64,000 nt of DNA, from contig NZ_OLMF01000005.1 of NCBI RefSeq assembly GCF_900290195.1, forward strand, positions 1-64,000. Reading direction: 5' to 3'. The notes beneath the pieces are model-generated. The model was not told the DNA's origin and ran no database searches. It saw only the letters and a list, made by a program, of their open reading frames with translations. The stretch is from Anaerococcus marasmi (lineage in GTDB: Bacteria; Bacillota; Clostridia; Tissierellales; Peptoniphilaceae). Made by a program: the position numbers and the translations under genes. This document shows, in pieces, positions 1-64,000 of this stretch (position 1 is the stretch's first letter; each line of letters opens with the position of its first letter).

Positions 1-2
1 AA

Positions 3-292
3 GGAAATACTATTTCTCCTAAGGAAGATGGTAAACAACCTAAGAAAGATATTAAAGGATATGAATTTGTAAGAACCGAAACTGATGAAAAAGGTAATAC
101 AAAACACATCTACAAGAAGAAAACTACTACACCTACTAAAGATGTAGTAACAGAATACGTCGATGAAAAAGGAAATACTATTTCTCCTAAGGAAAATGGT
201 AAACAACCTAAAAAAGACATCGAAGGATATGAATTTGTAGAAACAAAAACAGATGAAAAAGGTAATACAAAACATATCTACAAGAAGAAAGA
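3..292 (+). repeat. Tandem 168-bp coding repeat (one full unit plus part of a second)
   Basis: The segment from 3 is repeated almost exactly from 171, a period of 168 bp or 56 codons. Differences are few and mostly conservative (for example KDI-K-GYEFVR against KDI-E-GYEFVE). The array continues off the left edge. Near-identity at DNA level suggests recent amplification or homogenisation. Confidence 0.85.
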
Positions 293-512
293 AAGTACTA
301 AGAAAGCAGGCGTTTCTATAGATGATACAACAACAAGTACTGGCACAGATTCATCAGGAAAGACTACTGTAGTTACAGGATCAAAATCTACTAACCAAGC
401 TAATAAGAAAGGCAGAGGCAAAGTAAGAACAGGCGTAGGTTCTTCATTAGGTGTACTTGCTACTTTAGCTGGTTCAGTACTCGCTTTATTTAAAAGCAAG
501 AAAAGAAAATAG
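3..512 (+). CDS. C-terminal end of a cell-wall surface protein (partial)
   Basis: The reading frame is open from the window edge and stops at TAG 510-512, so only the last 169 residues are visible. The visible part holds two copies of a 56-residue hydrophilic repeat (core DEKGNTISPKE, then GYEFV and HIYKKK), similar in style to MucBP-like surface repeats. A Ser/Thr-rich linker follows, then a hydrophobic segment ending in the charged tail KSKKRK. That tail is the architecture of a sortase substrate, but the motif before the hydrophobic stretch reads KVRTGVGSS rather than LPXTG. An exported, wall-attached adhesin-like protein is inferred; the functional N-terminal domains lie outside the window. 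Confidence 0.8.
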   Translation, partial: GNTISPKEDGKQPKKDIKGYEFVRTETDEKGNTKHIYKKKTTTPTKDVVTEYVDEKGNTISPKENGKQPKKDIEGYEFVETKTDEKGNTKHIYKKKESTKKAGVSIDDTTTSTGTDSSGKTTVVTGSKSTNQANKKGRGKVRTGVGSSLGVLATLAGSVLALFKSKKRK

Positions 513-556
513 TAGATAATTTGGTGAAAATTAAATATCTAGATTAGTTTAAAAAT

Positions 557-596
557 GCCCTCTTTGCAGGATGTTCTGTAAAGGGGGCGTTTTTTA
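557..596 (+). terminator. Rho-independent terminator after the surface protein gene
   Basis: The arm at 557-569 (GCCCTCTTTGCAG) pairs with 576-588 (CTGTAAAGGGGGC), with two G-U pairs, and is followed by a T-run at 590-595. Confidence 0.85.
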
Positions 597-642
597 TTAA
601 TAGCAAATGAATAAAGATGTAAATTTATTTTTAAAATTCACC

Positions 643-651
643 TGGTATAAT
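643..651 (+). promoter_or_regulatory. Extended -10 promoter of glnN
   Basis: TGGTATAAT at 643-651 is an extended -10 element 30 bp before the glnN start. The -35 region (around 623-628) is AT-rich and a poor match, which is usual for extended -10 promoters. Confidence 0.6.
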
Positions 652-680
652 ATAAAAGTAAAATCTAAGAAAGAGGTAGT

Positions 681-2747
681 ATGGTTTTGAAAGAATTTGG
701 GAATATGGCTTTTGACAAGAAAACTATGAAGGAAAATGTACCCTATCCAGTGTATTTGAAATGGAAACAAGCGGCAAGGAACAATGCCACCTTGGATAGG
801 GAAAGTGCTGATGCCATAGCTCATGCTATGAAAGTCTGGGCAATTTCTAAGGGGGCAACTTCCTACACACATTGGTTTCAACCCTTAAATGGGAAAACTG
901 CGACCAAAAAAACAGCTTTTTTGAACAGAGATGACAAGCACAATCCTATAAATAGGTTCTCAGGTAAGGAGCTTATAAAGGGTGAGCCTGACGCATCTTC
1001 TTTCCCATCTGGAGGAATGCGTTCAACCTTTGAGGCTAGAGGATATACATATTGGGACCTAACTGCCAATTCCTTTATCCTAGATAAGGTCTTATACATA
1101 CCATCGGTATTCGTATCCTTCTACGGAGAAAAACTCGACAAGAAGCTTCCTTTGATCGAGTCTATGAATATGGTAAGCAAAGAAGCTTCAAGGGTTTGTA
1201 ATTTATTTCTCAAGGAAGAGAAAACTTACAGGGTTAAGGCTAAACTAGGCCTTGAGCAAGAGTTTTATCTTATAGATAAAAAGTATTTTGATCAAAGAAT
1301 TGACCTTGAATATTCCGGGATGACCCTTGTTGGTTCTGATCCTATGGTAGAGAAAGAACTTATTTCTCACTATCTAGGAGACATTCCAAAAAGAGTTGAT
1401 GAGTTTTTTGAAGATGTAAACAGCGAGCTTTACAAGCTTGGTATCTACATGGAAGCAGAACATAACGAGGTAGGACCAAATCAGTTTGAGATCGCCATAA
1501 TGTATGAAAATGTCAATATATCTGTTGATAATAACCAGCTCCTTATGCATATATTGGAAAAGACAGCCCTAGACCACGATTTAGTTTGCCTACTTAAGGA
1601 GAAACCTTTCAAAAATATGGCAGGGTCTGGTAAGCACAATAATTATTCTTTGGCGACAAATTATGGAAGGAATCTATTTACTCCAGGAAAAAATCCCAAA
1701 AACAACCCTGTTTTTCTCCTATTCTTAGCTTCTATGATTGAAGTTTGCAACAAATACCAGAAGCTAATAAGGATTGCATCTTCATCTGTGACTAACGACT
1801 ACAGATTGGGTGGAGATGAAGCCCCACCAGCCATTATATCTTTATTCATAGGTCGTGACTTGGAAGAGGTCTTAGAGTCTGTAGCTAATGATGATTTTGA
1901 GGAAAAAGTTATAGAAAATATGGTCAAGATTCCTCATTTAGGAGAAATAAAAACTGACTCATCAGACAGGAATAGAACATCTCCTATAGCTTATACTGGT
2001 AACAAATTTGAATTTAGAATGTTAGGATCATCTAAATCAGCAGCAGATCTCAATACACTTATAAACATAGGATTTGCCGAGTCAGTGAAGAAAATAGCTG
2101 ATAGGCTAGAGAAGGTAGATGAAGATAGGCTAAAGGAAGAAGCTTACTCCATAGTTAAGGAAATCTATCAAGAAAACAAAAATATCCTCTTTCAAGGTGA
2201 TGGCTACTCAGAAGAATGGGAAAAGGAAGCTGAGAAAAGAGGCTTAGAAAACTTCCCGACTTTCTTGGAAGCTGTAATAGCAGCCAAGGCCACTAATGCC
2301 TATGATATATATGAAAAATCTGGTATCTTTACTAAAAAGGAAATAGACTCCATAATCAAGGTTGATTATGAAGATGTGACAAAGTTTTTCTCTTCTCAAT
2401 TAGAAATATTAAACAACATGATCCACCAAGAGATCCTCCCATCAGCTATGAGAGAGATCGCAAGCATTAAGGACTACCTATCTTTTGTAGAAAATGAAAG
2501 ACTAAGACAAAGGGCGAGAAAAATAAATGAAAAAGTAGACAAACTTTTAGACTACTGTGAAAGAATTTCAGATATTCTAGAAAAATCAGAAACTATACCA
2601 ACATTAGAAGAAAAGGCAAAATATCTTCAAAAGGAAACAAGGAAAGTAGCAAGCGAGGTCCGCCAAATATCAGATTCATTGGAGAAGTTAATATCTAGAG
2701 AAAATTATTCTATGCCAAACTATGTGGATATGCTTAAGACTTTGTAG
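681..2747 (+). CDS. glnN: Type III glutamine synthetase
   Basis: This 688-residue protein is recognisably GSIII, which makes glutamine from glutamate, ammonia and ATP in the cytoplasm as a large homo-oligomer. Family signatures are seen in order: the N-terminal GGMRSTFEARGYTYWD block, EQEFYLID, the EAEHNEVGPNQFEIA metal/ATP segment, GSGKHNNYSLAT, DYRLGGDEAPPAI and the NRTSPIAYTGNKFEFR block. GSIII proteins are usually around 700 residues, so it is full length. The start at 681 has AAGAGG four bases upstream; a second ATG at 705 is possible but has no better binding site. It is monocistronic, with its own extended -10 promoter. No adjacent nitrogen regulator gene is visible. Confidence 0.95.
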   Translation: MVLKEFGNMAFDKKTMKENVPYPVYLKWKQAARNNATLDRESADAIAHAMKVWAISKGATSYTHWFQPLNGKTATKKTAFLNRDDKHNPINRFSGKELIKGEPDASSFPSGGMRSTFEARGYTYWDLTANSFILDKVLYIPSVFVSFYGEKLDKKLPLIESMNMVSKEASRVCNLFLKEEKTYRVKAKLGLEQEFYLIDKKYFDQRIDLEYSGMTLVGSDPMVEKELISHYLGDIPKRVDEFFEDVNSELYKLGIYMEAEHNEVGPNQFEIAIMYENVNISVDNNQLLMHILEKTALDHDLVCLLKEKPFKNMAGSGKHNNYSLATNYGRNLFTPGKNPKNNPVFLLFLASMIEVCNKYQKLIRIASSSVTNDYRLGGDEAPPAIISLFIGRDLEEVLESVANDDFEEKVIENMVKIPHLGEIKTDSSDRNRTSPIAYTGNKFEFRMLGSSKSAADLNTLINIGFAESVKKIADRLEKVDEDRLKEEAYSIVKEIYQENKNILFQGDGYSEEWEKEAEKRGLENFPTFLEAVIAAKATNAYDIYEKSGIFTKKEIDSIIKVDYEDVTKFFSSQLEILNNMIHQEILPSAMREIASIKDYLSFVENERLRQRARKINEKVDKLLDYCERISDILEKSETIPTLEEKAKYLQKETRKVASEVRQISDSLEKLISRENYSMPNYVDMLKTL

Positions 2748-3401
2748 ATATCCTATATTTTGAAAGTAAGTTAGGGTGTATAATTTATCTTGATAAAAAT
2801 TACCTTTTGCTACTAATATTAAAGAAACTATCGATATAGTATATAATTATCCTTGATAAAATGAAACTATCTGAATTATAAGCATAGGAAACGCCTGATT
2901 AGTGTAAATATTTAATTAGGAGTTTTATCGATGGCTCCTCCATATATTATACACAAGATCTCAATAGTTTGGTTATCGTATAGAAATACAGATCTAATTA
3001 TATCATATAGTTCTCTGAGGCAGCATCCCTTACCGCGGAAATAAAGAATATTTATTTTAAAAGTAGCATACACTGCTTAGATTAGAATCAATATTGTTTT
3101 AATAGTAAAAGGTAGTTAGCTATGAATCAAGTAAGTAATGAGTATTAATCTTGAATTATCATTAAGAAATATTATGGGATAAGTGCTGACACTCCAACAG
3201 ATAACTTAACAAGTCTCAGTTGTAAATGGCAATAAAAAAAGGTCTATTCTCCATAGATAGTCAACCAAAACAGCGGTAAGCTTATTTAAGGAAAGATGGA
3301 CCAAAATGGATGATTATATAGATAAAGATAAGAAATGAGATTTGGATAAATTTAGACCCTTCAATTAAAAAAATAAGATTGAGTGGCTTATTTATAAAAA
3401 T
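2748..3401. other. 654-bp gap without a recognisable gene
   Basis: All frames are broken by frequent stops and I recognise no protein. The sequence is AT-rich with short islands of higher GC (around 2900-2940 and 3025-3045), which could be a much-decayed gene or IS remnant. I see no convincing terminator for glnN within it; the hairpin at 3402-3440 may serve both strands. Confidence 0.5.
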
Positions 3402-3440
3402 AAAAAGCGGGAGGCGAGCATTATTAGCCTTCCGCTTTTA
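3402..3440 (-). terminator. Terminator of the hyaluronate lyase gene, probably bidirectional
   Basis: The arms at 3404-3415 (AAAGCGGGAGGC) and 3427-3438 (GCCTTCCGCTTT) pair almost perfectly. A-runs and T-runs flank both sides, so it can stop transcription from either direction. Confidence 0.85.
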
Positions 3441-3479
3441 TATCATTCCTTTTTTTACTTAATAGGGATAATCATAATT

Positions 3480-6458
3480 TTATTTTTCTTTTTTCTTAAA
3501 GAGAGCAAGGACACTTGCGCCAAGTAGACCTATATAGCCAATGCTTGAAGAAACGCCTGTTTTTGGACTTTCATTTGCTTTTGTGTTTCTGGCAGGTTTA
3601 TGATCTAGTATTATATCGTCGATTTTTATAGAACCATAATTTTCATCAGATTTACTTTTTTGATCTTTATTAGCTTCTGTATTTTCATCAGCTTTTTTAT
3701 CTTCAGTTCTTTTGCCGTCTGGCTTTTCATATATTTTATTATGTTCGATTTTTTTGCCTTCTGGTTTTACATCAGTTATATTTTCTTCAGTTTTTTCAGT
3801 TTCAGGCTTATCTTCTTTAGATCCTTCTTCGGTTTTGCCAGTATCAGGTAATCTCTTGTTATCATCTATTATATCAAGACCAGGCTTGTTGTCGTTATTA
3901 TCTTTAGAATCTACTTTTTTATGTTCTAGTTCGTAGATGTAGTAGTCCTTAGCGTGGCTTGGTTTTTTTATTGTTTTGCCATCTTTAACTACTATTAGGT
4001 CATCTCCTGTGTGGGTCTTTGATGGGTCGAAGTAGGAAATTACATATTTATTACTATCTTTTTTGATTGTATAAAGTCCCTTTTTATCTAGGCTTAGGTC
4101 ATCATTTATCTTAAATTTTTCATCTTTAAAGAGTGAGATTCCCCAAATATTATTTTTTTGGTCGTAGACTGCTTGGACCTTGTCTGTGTTTGCTAGGATT
4201 TTGATATCATCCATAGGAGCCCTGTCAAATTCATTCTTGCTAGTTGCTGGAACCATCACGTAGGCATAGCCTGTGTTGTCCTTGTGGTCTTGGTTTATTT
4301 TGATAAAGTCGTTTTCTTTTTTGTCCTTGCTACCGTCCTTGTTGACTTCAGACCAGCTAGCTTGTCTGTGTTCTTTTTCTACTATTAGGTTTTTGTTATT
4401 TAGGAAATAATAGCCAATATTTTCATTTGTTCCATTTTTGCTTTCTAGAAAGACTTTGGAAATGACGTCTTCTGTTGTTTTTTGTTTTTCTAGGACCTTG
4501 TCATTTACATAAACCTTATATTGGTCTGCCTCTTTTAATTTCCTATTTTCAATACTTGTATAAACTTTCTTGCTATTTGGATTTGCTATATCGCTACCTA
4601 AAAATACGATTCTATTACCGAGGATGAACCAAGATTTTTTAAGTCTGATATCATCATTCCAGTTGTTAAAGTCCATAGCGAGGCTGGCGTTTTTCTCATC
4701 TAGCTTGGTAGCACCAACAAAACTACTCTTAAGAAGTCTTTCTGTATTGTCATTTTTCTTTGAAGTAGACGAATCTCTTGTTTCCTTAATTTCAGTTATA
4801 GAAGGAAGAGCACTATGATCTACTGTTGCCCAGTAGTTGTCACTGTAGTGAGAAAGATCTTGGTTGTAGAGATAAACTACACCATCAGAAGTATACCAAC
4901 CCTTTGAGTTTTCACCGTTCATGTACTCAAAGTTTTTGATCCTAGATGAGTGCATAGAAAATCCTAGAGCATAGTCCTTGTCAGCGTTATTATAAACTAA
5001 CTTGTCCATATTGTTAAATATATGGATCTTATTTTCTTTTTTGATTGGTTCTAATTCCTGGTCTTTTATTTTGTTGTAGAGGAAGATATCTCTGAAATTG
5101 TTTAAGTTGCTAGAAAAATCAAAGTAGTCATTATCTGTTGTAACATCTTTGATAAATGAATTATACTTAGTTTTCCTTGCTTCATCAGAAGCATCTGCTA
5201 TCCTCATTATAGATCGGATTACTTCTGCACCAGCATTGTGTGGTTGTAGTTTTTCTCTACTTATAGACCTACCCCTAACCATATCCATCATTTGGGTCCT
5301 GTGTAGGAATGGTAGGAAGGACTTATCGATTATATCGTGGATTTTATCAACTTCATTTGTGTCAAAACTTGTATTATTTGTTAGGGCAGGAAGAAGTTGG
5401 GAGAAACCATCGAGCATAACATTACCATAGGCACCATTGTAGGCCACATTTGTATGGTCAACATAAGATCCATCTACATAATAACCATCATTGTCACCTT
5501 CTTCGATGCTTCCCATATTTTCATCCCTTATTTCATAAATTTGCTTAAGGGCCTTAATAGTCCCGTCTACCATTTCAGAATCGTTTTGCAAAAATCCAGC
5601 AATAATTCTTACACGACCCATGTCTATAAGGTTTCCGCCCTTGGCGTTAAATGGATTGCCGGTTGTAACCCTAAATCTATATGGGTCTGGGACAAAGTGG
5701 TTGATTGGCTTGGTATATTTATTTATTGTTTTCTGGTCAAGATCGTCATATATAAGGGATAGGGTATTGTTGATTGCCCTAGGAGTGCCGATTTCATAAT
5801 CCCACCAGTTTCCTTTACCAATGTATGAATTTTCATTGTAGTTTTTATTATATTCCCATTCAAGGGCATCCATGATTACTTTTTTGACATTTTCATTTTT
5901 ATAATATTTTGAGCCGGGATTGGCGTATTGTTTGGCAAGAGATTCAATCTTTCTGTAAGATTGGGTAATAAACTTGGATTGATTGTAGCTTTCTATATCT
6001 GTCCAAAAATTATTTTCATTATTTTCCGCTACTAATTTCAAAGTATTTTCGACATTGGTATCCATCTTTTCATTTAGATTGGCCATCTTTTCGTCGTCCT
6101 TGTCGTAGTAGGAGTTTCCAGCAAAGGAATTTGCCCAAGCTTTTATGTTTTCTTTATATTTTTGTTCTAAATTTTCTTCATCTGTGCCTTCTTCTTGCGG
6201 TTCTGAGGAGACTTTTTCCATTTTTTTCAGAGTATCTTCTTTTTCTTCAAGATCTGTCTTAGAATCTTTTTCTAGATTTTCGTCACTGTTTGTATCTTCT
6301 TTTTCTGCATCGTTTTTTAATTCTGAATCTACAATTTTTGTGTCATTTCCTAAAATATCGTTTTCATCATTTGCGTAAGCTGTTTGAGAAATTAGGATTG
6401 TGTTAATTAAGATTGAGCCTATAACTAGCTTTTTATAGGTGTTGTTTTTAAAAATCAT
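3480..6458 (-). CDS. Secreted, wall-anchored hyaluronate lyase (PL8 family)
   Basis: Polysaccharide lyase family 8 cuts hyaluronan (and often chondroitin) by beta-elimination, giving unsaturated disaccharides outside the cell. Start choice: an ATG at 6470 overlaps the ribosome binding site itself, while the ATG at 6458 has GGAGG five bases upstream, so 6458 is used (992 residues). A signal peptide ends near AYA-29. The PL8 catalytic triad is visible as Asn276 (in GGNLIDMGR), His335 and Tyr344 (in DHTNVAYNGAYGNV), the last two with the family's 9-residue spacing. MVRGRSISRE and HNAGAEVIRS blocks also match. After about residue 850 there is a low-complexity charged region with an internal LPDTG, then terminal SPKTGV, a hydrophobic span and KKKEK. 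It lies downstream of the AraC gene and beside the GAG PTS operon. Confidence 0.93.
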   Translation of the reverse strand: MIFKNNTYKKLVIGSILINTILISQTAYANDENDILGNDTKIVDSELKNDAEKEDTNSDENLEKDSKTDLEEKEDTLKKMEKVSSEPQEEGTDEENLEQKYKENIKAWANSFAGNSYYDKDDEKMANLNEKMDTNVENTLKLVAENNENNFWTDIESYNQSKFITQSYRKIESLAKQYANPGSKYYKNENVKKVIMDALEWEYNKNYNENSYIGKGNWWDYEIGTPRAINNTLSLIYDDLDQKTINKYTKPINHFVPDPYRFRVTTGNPFNAKGGNLIDMGRVRIIAGFLQNDSEMVDGTIKALKQIYEIRDENMGSIEEGDNDGYYVDGSYVDHTNVAYNGAYGNVMLDGFSQLLPALTNNTSFDTNEVDKIHDIIDKSFLPFLHRTQMMDMVRGRSISREKLQPHNAGAEVIRSIMRIADASDEARKTKYNSFIKDVTTDNDYFDFSSNLNNFRDIFLYNKIKDQELEPIKKENKIHIFNNMDKLVYNNADKDYALGFSMHSSRIKNFEYMNGENSKGWYTSDGVVYLYNQDLSHYSDNYWATVDHSALPSITEIKETRDSSTSKKNDNTERLLKSSFVGATKLDEKNASLAMDFNNWNDDIRLKKSWFILGNRIVFLGSDIANPNSKKVYTSIENRKLKEADQYKVYVNDKVLEKQKTTEDVISKVFLESKNGTNENIGYYFLNNKNLIVEKEHRQASWSEVNKDGSKDKKENDFIKINQDHKDNTGYAYVMVPATSKNEFDRAPMDDIKILANTDKVQAVYDQKNNIWGISLFKDEKFKINDDLSLDKKGLYTIKKDSNKYVISYFDPSKTHTGDDLIVVKDGKTIKKPSHAKDYYIYELEHKKVDSKDNNDNKPGLDIIDDNKRLPDTGKTEEGSKEDKPETEKTEENITDVKPEGKKIEHNKIYEKPDGKRTEDKKADENTEANKDQKSKSDENYGSIKIDDIILDHKPARNTKANESPKTGVSSSIGYIGLLGASVLALFKKKEK

Positions 6459-6596
6459 ATATACCTCCATAATCTAATTTACCTATAATATAACACAGTG
6501 ATAAAATAAAAACGATATCATAACTTGATAAATAATTTACATTTTTTGTGTGAATTTCATTCTGTACTATAAATATTTTTTAGAAAAAAGGATTTT

Positions 6597-7406
6597 TCAG
6601 TGGCTTTTGTAGGCTCTTCTGTACCTGGTTGGGGTTGTATCTTCATATTTTTTGAACATCCTTACAAAAAGACTTTCTGAATTATAGCCTGTTTCAGCAG
6701 ATATTTCTGCAACAGTTAAGTTTGAATTCACAAGTAGGTCCTTGGCTCTAGATAGCCTTACTAAAATGAGATAGGTCTTAAAATTATAACCAGTTATTTT
6801 TTTAAAATGTCTACTGACTTCATATTTATTTATATAAAATTTTCTCTCTATCATTTCTAAACTTATGTCTTCCATATAATACTCATTTATGTAGTCTTGG
6901 ATCTTGTATATTATTTCTTCAAATTCATCTCTTTCTCTCTTGAAAAAGTATTCGTTAGACCTAAATATTATAATCATGACTTGGTTGAAAATAAGTTTGG
7001 AATAATGCGAAGATAATATAAGTTTAGGATCCTCATTGATTAAAATATCGAATAGATTCATTACTTCTCTTGCTACAGTATTTGTCAAATTAAATACATA
7101 TGGAAAGTCTATAGGTCTGCTTTGGAAAATTTTGATGTATATTTCCGAAGGTAATAGATTTATTTTTAATATATTATCAATACTTACAACATATCTTTTG
7201 TAGGGATAAGTATTGATAATCATAGAGTGTTTTTCAAGATTAGATATAACAACTAAAGAGTTTTTATTCGCTCTTATTTTCTTATTCTCTATCAAAAAAG
7301 TACTACTACCGCTAGTTATAAAAATGATCTCAACATTATTATGATAATGGGTATTTTCAATGTTATTCTTATTTTCAGTATAATAAATTTTAATATTCTC
7401 TTCCAA
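6597..7406 (-). CDS. AraC-family transcriptional regulator of the GAG locus
   Basis: This 269-residue protein has an N-terminal AraC-type sensor half (HYHNNVEIIFITSG resembles a cupin ligand domain) and two C-terminal helix-turn-helix motifs (about 170-265, including LEMIERKFYINKYEVSRHFK and VAEISAETGYNSESLFVRMF). It is divergent from the PTS/redox operon across a 99-bp gap and followed on its own strand by the hyaluronate lyase gene. It is therefore the obvious candidate activator for both units. The inducer is not known; an imported GAG disaccharide or its phosphate is an inference from the neighbours. The ribosome binding site GGAGGA lies just before the ATG. Confidence 0.88.
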   Translation of the reverse strand: MEENIKIYYTENKNNIENTHYHNNVEIIFITSGSSTFLIENKKIRANKNSLVVISNLEKHSMIINTYPYKRYVVSIDNILKINLLPSEIYIKIFQSRPIDFPYVFNLTNTVAREVMNLFDILINEDPKLILSSHYSKLIFNQVMIIIFRSNEYFFKRERDEFEEIIYKIQDYINEYYMEDISLEMIERKFYINKYEVSRHFKKITGYNFKTYLILVRLSRAKDLLVNSNLTVAEISAETGYNSESLFVRMFKKYEDTTPTRYRRAYKSH

Positions 7407-7475
7407 TCTATCCTCCTAAATACAAGAAATGTAAATAGAATTACAAAAATTACTATCTTTATATTTACTTTACTA

Positions 7476-7501
7476 TGTTATAATCGTAATTAAAGAGGAG
7501 G
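7476..7501 (+). promoter_or_regulatory. Promoter and ribosome binding site of the GAG operon
   Basis: TGTTATAAT at 7476-7484 is an extended -10 with no good -35, as expected for a promoter that needs an AraC-type activator. GAGGAGG at 7495-7501 is a near-perfect ribosome binding site four bases from the ATG at 7506. The short leader leaves little room for an RNA switch. Confidence 0.6.
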
Positions 7502-7505
7502 ATGT

Positions 7506-8819
7506 ATGGAGTTTAATAAAAGAAGGTTTAGCTTCGAAACATTAAATGATTTAAATAAGGAGATTAATAAGTTTGATTTAAACGCTTCAGAAAACGTTGT
7601 AGAGTTAACTTCTCCAATGAATCTTGGTGACTTTACATTAGCTAATAGGATAGTTGCTTTACCAATGGAAGGTGTAGATGCAGTTAATGGAGCGCCTACA
7701 AAACTTACTAGAGATAAATACATAAATGTTGCTCGTGGTGGCTACGGACTTATATGGCTTGAAGCTACATCTGTGAATCGAGAAGGGATGAGTAATAATA
7801 ATCAATTATTCATCAATGAAGATAATTTTAACGAATTTAAGAGATTAAATGAAGATATAAAAAAGGCATCTAAAGAATCTTCGTATAAAAAAGAAGCCTA
7901 TACTGTTCTTCAACTAAATCATTCTGGACGATATTCAAATCATAATAAAAAAGAAAATGCACAAATAGCTACTCACAGAAGATTTCTGGATGAAAAAAGA
8001 GGAATTGAGCATGATAGGAAATTAGTAACAGATACTTATCTTGATAAGTTGAAAAACGATTACCTAAATGCGGCAAAGCTTGCGAAAAAATGTGGATTTA
8101 ATGCGGTTGATATTAAATCCTGTCATGGTTATTTATTATCTGAACTTCTTTCCGCTTCTGATAGGCCGGGGAATTATGGCGGTAGTTTTACTAATAGGAC
8201 TAGGTTCCTGCTGGAAACTATTGATATGATAAAATCTAATTCAGAATGTCAGGGGCTAGAAATCGCTGTAAGGCTTAACATGGCGGATATGACTGAAAAT
8301 GGATTTTCAACAACAGAAAATCTTGAATATAACTTAGAAGAAACTGAAAAACTTATTAATCTATTAAGAGATCGTGGAGTTAAACTTATATCTTTGACTT
8401 TAGGAAATCCTTACTATATTCCTTATCTAAATAAGCCTTCTGATTTGAAAAAAGATGAAGATATTGAAGATCCTTTTACCTCTTCTTACAGAATATTTGA
8501 AATGAGTAGAAAATTACAGAGAAAGTTTCCAGAAATATTCTTTGTAGGAGTTGGTTATACTTTCTTTAGACAATTTGCGGCAAATATTGCTGAAAATGAA
8601 ATAAAACACAACTACATTAAACTTGCTGGTTTTGGAAGAGAGGTCTTAGCCTACCCTGATCTTGCTAATGATCTTTTGAAGGAGTCTTGTCTTGATAAGG
8701 ATAAAGTTTGCATTACTTGTGGATTATGTTCAAAACTTAAGGCTAATTTCTTACCTGCAGGATGTGTTGTTAGAAACAAAGAAACATATGGTAAGTATTT
8801 AAAGGAGCTAGACAAATGA
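7506..8819 (+). CDS. Old-yellow-enzyme-type NADH:flavin oxidoreductase
   Basis: This 437-residue FMN TIM-barrel protein belongs to the OYE / 2,4-dienoyl-CoA reductase group. Visible signatures are LNHSGRYS, the catalytic CHGYLLSELLS segment, the NYGGSFTNRTRFLLE loop, and a C-terminal cysteine cluster CITCGLC plus a later Cys that resembles the 4Fe-4S site of the dienoyl-CoA reductase branch. It lacks the additional C-terminal FAD/NAD domains of full dienoyl-CoA reductases, so it is the barrel alone. Members reduce (or oxidise) activated C=C bonds. First gene of the operon; its stop overlaps the next start in ATGA. Its likely substrate, a GAG-derived unsaturated or keto sugar, is inferred only from context. 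Confidence 0.85.
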   Translation: MEFNKRRFSFETLNDLNKEINKFDLNASENVVELTSPMNLGDFTLANRIVALPMEGVDAVNGAPTKLTRDKYINVARGGYGLIWLEATSVNREGMSNNNQLFINEDNFNEFKRLNEDIKKASKESSYKKEAYTVLQLNHSGRYSNHNKKENAQIATHRRFLDEKRGIEHDRKLVTDTYLDKLKNDYLNAAKLAKKCGFNAVDIKSCHGYLLSELLSASDRPGNYGGSFTNRTRFLLETIDMIKSNSECQGLEIAVRLNMADMTENGFSTTENLEYNLEETEKLINLLRDRGVKLISLTLGNPYYIPYLNKPSDLKKDEDIEDPFTSSYRIFEMSRKLQRKFPEIFFVGVGYTFFRQFAANIAENEIKHNYIKLAGFGREVLAYPDLANDLLKESCLDKDKVCITCGLCSKLKANFLPAGCVVRNKETYGKYLKELDK

Positions 8820-9571
8820 GTAATAAAGTAGCTATTGTTACTGGTGCAACTAGGGGTATTGGATTGGGTATTACAAAACAACTCTTAGCTGATGGTTACA
8901 AAATATGTGCATTTGGAACAAGAGATATAAAAGATTACGAAGAATTTAGCGATATTTATGATCCTGAAAATATCTTTTATTTCAAGGGAGATATTTCAAA
9001 TATTGATGATAGGAAACAATTTGTATCCAAGGCCTACGAAAAATTTGAGTCCATAAATGTATTAGTAAACAATGCTGGAGTTGCACCGAAGGTAAGAGAG
9101 GACATACTTGAAGTATCTGAGGGAAGTATTGATAGATTATTTGAAATTAATACTAAGGCTATGTTTTTCTTGACTCAAGATGTAGCTAAAAGAATGATTA
9201 GTGATAAAAACACAGATAAATGTATCATCAATATTTCATCAATATCATCATCTGTAGTAAGTGTCGATAGGGCAGATTATTGCATATCTAAGGCTGCCAT
9301 ATCAATGATTACTAAATTGTATGCAAGTAGACTTGCGGAGTACGGTATTAATGTTTATGAAATTCAACCTGGAATTATAAAGACTGATATGACTAAAATA
9401 GCTGAGTCAAAATATGATAAGTTATTTAACGAAGGAATAACTCCGATTAGACGATGGGGTTATCCAGAAGATATAGCATTAGCGGTTAGCGCTCTAGCTG
9501 AATTTAAATTCAAATATACGACAGGGCAGGTGATAAAAGTTGACGGCGGATACACTTTACAAACTCTATAG
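8816..9571 (+). CDS. Short-chain dehydrogenase/reductase
   Basis: This 251-residue classical SDR has the cofactor motif TGATRGIG near the N-terminus, NNAG at about residues 84-87, a catalytic Ser in the NISSISSS segment and the YxxxK pair in DYCISKAA. The GYTLQTL C-terminus is typical. It resembles proteins annotated as 3-ketoacyl-ACP reductases but sits in a carbohydrate operon, where SDRs such as KduD act on keto-sugars. I would call the substrate a keto-sugar or sugar acid by inference. Its start overlaps the OYE stop by 4 bp, and its end overlaps the next gene by 32 bp, so translation is coupled. Confidence 0.85.
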   Translation: MSNKVAIVTGATRGIGLGITKQLLADGYKICAFGTRDIKDYEEFSDIYDPENIFYFKGDISNIDDRKQFVSKAYEKFESINVLVNNAGVAPKVREDILEVSEGSIDRLFEINTKAMFFLTQDVAKRMISDKNTDKCIINISSISSSVVSVDRADYCISKAAISMITKLYASRLAEYGINVYEIQPGIIKTDMTKIAESKYDKLFNEGITPIRRWGYPEDIALAVSALAEFKFKYTTGQVIKVDGGYTLQTL

Positions 9572-11405
9572 AGAAAAATTTGATACAATAATCGTTGGTT
9601 CTGGAGCATCTGGTTTTAATGCAGCAAATAGACTCTTCGAAAGAGGGATAAAAAACATAGCTATAGTAACAGAAGACATTAATATTGGAACAAGCAGGAA
9701 TGCTGGTTCTGATAAGCAGACATATTATAAATTATCCTTAGAATCATCTGATTTAGACTCGGTAGATAAAATGGCTAAGGTATATGTTGATGGTTTACAA
9801 ATGCACGGAGACATAGCAAAAGTTGAAGCAAGCGAATCAGTTAGGGCATTTATGAATCTTGTTGAATTAGGAGTTGAGTTTCCTTTTAATGATTATGGAG
9901 AGTATATAGCTTATAAAACTGACCATGACCCGAACAAAAGAGCCACTTCAGCAGGACCATATACGTCAAAGCAAATGACTGAAAAATTGGAAAAAAGAGC
10001 ATCTGACTATGGAATAAAAATTTTAAATCATTTTAAAGTTATTAAAATTTTCACTTCAGATAATGCTTTTGATTCTATCTTGTGCTTACATAAAGATAAC
10101 TTCTACTTAATTGAAGCAAATAATATCATATATGCTACAGGAGGGCCCGCTAACATCTACGCAAACAAGGTCTATCCTAATGGTCAAAAGGGAGCTAGTG
10201 GACTTGCTTTTGAAGCTAAGGTCAAGGGAATGAATTTAACTCATTTTCAATATGGAATGTCATCATTAAATCCTAAGTGGAATGTATCAGGTACTTATAT
10301 GCAAGCAATGCCTAGATTCTATTCTATAGATCAAGAAGGCAAAGAACATGATTTCTTAGCAGAGGAGTATGAAGATTTCAATGAACTTTTGAAAAATGTT
10401 TTTTTAAAAGGATACCAATGGCCATTTGATGTTAGAAAAATAAAGGGATCATCTTTAATTGACTATTTGGTATACAAGGAAGAAATATATAAGAAAAGAA
10501 GAGTCTTCATAGACTTTAGGGAAAATCCTTCATTTAAGGAGATCGAATTTAATAAATTAGACGATGAGGCTAGAGAATATATATTAAAAAATAATGCGGA
10601 CCTTCCTAGACCTATTGATAGATTAATAAAAATGAACAAAAGAGCCTATGATTTTTATTTAGACTATGGAGTTGATTTAAAGAAACAATCCTTAGAGATT
10701 TCAATTTGTGCACAGCATAACAATGGAGGTCTTTATATTGACAAGGACTATGAAACTAATATAAAAAACTTCTATGCGGTAGGTGAAGTTGCAGGGAGTC
10801 ATGGGATTTATAGACCGGGTGGATCTGCATTAAATGCAGGTCAAGTTGGATCAAAAAGGGCAAGTGAGAAGATAAGTCTTACCCAAAGAACATCACCTGC
10901 AAAAGATCATTATGAAGAAGCAAATGAATTTATAGGAAAATTTTATAAGTTAATCTCTGATGAGAGCAATATACATGAGCTCATAAAAGAAGCACAAGTT
11001 GAAATGACAGCAAGCGCATCTGCCTTTAGGAACATAAAAGAGATTAAAGAACTTATATTAAAGCGTAGAACTACTTATAAAAATTTCTATGATTTAGTTA
11101 AGATAAATAAATATGAGCTTATTAAAGCATTCGAGTACTACGATATAATTATTTCTCAATTAGTTTACTTAGAAGCTATGTTAGATTATTATAAAAAAAT
11201 AGATGCGAAAATAGGAGGTAGTATATATTTTGAAGAAGATATAGATTTTAATTCAGAAGGTAGATTTATAAATGAAATTCAAACAGTAGAGTTTGATGGG
11301 GAGAAATGTACATTTGATTGGGAAAAAATTAGAGAAATCCCATCTAATAATTATCCTTTTGAGATTCAATGGAATGATTATTTAGACAAGAGGAGAGTTT
11401 TATAA
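9540..11405 (+). CDS. FAD-dependent oxidoreductase of the fumarate reductase / SDH flavoprotein family
   Basis: This 621-residue flavoprotein begins with an FAD-binding fold (FDTIIVGSGASGFNAANRL). Near residue 390-440 it carries the SDH/FRD/aspartate-oxidase block QHNNGGLYID, FYAVGEVAGSHGIYRPGG, with the His and Arg that in this family bind the substrate carboxylate. There is no signal peptide, FMN-binding or heme domain, so it is cytoplasmic and unlike the secreted flavin fumarate reductases. The start is TTG at 9540, the only sensible choice before the FAD fold, with GCAGGTGA upstream; it overlaps the SDR by 32 bp. Family members reduce or oxidise C=C bonds next to carboxylates. The unsaturated uronate of GAG disaccharides is an attractive inferred substrate. 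Confidence 0.82.
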   Translation: MTADTLYKLYREKFDTIIVGSGASGFNAANRLFERGIKNIAIVTEDINIGTSRNAGSDKQTYYKLSLESSDLDSVDKMAKVYVDGLQMHGDIAKVEASESVRAFMNLVELGVEFPFNDYGEYIAYKTDHDPNKRATSAGPYTSKQMTEKLEKRASDYGIKILNHFKVIKIFTSDNAFDSILCLHKDNFYLIEANNIIYATGGPANIYANKVYPNGQKGASGLAFEAKVKGMNLTHFQYGMSSLNPKWNVSGTYMQAMPRFYSIDQEGKEHDFLAEEYEDFNELLKNVFLKGYQWPFDVRKIKGSSLIDYLVYKEEIYKKRRVFIDFRENPSFKEIEFNKLDDEAREYILKNNADLPRPIDRLIKMNKRAYDFYLDYGVDLKKQSLEISICAQHNNGGLYIDKDYETNIKNFYAVGEVAGSHGIYRPGGSALNAGQVGSKRASEKISLTQRTSPAKDHYEEANEFIGKFYKLISDESNIHELIKEAQVEMTASASAFRNIKEIKELILKRRTTYKNFYDLVKINKYELIKAFEYYDIIISQLVYLEAMLDYYKKIDAKIGGSIYFEEDIDFNSEGRFINEIQTVEFDGEKCTFDWEKIREIPSNNYPFEIQWNDYLDKRRVL

Positions 11406-11406
11406 G

Positions 11407-12393
11407 ATGAAGGCAGTGTTTTTGCTAAGCGAAGATAATTATAAGCGTATATATTCTGATGATTGTTTAGAAAAAATAAAAAAAGAAGTTGAAGTAATAG
11501 GTAGATTTGATTCGATTGCAGAAGCTGTGGATTTAAGTGATGTTGATTTCGTATTTTCTGGTTGGGGAGCAGTGCCCATGGATAAAATAGCTTTAGATGC
11601 TATGCCGAAGCTTAAGTTAGTTTTATATGGGGCAGGATCAATTAAAAAAGTCCAAACTGACTATATGTGGGAGAGAGATGTAGATATTACATCTGCAAGT
11701 TCAGCAAATGCTATTCCAGTTGCTCAGTACACTACAAGCTTGATTCAATTGCTGCTTAAAGACTTTTTCAAGTTAACATCTATTAGTAAGAGCGAAAGAA
11801 AAAACAAATTAGACGTTTATAATTTGTCGAAAGGTTTTTATAAAAGAAACATAGGAATAATATCTTATAGTAAGATTGGTCAAGCTGTTATAAATAATTT
11901 AAAATGTCTATCCGACAACAATATTTATGTATACGATCCGTTATATGATGAAGATTACTTCAGAAAGGAAGGTGTTATCAAGGCAGAACTCACCGAAATA
12001 TTTGAGAAGTGCGATGTTGTTAGTCTTCACACGCCATTACTTGAAGAAACAAAAAATATGATTACTATAGAGCAGTTTTCAAGAATGAAAGAAAATGCTT
12101 CATTTATAAATACTGCTAGGGGAAAGATCATTAATACTGAAGATCTAATAAAAGTTTTTAGTAAAAGAAGTGATCTTACGGCAATATTAGATGTTACTGA
12201 TCCAGAACCTCTAAGCAAAGATTCCTTATTATATGACATGGATAATATTATCTTATCGCCACACATGGCTGGCTCTATAGGAAATGAGACGTATCTTATG
12301 GGAGAAATGATGTATGATGAGCTAATAAGATATATAAATGGTATAGATTTAAAATATAAAATTACTCACGAAGACTTTATGAGGATGGCATAA
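11407..12393 (+). CDS. D-2-hydroxyacid dehydrogenase family protein
   Basis: This 328-residue protein has the late family signatures: SLHTPLLEETKNMI, INTARGKIINTEDL (catalytic Arg region), ILDVTDPEPL (Glu) and SPHMAGS (His). The nucleotide-binding loop is unusual: it reads GIISYSKIGQAV, so the canonical GxGxxG is only partly kept, although the fold position is right. It would reduce a 2-keto acid or oxidise a 2-hydroxy acid with NAD(P)H. Overlap with the next gene is one base (TAATG), showing tight coupling. In this operon it may act on a sugar-acid intermediate; that is inferred. Confidence 0.85.
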   Translation: MKAVFLLSEDNYKRIYSDDCLEKIKKEVEVIGRFDSIAEAVDLSDVDFVFSGWGAVPMDKIALDAMPKLKLVLYGAGSIKKVQTDYMWERDVDITSASSANAIPVAQYTTSLIQLLLKDFFKLTSISKSERKNKLDVYNLSKGFYKRNIGIISYSKIGQAVINNLKCLSDNNIYVYDPLYDEDYFRKEGVIKAELTEIFEKCDVVSLHTPLLEETKNMITIEQFSRMKENASFINTARGKIINTEDLIKVFSKRSDLTAILDVTDPEPLSKDSLLYDMDNIILSPHMAGSIGNETYLMGEMMYDELIRYINGIDLKYKITHEDFMRMA

Positions 12394-13130
12394 TGAAATT
12401 AATTGGTTTATGCTCAGTCACATTCAGAGATAAAAGTGTAGATGAAATTGTAGACCTAGCTATTGAAAATGGTCTAAACTATATCGAATGGGGGGCTGAT
12501 ATTCACTTACCTCCTGGAGATTTTGAGAAAGCAGAAAGAATAAAAAATATATGTCAAAAAAACAATATCTTCTATTCTTATGGGTCATATTTTAAATATA
12601 AAGAAGATGATGACATAAATTTAGTCTTAGCAACCGCAGAAGTTTTAGGTGCTAAGGATGTCAGGATTTGGGCTAAAAGAATTAGTTCAAAAGATATATC
12701 GACTTTGGAGTATGAGAAATTTATTAGGGTAAGCAAAGAAATCTGCGACAAAGCTAAGAACAAAAATATTAATATAAATTTTGAAAATCATAGAAAAACT
12801 CTTACGGATACTACTAAATCAGCTAAAAAGTTATTAGCCGATATAGATAAAGATAATCTATATATGTATTGGCAGCCTCAGGCAGGAAATAATACAAGTG
12901 AAAGACTCGAAGCTATAGATATATTAAAGGATAAAATCTCAAATGTCCATGTTTTTAATTGGGATGATGAATTTAACAGATATCCTCTCAAAGATGCAAG
13001 AGATGAGTGGAAGAGTTATGTGGATAAACTTGGAGACGATAGAGCTTATTTATTGGAATTCGTTGAAGGTGATAGTATTGAACAGTTTAGAGAAGATGCC
13101 AAAGTATTAAAAGAAATAATAGGAGGTTAA
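12393..13130 (+). CDS. Sugar phosphate isomerase/epimerase (xylose-isomerase-like TIM barrel)
   Basis: This 245-residue protein resembles the AP endonuclease 2 / xylose isomerase-like family: early FRDKSVDEIVDLAIENGLNYIEWG, the metal-binding glutamate strand INFENHR, a WQPQAG segment, and VHVFNWD and LLEFVEG near the end. Such enzymes isomerise or epimerise ketoses, inositol derivatives or 3-keto sugars. Tight spacing (1-bp overlap before, 1-bp gap after) puts it firmly in the GAG operon. The substrate cannot be told from sequence. Confidence 0.82.
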   Translation: MKLIGLCSVTFRDKSVDEIVDLAIENGLNYIEWGADIHLPPGDFEKAERIKNICQKNNIFYSYGSYFKYKEDDDINLVLATAEVLGAKDVRIWAKRISSKDISTLEYEKFIRVSKEICDKAKNKNININFENHRKTLTDTTKSAKKLLADIDKDNLYMYWQPQAGNNTSERLEAIDILKDKISNVHVFNWDDEFNRYPLKDARDEWKSYVDKLGDDRAYLLEFVEGDSIEQFREDAKVLKEIIGG

Positions 13131-13131
13131 T

Positions 13132-13620
13132 ATGGGAGCGGAAATTTTATTATTTAGGATAGACGAAAGGTTACTTCATGGGCAAGGACAAATTTGGATA
13201 AGACATTGCGGAGCTAATTCAGTGATATGCGTAAATGATAAGGCAGCAAATGATCCAGTTCAACAAAATTTAATGAAAGCTATGATAGATAAGTCTATTG
13301 CAGTTAGTTTTTATGGTGTTGATAAATTCATTAGTATATTTGATAAGGCAAGTCCTAGACAAAGGTTCTTTATTGTTGTTGGCAGTACACAAGATGCAAT
13401 AAAAATTATTAAATCAGGTATTCCAATAAAAGAAGTTAATATTGGAAATATTCATGACGGTGAAGGTAAGGAAAGAATCACTAGAGCTATATATTTAAGC
13501 GAAAGTGATAAAGACAACTTAAGAAAAATGAGAGATGATTACAATATTTCGTTTAATACAAGATCTACACCATCAGGCTCTGACGGATCTAAAGAAGTAG
13601 ATATCAATGATTATTTATAG
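13132..13620 (+). CDS. PTS mannose/sorbose-family EIIB
   Basis: This 162-residue cytoplasmic EIIB has the start block FRIDERLLHGQGQ, in which His16 is the expected phosphorylation site. It passes phosphate from EIIA (17182) to the sugar during entry through IIC/IID. It is most like the GAG disaccharide / N-acetylgalactosamine subgroup in context and gene order. RBS GGAGG precedes the ATG. It starts the transport half of the operon. Confidence 0.93.
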   Translation: MGAEILLFRIDERLLHGQGQIWIRHCGANSVICVNDKAANDPVQQNLMKAMIDKSIAVSFYGVDKFISIFDKASPRQRFFIVVGSTQDAIKIIKSGIPIKEVNIGNIHDGEGKERITRAIYLSESDKDNLRKMRDDYNISFNTRSTPSGSDGSKEVDINDYL

Positions 13621-13632
13621 TAGGAGTAAAAC

Positions 13633-14424
13633 ATGGAAATTACATTAGTACAAGCATTATTAATTGCATTATGGACCGGTTTAGCATTAGCAGGTTCCTT
13701 ACTCGGAATTTATAGTAACAGATCGCTTGTCCTTTCTTTTGGGATAGGATTAATTTTAGGTGATGTACCTAAAGCATTAACAGTTGGAGCAATAGGTGAA
13801 TTAGCATTTATGGGATTTGGTGTATCACCAGGTGGAACAATACCACCATCTCCTCTAGGACCAGGAATCTTTGGGGCGCTTCTTGCTATTACTAATCCAA
13901 ATATAGATGGACAAACAGCATTTTCTCTATCTATACCATTTGCAATTGCGATACAATTTGCAATAACAGCAATAAATACATTAATGAGTTTTTCACCAGC
14001 TTTAGCTAAAAAAGCGATAGTAGAAGATAATGATAAGAAATTTACATTATATGCTAATCTATCGTTCTTACTACAATTATTAATTGGAGCAATAATTGGT
14101 TTTGTAGCAGCTATATCAACCTCATCAATCAATCAAATGGTAAATATGATTCCAGAGTTTATAACAAATGGTCTTTCAATGGCTGGAGCAATGATACCAG
14201 CAGTTGGTTTTGCTATGATTTTATCTAATATGATAAGAAAAGAGAATGTAGCGTTTGTACTACTAGGCTACATATTAGCTGCATATCTTGAAATGCCATT
14301 GATGGGAGTTGCGGCATTTGCAACATTTTTCGCGATTTATGAGTATCAAAGAAAATCTGATAAAAAAGCTTTAGAAGTATCAGAAGAAAATGATGAAAGG
14401 ATGGAGTTTACAGATGGAATCTAA
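13633..14424 (+). CDS. PTS mannose-family EIIC (membrane channel)
   Basis: This 263-residue, mostly hydrophobic protein has the mannose-family EIIC glycine/proline-rich region (GELAFMGFGVSPGGTIPPSP). It forms the sugar-translocating membrane unit with EIID. Its last codons contain the ribosome binding site and start of EIID. A charged C-terminal tail (KSDKKALEVSEENDERME) is cytoplasmic. Gene order IIB-IIC-IID-YajC-heparinase matches that of streptococcal GAG clusters. Confidence 0.93.
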   Translation: MEITLVQALLIALWTGLALAGSLLGIYSNRSLVLSFGIGLILGDVPKALTVGAIGELAFMGFGVSPGGTIPPSPLGPGIFGALLAITNPNIDGQTAFSLSIPFAIAIQFAITAINTLMSFSPALAKKAIVEDNDKKFTLYANLSFLLQLLIGAIIGFVAAISTSSINQMVNMIPEFITNGLSMAGAMIPAVGFAMILSNMIRKENVAFVLLGYILAAYLEMPLMGVAAFATFFAIYEYQRKSDKKALEVSEENDERMEFTDGI

Positions 14425-15253
14425 TCAAAATAAGAAAAAATTAACAAGTTCAGACTATACAAAAGCTTCCCTTAGAGCGTATATTTTGCAAAATGGATTT
14501 AACTACTCAAATTATCAAGGGACTGGATATGCAAATGTATTAAGACCAGCGCTAAAAAAAATTCATACCAATGATAAGGAAGCATACAAAAACTCAATGT
14601 TGTCAAACCTTGAGTTTTATAACACAAATCCTCAGCTAGTTCCATTTGTATCAAGTGTACAATTAGCCATGGAAGAGGGAGGAGTAGAGCAAGATCAAAT
14701 ACAAGATATGAAAATGGCCTTGATGGGACCTTTGGCGGGTATAGGAGATTCAATATCTCAATTTCTATTAGCTCCTTTATTATCCACAATATTTGCTTCA
14801 ATGGCTGCAGCAGGAAATAATTTAGCACCAGTATTCTTCTTTATAACTATCAATGTAATACTTCTTGTTCTTAAACTTAGTATGGGAAAAGCAGGTTACA
14901 AGGTAGGAATATCTGTAGTAAGTGATTTCTCTGAAAAAATGGAAAAAATAACTAGCGCAGCAAGTATTGTAGGTGTTGCAGTAATTTCAGCGCTTGTTAC
15001 CCAATTTGTTAAAATAAGCATACCTATTACCTATGTAAAAGAAATAGGTGAGCAAACACAAAATGTTGCTATTCAGTCAATGATTGATGGAATGGCACCA
15101 AAACTTTTGCCAGTATTATGGACTGGATTTGTATACTGGTTAGTTAAGAAAAAAGGTTGGACAACTTATAAAGTAATCATCCTAACTGTAATAGTAGCAA
15201 TTATTGGATCAACATTAGGATTGATTTCTCCTAAGGCTCCGGTAATCGAATAA
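14414..15253 (+). CDS. PTS mannose-family EIID
   Basis: Mannose-family EIID, recognised by LRAYILQNGFNYSNYQGTG, the MLSNLEFYNTNPQLVPFV block and the KMALMGPLAGIGDS segment, followed by hydrophobic spans. The open frame extends to 14390, but the ATG at 14414 has AAAGGATGGAG upstream at proper spacing and gives MESNQNKKK, so this start is used (279 residues, 11-bp overlap with EIIC). With EIIC it forms the permease for the imported GAG fragment. Confidence 0.92.
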   Translation: MESNQNKKKLTSSDYTKASLRAYILQNGFNYSNYQGTGYANVLRPALKKIHTNDKEAYKNSMLSNLEFYNTNPQLVPFVSSVQLAMEEGGVEQDQIQDMKMALMGPLAGIGDSISQFLLAPLLSTIFASMAAAGNNLAPVFFFITINVILLVLKLSMGKAGYKVGISVVSDFSEKMEKITSAASIVGVAVISALVTQFVKISIPITYVKEIGEQTQNVAIQSMIDGMAPKLLPVLWTGFVYWLVKKKGWTTYKVIILTVIVAIIGSTLGLISPKAPVIE

Positions 15254-15254
15254 T

Positions 15255-15527
15255 ATGACTAAAAAAGATTGGTTGATAATTCTAGTGATGTATTTTAGCT
15301 TTTGGATTTATTTAGCAATTGATAAATACGAGGCTAGAAAAAGATTAGAAGAATCCATAAAAATTGATGAAAAAACTATAGAGATATCTTGTGGAGATAA
15401 GATAATTACAGTAGCTGGGATTTATGGGGATGTTTCTCAAATTCAAGGAGAAACTGTCATAATAAAATTAGAAGATGGAAATGCTATGAAAATAAGCAAA
15501 AATTCTATATTAAGCAAGGTAATATAA
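15255..15527 (+). CDS. YajC-like small membrane protein of GAG PTS clusters
   Basis: This 90-residue protein has one N-terminal membrane span (WLIILVMYFSFWIYLA) followed by a soluble part (GDKIITVAGIYGDV, VIIKLEDG) that resembles YajC, the accessory subunit of the SecDF translocase. A YajC-like gene at this exact place, between EIID and the heparinase-like gene, is also known from streptococcal GAG operons, so it is probably a dedicated paralogue, not the housekeeping YajC. Its role there is unclear. It overlaps the following gene by one base (TAATG). Confidence 0.8.
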   Translation: MTKKDWLIILVMYFSFWIYLAIDKYEARKRLEESIKIDEKTIEISCGDKIITVAGIYGDVSQIQGETVIIKLEDGNAMKISKNSILSKVI

Positions 15528-17173
15528 TGGATGATTTATACAAGGCTAAATTAATACTAAATGATATATTTGTATTCGATGAAGATGGAGATATGGAAAA
15601 ATGTAAGCTAGAGGTAAAAAATCATCCTCTAGCTTGGGATTTTTCTCCAAATGGAGATGATGAGTGGACTTATATGCTAAATAGATTTTCTTATCTAGAT
15701 CTTTTAGATAGAGCATATAAGGAAACTAGCGATGAAGTATATATTAATAAGGGATTATACTTTATAAATAATTGGATAGACAATGTCAAACTCGAACCAT
15801 CTAAAATGACAAGAACACTAGACACTGGAATGAGGATATATCATTTTATAAATTTTATTTCCCATAGAAAAATAGATGATGAAATATTTATGGAGAAATT
15901 CCGAAAAAGTCTGATGGAACAAATTTATTTTTTGAAAAATCATTACATTGAAAAATATGATCTGAGTAATTGGGGATTAGTACAAGTTATCGCCATAGCA
16001 GTAGCTGGAATCTATTTTAACAATAAAGAAATGTATGATAAGTCAATAGATAAATTAAAAGATATGCTTACTATCCAATATATAGATGATTCTTCTATCC
16101 ATTGGGAAAAATGCATAGGATATCATAATTTCATGTTGTTATGGTTATTGAGATTAAGTGATTTTGAAAAGAGCCATGGATATGAAATAAGTTTTAAAGA
16201 GAACATTAAAAGTATTGCAAAAACAACAAAGCTAACTAGTGATTTATCGTACAAGCAAATAAATAATGGAGATTCAGATCTTACTGATATAAGATTTTTA
16301 ATTAGAAGATATGAGGATATATTTGAAGAAAAAATAGTTTGCGAAAAATATAAACTTTTTGAAAACTACGGACTGTATGTAGAAAAAAACAGCAATTCAT
16401 ATTTATCATGCTATAATCAGTCGATGAGCTCAAATCATACTCATGCGGACTTTACTCATTTTAATTATCAGAATAAAAAATTAAAAATATTGGATGGTGG
16501 AAGATACACCTACAAGGAAGGTAAGGATAGAAAATATTTTAAACTATTTTCTCACAACAACTTAGTTATTGATGGTATTTCATCAATGGGGTATGTTTCC
16601 TCTTGGCAAACAAATTATTACCCTATTATCAACCCAATATACGTGAAAAAAGACAAGAATACATTTGTAGAAATGAGCTACTTTGATGATAATAGGAATA
16701 TTTTTGTAAAGAGAAGAATATTCTATTTAAAAGAGGGTGACTTAATTGTTTTTGATCAGGTAAAGTGTAGTGGAAATCATCAAGTTAAAATGGAATTGTT
16801 GGCTGAAGGTATTAATAGAAAAAATTTCTTAACTAATAAACAATACATGTTGGAAGATGGTGGATATTTTTCTCCAGAATATAATAAATTAGATAGTTGC
16901 CTAAAGGTAAAGATTTCCGAGAATTTTACTGATACTTATACTCAATGTATGGTATTTGGAAATGTTGAAGATTACGAATTTGTTAAGGTAAAAAGAAATA
17001 AAGAATATTTAAGTGATAAACAAGCTTTAGCTATTAGGAATAAAAATGAAATTATTGTAAATGTTTTTGAAGAGATTACTGATTCTCCAAGAGTGTTCAA
17101 TGTAGAGGGAATCAAATTTCATGCTAGAGCAATTGTTTTAAATGGACAGCAAGATTTAGATATATATAGATAG
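15527..17173 (+). CDS. Heparinase II/III-like protein (oligosaccharide lyase)
   Basis: This 548-residue protein has the two-part layout of the family: an all-helical toroid in the first half (HFINFISHRK, NWGLVQVIAIAVAGIYF) and a beta-rich C-terminal half beginning with the HTHADFTHFNYQNK block (His residues) and LKILDGGRYTYKEG. No signal peptide is present, so it acts in the cytoplasm on imported oligosaccharides. The equivalent gene in streptococcal GAG loci occupies the same slot. A lyase of this type could trim longer fragments, but by chemistry it would not be expected to split the unsaturated disaccharide itself. Confidence 0.87.
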   Translation: MDDLYKAKLILNDIFVFDEDGDMEKCKLEVKNHPLAWDFSPNGDDEWTYMLNRFSYLDLLDRAYKETSDEVYINKGLYFINNWIDNVKLEPSKMTRTLDTGMRIYHFINFISHRKIDDEIFMEKFRKSLMEQIYFLKNHYIEKYDLSNWGLVQVIAIAVAGIYFNNKEMYDKSIDKLKDMLTIQYIDDSSIHWEKCIGYHNFMLLWLLRLSDFEKSHGYEISFKENIKSIAKTTKLTSDLSYKQINNGDSDLTDIRFLIRRYEDIFEEKIVCEKYKLFENYGLYVEKNSNSYLSCYNQSMSSNHTHADFTHFNYQNKKLKILDGGRYTYKEGKDRKYFKLFSHNNLVIDGISSMGYVSSWQTNYYPIINPIYVKKDKNTFVEMSYFDDNRNIFVKRRIFYLKEGDLIVFDQVKCSGNHQVKMELLAEGINRKNFLTNKQYMLEDGGYFSPEYNKLDSCLKVKISENFTDTYTQCMVFGNVEDYEFVKVKRNKEYLSDKQALAIRNKNEIIVNVFEEITDSPRVFNVEGIKFHARAIVLNGQQDLDIYR

Positions 17174-17181
17174 GAGATTGA

Positions 17182-17604
17182 ATGATTGGGTTAATTGTAA
17201 CAGGTCATGGACAGTATGCGTCTGGACTTAAAAGTGGTTTAAATTTAGTGGTTGGAGATCTTGCCAATGTAAGAGCCATAGATTTCGAGGGAGACAGGGT
17301 TGAGGCATATAAAGTTAAATTAAAAGAAATTATTTCAGAAATGCTAGAAAAATATGATTCATTAGCTATTGCCACAGATATTGCAGGAGGAACTCCTTAT
17401 AATACTGCGGTTACTTTAACTAATGAAGATCAAAGAGTTATGGTATTTTCAGGTCTTAACTTCCAACTAGCCTATGAACTTTCCAATTTAGAAAGTGATG
17501 TAAAATCATACGCCGACGAAGCTATAAAAGTTGCCAAAGATGGAATTTCATATTTTGTTATGAATTACGATGACGAAGATACAAGTTTTGAGGGTGGAAT
17601 TTAG
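17182..17604 (+). CDS. PTS mannose-family EIIA
   Basis: This 140-residue EIIA of the mannose/fructose type starts MIGLIVTGHGQYASG; His9 is the expected phosphoryl acceptor from HPr. ATDIAGGTPYNTA is also typical. It completes the PTS phosphorelay of the operon, in which all four domains are separate proteins. Last gene of the operon, followed at once by a strong terminator. Confidence 0.93.
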   Translation: MIGLIVTGHGQYASGLKSGLNLVVGDLANVRAIDFEGDRVEAYKVKLKEIISEMLEKYDSLAIATDIAGGTPYNTAVTLTNEDQRVMVFSGLNFQLAYELSNLESDVKSYADEAIKVAKDGISYFVMNYDDEDTSFEGGI

Positions 17605-17610
17605 GATGAT

Positions 17611-17646
17611 AAAAAGGATGCGAATTGAATTTTTCGCATCCTTTTT
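17611..17646 (+). terminator. Operon terminator, probably bidirectional
   Basis: A perfect 13-bp stem: AAAAAGGATGCGA at 17611-17623 pairs with TCGCATCCTTTTT at 17634-17646. The A and T runs make it work on both strands. The group II intron begins two bases after it, the typical target of class C introns. Without the intron, the hairpin would lie almost directly behind the fbp stop codon as well. Confidence 0.92.
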
Positions 17647-18019
17647 AAGTGCGCTCGGCATGAGCATATTCTAACAGGTGCAAGTCCTAAGTGTGCCCGG
17701 TAGTGGGAAACACATAGCCAAAGGCAAGGGTGTCCATCGTGAGGTGGAATCTGAAGGAAGCCCTAGGCAAACTCTTGGTCTGACGAACAGAAATCACATA
17801 AGGCAGTTACGTAGGATAAGCTTGCTTAACAAAGTAAAGTCCAATAACTACACGGAATACGTAAATGTAAATGTGGCAGATATATGAGGGGAAAGAATAT
17901 GTTCTTACCCGAGGAGGTCTCATAGGCGACTTAGTAGTAACAACGAACTATGAGAAGTCAGCAGAAGTCATAGTACTAGCTAAAACTAGGAAGGACCGAA
18001 CTACAGGAGGTATAAATTT

Positions 18020-19411
18020 ATGAAAGAAACTAATCATGACAAAGACTGTAGAAAATCAACCAGACTAATCAAAGATAACTCAGAAAGTGAAAATAAATTA
18101 GCTGGACACAGTCATGATAAGATTAACTCAAAAGAAAATACCAAAAATGAACTAATTGAAAAAATACTCCATCGAAACAACCTAAACGAAGCCTTTAAAA
18201 GAGTAAAATCCAATAAAGGTTCAGCAGGAATAGATGGAATATCAACAGAAGAACTCCTAGAACATCTAAAAGAAAACAAAGATAAAATACTAGGACAAAT
18301 AAGAGCAAGGAAATACAAGCCAAAACCAGTAAAAAGGGTACAAATACCAAAATCAAATGGTAAGAAACGAAATCTAGGAATACCCACAACAACAGATAGG
18401 GTAATACAACAAGCAATAGCACAAATACTAAGCCCCATCTATGAAAATAAATTCTCAGAAAACAGCTATGGATTTAGACCAAATAGAAGTGCACACGATG
18501 CCTTAAAAAGGATAAAAGAAATAGCAGATGAAGGATACACATGGGTAGTAGATTTAGACCTAGAAAAATACTTCGACACAGTAAACCAATCCAAACTAAT
18601 ACAAATCCTATCAGAAGAAATAAAAGATGGAGATGTAATATCCTTAATACACAAATATCTAAAATCAGGAATAATGATAGATGGAATAAAAGTAAAATCA
18701 GACAAAGGCGTACCACAAGGTGGGCCCCTAAGTCCACTACTCGCAAACATCTACCTAAATGAAGCTGATCAAGAACTTGAAAAATGGGGATACAAATTTG
18801 TAAGATATGCAGACGACATGCTAATATTCGCAAGAAATAGGAAAGCAGCCGAAAGATACTACAAAAGAGTCAAAAATCTGTTAGAAGGAAAATTAAAACT
18901 TAAAGTAAACGAGGAAAAGACCTCAATAAGAAAATTAAGTCAAACAAAATATCTAGGATATGGATTTTATCATAATAATGGAACCCAATTAAAAGTACAC
19001 AAAGAAAGCCTAAAGAAACTAAAGGCAAAACTAAAAGCGGTAACAAGCAGAAGTAATGCACTAGGCTATAGGCAAAGAAGAATAAAAATCAACCAAATCG
19101 CAAGAGGATGGATTCAATATTTCAAACTTGCAAATATGAGAAAACACCTTCAAATTTTAGACGAATGGTTAAGAAGAAGAATCAGAATGTGTGCGTGGAA
19201 AGGCTGGAAGAAAGTAAAAACCAAATTTACAAATCTAGTAAAATTAGGAATAGCAAAATTCCAAGCTTGGCAATGGGCAAATACACGCAAATCATATTGG
19301 AGAATAGCAAAAAGTCCAATACTAAACAGAGCTCTTAACAACAAAAGAATAGCTGAGAGGGGATATGTATCCCTAGTCAGCTATTACAATAAAGTTCAAA
19401 TTAAACTGTAG
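18020..19411 (+). CDS. ltrA: Group II intron reverse transcriptase/maturase
   Basis: This 463-residue protein has the RT blocks in order: NKGSAGIDGIS (RT0-1), GIPTTTDRVIQQAI, SYGFRPNRSAHDAL, VVDLDLEKYFDTVN, GVPQGGPLSPLLANI, and YADD at residues 263-266 (catalytic Asp pair). The maturase X/thumb region follows (IARGWIQYFKLANM). There is no C-terminal HNH endonuclease, as in class C. AGGAGG lies ten bases before the ATG. Base composition is very A-rich on the coding strand, unlike neighbouring genes, fitting a mobile gene. It would promote splicing and mobility of its host intron. Confidence 0.95.
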   Translation: MKETNHDKDCRKSTRLIKDNSESENKLAGHSHDKINSKENTKNELIEKILHRNNLNEAFKRVKSNKGSAGIDGISTEELLEHLKENKDKILGQIRARKYKPKPVKRVQIPKSNGKKRNLGIPTTTDRVIQQAIAQILSPIYENKFSENSYGFRPNRSAHDALKRIKEIADEGYTWVVDLDLEKYFDTVNQSKLIQILSEEIKDGDVISLIHKYLKSGIMIDGIKVKSDKGVPQGGPLSPLLANIYLNEADQELEKWGYKFVRYADDMLIFARNRKAAERYYKRVKNLLEGKLKLKVNEEKTSIRKLSQTKYLGYGFYHNNGTQLKVHKESLKKLKAKLKAVTSRSNALGYRQRRIKINQIARGWIQYFKLANMRKHLQILDEWLRRRIRMCAWKGWKKVKTKFTNLVKLGIAKFQAWQWANTRKSYWRIAKSPILNRALNNKRIAERGYVSLVSYYNKVQIKL

Positions 19412-19488
19412 AACCGCCGTATACGGAACCGTACGTACGGTGGTGTGAGAGGTCGGTAAATGAAATAATCATTTACCTCCTACTCGAT
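19411..19488 (+). ncRNA. Group II intron domains V and VI
   Basis: Domain V begins at the maturase stop with GAACCGCCGT and pairs through CGTACGG / CCGTACG elements up to about 19446. Domain VI is the hairpin GGTAAATGA (19456-19464) / TCATTTACC (19470-19478), followed by the 3' terminus TCCTACTCGAT. These are the catalytic core and branch-point domains; their presence suggests the intron can still splice. Confidence 0.8.
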
Positions 19489-19490
19489 GG

Positions 19491-21383
19491 CTAATCATAC
19501 ATTTCCAAAAGCTTCTCTAGGACTTTAATTTTTTCTCTTATATCAAGTCCTTCGTCGGTGTCTTTTTTTAGCATTCTTGGAAGGAGGATTTCTACTTCTT
19601 TTATATTAGGGGTGTAGCTTGATACCTTGTCTGTGATTGATTCGTAGCTTTTGTGCTCGGCTAGGGCTACGTGGTGGGAGTTAAACATCAAGGTGTAGCC
19701 TGCTATTCCAGTTTTAGCTTGGTAAGGTTTGGATATTCCACCATCTATTACATAGAGCTTGCCCCCTCCCTTGATTGGGCTATCTCCTTTTTTGACTTTT
19801 ACTGGAACATGGCCATTTATTATCCTTCTTCTTTCACTTGTAATCTCGAATTCATCTAGGATCATATCTACTATTTCTTCCTTCTCAGAAAGCTTGTAGT
19901 AAGGGTTGTAGACTTCTCTTCTTAGGTCTTTATCATCTACGAAGAGATTTTCGAAGTAGGAGTATTGGCTCTTGCCGAAAATTGGGGAGTATCTACCGTT
20001 TATCAGATACCACATGACATCTTTGGCGAAGATTGAATTGGTAAAGTAAGCATCACGGGCAACCTTATCAAAGGCATCCATAAGCATTCTTCCCGAATAT
20101 TTCTTCCCCTTTATTTCTATTTCTTGGAATTTTCCGTCTTCTGTTAGGGGGATGCAGCCATGAAAGAGTAGAGAGCCGTTTTCTGTCTTATACATTGATC
20201 CATTTTTGTAGAGAAACCTCATATGGCGGTTGAGTCTGTTGGCCTTGATGAAGTCACTTTTTAGGATGTCTATGATAAATTTTTCGGCATCTGTTAGTTT
20301 GAGCGGGTCTTTTGGGTCTATGGTAGGGAAGTTGGTATCCTTGAGTGGGACATTTTTGTAGGTCATTTTCTCAAAATCAATGAATTTGAGGAAGTTTCTA
20401 TCATCTACATTAAACTCAGGATTTCTAGCTATGAGGGCTCCGTCTAGTTTGAATCTTATGATAGAAATAGCCTTATACATCTTGGCTGCTACTTCACCAC
20501 TTACATTATCGTAGATATTTTTATCGAAAATCCTAGGAATAAAGAGCTCGCATGGGTCGTCCTTGTAGGTGTGAATTGCAAATTCATAGAGAGGCCTTAG
20601 GTTTATTCCGTAGCCGTCTTCTAACATATCGAAGTTGTTGTATGAGATGGCATTGGCAACACAGGCAGCTATTAGAGCTTCATTTCCGCTGGCTGCTCCC
20701 ATCCAGGCGATGTCGTGGTTGCCCCATTGGATGTCGACGTTAGGGAAGGTTAAAAGCTCGTCCATTATTATGTGTGGGGAAGGGCCCCTGTCGTAGATAT
20801 CCCCGACTATATGGAGTTTGTCTACAGAGACCCTTTGGATAAGTCTTGCAAGAGCTATGATAAATTCCCTAGCAGAGTCGTATTTTACTATGTTTGCTAT
20901 AAGGGACTCGTAATATTCTTTCTTGTTAAATTCAGAATCGTTGGTATATAGAAGCTCGTCAATGATATTTGTATATGAGCCTGTAAACTTGCTTTTGACA
21001 TAGGCCTTTGGGTATTTGGTAGATACGAATCTAAATAGGTTGATTAACCTGTGGATAGTGATAGTTAGATAGTCTTCTGTCAATAAATCGTTTTCAGAAA
21101 GGTCCTTAAGAACGTGGACCGGATCGTAAATCAGCTCGGCTAATTCGTCTTGGTCTTCTTTAATCAAGGTATCGCCAAATAACTTCGCAATCTTATCTCT
21201 AATGTTTCCTGATGCAGACCTTAATAGATGAAGGAAGGCCTCGCTTTCTCCATGGATGTCGGAGAAAAAATATTCCGTGCCCTTAGGTAGGTAGAGCTTG
21301 GAGTTAAGTGAAATTAACTCGTCTTTTATATCGGATTTTTTGGGATAGATGTCTTTTAATAATTTCAAGTAATTTTTGTCCAT
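19491..21383 (-). CDS. fbp: Fructose-1,6-bisphosphatase class III
   Basis: Class III FBPase of Firmicutes converts fructose 1,6-bisphosphate to fructose 6-phosphate in gluconeogenesis. The 630-residue length fits. Metallophosphatase motifs are visible: SDIHGESEAF, GDIYDRGPSPHI, WGNHDIAWMG and INGHVPVK. Start choice: ATG at 21395 lies inside the binding site GAGGAG, while ATG at 21383 is spaced correctly after it, so 21383 is used. No terminator remains directly behind the stop: the group II intron abuts it and has displaced the shared hairpin at 17611-17646 by 1.84 kb. Upstream lies a hairpin/leader-ORF region (21426-21511). Confidence 0.94.
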   Translation of the reverse strand: MDKNYLKLLKDIYPKKSDIKDELISLNSKLYLPKGTEYFFSDIHGESEAFLHLLRSASGNIRDKIAKLFGDTLIKEDQDELAELIYDPVHVLKDLSENDLLTEDYLTITIHRLINLFRFVSTKYPKAYVKSKFTGSYTNIIDELLYTNDSEFNKKEYYESLIANIVKYDSAREFIIALARLIQRVSVDKLHIVGDIYDRGPSPHIIMDELLTFPNVDIQWGNHDIAWMGAASGNEALIAACVANAISYNNFDMLEDGYGINLRPLYEFAIHTYKDDPCELFIPRIFDKNIYDNVSGEVAAKMYKAISIIRFKLDGALIARNPEFNVDDRNFLKFIDFEKMTYKNVPLKDTNFPTIDPKDPLKLTDAEKFIIDILKSDFIKANRLNRHMRFLYKNGSMYKTENGSLLFHGCIPLTEDGKFQEIEIKGKKYSGRMLMDAFDKVARDAYFTNSIFAKDVMWYLINGRYSPIFGKSQYSYFENLFVDDKDLRREVYNPYYKLSEKEEIVDMILDEFEITSERRRIINGHVPVKVKKGDSPIKGGGKLYVIDGGISKPYQAKTGIAGYTLMFNSHHVALAEHKSYESITDKVSSYTPNIKEVEILLPRMLKKDTDEGLDIREKIKVLEKLLEMYD

Positions 21384-21425
21384 AATACTCCTCATTTCTT
21401 CTTATATCTTATATACCCAAAATAA

Positions 21426-21511
21426 AAATGGCTAAGCTTAGTCTAGGGACTCTTCTATCTTTCCTTCTTTGGATAAGATAATAGTCTCTCCTAGCTTTAA
21501 GCTTGCCATTT
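21426..21511 (-). promoter_or_regulatory. Long imperfect hairpin with T-rich tail upstream of fbp
   Basis: On the minus strand AAATGGCAAGCTTA (21511-21498) pairs with TAAGCTTAGCCATTT (to 21426). More interior pairing (CTAGG / CCTAG, GGAAAGATAG against CTATTATCTTATCC) makes nearly the whole segment foldable. TTTTTATTTT follows. It could be the terminator of the upstream membrane-protein gene, an attenuator of fbp, or both. Confidence 0.5.
21438..21509 (-). CDS. Possible 23-residue leader peptide before fbp
   Basis: An ATG six bases after the stop of the membrane protein opens a 23-codon frame (MASLKLGETIILSKEGKIEE then SLD) that lies wholly inside the hairpin of 21426-21511. A weak GAAGAG sits upstream. 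A short ORF coinciding with a terminator-like fold before an enzyme gene resembles attenuation, but it may simply be a chance frame or the stub of a lost gene. Confidence 0.25.
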   Translation of the reverse strand: MASLKLGETIILSKEGKIEESLD

Positions 21512-21514
21512 ATT

Positions 21515-22255
21515 TTACTCTTCGGTATCTATATCTTTATCATCCTCACTAGGAGGATCTGTTTGATCGAGTTTTTCTAAGGCTTCTTTATCTTTTAATT
21601 CGTCTAGATTATCCTTATTTTCCTCTGGATCAACCAACTTTGTCTCTTCTATTTGATCTTCTTTTATAGCTTCATCTTCCTTTTTGCTTGCGAAGTCAAG
21701 AGAGTAAACTTTGTTATTTGCCCCAGTATTTTCCTTTTTAATATCTTGATTTGATATTTCTTCTAGGTCCTTTTCCTTGATTACTCCTTTATCCTTTTTT
21801 CTAATCTTTGTAGGTTTTTTTGATTGGCCTTGTATATTATAGTAACCCTTACCCTTCGTAGCCATTGCCATAATTTGTGAAAGGATTATAAGCACGTTTA
21901 GGACAAGTGGTATTAGTATAAGTCTTTCTCTAACAAAGAATAGGATTAGTAAGTCTATTACAACAAAGAGAGTAGCGAAAAATATATTTGATATTATCTT
22001 TACTCCGAACTTACCAGAGTTAAAAATATTTCTCGTAATCTGTAAGTTTAGTAAAAATAAGGATATGAGCACTATTAGGGCAAAGGGCTTTGCAAAGCCA
22101 AGCGAAATACCTGATAGGCCAATTATATCAAGGAAGCTTGCCAAAAGCTTCTTGTCGACAAAGCCTGCAAAAATTGCCGCAAAAGCAAATAGTATTGTAA
22201 TTATTGATCTGAATATGCCGCTTATGGTGGTTAAAAATCTTGTAGTTTTTTTCAT
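21515..22255 (-). CDS. Membrane protein with acidic C-terminal tail, function unknown
   Basis: This 246-residue protein is not one I recognise. The first 145 residues contain about four hydrophobic spans (TILFAFAAIFAGF, FALIVLISLFLLNL, NIFFATLFVVIDLLILFF, LILIPLVLNVLIIL). The rest is a charged, low-complexity cytoplasmic-type tail: basic around 155-165 (KKPTKIRKKDKG), then very rich in Glu, Asp and Lys to the C-terminal DIDTEE. GGAGG precedes the ATG. It lies upstream of fbp on the same strand. Confidence 0.75.
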   Translation of the reverse strand: MKKTTRFLTTISGIFRSIITILFAFAAIFAGFVDKKLLASFLDIIGLSGISLGFAKPFALIVLISLFLLNLQITRNIFNSGKFGVKIISNIFFATLFVVIDLLILFFVRERLILIPLVLNVLIILSQIMAMATKGKGYYNIQGQSKKPTKIRKKDKGVIKEKDLEEISNQDIKKENTGANNKVYSLDFASKKEDEAIKEDQIEETKLVDPEENKDNLDELKDKEALEKLDQTDPPSEDDKDIDTEE

Positions 22256-22357
22256 AATGCCTCCGTTTATATTATTATAGCATAAATAATAGATTTGTTT
22301 CTAGCTTTTATTAGAGTATAATAAGCCCAAAGATTTGTTTAAGTTAAGGAGGTCTAT

Positions 22358-22867
22358 ATGTTATTTGATGAAGTAATAGATAAAAGATATTCTGAAAGAA
22401 AATATTCTTCCAAAATACCTGATGACGAGTCAATTGAAAAGCTCCTAGAAGCTGCTAGGAAGGCTCCGATTGCAAATGGCCAGTACGATATGTGTAGGCT
22501 AACAGTCGTTAAGGATAAAAATCTCATGCAAGATTTCGTAAAGGAATATCAGGAAAAGACAGGAAAGAGCAAGGATCCGCTCTATCAAGCACCAGTATTT
22601 ATTATCTTTTCATCAAGTAAGGATACATCGGCCCGTTTTGAAGATGCAGGTTGCGTTATAGAAAATATTTCCCTTAAAGCGACAGAGATGGGACTAGGCT
22701 CTTGCTATATAAGAGGAAGCGTAAATGCCCTGGGCAAGGATGCAGCTTACATCAAAAGCCTTAACTTAGATGAAGGATTCTACCCTGTAAGCGGGGTTAT
22801 AGTTGGTTATCCTGATGGTGAAAGTAGTGTGCGCGAGCATGATATAGGGACCAATTATATTAATTGA
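22358..22867 (+). CDS. Nitroreductase family protein
   Basis: This 169-residue FMN-dependent nitroreductase-fold protein starts MLFDEVIDKRYSERKYSS, the family's FMN-contacting N-terminus (RxSxRxY). EKLLEAARKAPIANG and the GLGSCYIRG segment are also characteristic. Full-length for the small branch of the family. AAGGAGG precedes the ATG; TATAAT at 22317-22322 is a likely -10. The physiological substrate is unknown. It is a single gene lying between divergent neighbours and the rpo operon. Confidence 0.88.
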   Translation: MLFDEVIDKRYSERKYSSKIPDDESIEKLLEAARKAPIANGQYDMCRLTVVKDKNLMQDFVKEYQEKTGKSKDPLYQAPVFIIFSSSKDTSARFEDAGCVIENISLKATEMGLGSCYIRGSVNALGKDAAYIKSLNLDEGFYPVSGVIVGYPDGESSVREHDIGTNYIN

Positions 22868-22927
22868 GAAGCTTTATAAAGAAAGAAAATATTTTTGAGA
22901 AAAAGAAAGGAAATCTCGACAAAGGAC

Positions 22928-22989
22928 TTGTATGGTTGATTATTTTATGGTATAATTAACAATTGCTAGAAATCTATAAATCGAGATTT
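22928..22989 (+). promoter_or_regulatory. rpoB promoter and possible leader attenuator
   Basis: TTGTAT at 22928-22933 and TATAAT at 22951-22956 are 17 bp apart, with TGG before the -10. Immediately downstream AAATCT (22972-22977) can pair with AGATTT (22984-22989), followed by eight or more T residues, which would form a small terminator in the leader. A longer inverted repeat AAATCTCGA (22911-22919) / TCGAGATTT (22981-22989) surrounds the promoter. The 78 bases from 22990 to the rpoB ATG hold no gene. Confidence 0.5.
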
Positions 22990-23067
22990 TTTTATTTTTT
23001 TAACGAGTTTTTGAAGATGCTTTTTAGATAGAGAAAAGCCCATGAAACAGACAAGGAGTAATGATTA

Positions 23068-26000
23068 ATGGCCCAATTCCATGAACAAATGTATGGAAGA
23101 ACAAAGAGAAAGAGTTTTTCCAAATTTCCTCAAGTATTAGATTTACCAAATTTATTGAAAGTTCAAAAAGATTCTTACGAATGGTTCCTTAAAGAAGGTT
23201 TGGGAGAAATCCTAGAAGATATTTCTCCAATCGAAGATTACAACGGCAACCTAATTCTAGAATTTATCGGTTATGAATTTGACGAAGAAACAAAATATTC
23301 AGTAAAAGAATCCAAATACAAGGATGCGACCTACGCAAGAGACCTAAAGGTTAAAGCAAGGCTTATAAACAAGGAGACAGAAGAAGTTAAAGAGCAAGAA
23401 GTCTTTATGGGAGACTTCCCAATGATGACAGATTCTGCTACCTTTGTTATAAATGGTGCAGAAAGAGTTATAGTAAGCCAGTTAGTTAGATCTCCTGGTG
23501 TTTATTATGCAGAAGAAACTGACAAGAGCGGTGATAAGATGTATTCTTCAACTGTCATCCCTAACCGTGGTGCTTGGATAGAGTTTGATACAGATGCAAG
23601 CCACACAGTAAATGTTAGACTTGACAGAACGAGAAAGCTACCTGCGACAACTCTTGTTCGTGCACTTTTATTTGAAACAGACGAAGAAATCATCAATGCT
23701 ATCGGAGATACCAAACATTTGAGAAATACCCTCGAGAAGGAAAACTCAGAGACCGCTGATGAAGCTTTGATAGAGATCTACAGAAAATTAAAACCAGGTG
23801 ACCCTGCAAGCGTTGAGTCAGCAACAAACTTAATCAACAATCTCCTATTCGATGATAGAAGATATGATCTTGCTAAGGTTGGAAGATATAAATACAATCT
23901 TAAGCTTGCCCTAGCAGATAGAATCGAAGGACTGGTAGCTAAGGATGATGTTATAGATCCAGAAACTGGTGAAGTTTTCGTATCAGCTGGAGATAAAATT
24001 GACGAAGAGACAGCCAAAGCTATAGAAAACGCTGGTATTGTTACAGTTGATGTAATCAAAAAGGACGAATACGAAGAAGATAAGACTCTTAGGATAGTTG
24101 GAAATAACTTCGTTGACCTTAACTCATTTGAAGAACTAAAAGATGTCGATATAAGAGTTGATGACTTCAGTGAAAAAGTATACTTCCCTGTGATGAAAGA
24201 GATAATCGAAGAGGCAGAAAGCCCTGAAGAGATCAAATCTCTAATGGAAAGAAGAAAGAAAGAACTTTCTCCAAAACACATCACCAAGGCTGATATACTT
24301 GCTATAGTTAACTACCAATTCAACCTCTTTGAAGGAATTGGATATGTTGATGATATCGACCACTTAGGTAACAGACGTGTTAGAGGAGTAGGAGAGCTTC
24401 TACAAAACCAATTCAGAGTAGGACTTGCTAGGATGGAAAGAGTTGTTCGTGAGAGAATGACAACCCAAGATCCTGACCTTGCAACTCCTCAAGGCCTAAT
24501 CAACATCAAGCCAGTAACAGCTGTAATCAAAGAATTCTTTGGTTCATCCCAACTTTCCCAATTTATGGACCAAACCAACCCAATGAGTGAGCTAACTCAC
24601 AAGAGAAGACTATCTGCTCTTGGACCAGGTGGTTTGTCAAGAGATAGGGCGGGAGTTGAAGTTCGTGACGTACACGATTCCCACTACGGAAGAATCTGTC
24701 CAATAGAAACTCCAGAAGGACCAAACATCGGACTAATCACTTCCCTTACAACTTATGCTAGAGTTAATAAATACGGATTTATAGAAACACCTTACAGGGT
24801 TGTTAAAGAAGGCGGTTATGTATCTGATGAGATCGACTACCTAACAGCAGATGTAGAAGATAACTTCATTATAGCCCAAGCCAATGAGCCACTTGATGAA
24901 GATGATAGATTCGTAAATGAGAGAGTATCAGGACGTGGTCTAAAGGGTGAGAATGATATATACCCAAGGGAGAAAATCCAATACATGGACGTATCTCCTC
25001 AACAGATAGTTTCTGTCGGAGCAAGTTTAATACCATTCCTTGAAAACGACGACTCAACCCGTGCCCTAATGGGTGCCAACATGCAACGTCAGGCAGTTCC
25101 ACTCATAAAGAGTGAAGCGCCAATAGTTGCTACAGGTATAGAGCATAGAGCAGCCAAGGACTCAGGTGTTTGTGTTGTATCTAGGTCAAAGGGAGAGGTT
25201 GTTTATGTCGGAGATGATCACATCAAGGTCAAAAGAGCGAGCGACGGCGAAATAGAAGACTACGAACTACTTAAATTTGAAAGAGCCAACCAAGGAACTA
25301 CAATCAACCAAAGACCAATTGTCAAAAGAGGAGATAAGGTTGAGGCAAATGAAATCCTTGCAGATGGACCATCTACAGACAATGGAGAACTAGCCCTAGG
25401 TAAAAACATCCTTATAGCCTTTACAACATGGGAAGGATACAACTTCGAGGATGCTATGCTTCTTAACGAAGAGCTTGTAATGGACGATGTACTAACATCA
25501 GTGCATATAGAAGAGCATGAGTGTGAAGCAAGAGAAACTAAGCTTGGAGCAGAAGAGATTACCAAGGATATACCAAATGTCGGAGAAGATATGAAAAAAG
25601 ATCTCGACGAAAATGGTATTATTAGAATCGGTGCAGAAGTTAAAAGCGGAGATATCCTTGTAGGTAAGGTATCACCAAAGGGAGAAACAGAGCTATCTCC
25701 AGAAGAAAGACTTCTACGTGCAATCTTCGGTGAAAAAGCAAGAGAGGTACGTGATACTTCCCTTAAGGTTCCACACGGAGAAAGCGGAATAGTAGTAGAC
25801 GTCAAAGAATACAACAAGAAAGACGGGGACGAACTAGCTCCAGGTGTAAACAAGGTAATAAGAGTCTATGTAGCTGCCAAGAGAAAAATCATGGTGGGAG
25901 ATAAGATGTGCGGTCGTCACGGTAACAAGGGTGTCGTTTCAAGAATTCTTCCAAGAGAAGACATGCCATTCCTTCCGGACGGAACACCTCTACAAATCTG

Positions 26001-26775
26001 TCTGAACCCACTTGGTATTCCAAGCCGTATGAACCTTGGACAGGTATTAGAAGTACACATGGGTCTTGCAGCAAGAACAATGGGCTGGAAGATTGCTACA
26101 CCAGTATTTGATGGTGCACTCGATACAGAAATTGAAGAAGTCCTAGAAGAAGCTAAAAAGACAGCTCCATATGTAAACAAGACAGGAAAAATAACTCTTC
26201 GTGATGGTAGAACAGGCCTTCCATTCGAAAACCCAGTAACTGTTGGAGTAATGTATATGCTTAAGCTCCACCACATGGTAGAAGAGAAGATCCACGCAAG
26301 ATCTATTGGACCTTACTCACTAGTAACCCAACAACCTCTAGGTGGTAAGGCACAATTTGGTGGACAAAGATTCGGAGAGATGGAAGTTTGGGCCCTAGAA
26401 GCCTACGGTGCAAGCCACACCCTACAAGAAATCCTAACAGTTAAGTCAGATGACGTTACAGGAAGGGTTAAGACCTATGAATCAATAGTTAAGGGTGAAA
26501 ATATTCCTGAACCAGGTACACCAGAATCCTTCAAGGTTCTAGTAAAGGAACTTCAATCCCTTGCCCTAGATGTAGAACTACTCGATGAAGAAGGCGAAGT
26601 AATCGAACTTAAGGAAAACATCGACGAACAAGATAGGTTTAGCCAAGTTGACAAGATCGATGCTTCTAAGGTTAAAAGTCTAACTAGAGCCCTAAACAAG
26701 GACCCAGAGACTAAGACTAAGGTTACAAGCAAGGCTAAAAGCGAAGATACAGCAGAAGAGAATATAGAAGAATAG
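23068..26775 (+). CDS. rpoB: DNA-directed RNA polymerase subunit beta
   Basis: This 1235-residue protein is the beta subunit. The rifampicin region [20 protein letters not shown] is readable and carries the sensitive-type residues equivalent to E. coli Asp516, His526 and Ser531. Later blocks such as [13 protein letters not shown], the GYNFEDA strand and [10 protein letters not shown] (active-site lysines) are intact. The C-terminus has a lineage-specific acidic/Lys-rich tail after about residue 1195. AAGGAG precedes the ATG. There is no rplJ-rplL upstream; the gene has its own promoter and forms a two-gene operon with rpoC. Confidence 0.98.
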
Positions 26776-26783
26776 GGGAGTAA

Positions 26784-29700
26784 ATGAGCGAACTAAACCA
26801 ATTTGATGGGATGAGGATGAAAATCGCATCCGCTGAAAAAATCAGATCATGGTCTCACGGCGAAGTTAAAAAGCCAGAGACAATCAACTATAGAACCCTA
26901 AAACCAGAAAAGGACGGACTTTTCTGTGAGAAAATATTTGGACCAACTAAAGACTACGAATGTTCTTGTGGTAAATACAAGAGAATCAGATACAAGGGCG
27001 TAGTTTGTGAAAAGTGTGGGGTAGAAGTAACAAAGTCCAAGGTACGTCGTGAAAGAATGGGCCATATCGAGCTTGCAGCTCCAGTAAGCCATATTTGGTA
27101 TTTCAAGGGAATTCCATCCAAGATGGGACTTCTCCTTGACATGAGCCCAAGAGTACTTGAGAAAATCCTATACTTTGCTTCATATGTTGTAATCAATCCT
27201 GGTTCAACAGATCTTATGGAAAAGCAAGAAATCTCTGAAAATGAATACCAAGACGTCCTAGAAGCCTACCCAGATGATACAGAATTTAAGGCTGCTATGG
27301 GAGCTGAGGCTGTAAAGGAGCTTCTAGCTAACGTAGATCTTAAGAGGGAATACGAGCTTCTCCTAAAAGAACTTGACGAATCAACTGGACAAAAAAAGGT
27401 AAGAGTTTCAAGAAGACTAGAAGTAGTAGATGCCTTCCTTACAAGCGGCAACAAGCCAGAATGGATGATACTAGACGTCCTTCCAGTAATGCCACCAGAA
27501 TTAAGACCAATGGTCCAACTTGAAGGTGGAAGATTTGCTACAAGTGACTTAAACGACCTTTATAGACGTGTTATCAATAGAAACAACAGACTAAAAAGAC
27601 TCCTAGATATAGGTGCTCCTGAAATCATCGTTCGTAACGAGAAAAGAATGCTTCAAGAAGCAGTCGATGCCCTAATCGATAACGGAAGACGTGGACGAGC
27701 TGTAACTGGAGCATCCAATAGAAACATGAAGTCCCTATCTGACCTACTTAAGGGTAAGAGTGGTAGATTTAGACAAAACCTTCTAGGTAAGAGAGTTGAC
27801 TATTCAGGTCGTTCTGTAATCGTAGTAGGACCTGACCTTAAGTTTAACCAATGTGGACTTCCACAAGAGATGGCACTTGAACTTTTTAAACCATTTATCA
27901 TGAACAAGGTAGTAGACTGTGGAATGGCCCACAACCTAAAATCTGCCAAGAAAATGGTAGAGAAAAAAGACCCAAGAGTCTACGAAATCCTTGAAGAAGT
28001 AATCAAAGACCACCCAGTTTTACTAAACCGTGCCCCTACACTTCACAGACTTGGTATCCAAGCCTTTGAACCAAAACTTGTAGCAGGTAAGGCGATGAAG
28101 CTTCATCCACTGGCATGTAACGCCTTTAACGCCGACTTCGACGGTGACCAAATGGCTATCCACTTGCCACTATCTAACGAGGCTCAAATCGAAGCAAGAC
28201 TACTTATGATGTCAACTAACAACATCCTAGGTCTTAAAGATGGTAAGCCAATTACAACTCCTTCCCAAGATATGGTACTAGGAGCTTATTACCTAACTAC
28301 TATCAAAAAAGGCGCTAAGGGTGAGGATATGGTTTTTGAATCATACGATGAGATGATGAAAGCCCTAGAAGCAGGATATGTAGAATACCAAGCGAAAGTT
28401 AAGGTAAGAGTTAAAAAGAGTAAGGACGATCCAGGTAAGATCGTAGAATCTTCTGTCGGTAGATTTATCTATAACTCAGGAATCCCACAAGATTTAGGTT
28501 ATGTAAATAGAAAAAAAGATCCATACTCACTAGAAATCAACACAGTAGTAGATTCTGGAACTCTAAAAGATATTGTAGATAAGTGCTTTAGAAAACACGG
28601 TAATATCAAGACTGCAGAAGTACTTGACTACATCAAACAAACAGGATATAAATACTCAACCCTATCAGGACTTACAGTATCCATGTCAGACGTAAACATC
28701 CCAAAAGAGAAATGGGATCTTATAGCTCATGCTGATTCTGAAGTTGATAGATACGACAAGCTCTACAGAAGAGGTCTGATAACAGATCAAGAAAGATACG
28801 AAAAAGTTATAGACATCTGGGGTAAGACCACAAACGATGTAACAGAAGCCCTACTTACAGAGCTTAAGTCAGATAACAACATCAAGATATTTGCCGATTC
28901 AGGTGCCCGTGGTTCTACTAACCAAATCAGACAGCTAGGCGGAATGCGTGGACTTATGAGTCAGGCCGATGGTAAGATTATAGAAATTCCTATCAAGGCG
29001 AACTTTAGGGAAGGACTTTCAGTACAAGAGTACTTTATCTCAACCCACGGTTCACGTAAGGGTCTAACGGATACCGCCCTTAGGACAGCCGACTCAGGAT
29101 ATCTAACTAGAAGAATGGTAGATATTTCCCAAGACGTTATAGTTACAGAAGATGACTGCCATACAGATGGATACGTCGTAGCCCACGAGTTTAAGGACGG
29201 AAATGAACTTATAGAAAATCTACAGACAAGAATTATCGGTAGAACATCTTTCGAAGAAATCAAAGATGAAAGTGGCGAAGTTATAGTTCACAAGGACGAG
29301 CTAATAGATGAAGACATGGCTGATAAGATAATCGATGCAGGTATCAAGGAAGTTAAACTTCGTTCAGTTCTCGAATGTAAGGCAAAGCACGGAGTATGTG
29401 CAGCATGCTACGGTAGAAACCTTGCTACAGGCAAACACGTAAATGCAGGTGAGGCTGTAGGAATTATCGCTGCCCAATCAATCGGTGAGCCTGGTACTCA
29501 GCTAACCATGAGAACCTTCCACTCCGGTGGTATCGCAGGCGTTGGAATCACCCAAGGTCTTCCAAGAGTTGAGGAGTTATTCGAAGCGAGAAAGCCAAAA
29601 GGACTTGCCTACATCGCAGAAAACTCCGGTACAGTAAGTCTTATTCAAAACGAAAAGAAGACAGACGTAGAAATCCTATCAGACGATGGATTTGCCAAGA

Positions 29701-30350
29701 AATACAACATCCCATTCGGATCTAGAATCCTTGTAAGAGATGGCGATGTGGTAAGAAAGGGTGACCAACTAACAGAAGGATCCCTTGATCCACACGATGT
29801 ATTGAAGGTTCTAGGCAAAGTTGGAGTCCAAGATTACATCACAAAAGAAGTCCAAAAAGTATACAGACTTCAAGGTGTAGAGATCGACGACAGACACATA
29901 GAAGTTATAGCCCGTCAAATGCTTAAGAAAGTAAAGATTGAAGAGGCTGGAGATACAGAGTTCCTCCCAGGCTCCCTTCAAGATAGACGTGAAGTCGATA
30001 TAGAAAACGAAAAGATGATAGAAGAAGGAAAAGAAGCAGCGACATATAGTCAAGAACTCCTTGGAATCACCAAGGCTTCCCTTGCTACAGAAAGCTGGCT
30101 ATCAGCAGCATCCTTCCAAGAAACAACCAGAGTCCTAACAGACGCCTCAATTAAGGGCAAGGTCGATGACCTCAAGGGACTAAAGGAAAATATCATCATA
30201 GGTAAGCTAATCCCAGCAGGTACTGGACTTAAGACTTACAATGACGTAGAAATCGACTACGAAACAAAAGAAGCAGAAGATGCACAAATAGCAATGAATA
30301 TAGAAGCTATAGAAAAAGAAGCTGAAAGCGAAGAAGCTACACAAAAATAA
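26784..30350 (+). CDS. rpoC: DNA-directed RNA polymerase subunit beta'
   Basis: This 1188-residue protein is the beta' subunit. It has the N-terminal zinc site ([20 protein letters not shown]), the catalytic [10 protein letters not shown] loop that binds the active-site magnesium, the trigger-loop/bridge helix region ([19 protein letters not shown]) and the second zinc site [13 protein letters not shown]. It starts 8 bp after rpoB with GGGGAG as ribosome binding site and is followed directly by a terminator. Confidence 0.98.
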
Positions 30351-30357
30351 AACTAAG

Positions 30358-30380
30358 GCCCGAGCAATCGGGCTTTTCTT
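30358..30380 (+). terminator. Terminator of rpoBC
   Basis: GCCCGA (30358-30363) pairs with TCGGGC (30368-30373), followed by TTTTCTT. Confidence 0.85.
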
Positions 30381-30499
30381 GTGGGCAAATTTATTTTTCT
30401 TTGTTTAGTAGCGATATACAGATGAGTTTATCTAATTATATTGAATATGATAGCTTTATGAATTGAGTTTCCTGACTATAATTTGAGAGAATTAAAAAT

Positions 30500-30620
30500 T
30501 TCAATTGTCAAGTTAACTTAGACAGAATACACTAAATTCATAAATTCTTCTAACGGTGTTTTTTAATTCAAGAATTTTCTTGGGATATTGTTTCTGTAGC
30601 TAGCTATAGAAACAATATCC
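30500..30620 (-). repeat. Right-end remnant of an IS30-family element (copy 1)
   Basis: This 121-bp segment is nearly identical to 35383-35502. On the minus strand it encodes the last residues of an IS30-type transposase (RNNIPRKFLN, stop, KTPLEEFMNLV) and ends with the element's terminal sequence (TTCAATTGTCAAGTTAACTT). The rest of the element is missing. The remaining sequence between rpoC and 30828 shows no gene. Confidence 0.75.
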
Positions 30621-30827
30621 TATAATCACAATGATAAGAATTTATAAATGATTGAATATAGCTGTAGATAATTTGCAGTTATATACATTAGGTCTAAAGG
30701 ATATTTATTATATTAGTACAGGAAGATGAGTGCTTAGGTAAAGAAAGCTTCTTATTTTATATGGATTTTCAAAAATTCTATATTTTATGGACAGATAAGG
30801 GAATAATTATAATAATAAGGAGGTCCA

Positions 30828-31529
30828 ATGAGAAGAGATGAAATAGAAAAAATAAATAGACAAAGAGATGATTTTCTTAGGGCTATCAAAGAATCTGACA
30901 TTGATTACATAAAAGAATTTTTTCCTAAGGTTAAGCTTATTTTTACAGGAGAAGAGCTTGGAATAAGAGGCAGGGTAATCAAAGACCCACTTAGAAGTCT
31001 AAAAAATATCAGCTTATCTTACAATACCCTTTATTTTATAACTGCCTTAAATGGCGGGATGGATCCGCTCATTGGTCACTATATGGCAGAAAAATATGCT
31101 ATTTTAATTGAATACGTTGATAATGAAGACGACTTACGGAGTATACACGAAGAAATGCTATATAACTATGCTTCTAGGGAAAATAGGCTTCATAATAAGG
31201 GTCTTGACACATTATCTAGAAAGATAAATGCCTACATAGACAATAATTTTATGGAAGATATAAATAATGATAGCATATCAACCCATTTTAATATATCCAA
31301 GGAACACATGATGAGGACTTATAAAAAGGAGACGGGTGATACTATAAATAATTATTTAGTTACAAAAAGAATAAATGAGGCCAAAGAACTTCTCCTATTA
31401 TCTGACCTATCAATGACAGAGATAGCTTTCAGAGTTGGCTTTAAAAATTCTCAATATTTTTCTAATTCTTTCAAGAAAAATACAGGTTTTTCGCCAAAAA
31501 ACTACAGAAAATCAAAAAAAAATCATTAA
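30828..31529 (+). CDS. AraC-family transcriptional regulator
   Basis: This 233-residue regulator has a C-terminal pair of helix-turn-helix motifs (about 130-230: NNDSISTHFNISKEHMMRTY and MTEIAFRVGFKNSQYFSNSF, ending in the family's FSPKNYR). The N-terminal half (GEELGIRGRVIKDPLRSLKN, ISLSYNTLYFITALNGGM) is not a cupin I recognise; it looks like a helical sensor. AAGGAGG precedes the ATG. It is 104 bp upstream of, and in the same direction as, the hydrolase/transporter/amidohydrolase genes and probably controls them. Confidence 0.85.
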   Translation: MRRDEIEKINRQRDDFLRAIKESDIDYIKEFFPKVKLIFTGEELGIRGRVIKDPLRSLKNISLSYNTLYFITALNGGMDPLIGHYMAEKYAILIEYVDNEDDLRSIHEEMLYNYASRENRLHNKGLDTLSRKINAYIDNNFMEDINNDSISTHFNISKEHMMRTYKKETGDTINNYLVTKRINEAKELLLLSDLSMTEIAFRVGFKNSQYFSNSFKKNTGFSPKNYRKSKKNH

Positions 31530-31633
31530 TTTATAAAAAACAGTCATTTTATTAGAAGAATTAAGCTGGGAAAACCTATATCATATAAGTATAAGTTTAT
31601 TTTTTAACTAATGAGATTTTAAAGGAGGAAGAG

Positions 31634-33028
31634 ATGAAGGTTTTAGGACCGATAGAAGTAACAGAAAATTCTCACCCATTTTCGTCTATGAAATTTGCAC
31701 GAAAAGTGATAAATGTAGAAGATTATGGTTTTGTAGAAGAAGAGTATTTTATTTCGGATTTTGCTAATGTATATGATTTTGATGAAGAAAAAGAAAAAGT
31801 TTTCAAATATCAGGAAAACATTCCCTACACTACTAGAATTCTAGTTAGAAAACCTATTGCAAAAGAAGACTTCACCGGCAGATGTTACATAGATATAATG
31901 AATGCCTCTAATAATTATGACATAGAGGATTTATGGAGAAGATCATATCTTCATATTATGGAAAATAACCATATGTATATAGGAGTTACATCCAAGCCTA
32001 CAAATATACTATCCCTAAAGAATTTTGACCTTGATAGGTATAGGTCCCTATCAATGCCATCTAAGAATCCAGGTCCTCAGCCAGCAGTTTTAGATCCTAG
32101 GACAGGGTCCATAGATGGTTGTGAAGACGGCCTTATTTGGGATATTCTCTATCAAGTAGGAAGAGAAGCTAAAATAAATCCTAAAAGTTTTTGTGGTAAT
32201 CTAGATGTAAAATACCTTTACTTAAGTGGACAAAGCCAGTCAGGTATGTATCTAAACACCTATGTCAATTTCATGCACAATTATTATAAGGATCAAGGAT
32301 ACGAGAAAGTATATGATGGCTACCTATCCTTAGCTTCTGGAGGATTGACTAGAGCCTTAAGACAAGATCCTGAGGAAAAACTAAACTTTGCCATAAGACC
32401 TAGCCGTGAAGAAGAAATAGATGTACCAGTCATTACCTTTAATACTGAATGCGATTACTACTTGTTTGGGTCAATTGGAGATGGCTTAGTAAAGACAAAG
32501 AATGAAAATTCGCCTAGCAATAAGAGAAGGTATTATGACATGACAGGATCAGCCCACACAGATGCAGCAAGTCCTCTAGTGCCAACCAATGATGAGATTG
32601 AAAAAACCAAGTGTCCACCAAGGATTTTAGATAATGAGTATGATTTTAGGTTAAATGATTTGAAGTTTGACTATTATATCAATGCCATGCTTGATAGGTT
32701 CCATGAATGGGCGCAAGGTAAAAATCCACCACAAATAATAGATCCAATCGACTTTGAAAAGAAGGATGAATATGGCCACCATCTAGGAGGCTTAAGGTCT
32801 ATTTATCTGATGGTACCAAAAGCCTCTTACCAGGCTTGTGACTTCCCTGGATCAACAAATGGAAAGATGGAATTTTTTTCTAAGGAAAAAATGCAAGAAA
32901 TTTATGGAAGCTTCGAAAATTATTTAGAAAAATTTAAAGAAGTAGCCAAAGCTCAAGTCAAGGAAGGTCTTTTGACAGAAAATGATGCAAAAAGAGCTAT
33001 TGACTGGGCAGAAAATGTAAATGAGTAA
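31634..33028 (+). CDS. Alpha/beta hydrolase domain protein (Abhydrolase_10-like)
   Basis: This 464-residue protein contains an alpha/beta-hydrolase nucleophile elbow GQSQSG (in YLYLSGQSQSGMYLN), preceded by NNHMYIGVTSKP and EDGLIWDILYQVGRE. It resembles the 'alpha/beta hydrolase domain' proteins, known mainly from proteobacterial and actinobacterial catabolic loci, and is probably an esterase or lactone hydrolase. A later SAHTDAASP segment may provide the catalytic His. No signal peptide is visible, so it is cytoplasmic. AAAGGAGGAAGAG precedes the ATG. Its substrate is unknown, presumably what the next gene imports. Confidence 0.75.
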   Translation: MKVLGPIEVTENSHPFSSMKFARKVINVEDYGFVEEEYFISDFANVYDFDEEKEKVFKYQENIPYTTRILVRKPIAKEDFTGRCYIDIMNASNNYDIEDLWRRSYLHIMENNHMYIGVTSKPTNILSLKNFDLDRYRSLSMPSKNPGPQPAVLDPRTGSIDGCEDGLIWDILYQVGREAKINPKSFCGNLDVKYLYLSGQSQSGMYLNTYVNFMHNYYKDQGYEKVYDGYLSLASGGLTRALRQDPEEKLNFAIRPSREEEIDVPVITFNTECDYYLFGSIGDGLVKTKNENSPSNKRRYYDMTGSAHTDAASPLVPTNDEIEKTKCPPRILDNEYDFRLNDLKFDYYINAMLDRFHEWAQGKNPPQIIDPIDFEKKDEYGHHLGGLRSIYLMVPKASYQACDFPGSTNGKMEFFSKEKMQEIYGSFENYLEKFKEVAKAQVKEGLLTENDAKRAIDWAENVNE

Positions 33029-33042
33029 GAAGAGGAGAACTT

Positions 33043-34428
33043 ATGAAAACAAGAGAATTTAGACCTTTTAGTAAAAAGGATCAGATAGGATATATAGCAG
33101 GAGATATGGCAGGTTCCTTTGTAAACCTAACCATGGATGCCTTCTTCCTAGTATTTTGTACTTATGTATTAAAGGTAGACCCAAAATTCATGTCTGGTCT
33201 ATTCCTATTTGCTAGACTTTTTGATGCAGTAAACGACCCGCTTATAGGATCATTGCCAGATAGGTTTTCTATCGGAAAGAGCGGAGATAAATTTAAACCT
33301 TTTATTAAAATCGCCATGTGGCCATTAGCTATATCCATTCTTTTAGGATTTTTTGATGTTACAAGATTAGGATTTTCGACAACAGCGACCCATATTTGGG
33401 TAGCCTTCACCTATATTCTTTATGGAATGAGTTATACAGGTACATCCATGCCATTTGGAGCTATGGCTACAGTAGTAACTCTTGATCCAACAGAAAGATC
33501 AAAGCTATCTGCAGCTAGAGCCATCGGTGGAACAGCAATCGGATATGGATTTTTATCTATAATTCCAATGTTTATTTGGGATGCTAATAAGAACCCAAAT
33601 CCAAGCGGCTACACAATAGTATCAATAATAGCAGCCTTAGGTTGTATAATCTGCTACTACATCCTTTGCTCCCTAACCCAAGAAAGATATGCCCACCTAG
33701 CTCACAAGGCAAATGATGGCAAGGCTGATTATTCATTTAAAGAAGTTATAGGACAAGCCTTTAAAAATAGAGCGATGATCGGCATCATGTTTGCTTCAAT
33801 CGGATCACTAATTTATATAACAGGAAATTCTCAATTTGGTGGTTTTATCTTTAAGGAATTCTACCAAGCACCAAAGATGCAATCAGTTGCCATGTATGTA
33901 CAATTACCAGTAACAATTGCAATGTTCTTCGTAGTACCAAGGATGCAGGCGAAAATTGGAAAGAGAAATCTCCTCCTAGCTATGCTTACATGGAACCTTG
34001 CCCTATCCCTATTTTTATTCCTAAAACCACTTGAAAATGTAATGGCCTACATCATCCTAAACGCCCTTGCAAACCTCGGTCAGGTTACTTTTATAATGGT
34101 GGTTTGGGCTTTTGTAGCAGATGCTATCGACTATCACGAATATAAATTTAATTCAAGAAACGATGGAACCCTTTATTCTATTTATACCTTTGCTAGAAAA
34201 ATTGGCTCAACTCTTGCAAGTTTTGGAGCAACAGCTGCTCTTGCTGCAATAGGATTTATAGCAACGGCTGAAACCCAAAGCCCAGAAACCATATCTGCAA
34301 TCAGGTATTTAGGTACATCTATACCACTTATAGCCTGCATAATACAAATAATTGGCATGAAATTTATTTGGAATTTGACTAGGGAAGATTCAGAACAAAT
34401 AACAAAGGCTTTAAGAGAGGCAGAATGA
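33043..34428 (+). CDS. GPH-family (MelB-like) sodium/proton symporter
   Basis: This 461-residue membrane protein has about 12 spans and the GPH (glycoside-pentoside-hexuronide) family signature in its first third (KDQIGYIAGDMAGSF, FARLFDAVNDPLIGSLPDR). A second signature, WAFVADAIDYHEY, occurs near residue 355. It would import a glycoside, uronide or similar small molecule with a cation. It starts 14 bp after the hydrolase gene and overlaps the amidohydrolase gene by 4 bp (ATGA). Confidence 0.88.
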   Translation: MKTREFRPFSKKDQIGYIAGDMAGSFVNLTMDAFFLVFCTYVLKVDPKFMSGLFLFARLFDAVNDPLIGSLPDRFSIGKSGDKFKPFIKIAMWPLAISILLGFFDVTRLGFSTTATHIWVAFTYILYGMSYTGTSMPFGAMATVVTLDPTERSKLSAARAIGGTAIGYGFLSIIPMFIWDANKNPNPSGYTIVSIIAALGCIICYYILCSLTQERYAHLAHKANDGKADYSFKEVIGQAFKNRAMIGIMFASIGSLIYITGNSQFGGFIFKEFYQAPKMQSVAMYVQLPVTIAMFFVVPRMQAKIGKRNLLLAMLTWNLALSLFLFLKPLENVMAYIILNALANLGQVTFIMVVWAFVADAIDYHEYKFNSRNDGTLYSIYTFARKIGSTLASFGATAALAAIGFIATAETQSPETISAIRYLGTSIPLIACIIQIIGMKFIWNLTREDSEQITKALREAE

Positions 34429-35279
34429 AAAAAATAGATATCCATGTCCACTGTTCCAAGGACGCTGGACATCAGATAAATGGCCAAAAACTGATAAACA
34501 AGGACCAAATGATAAAATCAATGGGAAAAAGGGGGATAGATAAATCTGTCCTCATGTCCTCCTCAGCTAAAGATTCAGATCTACTATCAAATGATGAACT
34601 TAGGCAAATTTGCCAAGAGTCTGATAGGTTCTACTATATGTCTATGGTTAATTTTGAACAAGATATTAACAAGCAGTTAAAAAGAGAAAAGGACCTAGGC
34701 TCGATTGGCCTTGGAGAACTTGTTTACAACAAAGCCTTCAATAGTCCTGAAATTTTTAAGATTTTACAAGCAGCTGAAAAATTAGAAATGCCAGTTTTAT
34801 TTCACTTAAGTCCACAAATTGGTAAATACTATGGAGTTTATGATTTAAAAGGCCTGCCTTACCTGGAAGAAGCCCTTAAAAGATTTGAAAATCTAATCTT
34901 TATAGGCCATTCTCAAGCCTTTTGGTGTGAGATTTCAAAGTATGATGACAAGGACCCTGACTTCAGAGATTCTTATCCCAAAGGGCCAGTCGATGAAGGT
35001 AGGATAGGTAAACTTATGAGAAAATATCCGAACCTCTATGCAGACTTATCTGCTAACAGTGGAGCTAATGCTATCATGAGAGATAAAGACTATGGTATAT
35101 CTTTTATCAAAGAATTTTCAGATAGGTTATTTTTTGGAACAGACACCTTTAATAAGGACCAAGAATTCCCACTAGATTCCTACCTTGAAAAGCTAGGTCA
35201 AGAAGGAGTAATAGATAAAGAAGATTTGGAAAAAATTTATTATAAAAATTTTGAAAGAGTTTTTAAAATTAATGAATAA
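34425..35279 (+). CDS. Amidohydrolase-family metal-dependent hydrolase
   Basis: This 284-residue TIM-barrel protein begins MKKIDIHVHC, the HxH metal site of amidohydrolases (PF04909 type, the same family as aminocarboxymuconate decarboxylase-like proteins). Later metal or catalytic residues are suggested by PVLFHLSP, FIGHSQAFW and RLFFGTDTF (terminal Asp). It may be a hydrolase or a decarboxylase. Translationally coupled to the transporter. With the hydrolase it makes a two-step degradation module of unknown substrate. Confidence 0.8.
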   Translation: MKKIDIHVHCSKDAGHQINGQKLINKDQMIKSMGKRGIDKSVLMSSSAKDSDLLSNDELRQICQESDRFYYMSMVNFEQDINKQLKREKDLGSIGLGELVYNKAFNSPEIFKILQAAEKLEMPVLFHLSPQIGKYYGVYDLKGLPYLEEALKRFENLIFIGHSQAFWCEISKYDDKDPDFRDSYPKGPVDEGRIGKLMRKYPNLYADLSANSGANAIMRDKDYGISFIKEFSDRLFFGTDTFNKDQEFPLDSYLEKLGQEGVIDKEDLEKIYYKNFERVFKINE

Positions 35280-35340
35280 TAAGGGACTTATGGAAGTCTT
35301 AGGAAAGAAAAGCGGCTGTTGCAGAAGTCCAAATATAGAG

Positions 35341-35376
35341 AAAAGACGAGGAAACTAAACAACCTCGTCTTTTTAA
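35341..35376 (+). terminator. Terminator of the hydrolase/transporter operon
   Basis: AAAAGACGAGG (35341-35351) pairs with CCTCGTCTTTT (35363-35373), an 11-bp perfect stem with a T-run. Confidence 0.9.
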
Positions 35377-35382
35377 AATATT

Positions 35383-35558
35383 TTAATTGTCAAATTAACC
35401 TAGACAGAATATACTAAATTCATAAATTCTTCTAACGGTGTTTTTTAATTCAAGAATTTTCTTGGGATATTGTTTCTATAGCTAGCTACAGAAACAATAT
35501 CCTTTTCACACATTAGCCTAAAGTCAGTTTGTTTTGGTAATCCATCTTTACTTAATAA
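35383..35558 (-). pseudogene. IS30-family transposase, 3' part (disrupted)
   Basis: Read on the minus strand this encodes SKDGLPKQTDFRLMCEKDIV then SVASYRNNIPRKFLN, a premature TAA, and KTPLEEFMNLVYSV: the C-terminus of an IS30-type transposase. It is the continuation of 37039-37613; the ISL3 element 35559-37038 splits the gene at codon NGLL. The same premature stop is present in the copy at 30500-30620. The outer end (35383-35400) is the probable IS30 terminal repeat. Confidence 0.85.
35551..35558. repeat. 8-bp target site duplication of the ISL3 element, left copy
   Basis: CTTAATAA directly before the left end of the element; the identical octamer follows the right end at 37039-37046. Eight bases is the duplication length known for ISL3-family elements. 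Confidence 0.9.
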
Positions 35559-37038
35559 GGGTCTATAATAAATCGTGTTGGTAGAAGTAAATGATACTTC
35601 TGTCAGTACGATTTTTTTGTAAAAAAAAGAAGACATATTTAATCATTTACCCTATAATTAAATTAACCACAACTTAAAAGGAGATTAAATATGTCTAACA
35701 ATTATTTTATTACAAATTTACTAAATATCAAAGATGAAAATGTTAATTTTTCTGATGGAATACACCACAAAGTCATTAAAGGTGTAACATATACAATTCT
35801 AAAAGCTAAATTAGAATATTCTGATCAAGTTTGCCCTCATTGTGGCTCTAACCATAACTTAATTAAATACGGCTTTAAATCATCTACTGTAAGATGTTCC
35901 AGAGCAGGTGATCATCCTGTTTTAATTGACTTGAAGAAGCAGAAGATGTTCTGTAAATCGTGCAATAAATATTTCTTACTTGAATCTAATATAGTCGATA
36001 AGTATTGTAATATTTCTAATCAGGTTAAAAGACATGTTCTTTCTAGTTTAACAAAAAAGCTATCTATGAAAGATATATCTGCTGATAATTACATATCTAC
36101 AACTACAGTTTCTAGATTCATGGCTAAACTTGATAATGTATTTAAAGTGGACTTTTCTTATTTGCCTGAACATTTATCATTCGATGAATTTAAATCAACT
36201 AAGGATGCCAAAGGAGCTATGAGTTTTATATATCTAAATTCAGATAATCACAAGGTAATTGATATTATTGAGAATCTACAGCTATACTTTTTAAAAAGAT
36301 ACTTCTTATGCTTTCCTAGGTATGTTAGAGATAAGGTTAAGACTGTATGTATTGATATGTACAGTCCCTATATATCACTAATTAAAGAACTGTTTGTTAA
36401 TGCAGAAATCATTATTGATAGGTTCCATATCGTAAAACTATTTACAAACTCTTTTAACCATACTAGAATTGACACGATGAAGGAGTATTCTACAAGCAAT
36501 ATTAAATACAAAAGACTTAAGAAATATTGGAAACATTTCTTAAAACCATACAAACTCCTTGATCCTATTCATTTTTTTAAGCGTGTTCATTTTCCTGGTA
36601 AGTTTGTTTCTGATGAGGATATTGTCGATATTAGTCTTAATGTTGATAAGACTTTAAAGAATACTTATGACTGTTACCAATGCTTAAGAGAGGATATTGA
36701 GAAAAAGGATTTTGAATTATTTAAATTTCATTTAAATTACTTCAAGGATAAAGTTAGTGATAGGATGAGAACATCAATAGATACTTGTTATTATTACCTA
36801 GATTTCATCAAGAACTCATTTATTTATGATTATTCTAATGGACCAATTGAAGGGGTTAATAATTTTATTAAGGTTTTAAAGAGGATAGCTTTTGGATACA
36901 GGAATTTTGCTAATTTTAGAACAAGAATATTTATCACAAGAAATTTATTAGCTAGTTAAAAATTCAGGGATAGAAATTTCTATCCCTGATTAAGAATTTG
37001 GTTGATTATTATTTACCAACACGATTTGACAAAGAGCC
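35559..37038 (+). mobile_element. Intact ISL3-family insertion sequence, 1480 bp
   Basis: The left end GGGTCTATAATAAATCG (35559) and the inverted right end GGCTCTTTGTCAAATCG (from 37038) form imperfect terminal repeats, identical over the inner AAATCGTGTTGGTA. Flanking CTTAATAA octamers are identical. A single complete transposase gene lies inside, with a 24-bp perfect palindrome (36965-36988) directly behind it. The element interrupts an IS30-family transposase gene. Perfect target duplication and an intact ORF suggest a recent, possibly still active insertion. Confidence 0.93.
35691..36959 (+). CDS. ISL3-family transposase
   Basis: This 422-residue protein has the ISL3 layout: an N-terminal zinc-finger region (CPHCGSNHNLIKYG, then CKSC), a helix-turn-helix around 110-150, and a DDE catalytic core with LSFDEFKSTK, CIDMYSPY and the late SNGPIEGVNNFIK segment (Glu). 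AAAGGAG precedes the ATG. No frameshift or internal stop is seen. It catalyses movement of its host element. Confidence 0.93.
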   Translation: MSNNYFITNLLNIKDENVNFSDGIHHKVIKGVTYTILKAKLEYSDQVCPHCGSNHNLIKYGFKSSTVRCSRAGDHPVLIDLKKQKMFCKSCNKYFLLESNIVDKYCNISNQVKRHVLSSLTKKLSMKDISADNYISTTTVSRFMAKLDNVFKVDFSYLPEHLSFDEFKSTKDAKGAMSFIYLNSDNHKVIDIIENLQLYFLKRYFLCFPRYVRDKVKTVCIDMYSPYISLIKELFVNAEIIIDRFHIVKLFTNSFNHTRIDTMKEYSTSNIKYKRLKKYWKHFLKPYKLLDPIHFFKRVHFPGKFVSDEDIVDISLNVDKTLKNTYDCYQCLREDIEKKDFELFKFHLNYFKDKVSDRMRTSIDTCYYYLDFIKNSFIYDYSNGPIEGVNNFIKVLKRIAFGYRNFANFRTRIFITRNLLAS

Positions 37039-37046
37039 CTTAATAA
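37039..37046. repeat. 8-bp target site duplication of the ISL3 element, right copy
   Basis: CTTAATAA directly after the right end at 37038; see 35551-35558. Confidence 0.9.
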
Positions 37047-37613
37047 CCCATTTGAATTTTCGCTTAATTCTCTTTGACTTGGGCAGCCTGGATCTGCAAA
37101 GAATATTGATATATCATGTTTATTACATATATTTTTCCAATTTGAGAATTCTTTACCGCAGTCAAATGTTATGGATTTTACTAATTTTATAGGAATTTGT
37201 TTTAACCATTTATCTAATCTTTCTTCTATGCTTTTAGCTGTCCTATTTTTTGGCTTTAGGGTTACTATGCCTTAGATACTTTTCAACTAGGCTTATTACA
37301 CAACTTTTATGATCTTTCCCCACAATTGTATCTCCCTCAAAGTGACCAAATTCAGTAGTAAAGTTTGGATAGTATTTATTTCTATCATGGATGATTCTTT
37401 TAAAGGCATGTTTTCCTATTTTTTCAACACTACCATTCTTTTTTCTTTTACCCTTCATTGGTAGAAGTTTTACTTCTAAAGTTTCATCTTTGAACCTCTG
37501 TAAAGTGTTCATGGACCCAATGATAGTTTTATTTCACCTCTACCTATTATTACATCAGGAGTCCATCCTTTACTTATTTATCAAGAATATAATCATGTTC
37601 TTGATTACTTAAT
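37039..37613 (-). pseudogene. IS30-family transposase, 5' and middle part (degenerate)
   Basis: Minus-strand translation gives IS30 landmarks: KGWTPDVIIGRGEIK near 37520-37570, EFGHFEGDTIVGKDHKSCV (first catalytic Asp, 37330-37400), TAKSIEERLDKWLKQIP, SITFDCGKEFSNW (second Asp) and FADPGCPSQRE..ENSNGLL (Glu). Frameshifts occur near 37255 and 37513, several stops lie in the first part, and the N-terminal helix-turn-helix is missing. The frame continues after the ISL3 insertion at 35558. The left edge is replaced by a group II intron fragment at 37614. Confidence 0.85.
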
Positions 37614-37699
37614 GTGTGATCGGCATGAGCATATTCTAATAGGTGAAAGTCCTAAGTGTACACGGTAGTGGGAAACACATAGCCAAAGGCAAGGGCTGC
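37614..37699 (+). mobile_element. 5' fragment of a second group II intron
   Basis: GTGTGATCGGCATGAGCATA onward matches the first ~85 bases of the complete intron at 17649 at about 90% identity (same CATATTCTAA, AGTCCTAAGTGT, GGTAGTGGGAAACACATAGC blocks). Similarity stops abruptly at about 37699, where an esterase coding sequence on the other strand begins. No maturase gene or domain V/VI is present, so this piece cannot splice or move. Confidence 0.88.
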
Positions 37700-38158
37700 T
37701 AGACTTAGGAGAGATCCAGCAGAATCGGAAGCAAGAAAAAAATTTCTGGGATTTACATTAAGCCTGATAGATTTTTCGTTAATATAGATAATTCCATCGA
37801 GGACGTCATCCACCTGGATTTTTAAAGTAACCCTCGGTAAAAGCCTGTAGTTTATATTAACCACATTAACTCCCTCTCTTAGTAACAGAAATACAAAACT
37901 CCTAAGAAATCTCCTTAGTCTCATAAACAAGGCCATCTCCATGAAAATAAAGAACGCTAGGAAGGGATTTTTCAGAAAATTTTCCATAATAAATATCAAA
38001 GTCATGGTACAAATCCCTATCGCTATTATAGGAAATGTCGGAGGGATTTCAATACCATCAGTAGAATAAGAAGTGTGTACCAGACGCTTGCAATCCTTTT
38101 TCTCTAAAATTTTAATAATATCTTTTAAACCCAAATCAGGATACATATCACAAGTCAT
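37700..38158 (-). pseudogene. Alpha/beta hydrolase (esterase/lipase) remnant
   Basis: From ATG 38158 (GGAAG upstream) the frame gives MTCDMYPDLGLKDIIKILEK, later EGVNVVNINYRLLP and FFLASDSAGSLLSLAALAFG, i.e. the NYRLxP and GDSAG motifs of an acetyl-esterase-like hydrolase. The expected HGGG oxyanion region is scrambled by frameshifts (around 37900-38010), and the C-terminal third with the catalytic Asp and His is missing, cut off by the intron fragment. A second stub of the same 5' end lies at 44318-44371. Confidence 0.75.
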
Positions 38159-38299
38159 ATAATCTTCCTTTATTATAATATGAATCATTATATTAGTTTT
38201 ACAAAGGATGTAAATCTGATATTAACTATTAAATAATATTTTATAACTATCTACAGTGATTTTAACAAATGTTAACAATGAATGTAGAAATAAGTGTAA

Positions 38300-38328
38300 T
38301 TGACCACAGTTTTAACCTATTATATAAT
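38300..38328 (+). promoter_or_regulatory. Promoter of the galactitol-type PTS operon
   Basis: TTGACC (38300-38305), 17 bp, TATAAT (38323-38328). GGTCAA at 38331-38336 is the inverted match of the -35 TTGACC, so the promoter core is bracketed by a short inverted repeat that could bind a regulator. Confidence 0.65.
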
Positions 38329-38374
38329 TGGGTCAAATAGATGATCTATTATTTAATCTTAGGGTGGTGATACA

Positions 38375-40318
38375 ATCGAAAGACAATACAAGATATTAAA
38401 AATTCTATCTGATCATAATGAACCTATTTCATCTAGGAAATTAAGTGATTACTTGCAAGTGTCTAGGAGAACGGTTTTTAAAGATATCGATAGTTTGAGA
38501 ACAATAGCAAATAGATACAATATAGATATTGTTAATATTCCTTCGAAGGGAATCTTGCTTAAAACAAATGATACTGAAAATGTTTTAAAATTAGAGAAAA
38601 AGATTAAAGGAAGAATAGATAGTGATAATTACTCTGTCGATAATAGGAGAGTTTACATTGTCAAGCAGCTTTTCTTGACACATAACAATCTAACCTTAGA
38701 GAGTTTATCTGAAGAATATCTTGTAAGTAAAACTTCAATTTATAATGATATAAAGGTTATTAATAAAGTAATAGAAGGATATGGATCAAAAATAGTTTCA
38801 AATACATCAGGAATTGAGTTAATCGGAGACGAGCTAAATATTCAACGCTCTTTAATAGAGATAATATTTCATTATTCAGATAAGGTTTCATACTTAAGTT
38901 CCATAAATAAAGCTCAGTTGACATTTTTTGATGAAATTATAGTTAATAGCATATACGAAGAATTGTTTCTTAATAGTAAAGATTTGATAGAAAATCTCCC
39001 TGATTACTATATTCAATCATTCCTGACATCTGTATTTACATTATGTTCTAGAGTTAAGATAGGATGTCATATTGAAGATGATTTTAACTATAATAATCCT
39101 GAATTTGAGGATAGTGAATCAGAGACAGTTAAAAGTTTTGTTGATTTTTTAAAAGATGAGCTAAAGCTTAATTTAGAGCCTAAGGATATCACATATCTTA
39201 AAAAACAACTTTATGCCCATAGGCTGGTGGATAAACAAATAGGCGACAGAACTGATAATTCTTTCATAGTAAATAAATTTGTTGGAAGGATTAGCAAGAT
39301 TGAAGGAGTTGATTTTAGTAATAATAAAGAGTTGGTTAAGGCACTTTCATATCATATATCAGCTATGGTTGAAAGATTAAAACTAGGTATTCATATACAA
39401 AATCCTCTGTTGAAAAGTTTGCGTCAAGAGTACAAAACATTATTTAGTATAATTTGGTATTCGGCTAATATACTGGAGGACTTCTTTAAAATAAAGATGA
39501 ATGACGATGAAGTATCTCTGATTTTAATACATTTTCAAATCCAGATAGAAGCCTTAAACAAAGCTAATAATATTTTAGTTGTATGCCAGTATGGAGTTTC
39601 ATGTGCTCAGCTTATATATAACAAAGTAAAAGCCTTTCTTCCAGAAAAAGATAACTTATCAGTAAGAACGTTAGATGATTTGATTAAAAGTAATTTAAGC
39701 GATGTAGATTTTATTATATCATCAATAAATTTAGACTATTTAAGTTTAGATATACCATATGTTTTTGTTAATCCTGTAATTAATAATGATGACTATATAA
39801 AAATAATATCTGAATATACAAAAATATTTAGTAAGGGACATCAGATTAGGAAAGACAAGATAAATAGTGAAAATACAAATGATATAGAAATTGATCATTT
39901 AATATCTTTAGAAACTATATTTTTGAGGAAAGAATTTGAAAATAAAGAGAAATTAATCGAATGTGTAGGAAATTCACTAAAGAAAAATAAACTTGTTGAT
40001 GATTCTTACTTGAAGTCTATCTTTGCTAGAGAAGCTATTGGAATTACAGCATTAGAATATGGGGTGGCTTTACCTCATGCAAGCTCAAAGACAGTTAATA
40101 AAACACATATAGCAATATGCACACTCAGAAGTCCTATCGACTGGGATGGTGTCCCAACTTCTTTAGTTATTTTCATGAATTTTGAAGATGATGAAGAAGA
40201 AAATATTCGCTATATAGTAGACAAAATATATAAAAAGATAAACTCAAAAGAAAAAGTTGAAACATTGGTAGGATGTCAGAGCCCTAAGGAATTAATAGAA
40301 GAAATTAGAAGTATATGA
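38375..40318 (+). CDS. PTS-controlled transcriptional regulator (HTH, PRD, EIIB- and EIIA-like domains), ATC start
   Basis: The protein reads (M)ERQYKILKILSDHNEPISSR, an N-terminal DeoR/MtlR-type helix-turn-helix, a second HTH (LSEEYLVSKTSIYNDIKVI), two PTS regulation domains, an EIIB-like segment (VVCQYGVSCAQLIYNKV) and a C-terminal EIIA domain (ITALEYGVALPHASS with the acceptor His). This is the layout of MtlR/LicR-type activators, whose activity is set by phosphorylation. No ATG, GTG or TTG lies in frame before the HTH; the first is TTG 38453, which would delete its first half. AGGGTGG (38361-38367) stands at correct spacing to ATC 38375, exactly where such proteins begin, so an ATC start is proposed (647 residues). 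Confidence 0.85.
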   Translation: MERQYKILKILSDHNEPISSRKLSDYLQVSRRTVFKDIDSLRTIANRYNIDIVNIPSKGILLKTNDTENVLKLEKKIKGRIDSDNYSVDNRRVYIVKQLFLTHNNLTLESLSEEYLVSKTSIYNDIKVINKVIEGYGSKIVSNTSGIELIGDELNIQRSLIEIIFHYSDKVSYLSSINKAQLTFFDEIIVNSIYEELFLNSKDLIENLPDYYIQSFLTSVFTLCSRVKIGCHIEDDFNYNNPEFEDSESETVKSFVDFLKDELKLNLEPKDITYLKKQLYAHRLVDKQIGDRTDNSFIVNKFVGRISKIEGVDFSNNKELVKALSYHISAMVERLKLGIHIQNPLLKSLRQEYKTLFSIIWYSANILEDFFKIKMNDDEVSLILIHFQIQIEALNKANNILVVCQYGVSCAQLIYNKVKAFLPEKDNLSVRTLDDLIKSNLSDVDFIISSINLDYLSLDIPYVFVNPVINNDDYIKIISEYTKIFSKGHQIRKDKINSENTNDIEIDHLISLETIFLRKEFENKEKLIECVGNSLKKNKLVDDSYLKSIFAREAIGITALEYGVALPHASSKTVNKTHIAICTLRSPIDWDGVPTSLVIFMNFEDDEEENIRYIVDKIYKKINSKEKVETLVGCQSPKELIEEIRSI

Positions 40319-40325
40319 GGTTAAT

Positions 40326-40781
40326 ATGTATTTTAACAAGAAATTAATAAATACGTTTGTAAGCGTTGATAGTCAAGATGAGCTATTTAAATTCATGTCA
40401 GATTGTTTAAATAAGAGTGGATGTGTAAAAGATTCTTTTTATGATGGAATAATAAGTAGAGAAGCTGAGTATCCAACAGGTATACAAATAGGAAATGTTG
40501 GATTTGCTATACCACATACTGACTCAAAACACGTTTTGGAGTCACAAATTTGTTTCGCATCATTAAAAAAGCCAATTGATTTTGCGGATATGACAGATGT
40601 TAGTAATAAATTCCCAGTAAGTTTAGTATTTATGCTTGCCATGAAGGAACCTGGCGATCAAATAAAAACCTTACAAAAATTAATGGAAGTATTTGCTAAT
40701 GAGGAAGTTATAAATTTCCTTCTAAAATCAGATAATAAGGATCAAATTCTAAATATTTTAAAAGAAAATGGAATTGACTAA
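40326..40781 (+). CDS. PTS EIIA, fructose/galactitol type
   Basis: This 151-residue EIIA of the PTS_EIIA_2 family has the acceptor His64 in VGFAIPHTDS. Typical surrounding blocks are FYDGIISREAEYPTG and the ending LLKSDNKDQILNIL. It phosphorylates the EIIB at 42187. It starts 7 bp after the regulator with GAGGTTAAT upstream, so the regulator and its PTS are one transcript. Confidence 0.9.
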   Translation: MYFNKKLINTFVSVDSQDELFKFMSDCLNKSGCVKDSFYDGIISREAEYPTGIQIGNVGFAIPHTDSKHVLESQICFASLKKPIDFADMTDVSNKFPVSLVFMLAMKEPGDQIKTLQKLMEVFANEEVINFLLKSDNKDQILNILKENGID

Positions 40782-40807
40782 AAATATAGTTTAACAAGGA
40801 GGATAAA

Positions 40808-42148
40808 ATGTCAGTTTTAATTAATTCGTTTCAATGGTTCATAGGTCTTGGATCAAACGTTTTTTTACCAATAATAATATTTATTTTAGGAATTATTTTT
40901 GGATTAAAACCAGGAAAAGCTCTAATGGCAGGTATAACAGTAGGAATTGGTTCGATTGGTCTTGGACTAGTATTGAATTTATTGTCAGGTAGTCTTGGAA
41001 ATGCAATTCAAGAAATGGGAAATCATTATGGAAGTTCTCTTAATATATTAGATATAGGTGTGGGAGTTGGAGGACCTTTAGCTTTCTCTACATCTTTAGG
41101 CTTGATGATGATACCTATTTCACTTGTAGTTAATATATTGTTCGTATTTTTAGGGTTAACTAGAACTTTGAATGTAGATATTTGGAATTTTTGGTTTCCA
41201 ATATTTATGGGAATGATTACTCAATCAATTACAGGTAATTTTGCGTTTGGTCTAGTAGGCGGAACTATTGCAGTGATGATTCAATGGTTACTTGCAGATA
41301 TAAATCAGAAAAAAACTAGTGAGTTTTTTGGGTATCCAGGTATAGCAATAAGTCACATGATGGTCAATTCAGGAGCAATAATTGCACGTCCTTTAAATTG
41401 GGTTTTTGATAGGATCCCTGGTTTAAATAAAATTGATCTTGATGCCGAATCTTTAACTAAAAGATTTGGAATATTTGGGGATACTGTTTTTATAGGATTA
41501 GTTATAGGAGCAATAGTTGGTATTTTTGCTAAATATGACGCAGCTAAAGTAGGAAATCTTGCTATATCTACAGCGGCAGTAATGAAAATAATGCCTAAAA
41601 TGGTTGCTATGTTTATGGAAGGTCTTGGACCAATAGCAGAAGCTGCTTCAGATTTTGCTAATAATAAATTAGGAGGCAGACAAGTTAATATAGGAATGGA
41701 TGCTGCACTTGTAGTAGGACACTCTGCGGTTATGTCTACTTCAATATTATTAGTTCCAATTTCTTTAGCTCTAGCATTAGTATTACCAGGTAATCAAGTT
41801 TTACCTTTTGGAGATTTAGCTTTTTTTGCATTTGCTATAGCAATGATGGTTCCTTTCTTTAAAGGAAATGTTATTAGAACTGTGCTAGGAAGTGCTATAT
41901 ATGTTGTAGCTTGTCTTTATTTATCAGCATGGTTAGCACCAATAATGACAGATGTATTTAATTTAGCTAGCTTTGATGTTGGAACAACAGGTTTGGTTAC
42001 GATGCTACTCGCAGCTTTATGGCCAGTTGTTTTATATGTGTTAGCATTAAAATATTTAGGCATATTTGGAGTCGTAGCAATAGGAATATTAGTAATACTA
42101 ATAATGTATTACATTAACAAAGTTAAGAAAATTTCTTATTTTCAATAG
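40808..42148 (+). CDS. PTS galactitol-family EIIC
   Basis: This 446-residue membrane protein of the galactitol (Gat) EIIC family has about ten hydrophobic spans and the family's opening (FIGLGSNVFLPIIIFILGI, IFGLKPGKALMAGITVGIG). NMDAALVVGHSAV-like sequence (NIGMDAALVVGHSAVMST) is also typical. It transports a polyol or ketose while EIIB phosphorylates it. AAGGAGG precedes the ATG. The gene name gatC is withheld because the substrate is probably not galactitol. Confidence 0.9.
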   Translation: MSVLINSFQWFIGLGSNVFLPIIIFILGIIFGLKPGKALMAGITVGIGSIGLGLVLNLLSGSLGNAIQEMGNHYGSSLNILDIGVGVGGPLAFSTSLGLMMIPISLVVNILFVFLGLTRTLNVDIWNFWFPIFMGMITQSITGNFAFGLVGGTIAVMIQWLLADINQKKTSEFFGYPGIAISHMMVNSGAIIARPLNWVFDRIPGLNKIDLDAESLTKRFGIFGDTVFIGLVIGAIVGIFAKYDAAKVGNLAISTAAVMKIMPKMVAMFMEGLGPIAEAASDFANNKLGGRQVNIGMDAALVVGHSAVMSTSILLVPISLALALVLPGNQVLPFGDLAFFAFAIAMMVPFFKGNVIRTVLGSAIYVVACLYLSAWLAPIMTDVFNLASFDVGTTGLVTMLLAALWPVVLYVLALKYLGIFGVVAIGILVILIMYYINKVKKISYFQ

Positions 42149-42186
42149 AATATAGAATATAAATATAAAATATAAAGGAGATAAAA

Positions 42187-42471
42187 ATGAAAAAAATATT
42201 AGTAATTTGTGGAGCCGGTCATGCAACATCAACCATAGCTGTTTCTAAAATAAAAAAGTGGTTAGAAGACAATAATTTGGCTTCTGATGCAAAAATTTAT
42301 CAATCAAAAATAGCTGATGAACTAAATAAATTTGATGATTATGATGTTGTAGTAAGTACAACAGTTGTACCAGATTCAGTAAAGGAAAAAGTAATTAATG
42401 GTGTTGCTTTATTAACTGGTGTAGGTAGAGATAAGGTGTTTGAACAAATACGTAAAGAATTGGAAAAATAA
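42187..42471 (+). CDS. PTS galactitol-family EIIB
   Basis: This 94-residue EIIB begins MKKILVICGAGHATSTIAV; Cys8 is the phosphorylation site, followed by the P-loop-like GAGHATS. It receives phosphate from the EIIA at 40326 and passes it to the substrate in EIIC. AAAGGAG precedes the ATG. Its last base is the first base of the following ATG (TAATG). Confidence 0.92.
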   Translation: MKKILVICGAGHATSTIAVSKIKKWLEDNNLASDAKIYQSKIADELNKFDDYDVVVSTTVVPDSVKEKVINGVALLTGVGRDKVFEQIRKELEK

Positions 42472-42992
42472 TGATTATACATGATTCTATTAAATTAGAA
42501 ACAATTGCAGGAAGGCCATCCTTCCATGATATAACAGATAATATTAAAGCTATAGTAGATCAAAATTCTATAACAGATGGAATAATTGTTATATCAAGCT
42601 CTCATACTACTTGCTCCTTGTTTTTTGATGAGGATATGCATGATAGAAATTATTTTGGTGATGACTTTCTACATGTTGATATAGCTGAAATGATGGAGAA
42701 AATCGCCCCACCGATGAGGTCAGAGGGCGATTACCACAGCCCTGGAGAAAAACATATAGAGTTTGGATTAAATCTAGGTGATTCGGAATTTCCACCAGAA
42801 AAATGGACGATGCTTAATACAGATGCTCATCTAAAATCTTCACTATTTGGAAGCAATTCTATGACCCTTATAATCAAGGATAAAAAAATCTTGTTAGGTA
42901 AATTAGGTAAAGTATTTTTTGTTGATTGGGATCAATTAAGAGAAAGAACTAGAAATATAAGCATCTTATTATTAGGTGAACAAAATGGTTGA
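42471..42992 (+). CDS. YjbQ-family protein (UPF0047)
   Basis: This 173-residue protein has family landmarks SSSHTTCSLFFDED (HTT motif), TDAHLKSSLFGSNSMTL and a C-terminal RxRNISILLLG. It is longer than the usual 130-140 residues because of an insertion around 70-100 (APPMRSEGDYHSPGEK). The usual LGTWQ is replaced by LGKLG. YjbQ proteins have weak thiamine-phosphate synthase activity in vitro but no agreed role; in sugar operons they recur beside epimerases and isomerases. Translationally coupled on both sides. Confidence 0.8.
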   Translation: MIIHDSIKLETIAGRPSFHDITDNIKAIVDQNSITDGIIVISSSHTTCSLFFDEDMHDRNYFGDDFLHVDIAEMMEKIAPPMRSEGDYHSPGEKHIEFGLNLGDSEFPPEKWTMLNTDAHLKSSLFGSNSMTLIIKDKKILLGKLGKVFFVDWDQLRERTRNISILLLGEQNG

Positions 42993-43647
42993 TATACTAC
43001 CTTCAATTTTAAATAGTGATTTTTGGAATATCAAAGAAACATTAAATACTCTAAATAAAAGCGAGACAAAAGAAATCCATATAGATATAATGGACGGAAA
43101 TTTTGTTGAAGATATGGCGTTTGGTCCCAAATTTGTAAAAACTATAAGAGAACATACAGATTTAAAGTTGGATTTACACCTTATGATTATCAATCCTGAA
43201 AGAAAAATTGAAAAATTTATTGAAGCAGGAGCTGATAGCATAACTTTTAATGTTGAAAGCACTTTCAATGTTATGAATATCATTCAAGAAGTAAAAGAGC
43301 ATAATAAAAAAGTTGGTGTAGCGATTAGCCCTCACACATCAATATCTAGCATAGAAGCGATTTTACCTTTTGTAGATCAAGTCTTAGTTTTAACCATAAA
43401 ACCAGGCACATCAAATTCTAAAATAATTACGGAAATGTATGATAAAATCAAAGAACTATATGTAATTAAGAATAGTAAAGAATATTCATATAGGATAATG
43501 GTTGATGGGAAAGTCGATGATAAAACTCTTAGACCAATATTAGAAAGTGGAGCTGATGCAGTCGTTTCTGGTGGATATATTTTTAAAAATGAAAAATTTT
43601 TAGATAATATTGAAATTTTGAGAAAGATAGGAAGTGAATATGAATAG
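42985..43647 (+). CDS. Divergent ribulose-phosphate 3-epimerase-like protein
   Basis: This 220-residue TIM barrel of the RPE family keeps the early active-site blocks (ILPSILNSDF, IHIDIMDGNFVEDMAFGP, DLHLMI). The later ones have changed: the NPGFGGQ phosphate loop reads IKPGTSNSK, VDGGI reads VDGKV, and the terminal GSaIF reads GGYIF. This suggests a different sugar phosphate, for example a hexulose 6-phosphate. The open frame begins at GTG 42976, but ATG 42985 has AGGTGA at good spacing. It overlaps the upstream gene by 8 bp and the downstream one by 8 bp. Confidence 0.8.
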   Translation: MVDILPSILNSDFWNIKETLNTLNKSETKEIHIDIMDGNFVEDMAFGPKFVKTIREHTDLKLDLHLMIINPERKIEKFIEAGADSITFNVESTFNVMNIIQEVKEHNKKVGVAISPHTSISSIEAILPFVDQVLVLTIKPGTSNSKIITEMYDKIKELYVIKNSKEYSYRIMVDGKVDDKTLRPILESGADAVVSGGYIFKNEKFLDNIEILRKIGSEYE

Positions 43648-44173
43648 TCAATCTTATTTAGAATTAATAGAAGGCGAAATCATCGAGTTTTTCAAATTAA
43701 ATAAATGTCTTAACTTTGAAGAATTATCTAAATATTTTAAAAAAGATAGAAGGATTTTTATAGGTGGGGTTGGAAGATCAAGCATGGCAGCTAGAGGTTT
43801 TGTAAATAGACTAGTTCATTTAGGGTACCATGCATACTTAATAGGGGATATTAGCACCCCTCTAGCTAGAAAAGATGACACAGTGTTGCTTATATCTAAT
43901 TCAGGAAATACAAACTCACTTTATGCAATAGCAGAAAGAGTCAAGAAAGATGGAGCTAAAATTCTAAGCATAACTTCTAACAAAAATTCTAAAATTTTTG
44001 AGATTAGTGATTTTTCTTTAATATTAAAAGGGGCTGAAAAATCTGTTCAACCTATGGGAAGTTTATTTGAACAGGTTGCCTTGCTTATATCCGATGCGTT
44101 CATTTTATTTCTAATGAATCTTAACTCAGAAACTTCTGAGTCAATGAGAAAAAGACATTCAAATTTAGAATAA
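43640..44173 (+). CDS. 6-phospho-3-hexuloisomerase-like SIS protein
   Basis: This 177-residue SIS-domain protein of the PHI (HxlB) family has IFIGGVGRSSMAARGFVNRL, LISNSGNTNSLYAIAERVK and KSVQPMGSLFEQVALLISD. PHI interconverts 3-hexulose 6-phosphate and fructose 6-phosphate in the ribulose monophosphate route. ATG 43640 with AGGAAG upstream is preferred over GTG 43634. Its partner formaldehyde-fixing synthase (HPS) is absent; the RPE-like protein upstream is the only related barrel here. This suggests a sugar catabolic use rather than formaldehyde fixation. Last gene of the operon. Confidence 0.85.
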   Translation: MNSQSYLELIEGEIIEFFKLNKCLNFEELSKYFKKDRRIFIGGVGRSSMAARGFVNRLVHLGYHAYLIGDISTPLARKDDTVLLISNSGNTNSLYAIAERVKKDGAKILSITSNKNSKIFEISDFSLILKGAEKSVQPMGSLFEQVALLISDAFILFLMNLNSETSESMRKRHSNLE

Positions 44174-44254
44174 TAGTCGATTTATTAATATACTAGGTTA
44201 GACGATAATAGTTATAGTCTTCTTTAAACTCTAACTTAATTTAAGAAAAACAAC

Positions 44255-44314
44255 AAGAGATACTAAATTTAAATACAATTTTGTGAAATTGAAAAAAATT
44301 CGTATCTCTTTTGT
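44255..44314 (+). terminator. Probable terminator of the galactitol-type PTS operon
   Basis: AAGAGATAC (44255-44263) pairs with GTATCTCTT (44302-44310), followed by TTGTTTG. The loop is long (38 bases), so efficiency is uncertain. Confidence 0.55.
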
Positions 44315-44317
44315 TTG

Positions 44318-44371
44318 TAAAATTTTAATAATATCTCTAAGACCCAAATTAGGATAGAGGTCTTTTTTCAT
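44318..44371 (-). pseudogene. 5' stub of an esterase gene, paralogue of 37700-38158
   Basis: On the minus strand ATG 44371 opens MKKDLYPNLGLRDIIKIL, matching MTCDMYPDLGLKDIIKIL at 38158 at both protein and DNA level. Similarity ends after about 18 codons. Only a 5' fragment is left. Confidence 0.6.
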
Positions 44372-44524
44372 ATACTTACCTTAATTATAAGTAGCATTTT
44401 ATCTTTTACAGTATTCATATTTATAGAATTTACTTTTAGAATCTTGTACTGACTTATATAAATTATCATAGTCTTTAAAGCTAGCGCTAAGATAATAGTT
44501 TCAATAATTAGGTTTTTACTATAA

Positions 44525-45044
44525 ATGATGCTTGAGCTGTCAATCTGAAAATTAAATAATGAAATAGACAGAGAGAAAAGAAATGAAATCTGTAAAGACC
44601 TTTTTGGATCCTTTGGCAAGTCCACCGTCCCCTCACCATTTAGATGCGAATATGGAGAAACTATTTTTATAGGAGATAATTCTTTCATAAACTTCAACGT
44701 CTCCATGATAGATTTAGGAAAAATAAAAATAGGAAATAGGGTCCTCATAGGCTCAGACACAGGACTTTCCACAGCCATCCGCCCCATAGACCCAGAAATT
44801 AGAGCCACAGCGATTGAAAAAGGAATGATATCATAATAGAAGATGACGTCTAGATAGAGGAAATGTCACAATCCTACCTGTAGTCGCCATAGGATCTGTA
44901 GCTATAATAGGAGCAGATTCTGTCGTAAGTAAGGACATACCAGAAATGTCAATAGCTGTAGGAAACCCCTCCACGGTGATAAGAAAAATAAACGAAGAAG
45001 ATAAAAATTATTGGCAGGAAAAATATGAAAAATTCCTTGAATAA
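44525..45044 (+). pseudogene. Maltose/galactoside O-acetyltransferase-like pseudogene
   Basis: The frame reads NNEIDREKRNEICKDLFGSF, then FRCEYGETIFIGDNSFINFN and IGNRVLIGSDTGLSTAIRPI (left-handed beta-helix acetyltransferase). A stop follows near 44830, and after frameshifts [17 protein letters not shown]-like and [16 protein letters not shown] sequence runs to TAA 45042-45044. The N-terminal start is also lost. This is a sugar O-acetyltransferase broken in its middle. A short minus-strand frame over the same region is a shadow. Confidence 0.85.
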
Positions 45045-45097
45045 ATGGCTGAATAAGTTTTTAATAATTTTAGTAAATATGTCATACGAAAATTAAA

Positions 45098-45140
45098 TTT
45101 TTTCAATTGTCAAATTAAAAATAGAAAATACTAATTAATA
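45098..45140. repeat. Third, decayed copy of the IS30-type terminal sequence
   Basis: TTTTTCAATTGTCAAATTAA at 45098-45117 matches the outer ends at 30500 and 35383, and the following bases resemble AGAATATACTAA with gaps. No transposase coding sequence is left. Confidence 0.5.
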
Positions 45141-45233
45141 ATGACAGTTAATGATTTAGAAATATCTTAGATAGATTTAGACAAATCTTTATGAAACAAA
45201 AAATTATTTATAAAAAACATATAAAAATAAAAA

Positions 45234-45265
45234 AACTAAGCCAAACTCTTAAGTCTAGCTTAGTT
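45234..45265 (-). terminator. Terminator of the aldo/keto reductase gene
   Basis: On the minus strand AACTAAGC (45265-45258) pairs with GCTTAGTT (45241-45234), followed by a T-rich run to about 45226. Confidence 0.75.
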
Positions 45266-45270
45266 ATATC

Positions 45271-46395
45271 TTATGCCAAATATTCATCAGCCTCTTTGAG
45301 TCCTTTGATTATTTCTAGGTTTTGTGGACAAATTCCTTCGCATTTGCCGCATTCAATACATGCTGTTGGACTTACGCCTTCTTCTAGATAATCTTTGTAT
45401 TCCTTTCTGGATTTATCAGCTTCATCATAGAGATAGGCTTTGTTCCATAGGCCGAAGACCTTTGGTATATTTATATCTACTGTGCATGGAAGACAGTATT
45501 CGCAAGCAGTGCAGCCTATACGCTCACGACTTTTGTATATGGCCCTTGCCTTTTCGTAGAAGTTCTCATCTTCTTTTGTTAGAGAATTGTAGTCGGTAGT
45601 GTTTGCCATCTCTAGGTTTTCTCTAACTTGATCTATATCATTCATTCCAGATAGGACAGTCATTACGTTATCAAGACTTAGAGGGAACTTCAAGGCTTCT
45701 TGGGCAGGGGATAGGTCGGTAAAGTCTTTAAGCATATCCCTTAGCTCTTCTGGAGGATTGGCGAGCCTTCCTCCCTTAACTGGCTCCATTATAACTACAG
45801 GGATTCCCATTTCCTTGGCAAGCTCATAGCCCTTTAGGCCTGCTTGGTAGTCTACATCGAGGTAGTTGAGTTGGATTTGACAGAAGTCCCAGTCATAGGC
45901 TTTGATGATTTCTTCAAAGGCAGGATATTCGTCATGGAAGGAGAAGCCAACATGTTTTACGATTCCTTTTTCTTTGATTTCTGTGAGGAAATTAAGGACT
46001 CCAAGCTCTACAACTTGTCTAAATCTTTTGATATCAAGAGAATGGAGGAGGTAGAAGTCTAGGTGGTCTGTCCTTAAATTATCTAATTGCTCGTTTAATA
46101 ATTTGTAGAAGTCGTCCCTTTCCTTGACAAGCCAGCATGGAAGCTTAGTTGTAAGCTTAATCTTGTCACGTAGTTTGTTTTCTTCCAGAAATTCTCCTAG
46201 AAATTTCTCGCTTTTTCCGTCATGATAAGGATAAGCGGTATCTATATATGTAAGTCCCTTATCAATTGCTTCTAGTATGTCCTTGGATGAAGCTTCCTTA
46301 TCAATCTTTCCGTTATCGTCATCAATTGTCTTAAATCTCATACAACCAAAACCGAGTCGTGAGATTTTTTCACCCTTTAAGTCGAAATATTTCAT
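45271..46395 (-). CDS. Aldo/keto reductase with C-terminal ferredoxin-type Fe-S domain
   Basis: This 374-residue protein has an AKR barrel (SRLGFGCMRF, YIDTAYPYHDGKSEKFLG with the catalytic Asp/Tyr region, and FYLLHSLD). It is followed by a Cys-rich tail: CTACEYCLPC near 295 and CIECGKCEGICP near 350, which can hold 4Fe-4S clusters. This 'predicted oxidoreductase of the aldo/keto reductase family' with Fe-S tail is common in anaerobic Firmicutes; substrates are mostly unknown. AAGGAG precedes the ATG. It is monocistronic. Confidence 0.9.
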   Translation of the reverse strand: MKYFDLKGEKISRLGFGCMRFKTIDDDNGKIDKEASSKDILEAIDKGLTYIDTAYPYHDGKSEKFLGEFLEENKLRDKIKLTTKLPCWLVKERDDFYKLLNEQLDNLRTDHLDFYLLHSLDIKRFRQVVELGVLNFLTEIKEKGIVKHVGFSFHDEYPAFEEIIKAYDWDFCQIQLNYLDVDYQAGLKGYELAKEMGIPVVIMEPVKGGRLANPPEELRDMLKDFTDLSPAQEALKFPLSLDNVMTVLSGMNDIDQVRENLEMANTTDYNSLTKEDENFYEKARAIYKSRERIGCTACEYCLPCTVDINIPKVFGLWNKAYLYDEADKSRKEYKDYLEEGVSPTACIECGKCEGICPQNLEIIKGLKEADEYLA

Positions 46396-46488
46396 AAAAA
46401 CTCCTTTTCTTAGTGCTCTTCTTTATTGTATCATAAAAGTTAAGTGAATTGAAAGATAAGGAAAAATATTTCCTAAAGAAGTCAAGTT

Positions 46489-46497
46489 TGATATAAT
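46489..46497 (+). promoter_or_regulatory. Extended -10 promoter of the ClC gene
   Basis: TGATATAAT at 46489-46497 is an extended -10, with GAGGAGGAAG as ribosome binding site close behind and ATG at 46518. Confidence 0.6.
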
Positions 46498-46517
46498 AAA
46501 AAGAGAGGAGGAAGTAA

Positions 46518-47807
46518 ATGAGAAAATCAAAATCTAGATATTCTTACAATACTAAGGGAGTTTCCAACATTGTTTCATTTATAATAACTGGAATTATAGT
46601 TGGCCTTGCTATAGGATTTTTTAAACAAGCTATTCATTTTGTTTCTCTTAAAATGATAGGTTTAATATCTTTAGTGCATGAAAAGCCCATATATGCCTTT
46701 GGTATTATTATTTTATTTATAATTATCGGAACATTTATTTATTTCTTGTCTAAAAGAGATCCAAATATCAATGGATCGGGAATACCAATTATATATGGAA
46801 TGCTCGATGATAAGTTTGTCGTAGATAGTCCAAGGACTCTGATTAGAAAATTTATAGCCAGTACCCTTGCTATAGGATCAGGACTAACCCTAGGTAGGGA
46901 AGGCCCATCCGTCCAAATCGGAGGTCTTATAGGAGATATAGTCCACAAGCTTAGCAAGTCAAAGGAAAATAAGAGATACTTTATTGGATCAGCTGCGGGG
47001 GCTGGAATCGCCGTAGCCTTTAACGCTCCAATTGCAGGAATGTTATTTACAGTAGAAGAGATATTTAAAAAAACTGACAGGAAAGTATTTTTATCAACAG
47101 CCATTACTATATTTACAGCAATAATAACAGCAGATATTGGCTTCGGAAACCGTCCAGCCCTACTAGACGTGCCTAATTTTGAAGTAATGCGCTTATCTAT
47201 GATTGGAATCTTGATAGTTCTTGGTATCTTTGTAGGCCTATCAGGAGTCTTCTTCAATTACTGCGTAATTGGCTCTAAGGCTGTCTATAAGAAGATAAAT
47301 ATTAATCCCTACATAAAATATCTAATTCCTTTTGTAGTAACAGCAATTATCTTGATGATAGATATAGACCTATTTGCATCAAGCGAAGAATTTATCTTTC
47401 TCGCTACTGAGGGTGAGACTAGCTTACTTAGACTAATATTATTTTATTTCGCTAAGATATTTCTCCTATGCCTAGCCTTTGGAGCAGGAGTTTCAGGGGG
47501 AAGCCTAGTTCCACTTCTAGTAATAGGTTCGCTTGTAGGTAACATTGTAGCTACAAGCCTAGTTATGGCAGGACTCCTTGACCCGTCATTCATATTTGTC
47601 TTTAGTATCCTAGGAATGTGTGGCCACTTCTCAGCAATAGTAAGAGCTCCAATCACAGCCATAATACTAGTCCTAGAAATGACCGGAGGAGCCTTCGAAT
47701 ATCTATTAGGAATATCAATAGTAAGCCTAATAGCTTACAGCATAGCAGAAATCTGCAGATCCAAACCATTTTATGAACACTTGTATGAGTTGATGGTAGA
47801 AAAATAG
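46518..47807 (+). CDS. ClC-family chloride channel / transporter
   Basis: This 429-residue membrane protein has the three anion-pathway signatures of ClC proteins: GSGIPIIYG, GREGPSVQIG (the gating glutamate is present) and GAGVSGGSLVPLL. The HNAPIAG-type helix appears as AFNAPIAGMLFTVEE. It ends without the C-terminal CBS or TrkA domains. It would move chloride (or fluoride-type anions) across the membrane, either as channel or H+ antiporter; sequence alone does not decide here. Confidence 0.92.
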   Translation: MRKSKSRYSYNTKGVSNIVSFIITGIIVGLAIGFFKQAIHFVSLKMIGLISLVHEKPIYAFGIIILFIIIGTFIYFLSKRDPNINGSGIPIIYGMLDDKFVVDSPRTLIRKFIASTLAIGSGLTLGREGPSVQIGGLIGDIVHKLSKSKENKRYFIGSAAGAGIAVAFNAPIAGMLFTVEEIFKKTDRKVFLSTAITIFTAIITADIGFGNRPALLDVPNFEVMRLSMIGILIVLGIFVGLSGVFFNYCVIGSKAVYKKININPYIKYLIPFVVTAIILMIDIDLFASSEEFIFLATEGETSLLRLILFYFAKIFLLCLAFGAGVSGGSLVPLLVIGSLVGNIVATSLVMAGLLDPSFIFVFSILGMCGHFSAIVRAPITAIILVLEMTGGAFEYLLGISIVSLIAYSIAEICRSKPFYEHLYELMVEK

Positions 47808-47843
47808 AATTATAAGCAAGAATAGACACTCCCTTATCATTTG

Positions 47844-48420
47844 CTGACCCCAAAAGTTGGACTTAAAAATCAACTAATGGAGGTCAGTTTTTCAATATCA
47901 AAATACAATACAGAATTTAAGTTTAAAATAGTAAAAGAATATATCGAAAGTAAGAGAAGCTACAATGAATTAGAGAAAAATACAGTATCCGAGATAAGAA
48001 AACTATTATAGTGTGAGTTAATGCTTACGGATCTCAAGGTTATAATGGACTAAAAGTGCCAAAAAGAAATAACAGTTACTCTTTAGACTTTAATTTAAAA
48101 GTAGTAAAATTTTACTTAACCATAGAAATGTCCTATGAAATCCTTACTAATAAAATGAACATCAATAATCTAAGTATAATATTTGGATGGGTGAAAAAAT
48201 ACAGAGAAGGAGTAATAGAGAGACTAAGCATAAGATGAGAAGGAGGCCTTCAAATATGGAAAAGACGGTAAGAAGAAAACTGTTAAAGAATCTAAAATCA
48301 AAGAAAATTAGGTGAACTAGAAAAACTGGGAGAAGAAAATCACCACCTTCAAATGTAAGTGGAAATTCTAAAAAAGATTCAATTCTCTCAAATGACAGTA
48401 TTTGAAATGAAATATCAATT
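47844..48420 (+). mobile_element. IS3-family (IS150-like) remnant with broken orfA
   Basis: TGACCCCAAAAGTTGGAC at 47844 is the typical left terminal repeat of IS150-type elements. After GGAGG the orfA frame follows as SKYNTEFKFKIVKEYIESKR, with its ATG changed to ATA. A frameshift or deletion near 47980-48010 is followed by VNAYGSQGYNGLKVPKRNNS, SLDFNLKVVKFYLT, SIIFGWVKKYREGVIE, then stops and HHLQM..EILKKIQ. The orfB integrase and the right end are missing. Confidence 0.82.
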
Positions 48421-48446
48421 AATCATAACTTAATTTAGAAAAAAAC

Positions 48447-48511
48447 TTGAATTTATATTGAATATGTGATATTATATAAAAGCAAACGAAAGGAAACGAA
48501 AGATAACGAAA
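48447..48511 (+). promoter_or_regulatory. Promoter with triple 10-bp direct-repeat operator
   Basis: TTGAAT (48447-48452), 17 bp, TATTAT (48470-48475) is a good promoter. AACGAAA follows three times at an exact 10-bp spacing (48485-48491, 48495-48501, 48505-48511), the last touching the ATG of the DeoR gene. One repeat per helical turn on one DNA face is a pattern expected of a repressor site; autoregulation by the DeoR protein is inferred. Confidence 0.7.
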
Positions 48512-49221
48512 TGTTTCAAGAAGAAAGACTAAGATTTATCCTAGAAACTCTTGACGAGAAAGAAAGGGTAAGTGTAGGAGAATTATCACAGAAATTAGAC
48601 GTTTCAGAAGTAACCATAAGAAAGGATCTAAGGGAGCTAGAAGAAAAGAAAGCAATCAAAAGAACCCATGGTGGAGCCATAGGAACAAAAAAGAATGTCG
48701 AAGAAATCTCAACAGATAGCAAGAAACTTATGAAAACAATAGAAAAAGAAAATATTGCTAGGATTGCTAGTGGACTTATAGATGATTCGATGACTATATT
48801 TTTAGATGCTGGTACAACCACATCTAAATTGGTTAAATATTTAAAGAAATTCAAGGATTTAACAATTATAAGTTATGACCTTGAGATTGCCCTAGCTTTG
48901 TCAAAATATCCCAAAATAGAAACCTACATATTGGGAGGCTATATCGAGAATATGACTAGAACAGCCTTATCACTAGATGGTTATGAGAATTTATCGAGGT
49001 TTCATGCTGATATTTGTTTCATGGGTACTGATGCCTATGATGATAATTTTGTCTATTCTACATCTGAAAACAAGGGCAGGATAAAGTCAAAAATGATAGA
49101 AAATTCGACTGTTTCCGTTTTGATGACCGATACAAGTAAGTATCCTGCAAAAGGATTATATTCTTTTGGCAAAATAGAGGATTTTGATTATTTTTTTACT
49201 GAAGAAACAAAGAAACTTTAG
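48511..49221 (+). CDS. DeoR-family transcriptional repressor of the sugar-acid operon
   Basis: This 236-residue regulator starts MFQEERLRFILETLDEKERV, the usual DeoR opening, with HTH VSVGELSQKLDVSEVTIRKD and RTHGGA. The C-terminal sensor domain has DAGTTTSKLVKYL and the FMGTDAYD segment, which bind phosphorylated sugars in the family. Longer starts upstream (GTG 48466) would begin inside the -10 element. The ribosome binding site is weak, masked by the operator repeats. It is followed after 31 bp by the kinase gene. Confidence 0.88.
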   Translation: MFQEERLRFILETLDEKERVSVGELSQKLDVSEVTIRKDLRELEEKKAIKRTHGGAIGTKKNVEEISTDSKKLMKTIEKENIARIASGLIDDSMTIFLDAGTTTSKLVKYLKKFKDLTIISYDLEIALALSKYPKIETYILGGYIENMTRTALSLDGYENLSRFHADICFMGTDAYDDNFVYSTSENKGRIKSKMIENSTVSVLMTDTSKYPAKGLYSFGKIEDFDYFFTEETKKL

Positions 49222-49252
49222 TGCCTTTTCGAAAAAATACATAGGAGGAAAT

Positions 49253-50530
49253 ATGGGCAAGGTAGTTATTATTGCTGATGACCTAACGGGGGCAAATGCA
49301 AATTGTGCTCTTATGAAGGGGATTGGCCTGAGAAGTGCAAGTATTACTGGAAATATCCACGAGAAAGATGTAACAGATATTGATGTCCTAGCCTTTACCA
49401 CAGACTCGAGAGCTATGAGCTCAGATCAGTCCTATAAAAGGGTAAAGAAAAAGGCAAATCAATACAAGGATGATGATGTTATCTTATTTTCAAAAAGAAT
49501 TGACTCTACCTTAAGAGGAAACTTAGGTTCTGAACTAAAAGGTTTTCAAGATGGATTGGGTGGAAGGCTAGCTATATGTGTTCCTTCTTTTCCTGATTCT
49601 AATAGGATTGTTGTAAACGATTTTATGTATGTACTTGGCAAGCCTTTGATGAATACAGATGCAGGAAAAGATTCTAAAATCTCAGCTGTATCAAATTTAG
49701 TTACAGAAAATTTCAAAAAAGATTATCAAGGCGAAATCTGCCATATTTCCATAGAGGAAATAGAAAAAGGAAAGGATCATATTAGAGACAAAATCATAGC
49801 CAATAAGGATGTTGATTTAATAATTTTAGATGCCATAACCAATGATCAAATAGAAATGATTGCAGAGGCATCTATAGATACTGGTCTTAAATTTATAAGC
49901 GTAGACCCTGGTCCATTTACTAAGGAAGTGACCAAGCTTTTATATAACAAGAGCGAAATTAGCACAAAGGCTATAGTCGTAATTGGCTCTGTTACAAAGG
50001 TTACTATGAACCAGATGAAAGAACTTGAAGATAATTTTGAAAATTATAGACTCCAAGTTGATCCTAGTAAGTTAATTAATATAGACTTAGCAATAGATGA
50101 AATAAATAGGGCTATCAACCTAGCTAAAGAAAAACTTAATGACTACAAATTGGTGATAGTAACAACTACACCAACAAGTATAGAAGGTAGGTTAAACTTA
50201 AAGGAGATATCAGAAAGTAAGGGGATAAGCATCGATGATTTATCCTTGATGATTTCCAGAGGGTTAGCAAAAATTGCCAGCGAAATAGTAAAGAAAGATA
50301 GGTCAATATCAGGAATCTTCTCTTCTGGAGGAGATGTAACGATAGCTGTTACTGAAGAACTAGGTGGCCAAGGAATAGAAATAAGGGAAGAAATCGAGCC
50401 CCTAGTAGCTTATGGAAGAGTAATTGGAGGTGAAGTCGACGGTTTAAAGATAGTAAGTAAGGGCGGCATGGTAGGCAGTGAAAAAGTAATGATAAAGTGT
50501 GTAGACAGATTATTAAATAAAGGAGAATAA
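49253..50530 (+). CDS. Four-carbon acid sugar kinase (DUF1537 family; D-threonate/D-erythronate kinase type)
   Basis: This 425-residue kinase has the family's N-terminal [19 protein letters not shown] (substrate domain), [17 protein letters not shown] and the C-terminal nucleotide-binding [13 protein letters not shown] and SKGGMVGSE. Known members phosphorylate D-threonate, D-erythronate or related acids at the 4-hydroxyl. ATG 49253 has ATAGGAGGAA upstream; longer frames to 49184 overlap the repressor gene and are not used. It sits one base before the PdxA-type dehydrogenase, the expected next enzyme. Confidence 0.9.
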
Positions 50531-50531
50531 T

Positions 50532-51530
50532 ATGGAAAGAAGTAGAATCGCAGTAACATTAGGTGACCCAGCAGGTATAGGTCCAGAAATCGTAGCAAAA
50601 ACATTTGCTGTAAAAGAACTCTATGACGAAGCAGACATTGTCCTAGTAGGAGATAAAAATGTCCTAGAAAGAGCTTTGGAAGTAACAGGCTTAGATTTAA
50701 AAATAAACGTAATTGAAAATGTTAATGACGGCAAATATGAGTATGGAACAATTGACCTAATTGATTTAAAAAATATGTCTAAAGACTATAAATTTGGCGA
50801 AGTAAGTGCTGAATGTGGTAAGGCTGCCTATGAATATATCTTTAAGGCAGGGGAACTTGCTATGAATGGTGAAGTAGAATCAGTTGCTACAAGCCCAATT
50901 AACAAGGAATCTCTAAGAGCAGCAGAAGTCCCTTATATAGGGCATACGGAAATGTTTGAGGATATTTCAGGAGTCCATGATCCACTAACAATGTTTGAAG
51001 TTGAAGGTTTAAGAGTATTCTTCTTATCAAGACACTTATCTTTAAAAGATGCCATCGATCAAGTTAAATACGATAGGGTTTTAGATTACATTGAAAGAAG
51101 TACAGAAGCTATGCATAGGCTTGGAGTAGACGGAACCTTAGCTGTAGCAGGATTAAACCCACACTCTGGTGAACATGGCCTATTTGGTTATGAAGAAGTA
51201 GAAGAAATAGAACCAGCAATCAAGGAAGCTCAAAACAAAGGCATAGATGTGGTTGGCCCTATAGGCGCAGACTCAGTATTTGCACAAGGTCTCCAAGGAA
51301 AATACGCAGCAGTCCTATCCTTATATCACGATCAAGGACATATAGCAACAAAGACTTATAATTTCATGAAGACAATCTCGCTTACAAACTCAATGCCATT
51401 CTTAAGAACATCAGTAGACCATGGAACTGCTTTTGATGTGGCAGGTAAAAATATAGCTTCTGAAGTAAGTATGGTTGAAGCAGTAAGACTTGCAGCTAAA
51501 TACGGTCCATACTTCAAAAAAGAAAAATAA
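50532..51530 (+). CDS. PdxA2-type 4-phospho-sugar-acid dehydrogenase
   Basis: This 332-residue protein of the 4-hydroxythreonine-4-phosphate dehydrogenase family has [29 protein letters not shown] (metal His), [10 protein letters not shown] and [11 protein letters not shown] (metal His). In catabolic operons with a DUF1537 kinase, this paralogue oxidatively decarboxylates D-threonate or D-erythronate 4-phosphate to dihydroxyacetone phosphate with NAD. Pyridoxine synthesis is less likely because no other pdx gene is near and kinase and permease flank it. Confidence 0.9.
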
Positions 51531-51540
51531 AGGATGACTT

Positions 51541-52920
51541 ATGAACGATACTAGGATTTTATTTGCCTTACTGATAGGCCTAATTCTGCTTATTGGAATG
51601 ATAGTCAAGACAAAAATTCATACTTTTCTTGCCTTAATCATAACCGCAGTATTTATAGGCGTATCAGGCGGTATGTCTTATGATGATGTAATAGCAAGCG
51701 TTACGGGAGGTTTTGGAGGAACCTTAGGTTCCATAGGTATAATAATTGGATTTGGAGTAATGATGGGCCAATTGTTTGAAATATCAAATGCTGCTAAAAG
51801 AATGGCTCTTACCTTTATAAAAATATTTGGTAAAGGCAGGGAAGAATTGGCTATGGCTATCACAGGTTTTTTGGTATCCATACCAATTTATTGTGATTCA
51901 GGATTTGTAATCCTATTTCCAGTAGCCAAAGCCTTGTCTAAATCTACTAGAAAATCTATAATAACCCTAGGCCTTGCCCTAGCCTCAGGTCTTGTAATCA
52001 CCCACACAATGGTGCCACCAACACCAGGTCCAGTTGGTGCAGCTGGAATATTTGGGGCGAATGTTGGTGCTGTAATACTTTGGGGTATTGTTATAGCTAT
52101 ACCAATGGTAATAGCAACCTTGCTCTATGCAAATTGGTACGGAAAGAAAGTCTACCAGATTCCGGATGATGACGGTGAATGGATAAGACCAACAAATATT
52201 TCTGAGCAAAAGATAGTTGATTATTCATTTGAAAATGAAGAAGAAATGCCATCGACCTTTACAGCGTTCTTGCCAATTCTAGCGCCAATTGTTTTGATTT
52301 TGATAAACACAATAATTTCAACCTTAATTAAGGTTGGGGCAGCAGAAACAAGTCCAGTACTTGAAGCTTTAATGTTTGCAGGAACACCAATTGTTGCAGT
52401 CGGTTTTGGTTTATTAGTAGCAATATTTACCCTAACAAAGGGTATGGATAGGAATAGTGTAATAACTGAAATGGAAGTTGGTATCCAATCTGCTGGCATT
52501 ATCATACTTGTAACAGGAGGTGGCGGAGCCCTAGGAAGGGTTCTAACAGATTCGGGTGTAGGTAATGATATTGCAAATTATATATCAACAATGAACATCA
52601 ATCCACTCTTGCTTCCATTTATCATTGCGACAATGATAAGGTTTATCCAAGGATCTGGAACAGTTGCTATGCTAACAGCAGCATCAATATCAGCTCCAAT
52701 AGTAATACCATTAGGGATAAATCCTGTGTTTGCAACGCTTTCTGCTTGCGTTGGCTCAGTATTCTTCTCATATTTCAACGACTCATTCTTTTGGGTTGTA
52801 AATAGGTCTTTAGGTCTAACAGAAGCTAAGGAACAAATAGGTGGTTACTCTGTAGTATCAACCATAGCTTGGGCAGTAGGATTTATATCCATAGTAATAC
52901 TAAACCTAATATTTGGTTAA
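51541..52920 (+). CDS. GntP-family permease (sugar acid importer)
   Basis: This 459-residue GntP/Gnt permease has about 12 hydrophobic spans, with GFGGTLGSIGIIIGFGVMMG, IPIYCDSGFVILFP and ALASGLVITHTMVPPTPGP, all characteristic. GntP proteins bring gluconate-like acids in with protons. As last gene of the operon it should import the four-carbon acid used by the kinase. AGGATGAC lies before the ATG. Confidence 0.92.
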   Translation: MNDTRILFALLIGLILLIGMIVKTKIHTFLALIITAVFIGVSGGMSYDDVIASVTGGFGGTLGSIGIIIGFGVMMGQLFEISNAAKRMALTFIKIFGKGREELAMAITGFLVSIPIYCDSGFVILFPVAKALSKSTRKSIITLGLALASGLVITHTMVPPTPGPVGAAGIFGANVGAVILWGIVIAIPMVIATLLYANWYGKKVYQIPDDDGEWIRPTNISEQKIVDYSFENEEEMPSTFTAFLPILAPIVLILINTIISTLIKVGAAETSPVLEALMFAGTPIVAVGFGLLVAIFTLTKGMDRNSVITEMEVGIQSAGIIILVTGGGGALGRVLTDSGVGNDIANYISTMNINPLLLPFIIATMIRFIQGSGTVAMLTAASISAPIVIPLGINPVFATLSACVGSVFFSYFNDSFFWVVNRSLGLTEAKEQIGGYSVVSTIAWAVGFISIVILNLIFG

Positions 52921-52923
52921 TAA

Positions 52924-52970
52924 GATGATGGTGCAGAATGGGTAACTCTATTCTGCCCATCATTTTTTCT
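52924..52970 (+). terminator. Terminator of the sugar-acid operon
   Basis: GATGATGG...CAGAAT (52924-52939) pairs with ATTCTG...CCCATCAT (52949-52962), a long stem with one small bulge, followed by a run of six T residues. Confidence 0.88.
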
Positions 52971-53084
52971 TGTATATCTATGTCAAGTTATTAATTATAT
53001 AGGGGTTTTTAAGATGAGAATAAATTTTCCGTGTTTTCTTAAATTTGTGCTCAAGAAATAAAACTAGCTATATTGATATTTTTC

Positions 53085-53507
53085 TAAGCAGCTTTGGATA
53101 TTATGATTTGTAAGTTCTTATTTTCTATTTTAGATGCAGCTTATTTTAGTTTAAGTCCATTGATAGAAGGCGTATTTCGCTTATTTCATTTGCTTTTCCT
53201 GTATGGTGAAATCTATTGTGTATAACCCTGATTTTATTTTAGAAAATGATCCTTCAGCTTGGATTGATCTATTTATTCTTTCTTCTATCCTTTGCTCTGA
53301 TCTTATATTTTCTAATGATTCTTTCCTATATTTTTAGAATTTTTTGATATTTAGATTCCTTTAGTTATTTGTCCAAGCATCTTATGAATTCTTTTACTTT
53401 TTGCGATATGTATTTGTAACGGTTTTAATAAATACATCATATTAGAAAAAGACTGAGATGTTTAGTTTCTACGTCTTTTCCAATTTTGGGACTTTTGTAC
53501 CAGTCCC
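53085..53507 (-). pseudogene. IS1182-type transposase C-terminal remnant
   Basis: Minus-strand translation in changing frames gives NRYKYISQKVKEFIRCLDK, RIEERINRSIQAEGSFSKIK, RFHHTGKANEISEIRLLSMD and NKLHLK, which matches the end of IS1182-family DDE transposases. Several frameshifts and stops are present and the N-terminal two thirds are missing. GGGACTTTTGTACCAGTCCC (53488-53507) is an inverted repeat near the end of the remnant. The rest of the 52971-53510 gap holds no gene. Confidence 0.7.
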
Positions 53508-53510
53508 TTT

Positions 53511-53900
53511 CTATAAAATAAACTCAGAAATAGTTTTAGATATTTCTATGATATCTACTCCTTTTTTAAAGTCGAATGATAGTTTGTTTCCGTCGTTAAA
53601 GGCTATTATTAGCTCGCTGTCTATATCGAGTATGCCTGCAGTTTCTATTCCGAAGTATTGGATTTTGGAGTAGGGATAGGAGATGTAGGCTATCTTTTTG
53701 CCGGTGATTCCTTGGACATTTAAAACGAATATTCTTTTCGTTGTAAAGACTACTTGGTCTCTTATTGTTTCAAAGGCCTGGATGATTTCTTCGTCTTTTA
53801 GGAGAAAGTTCATCACTTCTTTTCTTACTTTTTCTATATTTATTTCTTTGAGATTAAAGGTGTTAGAGTCACCTATGATTCCACTTCCGATTGTTGACAT
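53511..53900 (-). CDS. PH-domain-containing small protein
   Basis: This 129-residue protein has the bacterial PH fold (bPH_1 type): LKDEEIIQAFETIRDQVVFT, TKRIFVLNVQGITGKK, the ISYPYSKIQYFGIET strand and ELIIAFNDGNKLSFDFKKG. It has no membrane span or signal. Such proteins are widespread in Firmicutes and of unknown function. GGAGG precedes the ATG. It is a single gene. Confidence 0.82.
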   Translation of the reverse strand: MSTIGSGIIGDSNTFNLKEINIEKVRKEVMNFLLKDEEIIQAFETIRDQVVFTTKRIFVLNVQGITGKKIAYISYPYSKIQYFGIETAGILDIDSELIIAFNDGNKLSFDFKKGVDIIEISKTISEFIL

Positions 53901-54030
53901 ATGTCCTCCTTGTACTTTGTTTATTTTATGATATCACTTTTTATTAAATTTTTAAATTAGTATTTATTTTAGTAGATTTTTTTAAAGCTTATCATATATT
54001 GATAGAAGTTAGAAATTTTTGAGGTGGTAT

Positions 54031-55368
54031 ATGGATCATTATTTAACAAAGGATACTCCATCAAAGGCCATTAGTAGGTTTGCCCTGCCTATGGTGGTAG
54101 GTTCTTTATTTCAACAAATTTATAGCTTGGTTGATTCGGCTGTGGTTGGTAAATACGTGGGGGAGGCTGGTCTTGCTTCTGTTGGGGCAAGTTTCGCCCT
54201 TACTACGATTTTTATTTGCATTGGAGTCGGAGGTGGAGCTGGAGCTTCGGTTTTAATTGCAAGGTACTTTGGCTCACGTAATTACAAGAGGATGAAGACT
54301 GCGATTTTCACTTCTATGATAGGATTTTTAGCTCTTTCTCTTGCTCTTTCCGCTTTTGGTTTGATTTTTTCTAAGAAACTTATGGCTTTTCTTCAAACAC
54401 CTAGTGAGATTTTGGATATGGCAGTCTTATATCTTAATATTTATTTTTATGGCCTGCCATTTTTGTTTATGTATAATATCATATCGGCTCTTTACCAGGC
54501 CCTTGGAGAATCAAAGATTCCCCTATATTTTTTGATTTTCTCTTCGGTTTTGAATGTGATACTAGATGTATATTTTGTAAGAGATTTGGGAATGGGTCTT
54601 GCTGGAGCTGCCTACGCTACCCTTCTTGCCCAGGGACTTTCTGCTATCTTTTCATTTTTTGTTTTTATTAAAAGAATTAGAAAAATCGAAACAGGAAAAA
54701 CTAAGATTTTTGATAAGAAAGAATTAGGGCTTATTTCAAGGCTTGCTATTCCATCTATTGTCCAACAATCTACCATTACCATCGGTCAGCTTCTGGTTCA
54801 GTCTGTTGTAAATTCATTTGGAGTAGAAATCTTGGCTGGTTTTTCTGCGGCCATTAGAGTGGAAAGCCTTATAATTGTACCGATAACTAGTCTTGGCAAT
54901 GCTGTATCTTCCTATACTTCACAAAATGTAGGGGCAGAGAAACTTAATAGATTAGCTAAAGGCCTTAGGGCATCACTAATGATGGTCGGCATATATTCCT
55001 TCTTGATTTTACTTGTTTTAAAAATCAAGTCAGTTGATATTATAGCCTTTTTCATGAATGAAAATTCATCAGAGTCTGCTATTAAAACTGGTCAGACTTA
55101 TCTCGATTTTATTGGGTTTTTCTTCGTCCTTGTAGGATCAAAACACTGTGTGGATGGGGTTTTGAGAGGGCTAGGAGATGTGAGAGTTTTTACCCTTGCT
55201 AATATTATCAATTTATTTATAAGGGTTAGCCTTTCTATGACTCTTGCCCACAAGATAGGTGTCGAGATGGTTTGGTATGCAGTTCCTTTAGGTTGGTTAG
55301 TTAATCTCATAATTTCATCCATCTATTACCAAATAATTAAAAAAGATAACTTTAGCTTAAAATTTTAA
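54031..55368 (+). CDS. MATE-family efflux transporter
   Basis: This 445-residue protein has about 12 spans in two homologous halves. MATE signatures are AISRFALPMVVGSLFQQIYS, VDSAVVGKYVGEAGLASVGA and, in the second half, IPSIVQQSTITIGQL. MATE pumps export drugs or metabolites by Na+ or H+ exchange. The open frame reaches TTG 54019, but ATG 54031 has GAGGTGG five bases upstream and is used. It is divergent from the PH-domain gene. Confidence 0.93.
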   Translation: MDHYLTKDTPSKAISRFALPMVVGSLFQQIYSLVDSAVVGKYVGEAGLASVGASFALTTIFICIGVGGGAGASVLIARYFGSRNYKRMKTAIFTSMIGFLALSLALSAFGLIFSKKLMAFLQTPSEILDMAVLYLNIYFYGLPFLFMYNIISALYQALGESKIPLYFLIFSSVLNVILDVYFVRDLGMGLAGAAYATLLAQGLSAIFSFFVFIKRIRKIETGKTKIFDKKELGLISRLAIPSIVQQSTITIGQLLVQSVVNSFGVEILAGFSAAIRVESLIIVPITSLGNAVSSYTSQNVGAEKLNRLAKGLRASLMMVGIYSFLILLVLKIKSVDIIAFFMNENSSESAIKTGQTYLDFIGFFFVLVGSKHCVDGVLRGLGDVRVFTLANIINLFIRVSLSMTLAHKIGVEMVWYAVPLGWLVNLIISSIYYQIIKKDNFSLKF

Positions 55369-55529
55369 GATAGGAAAAAGCATAAAGTAACGAAGTTTTA
55401 TCTTGCTCCTATTACTAGCATAAGTTCTTCTTTTTTCTTTAAGTATAAGATTTTTATGATAAATTTAAAATATTTTATAAGACAATTAATGTACTTAAGG
55501 TATAGTAAAAAGGACAGGAAGGAGGATTT

Positions 55530-56771
55530 ATGGAAAAGATTTCTACAATGGATAAGCTAAAGATTCTAACAGACGCAGCAAAATACGATGTGTCTTGCTC
55601 ATCTTCTGGCTCTTCTAGAAAAAACACTAGAGATGGACTCGGAAACGGTGCTGTAGCAGGAATTTGTCATTCATGGTCGGAAGATGGAAGATGTATATCT
55701 CTGCTTAAGGTTCTGTTTACTAATAAATGCATCTATGATTGTGAATACTGTATCAATAGAAGGACTGAAGATGTAAAAAGAGCCGAATTTAGCCCAAGAG
55801 AATTAGCAGATCTTACTATAAATTTTTATAAGAGAAATTATATCGAGGGTTTATTCCTTTCGTCTGCCGTTATCAAAAACCCCGATTATACTATGGAACT
55901 ACTGATAGAAGTAGCCAAGATTTTAAGATATGAATATAAGTACAATGGTTATATACACATGAAGGCCATACCAGGTGCAAGTGAGGACTTGATTAGAGCT
56001 ATGGGGCTTTTGGTAGATAGGGTGAGTATAAATATAGAGCTTGCCAAGAAAACCGACCTAGCCTTACTTGCCCCAGAGAAAAATTACGATTCTATAATAG
56101 CTTCAATGAGAGATGTAAATGAGAGAAAGATTCAAGCCAAAAATGAAATAGCTATCTACAAGCATGCTCCTAAGTTTCTTCCGGCTGGGCAAACTACCCA
56201 GATGATAGTTGGGGCAAGTGGAGAAAGTGACCTTGATATTATTACTAGGTCGGAGGCTCTTTATAACGATTTTTCCTTAAAGAGAGTGTATTACTCTGCC
56301 TTTGTTCCGGTTGTTAAGTCAAAGCTTACGGAAGGAATCGACAGGGCACCTCTTTTGCGTGAGCACAGGCTCTATCAGGCAGATTGGCTTTTGAGGTTTT
56401 ACGGCTTTAAGTCAAAGGATCTTCTAAATTCATCTAGACCATCTTTTGATCTTAGGATAGATCCAAAAACTAATTGGGCAATTGAAAATATCGAAAGATT
56501 CCCCCTTGAGATTAATAAGGCGACTTACAAAGACCTTATCCTTGTGCCTGGTATAGGTAAGGTTTATGCCAAGAGAATAATTGCTGCAAGAAAATTTAGA
56601 AAGCTCGACTACCTGGCCTTAAAAAACTTAAAAATTTCGACAAAAAGGGCCAAAAACTTCATCTTAGTAGATGGAAAATATTATGGAAGAAATTTCCAAT
56701 CCAAAAGCGAGCTTAAGAATATTATGGCTTTGGGTGATCCTAAGGCTTATGAGCAATTATCCCTATTCTAA
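55530..56771 (+). CDS. Putative DNA repair/modification radical SAM protein with HhH tail
   Basis: This 413-residue protein has the radical SAM cluster Cys67-Cys71-Cys74 (CIYDCEYC), followed by EGLFLSSAVIKNPDYTMEL and a SAM-barrel. The C-terminal part (about 325-385) has helix-hairpin-helix DNA-binding repeats (LVPGIGKVYAKRIIAARKF). It belongs to the family described as 'putative DNA modification/repair radical SAM protein', always paired with the gene downstream. AGGAAGGAGG precedes the ATG; stop and next start share one base. Its reaction is not established. Confidence 0.88.
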   Translation: MEKISTMDKLKILTDAAKYDVSCSSSGSSRKNTRDGLGNGAVAGICHSWSEDGRCISLLKVLFTNKCIYDCEYCINRRTEDVKRAEFSPRELADLTINFYKRNYIEGLFLSSAVIKNPDYTMELLIEVAKILRYEYKYNGYIHMKAIPGASEDLIRAMGLLVDRVSINIELAKKTDLALLAPEKNYDSIIASMRDVNERKIQAKNEIAIYKHAPKFLPAGQTTQMIVGASGESDLDIITRSEALYNDFSLKRVYYSAFVPVVKSKLTEGIDRAPLLREHRLYQADWLLRFYGFKSKDLLNSSRPSFDLRIDPKTNWAIENIERFPLEINKATYKDLILVPGIGKVYAKRIIAARKFRKLDYLALKNLKISTKRAKNFILVDGKYYGRNFQSKSELKNIMALGDPKAYEQLSLF

Positions 56772-57499
56772 TGAAATATATTTTGTATGATGGAAGTCTT
56801 GCTGGACTATTTACTGTAGTATTTGATTTTTATGGGGAAATCTTTGATATAAAAATTGAAATAGAAGAAGATCAGCTAGACTTTCTTGAAAAAATATTTA
56901 TTAAGACAGATATGGCCAAGGCTAAGAGGGTAGAAGAGGCAATTGAAAAAAATATTTCCAAGGATTTTCTTAGAGGAATTAGGGCAAATTTCAAATCAAA
57001 AGATATACAAAAAGATGACCTTATAGCTAGGATGATTAGGCTAAGCTTCCACTATGGTAAAGATTTTCTAGCCTCATCTAACAAATATCCAACACGCTTT
57101 AGGGAAAATATCAAAAATTATGGCTCGGAACTTCACGCCTATAAGGGACTCACTCGCTTTAGAGAGATCCAGGAAGGCTTTCTCTTTGCAGAAATTGAAG
57201 CTGAGAATAATGTCCTAGAAGATTTAACAGCTCATTTTTTAAGGAGGATGCCTGGGGAGAAGTTCGTAATATTTGATAAAAATAGAAATAAGGCCGCCCT
57301 TTCGATTGAGGGTGATGTCAAGGAAGTAGATGTTATAGACTTAAACATAGAAGAAAGTGATGAAGAAGTATTTTTTAGAAAACTTTGGGTGAAGTTCTAC
57401 GACACTATATCTATAAAGGAAAGAGAAAATAAAAAACTTATGATATCTAATATGCCAAAGAAATATTGGAAGTATCTGCCTGAAAAAAATAGGAAGTAA
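56771..57499 (+). CDS. Partner DNA repair protein (DUF4130 / TIGR03915 type)
   Basis: This 242-residue protein starts MKYILYDGSLAGLFTVVFDF. DFLRGIRANFKSKD, HAYKGLTRFREIQEG and LTAHFLRRMPGEKFVIFDKN are typical of the DUF4130 partner of the radical SAM protein; the fold is related to uracil-DNA-glycosylase-like proteins in some family descriptions. Tight coupling (one-base overlap) indicates that both act together, perhaps on a damaged or modified base. Confidence 0.85.
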   Translation: MKYILYDGSLAGLFTVVFDFYGEIFDIKIEIEEDQLDFLEKIFIKTDMAKAKRVEEAIEKNISKDFLRGIRANFKSKDIQKDDLIARMIRLSFHYGKDFLASSNKYPTRFRENIKNYGSELHAYKGLTRFREIQEGFLFAEIEAENNVLEDLTAHFLRRMPGEKFVIFDKNRNKAALSIEGDVKEVDVIDLNIEESDEEVFFRKLWVKFYDTISIKERENKKLMISNMPKKYWKYLPEKNRK

Positions 57500-57571
57500 G
57501 CTTGTGATTAGCCTTTTCCCAATTTTATATTCTAATTGTAGCTTTAAAAATCACAAATAAGAACCTAAGCT

Positions 57572-57604
57572 AAAAGTGCTAACAGAATTTCTGCTAGCAC
57601 TTTT
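57572..57604. terminator. Bidirectional terminator between the radical SAM operon and tpx
   Basis: AAAAGTGCTAACAGAA (57572-57587) pairs with TTTCTGCTAGCACTTTT (57588-57604), a near-perfect stem with A/T runs on both sides, between two convergent genes. Confidence 0.9.
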
Positions 57605-57617
57605 AATACCTTCTATA

Positions 57618-58118
57618 TTAGATTAATTTTTTAACTTCTTCTAGAGCAGCTTCGAAGTTTACTTCGTTAGTTACTTCAGGAACGTATTCAACATATTGGA
57701 TTACTCCTTCTTTGTCTACTATTACGATTCCTCTTGTTAATAGCTTTAGTTCATCGATTAAAAATCCGTATTTTTCTCCGAATTCTCTTTCTTTGTAGTC
57801 AGATACCATTTCTAGGTTTTTGATATCTTCGTTTGCGCAAAATCTTGCTTGGGCAAAAGGTAAATCTTCTGTGATTGTAACAATACTTACGTCATCAGAA
57901 AGTTCTAGGGCATCTTTGTTGAATTTCTTCGCTTGAAGAGCACATACGTCTGTATCTAGGGATGGTGCTACAGAATAAATTACAACTTTTCCTTTTAGAT
58001 CTTCTGAGTTAAATTCTGAAAGATCGTTTTTTGTTGCCTTAAATGCTGGCGCTTTATCGCCTTTTTTTACTTGGTTTCCTAAAAGTGTAACCTTATCTCC
58101 TGCAAATGTAATTGTCAT
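57618..58118 (-). CDS. tpx: Thiol peroxidase (atypical 2-Cys peroxiredoxin)
   Basis: This 166-residue Tpx reduces peroxides with thioredoxin. The peroxidatic Cys59 lies in SLDTDVCALQ, where the family norm is S(I/L)DTPVC, and the resolving Cys94 in ARFCANED; the spacing is that of E. coli Tpx. The family's length and N-terminus (LLGNQVKKGDKAPAF) match. GGAGG precedes the ATG. It is monocistronic and divergent from the alpha-glucoside PTS operon. Confidence 0.94.
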   Translation of the reverse strand: MTITFAGDKVTLLGNQVKKGDKAPAFKATKNDLSEFNSEDLKGKVVIYSVAPSLDTDVCALQAKKFNKDALELSDDVSIVTITEDLPFAQARFCANEDIKNLEMVSDYKEREFGEKYGFLIDELKLLTRGIVIVDKEGVIQYVEYVPEVTNEVNFEAALEEVKKLI

Positions 58119-58265
58119 GTTTTCCTCCTAAAGTTATTACGAATTTTATAAATTATAAATTTAACATTTATATTATACCCAAATTTTATTAAAAAAATAT
58201 GTGATTTCTCTTTATTTAAAAGATAATAATAATCTTTAACAAGGTAAATAGGTATTTTTGGGGAG

Positions 58266-58279
58266 TGTGAAATTTCACA
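58266..58279. promoter_or_regulatory. Perfect 14-bp palindrome, candidate operator
   Basis: TGTGAAATTTCACA is a perfect inverted repeat 52 bp upstream of the -35 of the alpha-glucoside operon. TGAAA...TTTCA resembles sites of RpiR-type regulators, two of which are encoded at the end of this locus. It could also serve the divergent tpx. Confidence 0.55.
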
Positions 58280-58331
58280 AAGTATGTAAAAATATCAAAT
58301 GCTGACACAAATCCCTAAAGATAGGGCTTTG

Positions 58332-58360
58332 TTGACAATTTTTCTGTGAAGGATTATTAT
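58332..58360 (+). promoter_or_regulatory. Promoter of the alpha-glucoside operon
   Basis: TTGACA (58332-58337), 17 bp, TATTAT (58355-58360): a strong consensus match. GGAGGAG precedes ATG 58400. Confidence 0.8.
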
Positions 58361-58399
58361 ATAGACATAAGATAATACGTTTTCAATAGGAGGAGAACC

Positions 58400-59989
58400 A
58401 TGAAAGAAAAAATTCAAAGATTTGGTGGAGCGATGTTCACACCTGTAATGCTTTTTGCAGTTTCAGCTCTACTAATTGGTTTTGGTACTTTGTTTACTAC
58501 TGAAGTAATCATGGGACCAATGGCCAGTGAAGGAACAATCTGGTTTGGATTTTGGGACATGGTCTTATCAGGAGCTTGGGTAGTATTCAACCAATTGCCA
58601 TTATTATTTGCAATCGCCCTACCGATAGGACTTGCCAAAAAGCAAAATGCCAGAGCGAGCATGGAAGCGTTTGTAATCTACATAGTCTTCTTAAATTATG
58701 TTTCAACAATACTTAAACATTGGGGGCCTACATTTGGTGTAGACTTCTCACAAGAGGTTGGTGGAGCGAGCGGTCTTGCAATGATTGCGAATGTTAAAAC
58801 CCTTGATATGGGAATGATGGGAGCTTTGTTAATATCTGGTATTGCAATCTATCTACACAACAGATTTTTTGATACTAGACTTCCAGAAGCTTTAGGAGTT
58901 TTCAAAGGTTCAGCCTTTGTCTTAGGTATTGGATTTATTGTTATGATTCCAGTAGCTTTCCTAGCAGTTTTGGTTTGGCCTAAGATCCAAGCGGGAATGA
59001 ATGTGTTTAGAGATTTCATAGTTAATTCAGGTACAATTGGTGTTTCAGTCTTTGTACTGTTGGAGAAACTATTAATACCTTTTGGACTTCACCATTTATT
59101 ATATGCTCCAATGTATTATGATAGCTTGATAGTATCTGGTGGTATTTATTCTACCTGGGCTCAGAGTCTGCCAGAGATTGCGGCTAGTGCAGCACCACTA
59201 AAAGAACTCGCCCCTTACGCTCAGCTTACAGCTACAGGTTGGTCTAAGATCTTTGGATGTGTCGGTGTAGGACTTGCCTTCTATAAGACAGCTCGTCCAG
59301 AGAATAAAAAGAAGATTGCTGGTCTTATGATTCCAGTTGTACTTACTGCTATCCTAAGTGGAGTTACAGAACCAATCGAGTTTACCTTCCTCTTTATAGC
59401 ACCACAACTATTCGTAGTTCACGCAATCCTTGCATCAATCCTTGCTATGGTGATGAATCTTGCTGGAGTTGTCGGAGTTTTCTCTGGTGGAGTTATCGAA
59501 ATGGCTTCCCTAAACTGGATACCTCTTGCGGCTAACCACTGGAAAACTTATCTCATAATGCTTGTGATAGGACTTGTTGCAATTGCAGTATGGTATTTGG
59601 TATTTACCTTCCTAATAACAAAGTTTGACTTTAAGACACCAGGTAGGGCTGTCACAGAAGATGCTAACAAGCTTTATACAAAGAAAGACTACAAGGCTAA
59701 GAAGAAGGAAGAAGGAACTGAAGGTAAAATAGTAAAATCTGCAGATAAGTTTGAAGTTATGGCTGATGAAATCCTAGACGGTTTAGGTGGTGCCGAAAAC
59801 ATCAAAGACTTTACTAACTGTGTAACAAGGCTTAGGGTAAATGTCAATGATCCTTCAAAGGTCGCAGATGATTCATACTTTAGAGAAATTGGAACTTATG
59901 GTACTGCCAAGAATGGAAATTCTGTTCACGTTATAGTAGGAATGGATATCCAATATGTAGCAGATGCCTTTGGCGAATTATTAGATTAG
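58400..59989 (+). CDS. Alpha-glucoside PTS EIIBC (MalX/AglA type)
   Basis: This 529-residue fused EIIC-EIIB of the glucose superfamily has an EIIC from residue 1 (IQRFGGAMFTPVMLFAVSAL) to about 420. It contains HHLLYAPMYY and GVTEPIEFTFLFIAPQLF (the conserved GITEPIEF-like site). A linker leads to a C-terminal EIIB with Cys474 in TNCVTRLRVNV, the phosphorylation site. No EIIA domain is present in the protein or the window, so a glucose-type EIIA must be borrowed. With the GH4 gene it fits uptake of maltose-like alpha-glucosides. Confidence 0.9.
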   Translation: MKEKIQRFGGAMFTPVMLFAVSALLIGFGTLFTTEVIMGPMASEGTIWFGFWDMVLSGAWVVFNQLPLLFAIALPIGLAKKQNARASMEAFVIYIVFLNYVSTILKHWGPTFGVDFSQEVGGASGLAMIANVKTLDMGMMGALLISGIAIYLHNRFFDTRLPEALGVFKGSAFVLGIGFIVMIPVAFLAVLVWPKIQAGMNVFRDFIVNSGTIGVSVFVLLEKLLIPFGLHHLLYAPMYYDSLIVSGGIYSTWAQSLPEIAASAAPLKELAPYAQLTATGWSKIFGCVGVGLAFYKTARPENKKKIAGLMIPVVLTAILSGVTEPIEFTFLFIAPQLFVVHAILASILAMVMNLAGVVGVFSGGVIEMASLNWIPLAANHWKTYLIMLVIGLVAIAVWYLVFTFLITKFDFKTPGRAVTEDANKLYTKKDYKAKKKEEGTEGKIVKSADKFEVMADEILDGLGGAENIKDFTNCVTRLRVNVNDPSKVADDSYFREIGTYGTAKNGNSVHVIVGMDIQYVADAFGELLD

Positions 59990-60023
59990 AAAATTTAAGT
60001 AGTTAAGAAAAGAATTAATATAA

Positions 60024-61364
<1,341 letters not shown>

Positions 61365-61386
61365 TAAAAACCTAGTTTTATAAGAA

Positions 61387-61428
61387 AAATCTCTACTTAG
61401 CGTATAATAAGCCTAGTAGGGATTTTTT
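61387..61428 (+). terminator. Terminator between malH and the first RpiR gene, containing a -10-like loop
   Basis: AAATCTCTACTTAG (61387-61400) pairs with CTAGTAGGGATT (61413-61424), followed by six T residues. TATAAT (61403-61408) lies in the loop. The ribosome binding site of the next gene starts only four bases after the T-run. Confidence 0.75.
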
Positions 61429-61442
61429 AGTGAGGTGATATT

Positions 61443-62135
61443 ATCAGTTTAGAAAAACTTATCAGGGAAAATGAAAATAAATTTACCCAGACAGACTATG
61501 TAATTGCCAATGAAATATTAAAAAACGGTCTTAATTACAATCTTACAATCAACGAATTTGCGAGCATCTGCTATACATCCAGGACTTCTGTCCTAAGATT
61601 TGCCAAAAAACTAGGATTTAATGGTTATAATGACCTTAAATACTACATATTAAATGACAAGGTCGATATTGTGACTAGCTCTGCTGCGAGTTTTGATGCG
61701 AAAAAGGATTTGATATATAAGAAACTAGGAAAAGTCAAAAGAGCCTTTATTTATGGTAACGGAGCCTATGAAGATATAATCAAATATTCTGTCAAAAGAC
61801 TACTGTTTGATGTAGGGATTTTATCAGAAACATATGCCGGTGCCAAGGAGATAGTAGCTTTCGACAGGGATATGCTTAAAGATAGCTTGGTGGTGATTGT
61901 GGATTTCTCAAAGGATATAAGAAGCGAGGAATTGATGTTTCAAATAGCGTCCATCCCTTGCATCAAACTAATTATAGGAAGTGAATACAAGTCTATGACA
62001 AAGAGTGATTACAATATCTTCCTAGCTGAGGAAGAAAGAAAAGTCAGGCTTATAAGCCCTTATATTATAGAACTAGAGAAGTTCTTTACAGGATTTCTAG
62101 AAAGGCAAAGTAATGATATTGATGAACTTGATTAG
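61443..62135 (+). CDS. RpiR-family regulator, ATC start
   Basis: The frame from 61443 reads (M)SLEKLIRENENKFTQTDYVI, then EILKNGLNYNLTINEFASIC and SRTSVLRFAKKLGFNGYNDL: a complete RpiR helix-turn-helix domain. A SIS-like sensor follows (RAFIYGNGAYEDIIKYSVKR). No ATG, GTG or TTG is available before the HTH; the first is GTG 61671, which would remove the DNA-binding domain. GAGGTGA (61432-61438) stands before ATC 61443 (ATT 61440 is a less well spaced option). The protein is 230 residues and its SIS part is shorter than usual. It overlaps the second RpiR gene by 23 bp. Confidence 0.8.
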   Translation: MSLEKLIRENENKFTQTDYVIANEILKNGLNYNLTINEFASICYTSRTSVLRFAKKLGFNGYNDLKYYILNDKVDIVTSSAASFDAKKDLIYKKLGKVKRAFIYGNGAYEDIIKYSVKRLLFDVGILSETYAGAKEIVAFDRDMLKDSLVVIVDFSKDIRSEELMFQIASIPCIKLIIGSEYKSMTKSDYNIFLAEEERKVRLISPYIIELEKFFTGFLERQSNDIDELD

Positions 62136-62862
62136 GGAAAATTATTCTAAGCTCAATAACAATGACCTTAGAATATATTCTTATATCATTCAAAATAAAA
62201 GTGAAGCTAACGAATTAAATATTAATCAAATGGCAGATAAGTTAGGTCTTAGCACAAGTTCCATAATGACTTTTACCAAAAAACTAGGACTTGATGGCTA
62301 TAGCGAGCTTAAATATCTTATCAAATGGAGCGAAGAAGATAAGAATTCCGCCTTCGATGATAATGAAATAGAATATACCAAAAACGACATTAATCTAACC
62401 ATGACCATGTTGACTTCCTTAAATCTAGATGGCTTATTTGAGAAGTTAGGTGAGGCGAAAGACATCTTTGTTATAGGCAATGGATACACTCAGCTAAATG
62501 TAGCAGAAGAGCTTAAGAGAAACTTCTTAAATGTTGGTAAGATTGTAAATATCCTAGACCAGGACTCCGATTATGATAGATACAAGAGCCTTATTAAAGA
62601 AGGAGATGTTCTTTTTGTCATATCATTTAGTGGAGAAAATGAAAAATTAATTGATTTTCTAAAATCTATCAAGGAAGATGTAACTATAGCTTCTATTACC
62701 AAACTATCTAACAATACCATATCTCACTTATCTGACTACAATGTATCATTTGTAACTCACGAAGTATATGACTTCAATCAAAGGATGAAAATATCACCTA
62801 TTTCACAGTTTTATGTTGTGATAGACTTTATAATTCTAAAATACTTATCTTTTCTATCTTAA
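62113..62862 (+). CDS. RpiR-family regulator, second copy
   Basis: This 249-residue protein has an N-terminal HTH (NNNDLRIYSYIIQN, NINQMADKLGLSTSSIMTFT, KKLGLDGYSELKYLI) and a SIS domain (KDIFVIGNGYTQLNVAEELK, VLFVISFSGENEKLIDFLKS). It is clearly paralogous to the upstream regulator but has the complete SIS fold with SGE. A phospho-sugar from the PTS is the likely ligand. ATG 62113 or 62122 are both possible starts. The overlap means that both regulators are made together and may form heterodimers. Confidence 0.86.
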   Translation: MILMNLIRENYSKLNNNDLRIYSYIIQNKSEANELNINQMADKLGLSTSSIMTFTKKLGLDGYSELKYLIKWSEEDKNSAFDDNEIEYTKNDINLTMTMLTSLNLDGLFEKLGEAKDIFVIGNGYTQLNVAEELKRNFLNVGKIVNILDQDSDYDRYKSLIKEGDVLFVISFSGENEKLIDFLKSIKEDVTIASITKLSNNTISHLSDYNVSFVTHEVYDFNQRMKISPISQFYVVIDFIILKYLSFLS

Positions 62863-62882
62863 AATAAAAAGGGGAAATCCCC
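62863..62882 (-). terminator. Terminator of the minus-strand FAD protein gene
   Basis: On the minus strand GGGGATTTCCCC (62882-62871) is followed by TTTTTATTTTAAG. The convergent RpiR gene ends at 62862. Confidence 0.7.
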
Positions 62883-62892
62883 AGTCTGAGAT

Positions 62893-64000
62893 TTACAAAT
62901 TGTAATCATCGACTAGGATTTTCCCAATTCTTTTGGCAGATTTCTGTATACATCTAGCATCGTTATTGTCAATATCGGTTCCAGATACCATCATTCCTGT
63001 TATAGAAATATTTCTAAGACAGCCGTATTTTTTGCTCAATGGATTAAGTCTTGGCCAGCTAACAGCTATAAAGTCCCCATCTTTATCTGCCATAATCATT
63101 TCTTTAGACAAAAGGCTTTCGTAGAGAGGAATTTTCTCAGAAACTTTACTTAGATTAGTCTCAATGCCCGAGCAGTTAATTACAATATCGGCATTAGCCG
63201 TCCTATCTCCCTTAAGGAAAAATTTACCATCTGATGTCTTTTCTATAGAGTGGGTATTAGTGATGATGTCAATCTTACCTTCATCGTAGGACTTAAGGAT
63301 CAGCTTCATAGATTCGTAAGGGGTCTTTCCTCCAAGAAAGATTAGGTACTTGTAATACTTATCCATAAAAATCTCCCTATCCTGAGGTCTTAGATTGTTT
63401 ACTATGTCAGCTGCAAAGACCGTAAATTGCATAAAATAATCCTCACAAAAGGCGAGGGCCTGGTCATTTTCATCGATTGCTTTTCTACTTAGATCTAGGC
63501 TATGGTCCTTGTAGGTTTCGTAGGCATATCTTAAGTCAAACCCATTTTCAGAAAAATCTTTCTCAATCCTTTTTATTAAGACATCAAGGTCTATAAATTC
63601 ATTATCGCTAAGGGCCTTTTTAATCCGAGCCTCATCTAGAGAATATTTATCATAAATATTTCCTTCATAAGGAATGTCTACTATCTTGTATTCATTATCA
63701 CCGGTAAAGAAATTGATAGGCTTAGTTAGATTCTTATTATTCATAAGATATCTAAAGACATCTGTTGATGCGGCGGAAGTACCAATTACAGCAATTGATG
63801 AATCATTATCTATATCTTTTAACTTATCCCTAAGAGGGTATGGACTTTCTATATAAGATTCTTCTCCACTAAGCTTATAGGGGTCTTGGTAAAAGCTTGC
63901 TCCACTTGCAAGGAAGATAAAATCATAAGTAGACTTCCTATAACGAGTTTTAAGCTCATAAATTTCCTTGTTATCTAGAATAGATACACCTATATCTGTA
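62893..64000 (-). CDS. FAD/NAD(P)-binding oxidoreductase (N-terminus outside window)
   Basis: The frame is open from the right edge to the stop at 62893, so the first part is missing. Seen from the edge: YDFIFLASGASFYQDPYKLS, then SSIAVIGTSAASTDVFRYL (second nucleotide-binding strand), a helical middle (PYESMKLILKSYDEGKIDII) and TANADIVINCSGIETNLSKV (third strand). This resembles the FAD/NAD(P)-binding proteins of the lysine N-hydroxylase-like fold. ATG 63744 is internal and not a start, because the Rossmann motif lies before it. Function is unknown. Confidence 0.75.
   Translation of the reverse strand, partial: TDIGVSILDNKEIYELKTRYRKSTYDFIFLASGASFYQDPYKLSGEESYIESPYPLRDKLKDIDNDSSIAVIGTSAASTDVFRYLMNNKNLTKPINFFTGDNEYKIVDIPYEGNIYDKYSLDEARIKKALSDNEFIDLDVLIKRIEKDFSENGFDLRYAYETYKDHSLDLSRKAIDENDQALAFCEDYFMQFTVFAADIVNNLRPQDREIFMDKYYKYLIFLGGKTPYESMKLILKSYDEGKIDIITNTHSIEKTSDGKFFLKGDRTANADIVINCSGIETNLSKVSEKIPLYESLLSKEMIMADKDGDFIAVSWPRLNPLSKKYGCLRNISITGMMVSGTDIDNNDARCIQKSAKRIGKILVDDYNL

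Follow-up and report, generated by a model that had tools for sequence, protein, structure and literature searches.

The closest described counterpart of the locus studied here is the glycosaminoglycan (GAG) cluster of streptococci, which, as outlined in PMC6837340, comprises a hyaluronate lyase, a GAG-PTS, an unsaturated glucuronyl hydrolase (UGL/GH88), DhuI and DhuD, with import of the unsaturated hyaluronan disaccharide. Another kind of relative is provided by operons that open glycosides by oxidation and beta-elimination, for which the account in PMC10628242 names the A. tumefaciens AtOGE/AtHYD, PUE C-glycoside and B. smithii levoglucosan systems; the route predicted there runs through oxidation, elimination, hydration and reduction and is shown on 3-keto glucosides, and the eliminase site is given as Glu/His, Asp, His and Glu ligands with a catalytic His two residues past the strand-5 ligand. 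The locus that we compare with both lies in a window of 64,000 nucleotides from Anaerococcus marasmi (contig NZ_OLMF01000005.1). Among the titles and abstract beginnings of open-licence PMC papers, preprints excluded, we found no description of its five-gene cassette, of a GH88-independent route or of a route through comenate.

The operon and its surroundings

The operon at 7506..17604 consists of eleven tightly coupled ORFs, and the features of the locus are as follows.

3480..6470, minus strand: PL8 lyase with all three Lyase_8 domains (PF08124 314 bits, PF02278 209, PF02884 55)
6597..7406, minus strand: AraC-family regulator (PF12833, PF00165), between PL8 and the operon and divergent from the latter
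7407..7505, no strand: regulator-operon intergenic region, 99 bases, AGGAGG ahead of the OYE start
7506..8819, plus strand: Old Yellow Enzyme (OYE)-family flavoenzyme (PF00724 123 bits)
8816..9571, plus strand: SDR (PF13561/PF00106)
9540..11405, plus strand: FrdA/SdhA-fold flavoprotein (FAD), TTG start (PF00890, FAD_binding_2, 63 bits)
11407..12393, plus strand: D-2-hydroxyacid dehydrogenase family (HADH; PF02826, 2-Hacid_dh, 138 bits)
12393..13130, plus strand: AsbF-like TIM barrel (TIM; PF01261, AP_endonuc_2, 46 bits)
13132..13620, plus strand: mannose-family PTS IIB (PF03830)
13633..14424, plus strand: PTS IIC (PF03609)
14390..15253, plus strand: PTS IID (PF03613)
15255..15527, plus strand: YajC-like (PF02699 32.5 bits, cut-off 28.2; NCBIfam 44.1 against a cut-off of 44.2)
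15527..17173, plus strand: heparinase II/III-like lyase (PF16889 and PF07940, Hepar_II_III N and C)
17182..17604, plus strand: PTS IIA (EIIA-man; PF03610 49 bits)

The preliminary description had recognised an IIB-IIC-IID-YajC-heparinase-IIA order with an adjoining PL8 gene and, 5' of it, five enzymes joined by overlaps or tiny gaps. Both points held: all eleven ORFs lie on the plus strand with the functions that it had given them, and the intergenic gaps are, in order, -4, -32, 1 and -1 among the five enzymes and 1, 12, -35, 1, -1 and 8 bases further on. In streptococci, GAG clusters likewise include YajC and heparinase-like genes, two names that PMC6837340 does not use. The PL8 protein has a signal peptide-like N-terminus and is likely to be surface-anchored because of its C-terminal SPKTG-hydrophobic-KKKEK tail, a motif read by eye, and its family membership implies that its product would be an unsaturated GAG disaccharide. 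The heparinase-like protein has no signal peptide by eye, and its N148, Y199, H304, H306 and H343 are invariant in 20 rows. The AraC-family gene likely regulates the adjoining operon, and the 99 bases between them are the probable promoter region.

The whole operon recurs in two further genomes of the genus, G016 and G065, and is therefore not a chance arrangement. In G016 it is found with PL8 (83% identical to that of the window in the best segment) in the same neighbourhood. In G065 the block from AraC to IIA shows 94% DNA identity to the window, the regulator thus accompanying the operon there too; PL8 is absent, and apart from 62 bases the flanks (about 6.4 and 1.6 kb) show no match to the window's first 30 kb. 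This genome weighs on both sides: an operon without PL8 counts against the reading as a GAG-disaccharide unit, and a regulator and operon kept as a single block in a different setting counts for it. The five-gene stretch had no match in the plasmid collection.

GH88 and the uronate genes

The mannose-family IIA/IIB/IIC/IID genes together with PL8 are what the window locus shares with the streptococcal cluster as outlined in PMC6837340. Unlike that cluster, it has an AraC regulator and five redox/TIM genes at the GH88 slot, and the genome is without GH88, KduI and an RpiB-family gene of DhuI length. The absence of GH88, already proposed from the locus, was borne out at the level of the genome (2.13 Mb, 99.7% complete), where a profile search with PF07470 gave no match and the same search was positive in 3 of 14 genomes used as control; we take PF07470 to cover GH105 as well. 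Nor did the family-model search of the operon proteins find any other recognised glycosidase. KduI (PF04962) had no match in the whole genome, and the RpiB-family model had five, in frames of 158-179 aa, four of them in two adjacent pairs and the fifth alone, compared with about 211 aa for DhuI. The suggestion that kduI, kdgK and kdgA are all missing held for KduI; for kdgK and kdgA it applies to the locus but fails for the cell as a whole, since two kdgA genes, each followed by a KdgK-type kinase, lie elsewhere; their clusters also include glucuronate isomerase, in two copies, as well as mannonate dehydratase and a member of the altronate/galactarate dehydratase family.

That the cassette stands in the place of GH88 was supported by comparison with G086, a genome of the same family. 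Its homologous operon carries an IIA-like gene, GH88, IIB, IIC, IID and a heparinase-like gene in one row (50% identity to the window for IIB/IIC/IID, 27% for the heparinase-like and 31% for the IIA-like protein), adjoined by a DhuI-like gene (PRK09273, 212 aa), a DhuD-like SDR, kdgK and kdgA; it has a PL8 homologue as well. Just 5' of IIB, G086 has GH88 and the window genome has the five-gene cassette.

Among 249 genomes of the order, five have PL8 (G000, G016, G025, G086 and G119, the last a GH88 genome 9% contaminated): three with the FAD core and no GH88, and two with GH88 and no FAD core, an exclusion of 3 versus 2 with p 0.1. In G025, PL8, TIM, HADH and FAD share a single contig and GH88 has no match, and L061/G648 has the order kdgA-kdgK-x-PL8-OYE-SDR-FAD in a genome that is likewise without a GH88 match; these are two further, separately placed links between PL8 and the core, and the PL8-linked copies are spread over three regions of the FAD tree. 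We counted 30 PL8 genomes (the five named above together with 25 from the class, G000 not among these 25, and with that of L061 left out). The core is present in four of the seven without GH88 at E<=1e-9 (G000, G016, G025, G353) and in three of the 23 with it (G330, G477, G617), a difference that is weak (Fisher p 0.03) because the window's own genome is counted. Perfect mutual exclusion is ruled out by G330, G477 and G617, which hold PL8, GH88 and the core. These three, of which G477 adds TIM and HADH, count against our reading, as do G275, G382 and G518, in which PL8 occurs and both the core and a clear GH88 are missing.

Cassette enzymes and the proposed route

A substrate-binding HxxH/HxxN pair is the rule for Old Yellow Enzyme active sites. 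The first cassette enzyme matches the family model (PF00724 123 bits) and lacks this pair: its first His is replaced by Lys204, which in the alignment with YqjM falls on the leading His of HAAH, and K204 and H207 occur in 50/50 rows. Its C-terminal Cx2Cx2Cx11C motif is Fe-S-like, with the four Cys kept in 48-49 of 50 rows, and this combination of barrel and four-Cys motif presumably resembles the BaiCD/dienoyl-CoA-reductase-type OYEs. The NCBIfam match to BaiCD is weak (84 bits against a cut-off of 825), and the window OYE is unlike that type in its Cx2Cx2C spacing, the absence of a fused FAD domain and the Lys at the first active-site His. We propose that it is a C=C reductase. The catalytic residues of the SDR (Ser142, Tyr155 and Lys159, each in 61/61 rows) and of the HADH (R238, E267 and H286, each in 22/22 rows) are kept, and a 2-oxo/2-hydroxyacid redox step is proposed for the latter. 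Structure models cover the TIM and FAD proteins. The FAD protein, the signature of the cassette, has its best Foldseek matches in FrdA/SdhA (model pLDDT 88); Arg425 aligns with the Arg of FrdA and Gln392 takes the position of its His, both FrdA residues being, we assume, catalytic. This replacement of His by Gln counts against the flavoenzyme role proposed for the protein, that of a second C=C oxidoreductase.

The TIM protein (model pLDDT 94.8) matches the AsbF profile at E 1.4e-22 (next family 8.5e-8), and AsbF, a probable 3-dehydroshikimate dehydratase, is also its best fold match. The identity is about 20-22%, and AsbF, unlike the TIM, belongs to a siderophore pathway; the AsbF substrate resembles a 3-keto-Delta4 uronide. 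A metal-site-like set (E131, H133, Q161, H186 and E222) is invariant in 21 rows, and such residues are common in the same fold. Although E131-x-H133, H186 and E222 are all there, the usual metal Asp is Gln161, which counts against the proposed beta-eliminase. The fold itself does not show the reaction, because AsbF, sugar epimerases and 3-keto-glycoside eliminases have it in common. Glu (or His)-x-His on strand 5, His on strand 7 and Glu on strand 8 are common to the TIM and to the barrels described in PMC10628242, and the window would also share with those pathways the general scheme in which oxidation is followed by elimination at a metal-bearing TIM barrel and then by further enzymes. Unlike them, as there described, it has an SDR, an OYE and an FrdA-fold enzyme, a single TIM and a likely substrate that is an unsaturated uronide; a GlycDH- or Gfo-type 3-dehydrogenase was not found in the operon, whose oxidoreductases are the SDR, HADH, OYE and FAD_binding_2 proteins.

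Production of unsaturated disaccharides is established for the PL8 family. In the route that we propose, the surface PL8 would yield a Delta4,5-glucuronyl-GlcNAc (or GalNAc) disaccharide and the PTS would import it, probably as the 6-phosphate, as reported for the streptococcal GAG-PTS. Oxidation by the SDR, at the allylic C3-OH of the unsaturated uronyl residue, would give a 3-keto enone that is an oxa-analogue of 3-dehydroshikimate. From this the AsbF-like TIM might take the C2 proton, driving out the amino sugar at C1 through beta-elimination. The two C=C bonds would be reduced by the OYE of Fe-S type and the FrdA-fold flavoprotein, and the HADH would adjust the oxo group at position 2; with uptake of water as the ring opens, the product would be 2-keto-3-deoxygluconate (KDG), for the kdgK/kdgA copies found elsewhere in the genome. 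Such oxidation, elimination and reduction chemistry is plausible for the cassette, and the conversion of unsaturated uronides to KDG is most likely non-hydrolytic; the particular order of SDR, TIM and flavoenzyme/HADH steps is tentative and may well be wrong. An unlikely variant would split the disaccharide by aromatising its unsaturated uronyl residue: oxidation at C3 and an AsbF-like beta-elimination would give comenate (5-hydroxy-4-oxo-4H-pyran-2-carboxylate, C6H4O5), which two flavoenzyme C=C reductions and one water would turn into KDG (C6H4O5 + H2O + 4[H] = C6H10O6).

Cassette loci elsewhere and the weighing of readings

A scan for FAD relatives confirmed them in at least 572 loci, and the best 80 were used as a sample. 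A cassette specific to GAG loci is thereby ruled out, and the OYE-SDR-FAD core occurs in loci unrelated to GAGs, an outcome that the preliminary description had named as refuting its reading. In the survey of co-occurrence, 13 of the 14 loci with all five genes have a lyase, and 39 of the 80 cassette loci, counted against the GAG reading, lack both a lyase and any of the tested uronate genes within the stretch examined. A lyase or uronate-catabolism gene is present in 41/80 cassette loci versus 4/40 control stretches, an enrichment somewhat inflated because the uronate-gene profiles were built from families first noticed near the cassette and because the control stretches, from 40 of the 50 GH88-tested genomes, are shorter (mean 14.7 kb versus 16.9 kb). 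For a lyase (heparinase-like or PL8) the figures are 19/80 versus 1/40, and TIM-bearing loci have one in 15/18 cases, compared with 4/62 of the remaining loci. The core also occurs with uronate-catabolism genes and with small-acid transporters (BCAA-type ABC, TctA and, by eye, TRAP-like), which suggests a substrate of monosaccharide size and counts against a disaccharide; kdgA or kdgK adjoins it in L026, L061, L071, L080 and, for G177, L138. Some core loci have GH43, GH30, GH28, UxaE or UROD neighbours. On GC-rich contigs the neighbour lists are incomplete, because ORF calling seems to yield opposite-strand artefacts (apparent in clusters c7, c12, c18, c25, c26 and c37).

GH88 was sought for 50 of the 80 cassette loci, in the genome of each. 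At E<=1e-9 it was found in 0/14 genomes of all-five-gene loci versus 18/36 other cassette genomes (p 7e-4), a sample that is not random and includes many related metagenome genomes of unstated completeness, with p-values that ignore relatedness. The omitted loci are L025, L028, L030, L031, L034-L036, L038, L041, L042, L046, L047, L050, L053, L055, L056, L064, L073, L074, L077, L082, L086, L087, L090, L091, L093, L094, L096, L099 and L103. Three of the 18 TIM-bearing genomes (L045, L068 and L088, TIM without HADH) have GH88, p 0.06 versus the rest, which counts against replacement. A looser grouping by TIM and/or HADH type (17 genomes, GH88 0/17, p 9e-5) was dropped because it left outside L045, L060, L068 and L088, which have TIM or HADH but not both, and GH88.

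We consider it quite probable that the cassette replaces the GH88 hydrolase, and this is the better-supported part of our reading. There is about an even chance that the operon as a whole serves the utilisation of GAG disaccharides, with the five enzymes standing in for GH88 and for the isomerase/reductase pair (DhuI-DhuD or KduI-KduD). It is rather unlikely that the cassette acts only after cleavage by an unrecognised hydrolase or other operon protein, replacing just the DhuI/KduI and DhuD/KduD steps from the unsaturated or 4-deoxy-5-keto uronate to KDG. The lack of KduI and the longest RpiB-family frame of 179 aa, against the 212 aa of the DhuI-like protein of G086, would fit such a role, as would the several loci where a core without TIM adjoins kdgA/kdgK and small-acid transporters, and the joint presence of core and GH88 in half of the genomes without all five genes and in three with TIM. 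However, this leaves unexplained the absence of GH88 matches at E<=1e-9 from the genomes of the all-five-gene loci and the association of TIM with lyases; five enzymes are also many for an isomerase-reductase step, and the operon has no other recognised glycosidase.

We regard it as improbable that the true substrate of the cassette is a different acid, such as 4-O-methylglucuronate or some other modified uronate, with co-regulation as its sole link to the operon and the imported disaccharide processed otherwise. The wide spread of the core outside GAG loci, some with the GH43, GH30, GH28, UxaE and UROD neighbours noted above, speaks for it; overlapping genes inside a GAG-PTS operon, at the GH88 slot, the single block in G065 and three separate PL8 links speak against it. 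Less probable still is a hydrolase or hydratase activity of the heparinase-like protein or of the TIM towards the unsaturated disaccharide, with the redox genes serving side reactions such as the removal of reactive enones. Heparinase-like proteins do keep invariant Tyr, His and Asn, and TIM barrels of the same fold include the hydratase AtHYD; yet the G086 operon has both a heparinase-like gene and GH88, so that the former does not make the latter unnecessary there.

The cassette in the GH88 position suggests an undescribed, non-hydrolytic breakdown of host sugars. If this is true, glycoside cleavage by oxidation and elimination would extend from 3-keto glucosides to the unsaturated uronides made by lyases, and a testable function would be gained for subfamilies of flavoenzymes and TIM barrels that have no close relative of solved structure and occur in hundreds of loci, about half of those sampled adjoining lyase or uronate genes. 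Were the comenate route true, the glycosidic bond to an unsaturated uronate would be broken in a new way, and a pyrone would be an ordinary intermediate of sugar catabolism. Surveys of GAG catabolism, as the outline of PMC12838403 exemplifies, seek UGL/GH88 with kduI/dhuI and kduD/dhuD clusters, and by such a rule the window genome and its relatives would count as unable to use the product of their own PL8. If the cassette does the job, the use of host glycans by such anaerobes is undercounted.

The operon and the genes at its 5' end

The open reading frames, order and coordinates of the operon in the preliminary description are correct, and the gaps within the operon range from -35 to +12 bases.

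Genes of the operon in the window
7506-8819, +, OYE, first gene
8816-9571, +, SDR, second gene
9540-11405, +, flavoprotein of the FrdA/SdhA fold (FAD), TTG start
11407-12393, +, 2-hydroxyacid dehydrogenase (HADH), fourth gene
12393-13130, +, AsbF-like AP_endonuc_2 TIM barrel (TIM), fifth gene
after TIM, ending at 17604, +, IIB, IIC, IID, YajC, heparinase-like gene and IIA, in that order

Upstream comes first an AraC gene of divergent orientation and, beyond it, a PL8 lyase carrying all three Lyase_8 domains. A group II intron (17733-19488; Rfam group-II-D1D4-3, D1D4-1 and Intron_gpII) with an RT/maturase ORF (18020-19411) stands directly 3' of the IIA gene.

The unsaturated glucuronyl hydrolase GH88 and kduI had been described as missing, and this is true of the genome searched whole (2,130,060 bases, 99.7% complete): PF07470, which we take to include both GH88 and GH105, gave 0 matches, as did KduI. 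The reported absence of kdgK and kdgA holds at the locus and fails for the genome, where two kdgA genes lie elsewhere, each followed by a kinase matching a KdgK-type profile at 1e-161 or better. These two uronate-catabolism clusters also contain two glucuronate isomerases, a mannonate dehydratase and an altronate/galactarate-dehydratase-family gene; they are near each other (L107:7866-13762 and L108:7434-14805; G000:C2) and their kdgA-kdgK pairs are very similar. Five RpiB-family matches were found in open frames of 158-179 aa, four of them in two pairs of neighbours resembling LacA/LacB.

A genome from another genus of the family (G086) has PL8 plus a homologous operon of IIA-like, GH88, IIB, IIC, IID and heparinase-like genes, in which YajC gave no match; identity to the window is 50% for IIB/IIC/IID, 27% for the heparinase-like protein and 31% for the IIA-like protein. 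It also has a 212-aa RpiB-type protein (PRK09273, 345 bits, cut-off 137), as expected for DhuI, an SDR (PRK07097, 495, cut-off 369), as expected for DhuD, and kdgK and kdgA. There GH88 lies 5' of IIB, whereas in the window the five cassette genes occupy that place. The cassette is real and conserved and, at the level of genes, takes the place of the known module; its chemistry is a proposal.

Distribution of the core and of GH88

An alignment of three FAD proteins was scanned against one genome per species; at least 572 relatives were confirmed, and the best 80 loci were kept (Clostridia, spirochaetes, Halanaerobium and a few Actinobacteria). In these loci, many of them on truncated contigs, tblastn found OYE in 57 and SDR in 69, with the two together in 55; HADH was seen in 19, TIM in 18 and all five genes in 14. 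The stretch SRN[TA]GSDKQTYYK near the FAD site is nearly invariant in 69 aligned rows, varying at the fourth position only, and on this alignment is a good signature for the subfamily (9540-11405 and relatives).

Neighbouring genes include heparinase-like genes, PL8, UxaC, UxaE, UxaA and KDPG aldolase, as well as PfkB kinases, dihydroxyacid dehydratase, GH28, GH43, GH30, GH2 and small-acid transporters. Profile searches detected a lyase gene (heparinase-like or PL8) in 19/80 loci versus 1/40 control stretches, and a lyase or uronate gene in 41/80 versus 4/40; 39/80 had neither within the stretch examined. A lyase accompanies 15/18 TIM-bearing loci versus 4/62 of the remainder, and 13 of the 14 loci with all five genes. 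A tree built from 75 FAD proteins requires at least four changes of the combined TIM, HADH and heparinase label; in it the three copies linked to PL8 (window, G025 and L061) stand at three different positions, the window's being weakly supported.

L061, from a Bacilli genome of horse faeces, carries kdgA, kdgK, a 289-aa protein, PL8, OYE, SDR and FAD in one run (4767-11887 and two preceding genes); its PL8 has no obvious signal peptide by eye, and a GH88 search of the genome gave no match. Most of the loci L029, L032, L033, L044 and L138 combine the core with a BCAA-type ABC transporter, a dihydroxyacid dehydratase and a Zn-alcohol dehydrogenase, and some carry URO-D plus a VOC-like gene (by eye); the substrate of the core there is probably another acid. 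A 554-aa protein (L089:12892-14556) adjoining OYE-SDR-FAD-HADH had no Pfam match at 0.001 and is perhaps another type of lyase or hydrolase.

GH88 was checked in the genomes of 50 of the 80 loci. At E<=1e-9 it occurred in 0/14 genomes with all five genes (one weak match, 4.3e-4) versus 18/36 others (p 7e-4, kinship ignored). It was present in 3/18 TIM-bearing genomes (L045, L068, L088; p 0.06), thus TIM alone is no bar to GH88. PL8 exceeded the cut-off in one of the 50, that of L061, within the cassette run.

The survey of 249 Tissierellales genomes gave GH88 over cut-off in 6, PL8 in 5 and the FAD protein (E<=1e-60) in 12. Three of the five PL8 genomes have the core and no GH88 (the window's, G016, G025), and two have GH88 and no core (G086 and G119, the latter 9% contaminated); G025 and G065 gave no GH88 match. 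Among 25 other PL8 genomes of Clostridia, GH88 reaches E<=1e-9 in 21 and the FAD protein is present in four (G330, G353, G477, G617), three of these also with GH88. G477 combines all five cassette genes with GH88, and G353 has SDR, FAD, TIM and HADH with a weak GH88 match (8.8e-6). Class-wide, exclusion of core and GH88 is a tendency only.

Proposed chemistry and the operon as a block

According to PMC6837340, the unsaturated hyaluronan disaccharide is imported by the streptococcal GAG-PTS, and C-6 is held to be where this system phosphorylates it. In the window operon, SDR would oxidise the disaccharide and TIM would then beta-eliminate at C1-C2, a non-hydrolytic step that would release the amino sugar. 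A 3-keto-Delta4,5-uronide resembles the AsbF substrate 3-dehydroshikimate, being its ring-oxygen analogue. Without prior reduction the remaining carbon skeleton would be comenate, from which, by mass balance, reduction of two C=C bonds and addition of one water would give 2-keto-3-deoxygluconate, and the operon has two flavoenzymes; were OYE to act ahead of TIM, the intermediate would be a 4-deoxy-3-keto uronide. The data favour neither order. Alternatively, the OYE-SDR-FAD core may act on free uronate, cleavage being done by other means. A literature search of partial coverage turned up no account of such a route.

The same-genus genome G016 has the whole region including PL8 in the same neighbourhood. 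In G065, also of the genus, the segment from AraC to IIA (L133:6379-17392) is 94% identical in DNA to the window, and no PL8 match was found in the genome; its flanks, about 6.4 kb preceding and 1.6 kb following it, were compared with the window's first 30 kb and do not match except for 62 bases. From the group II intron a 62-base piece alone matches, at another place in the G065 stretch. Regulator and cassette, together with the PTS and the heparinase-like gene, therefore form one block found in different settings. G065 looks as if it feeds on disaccharides made by others.
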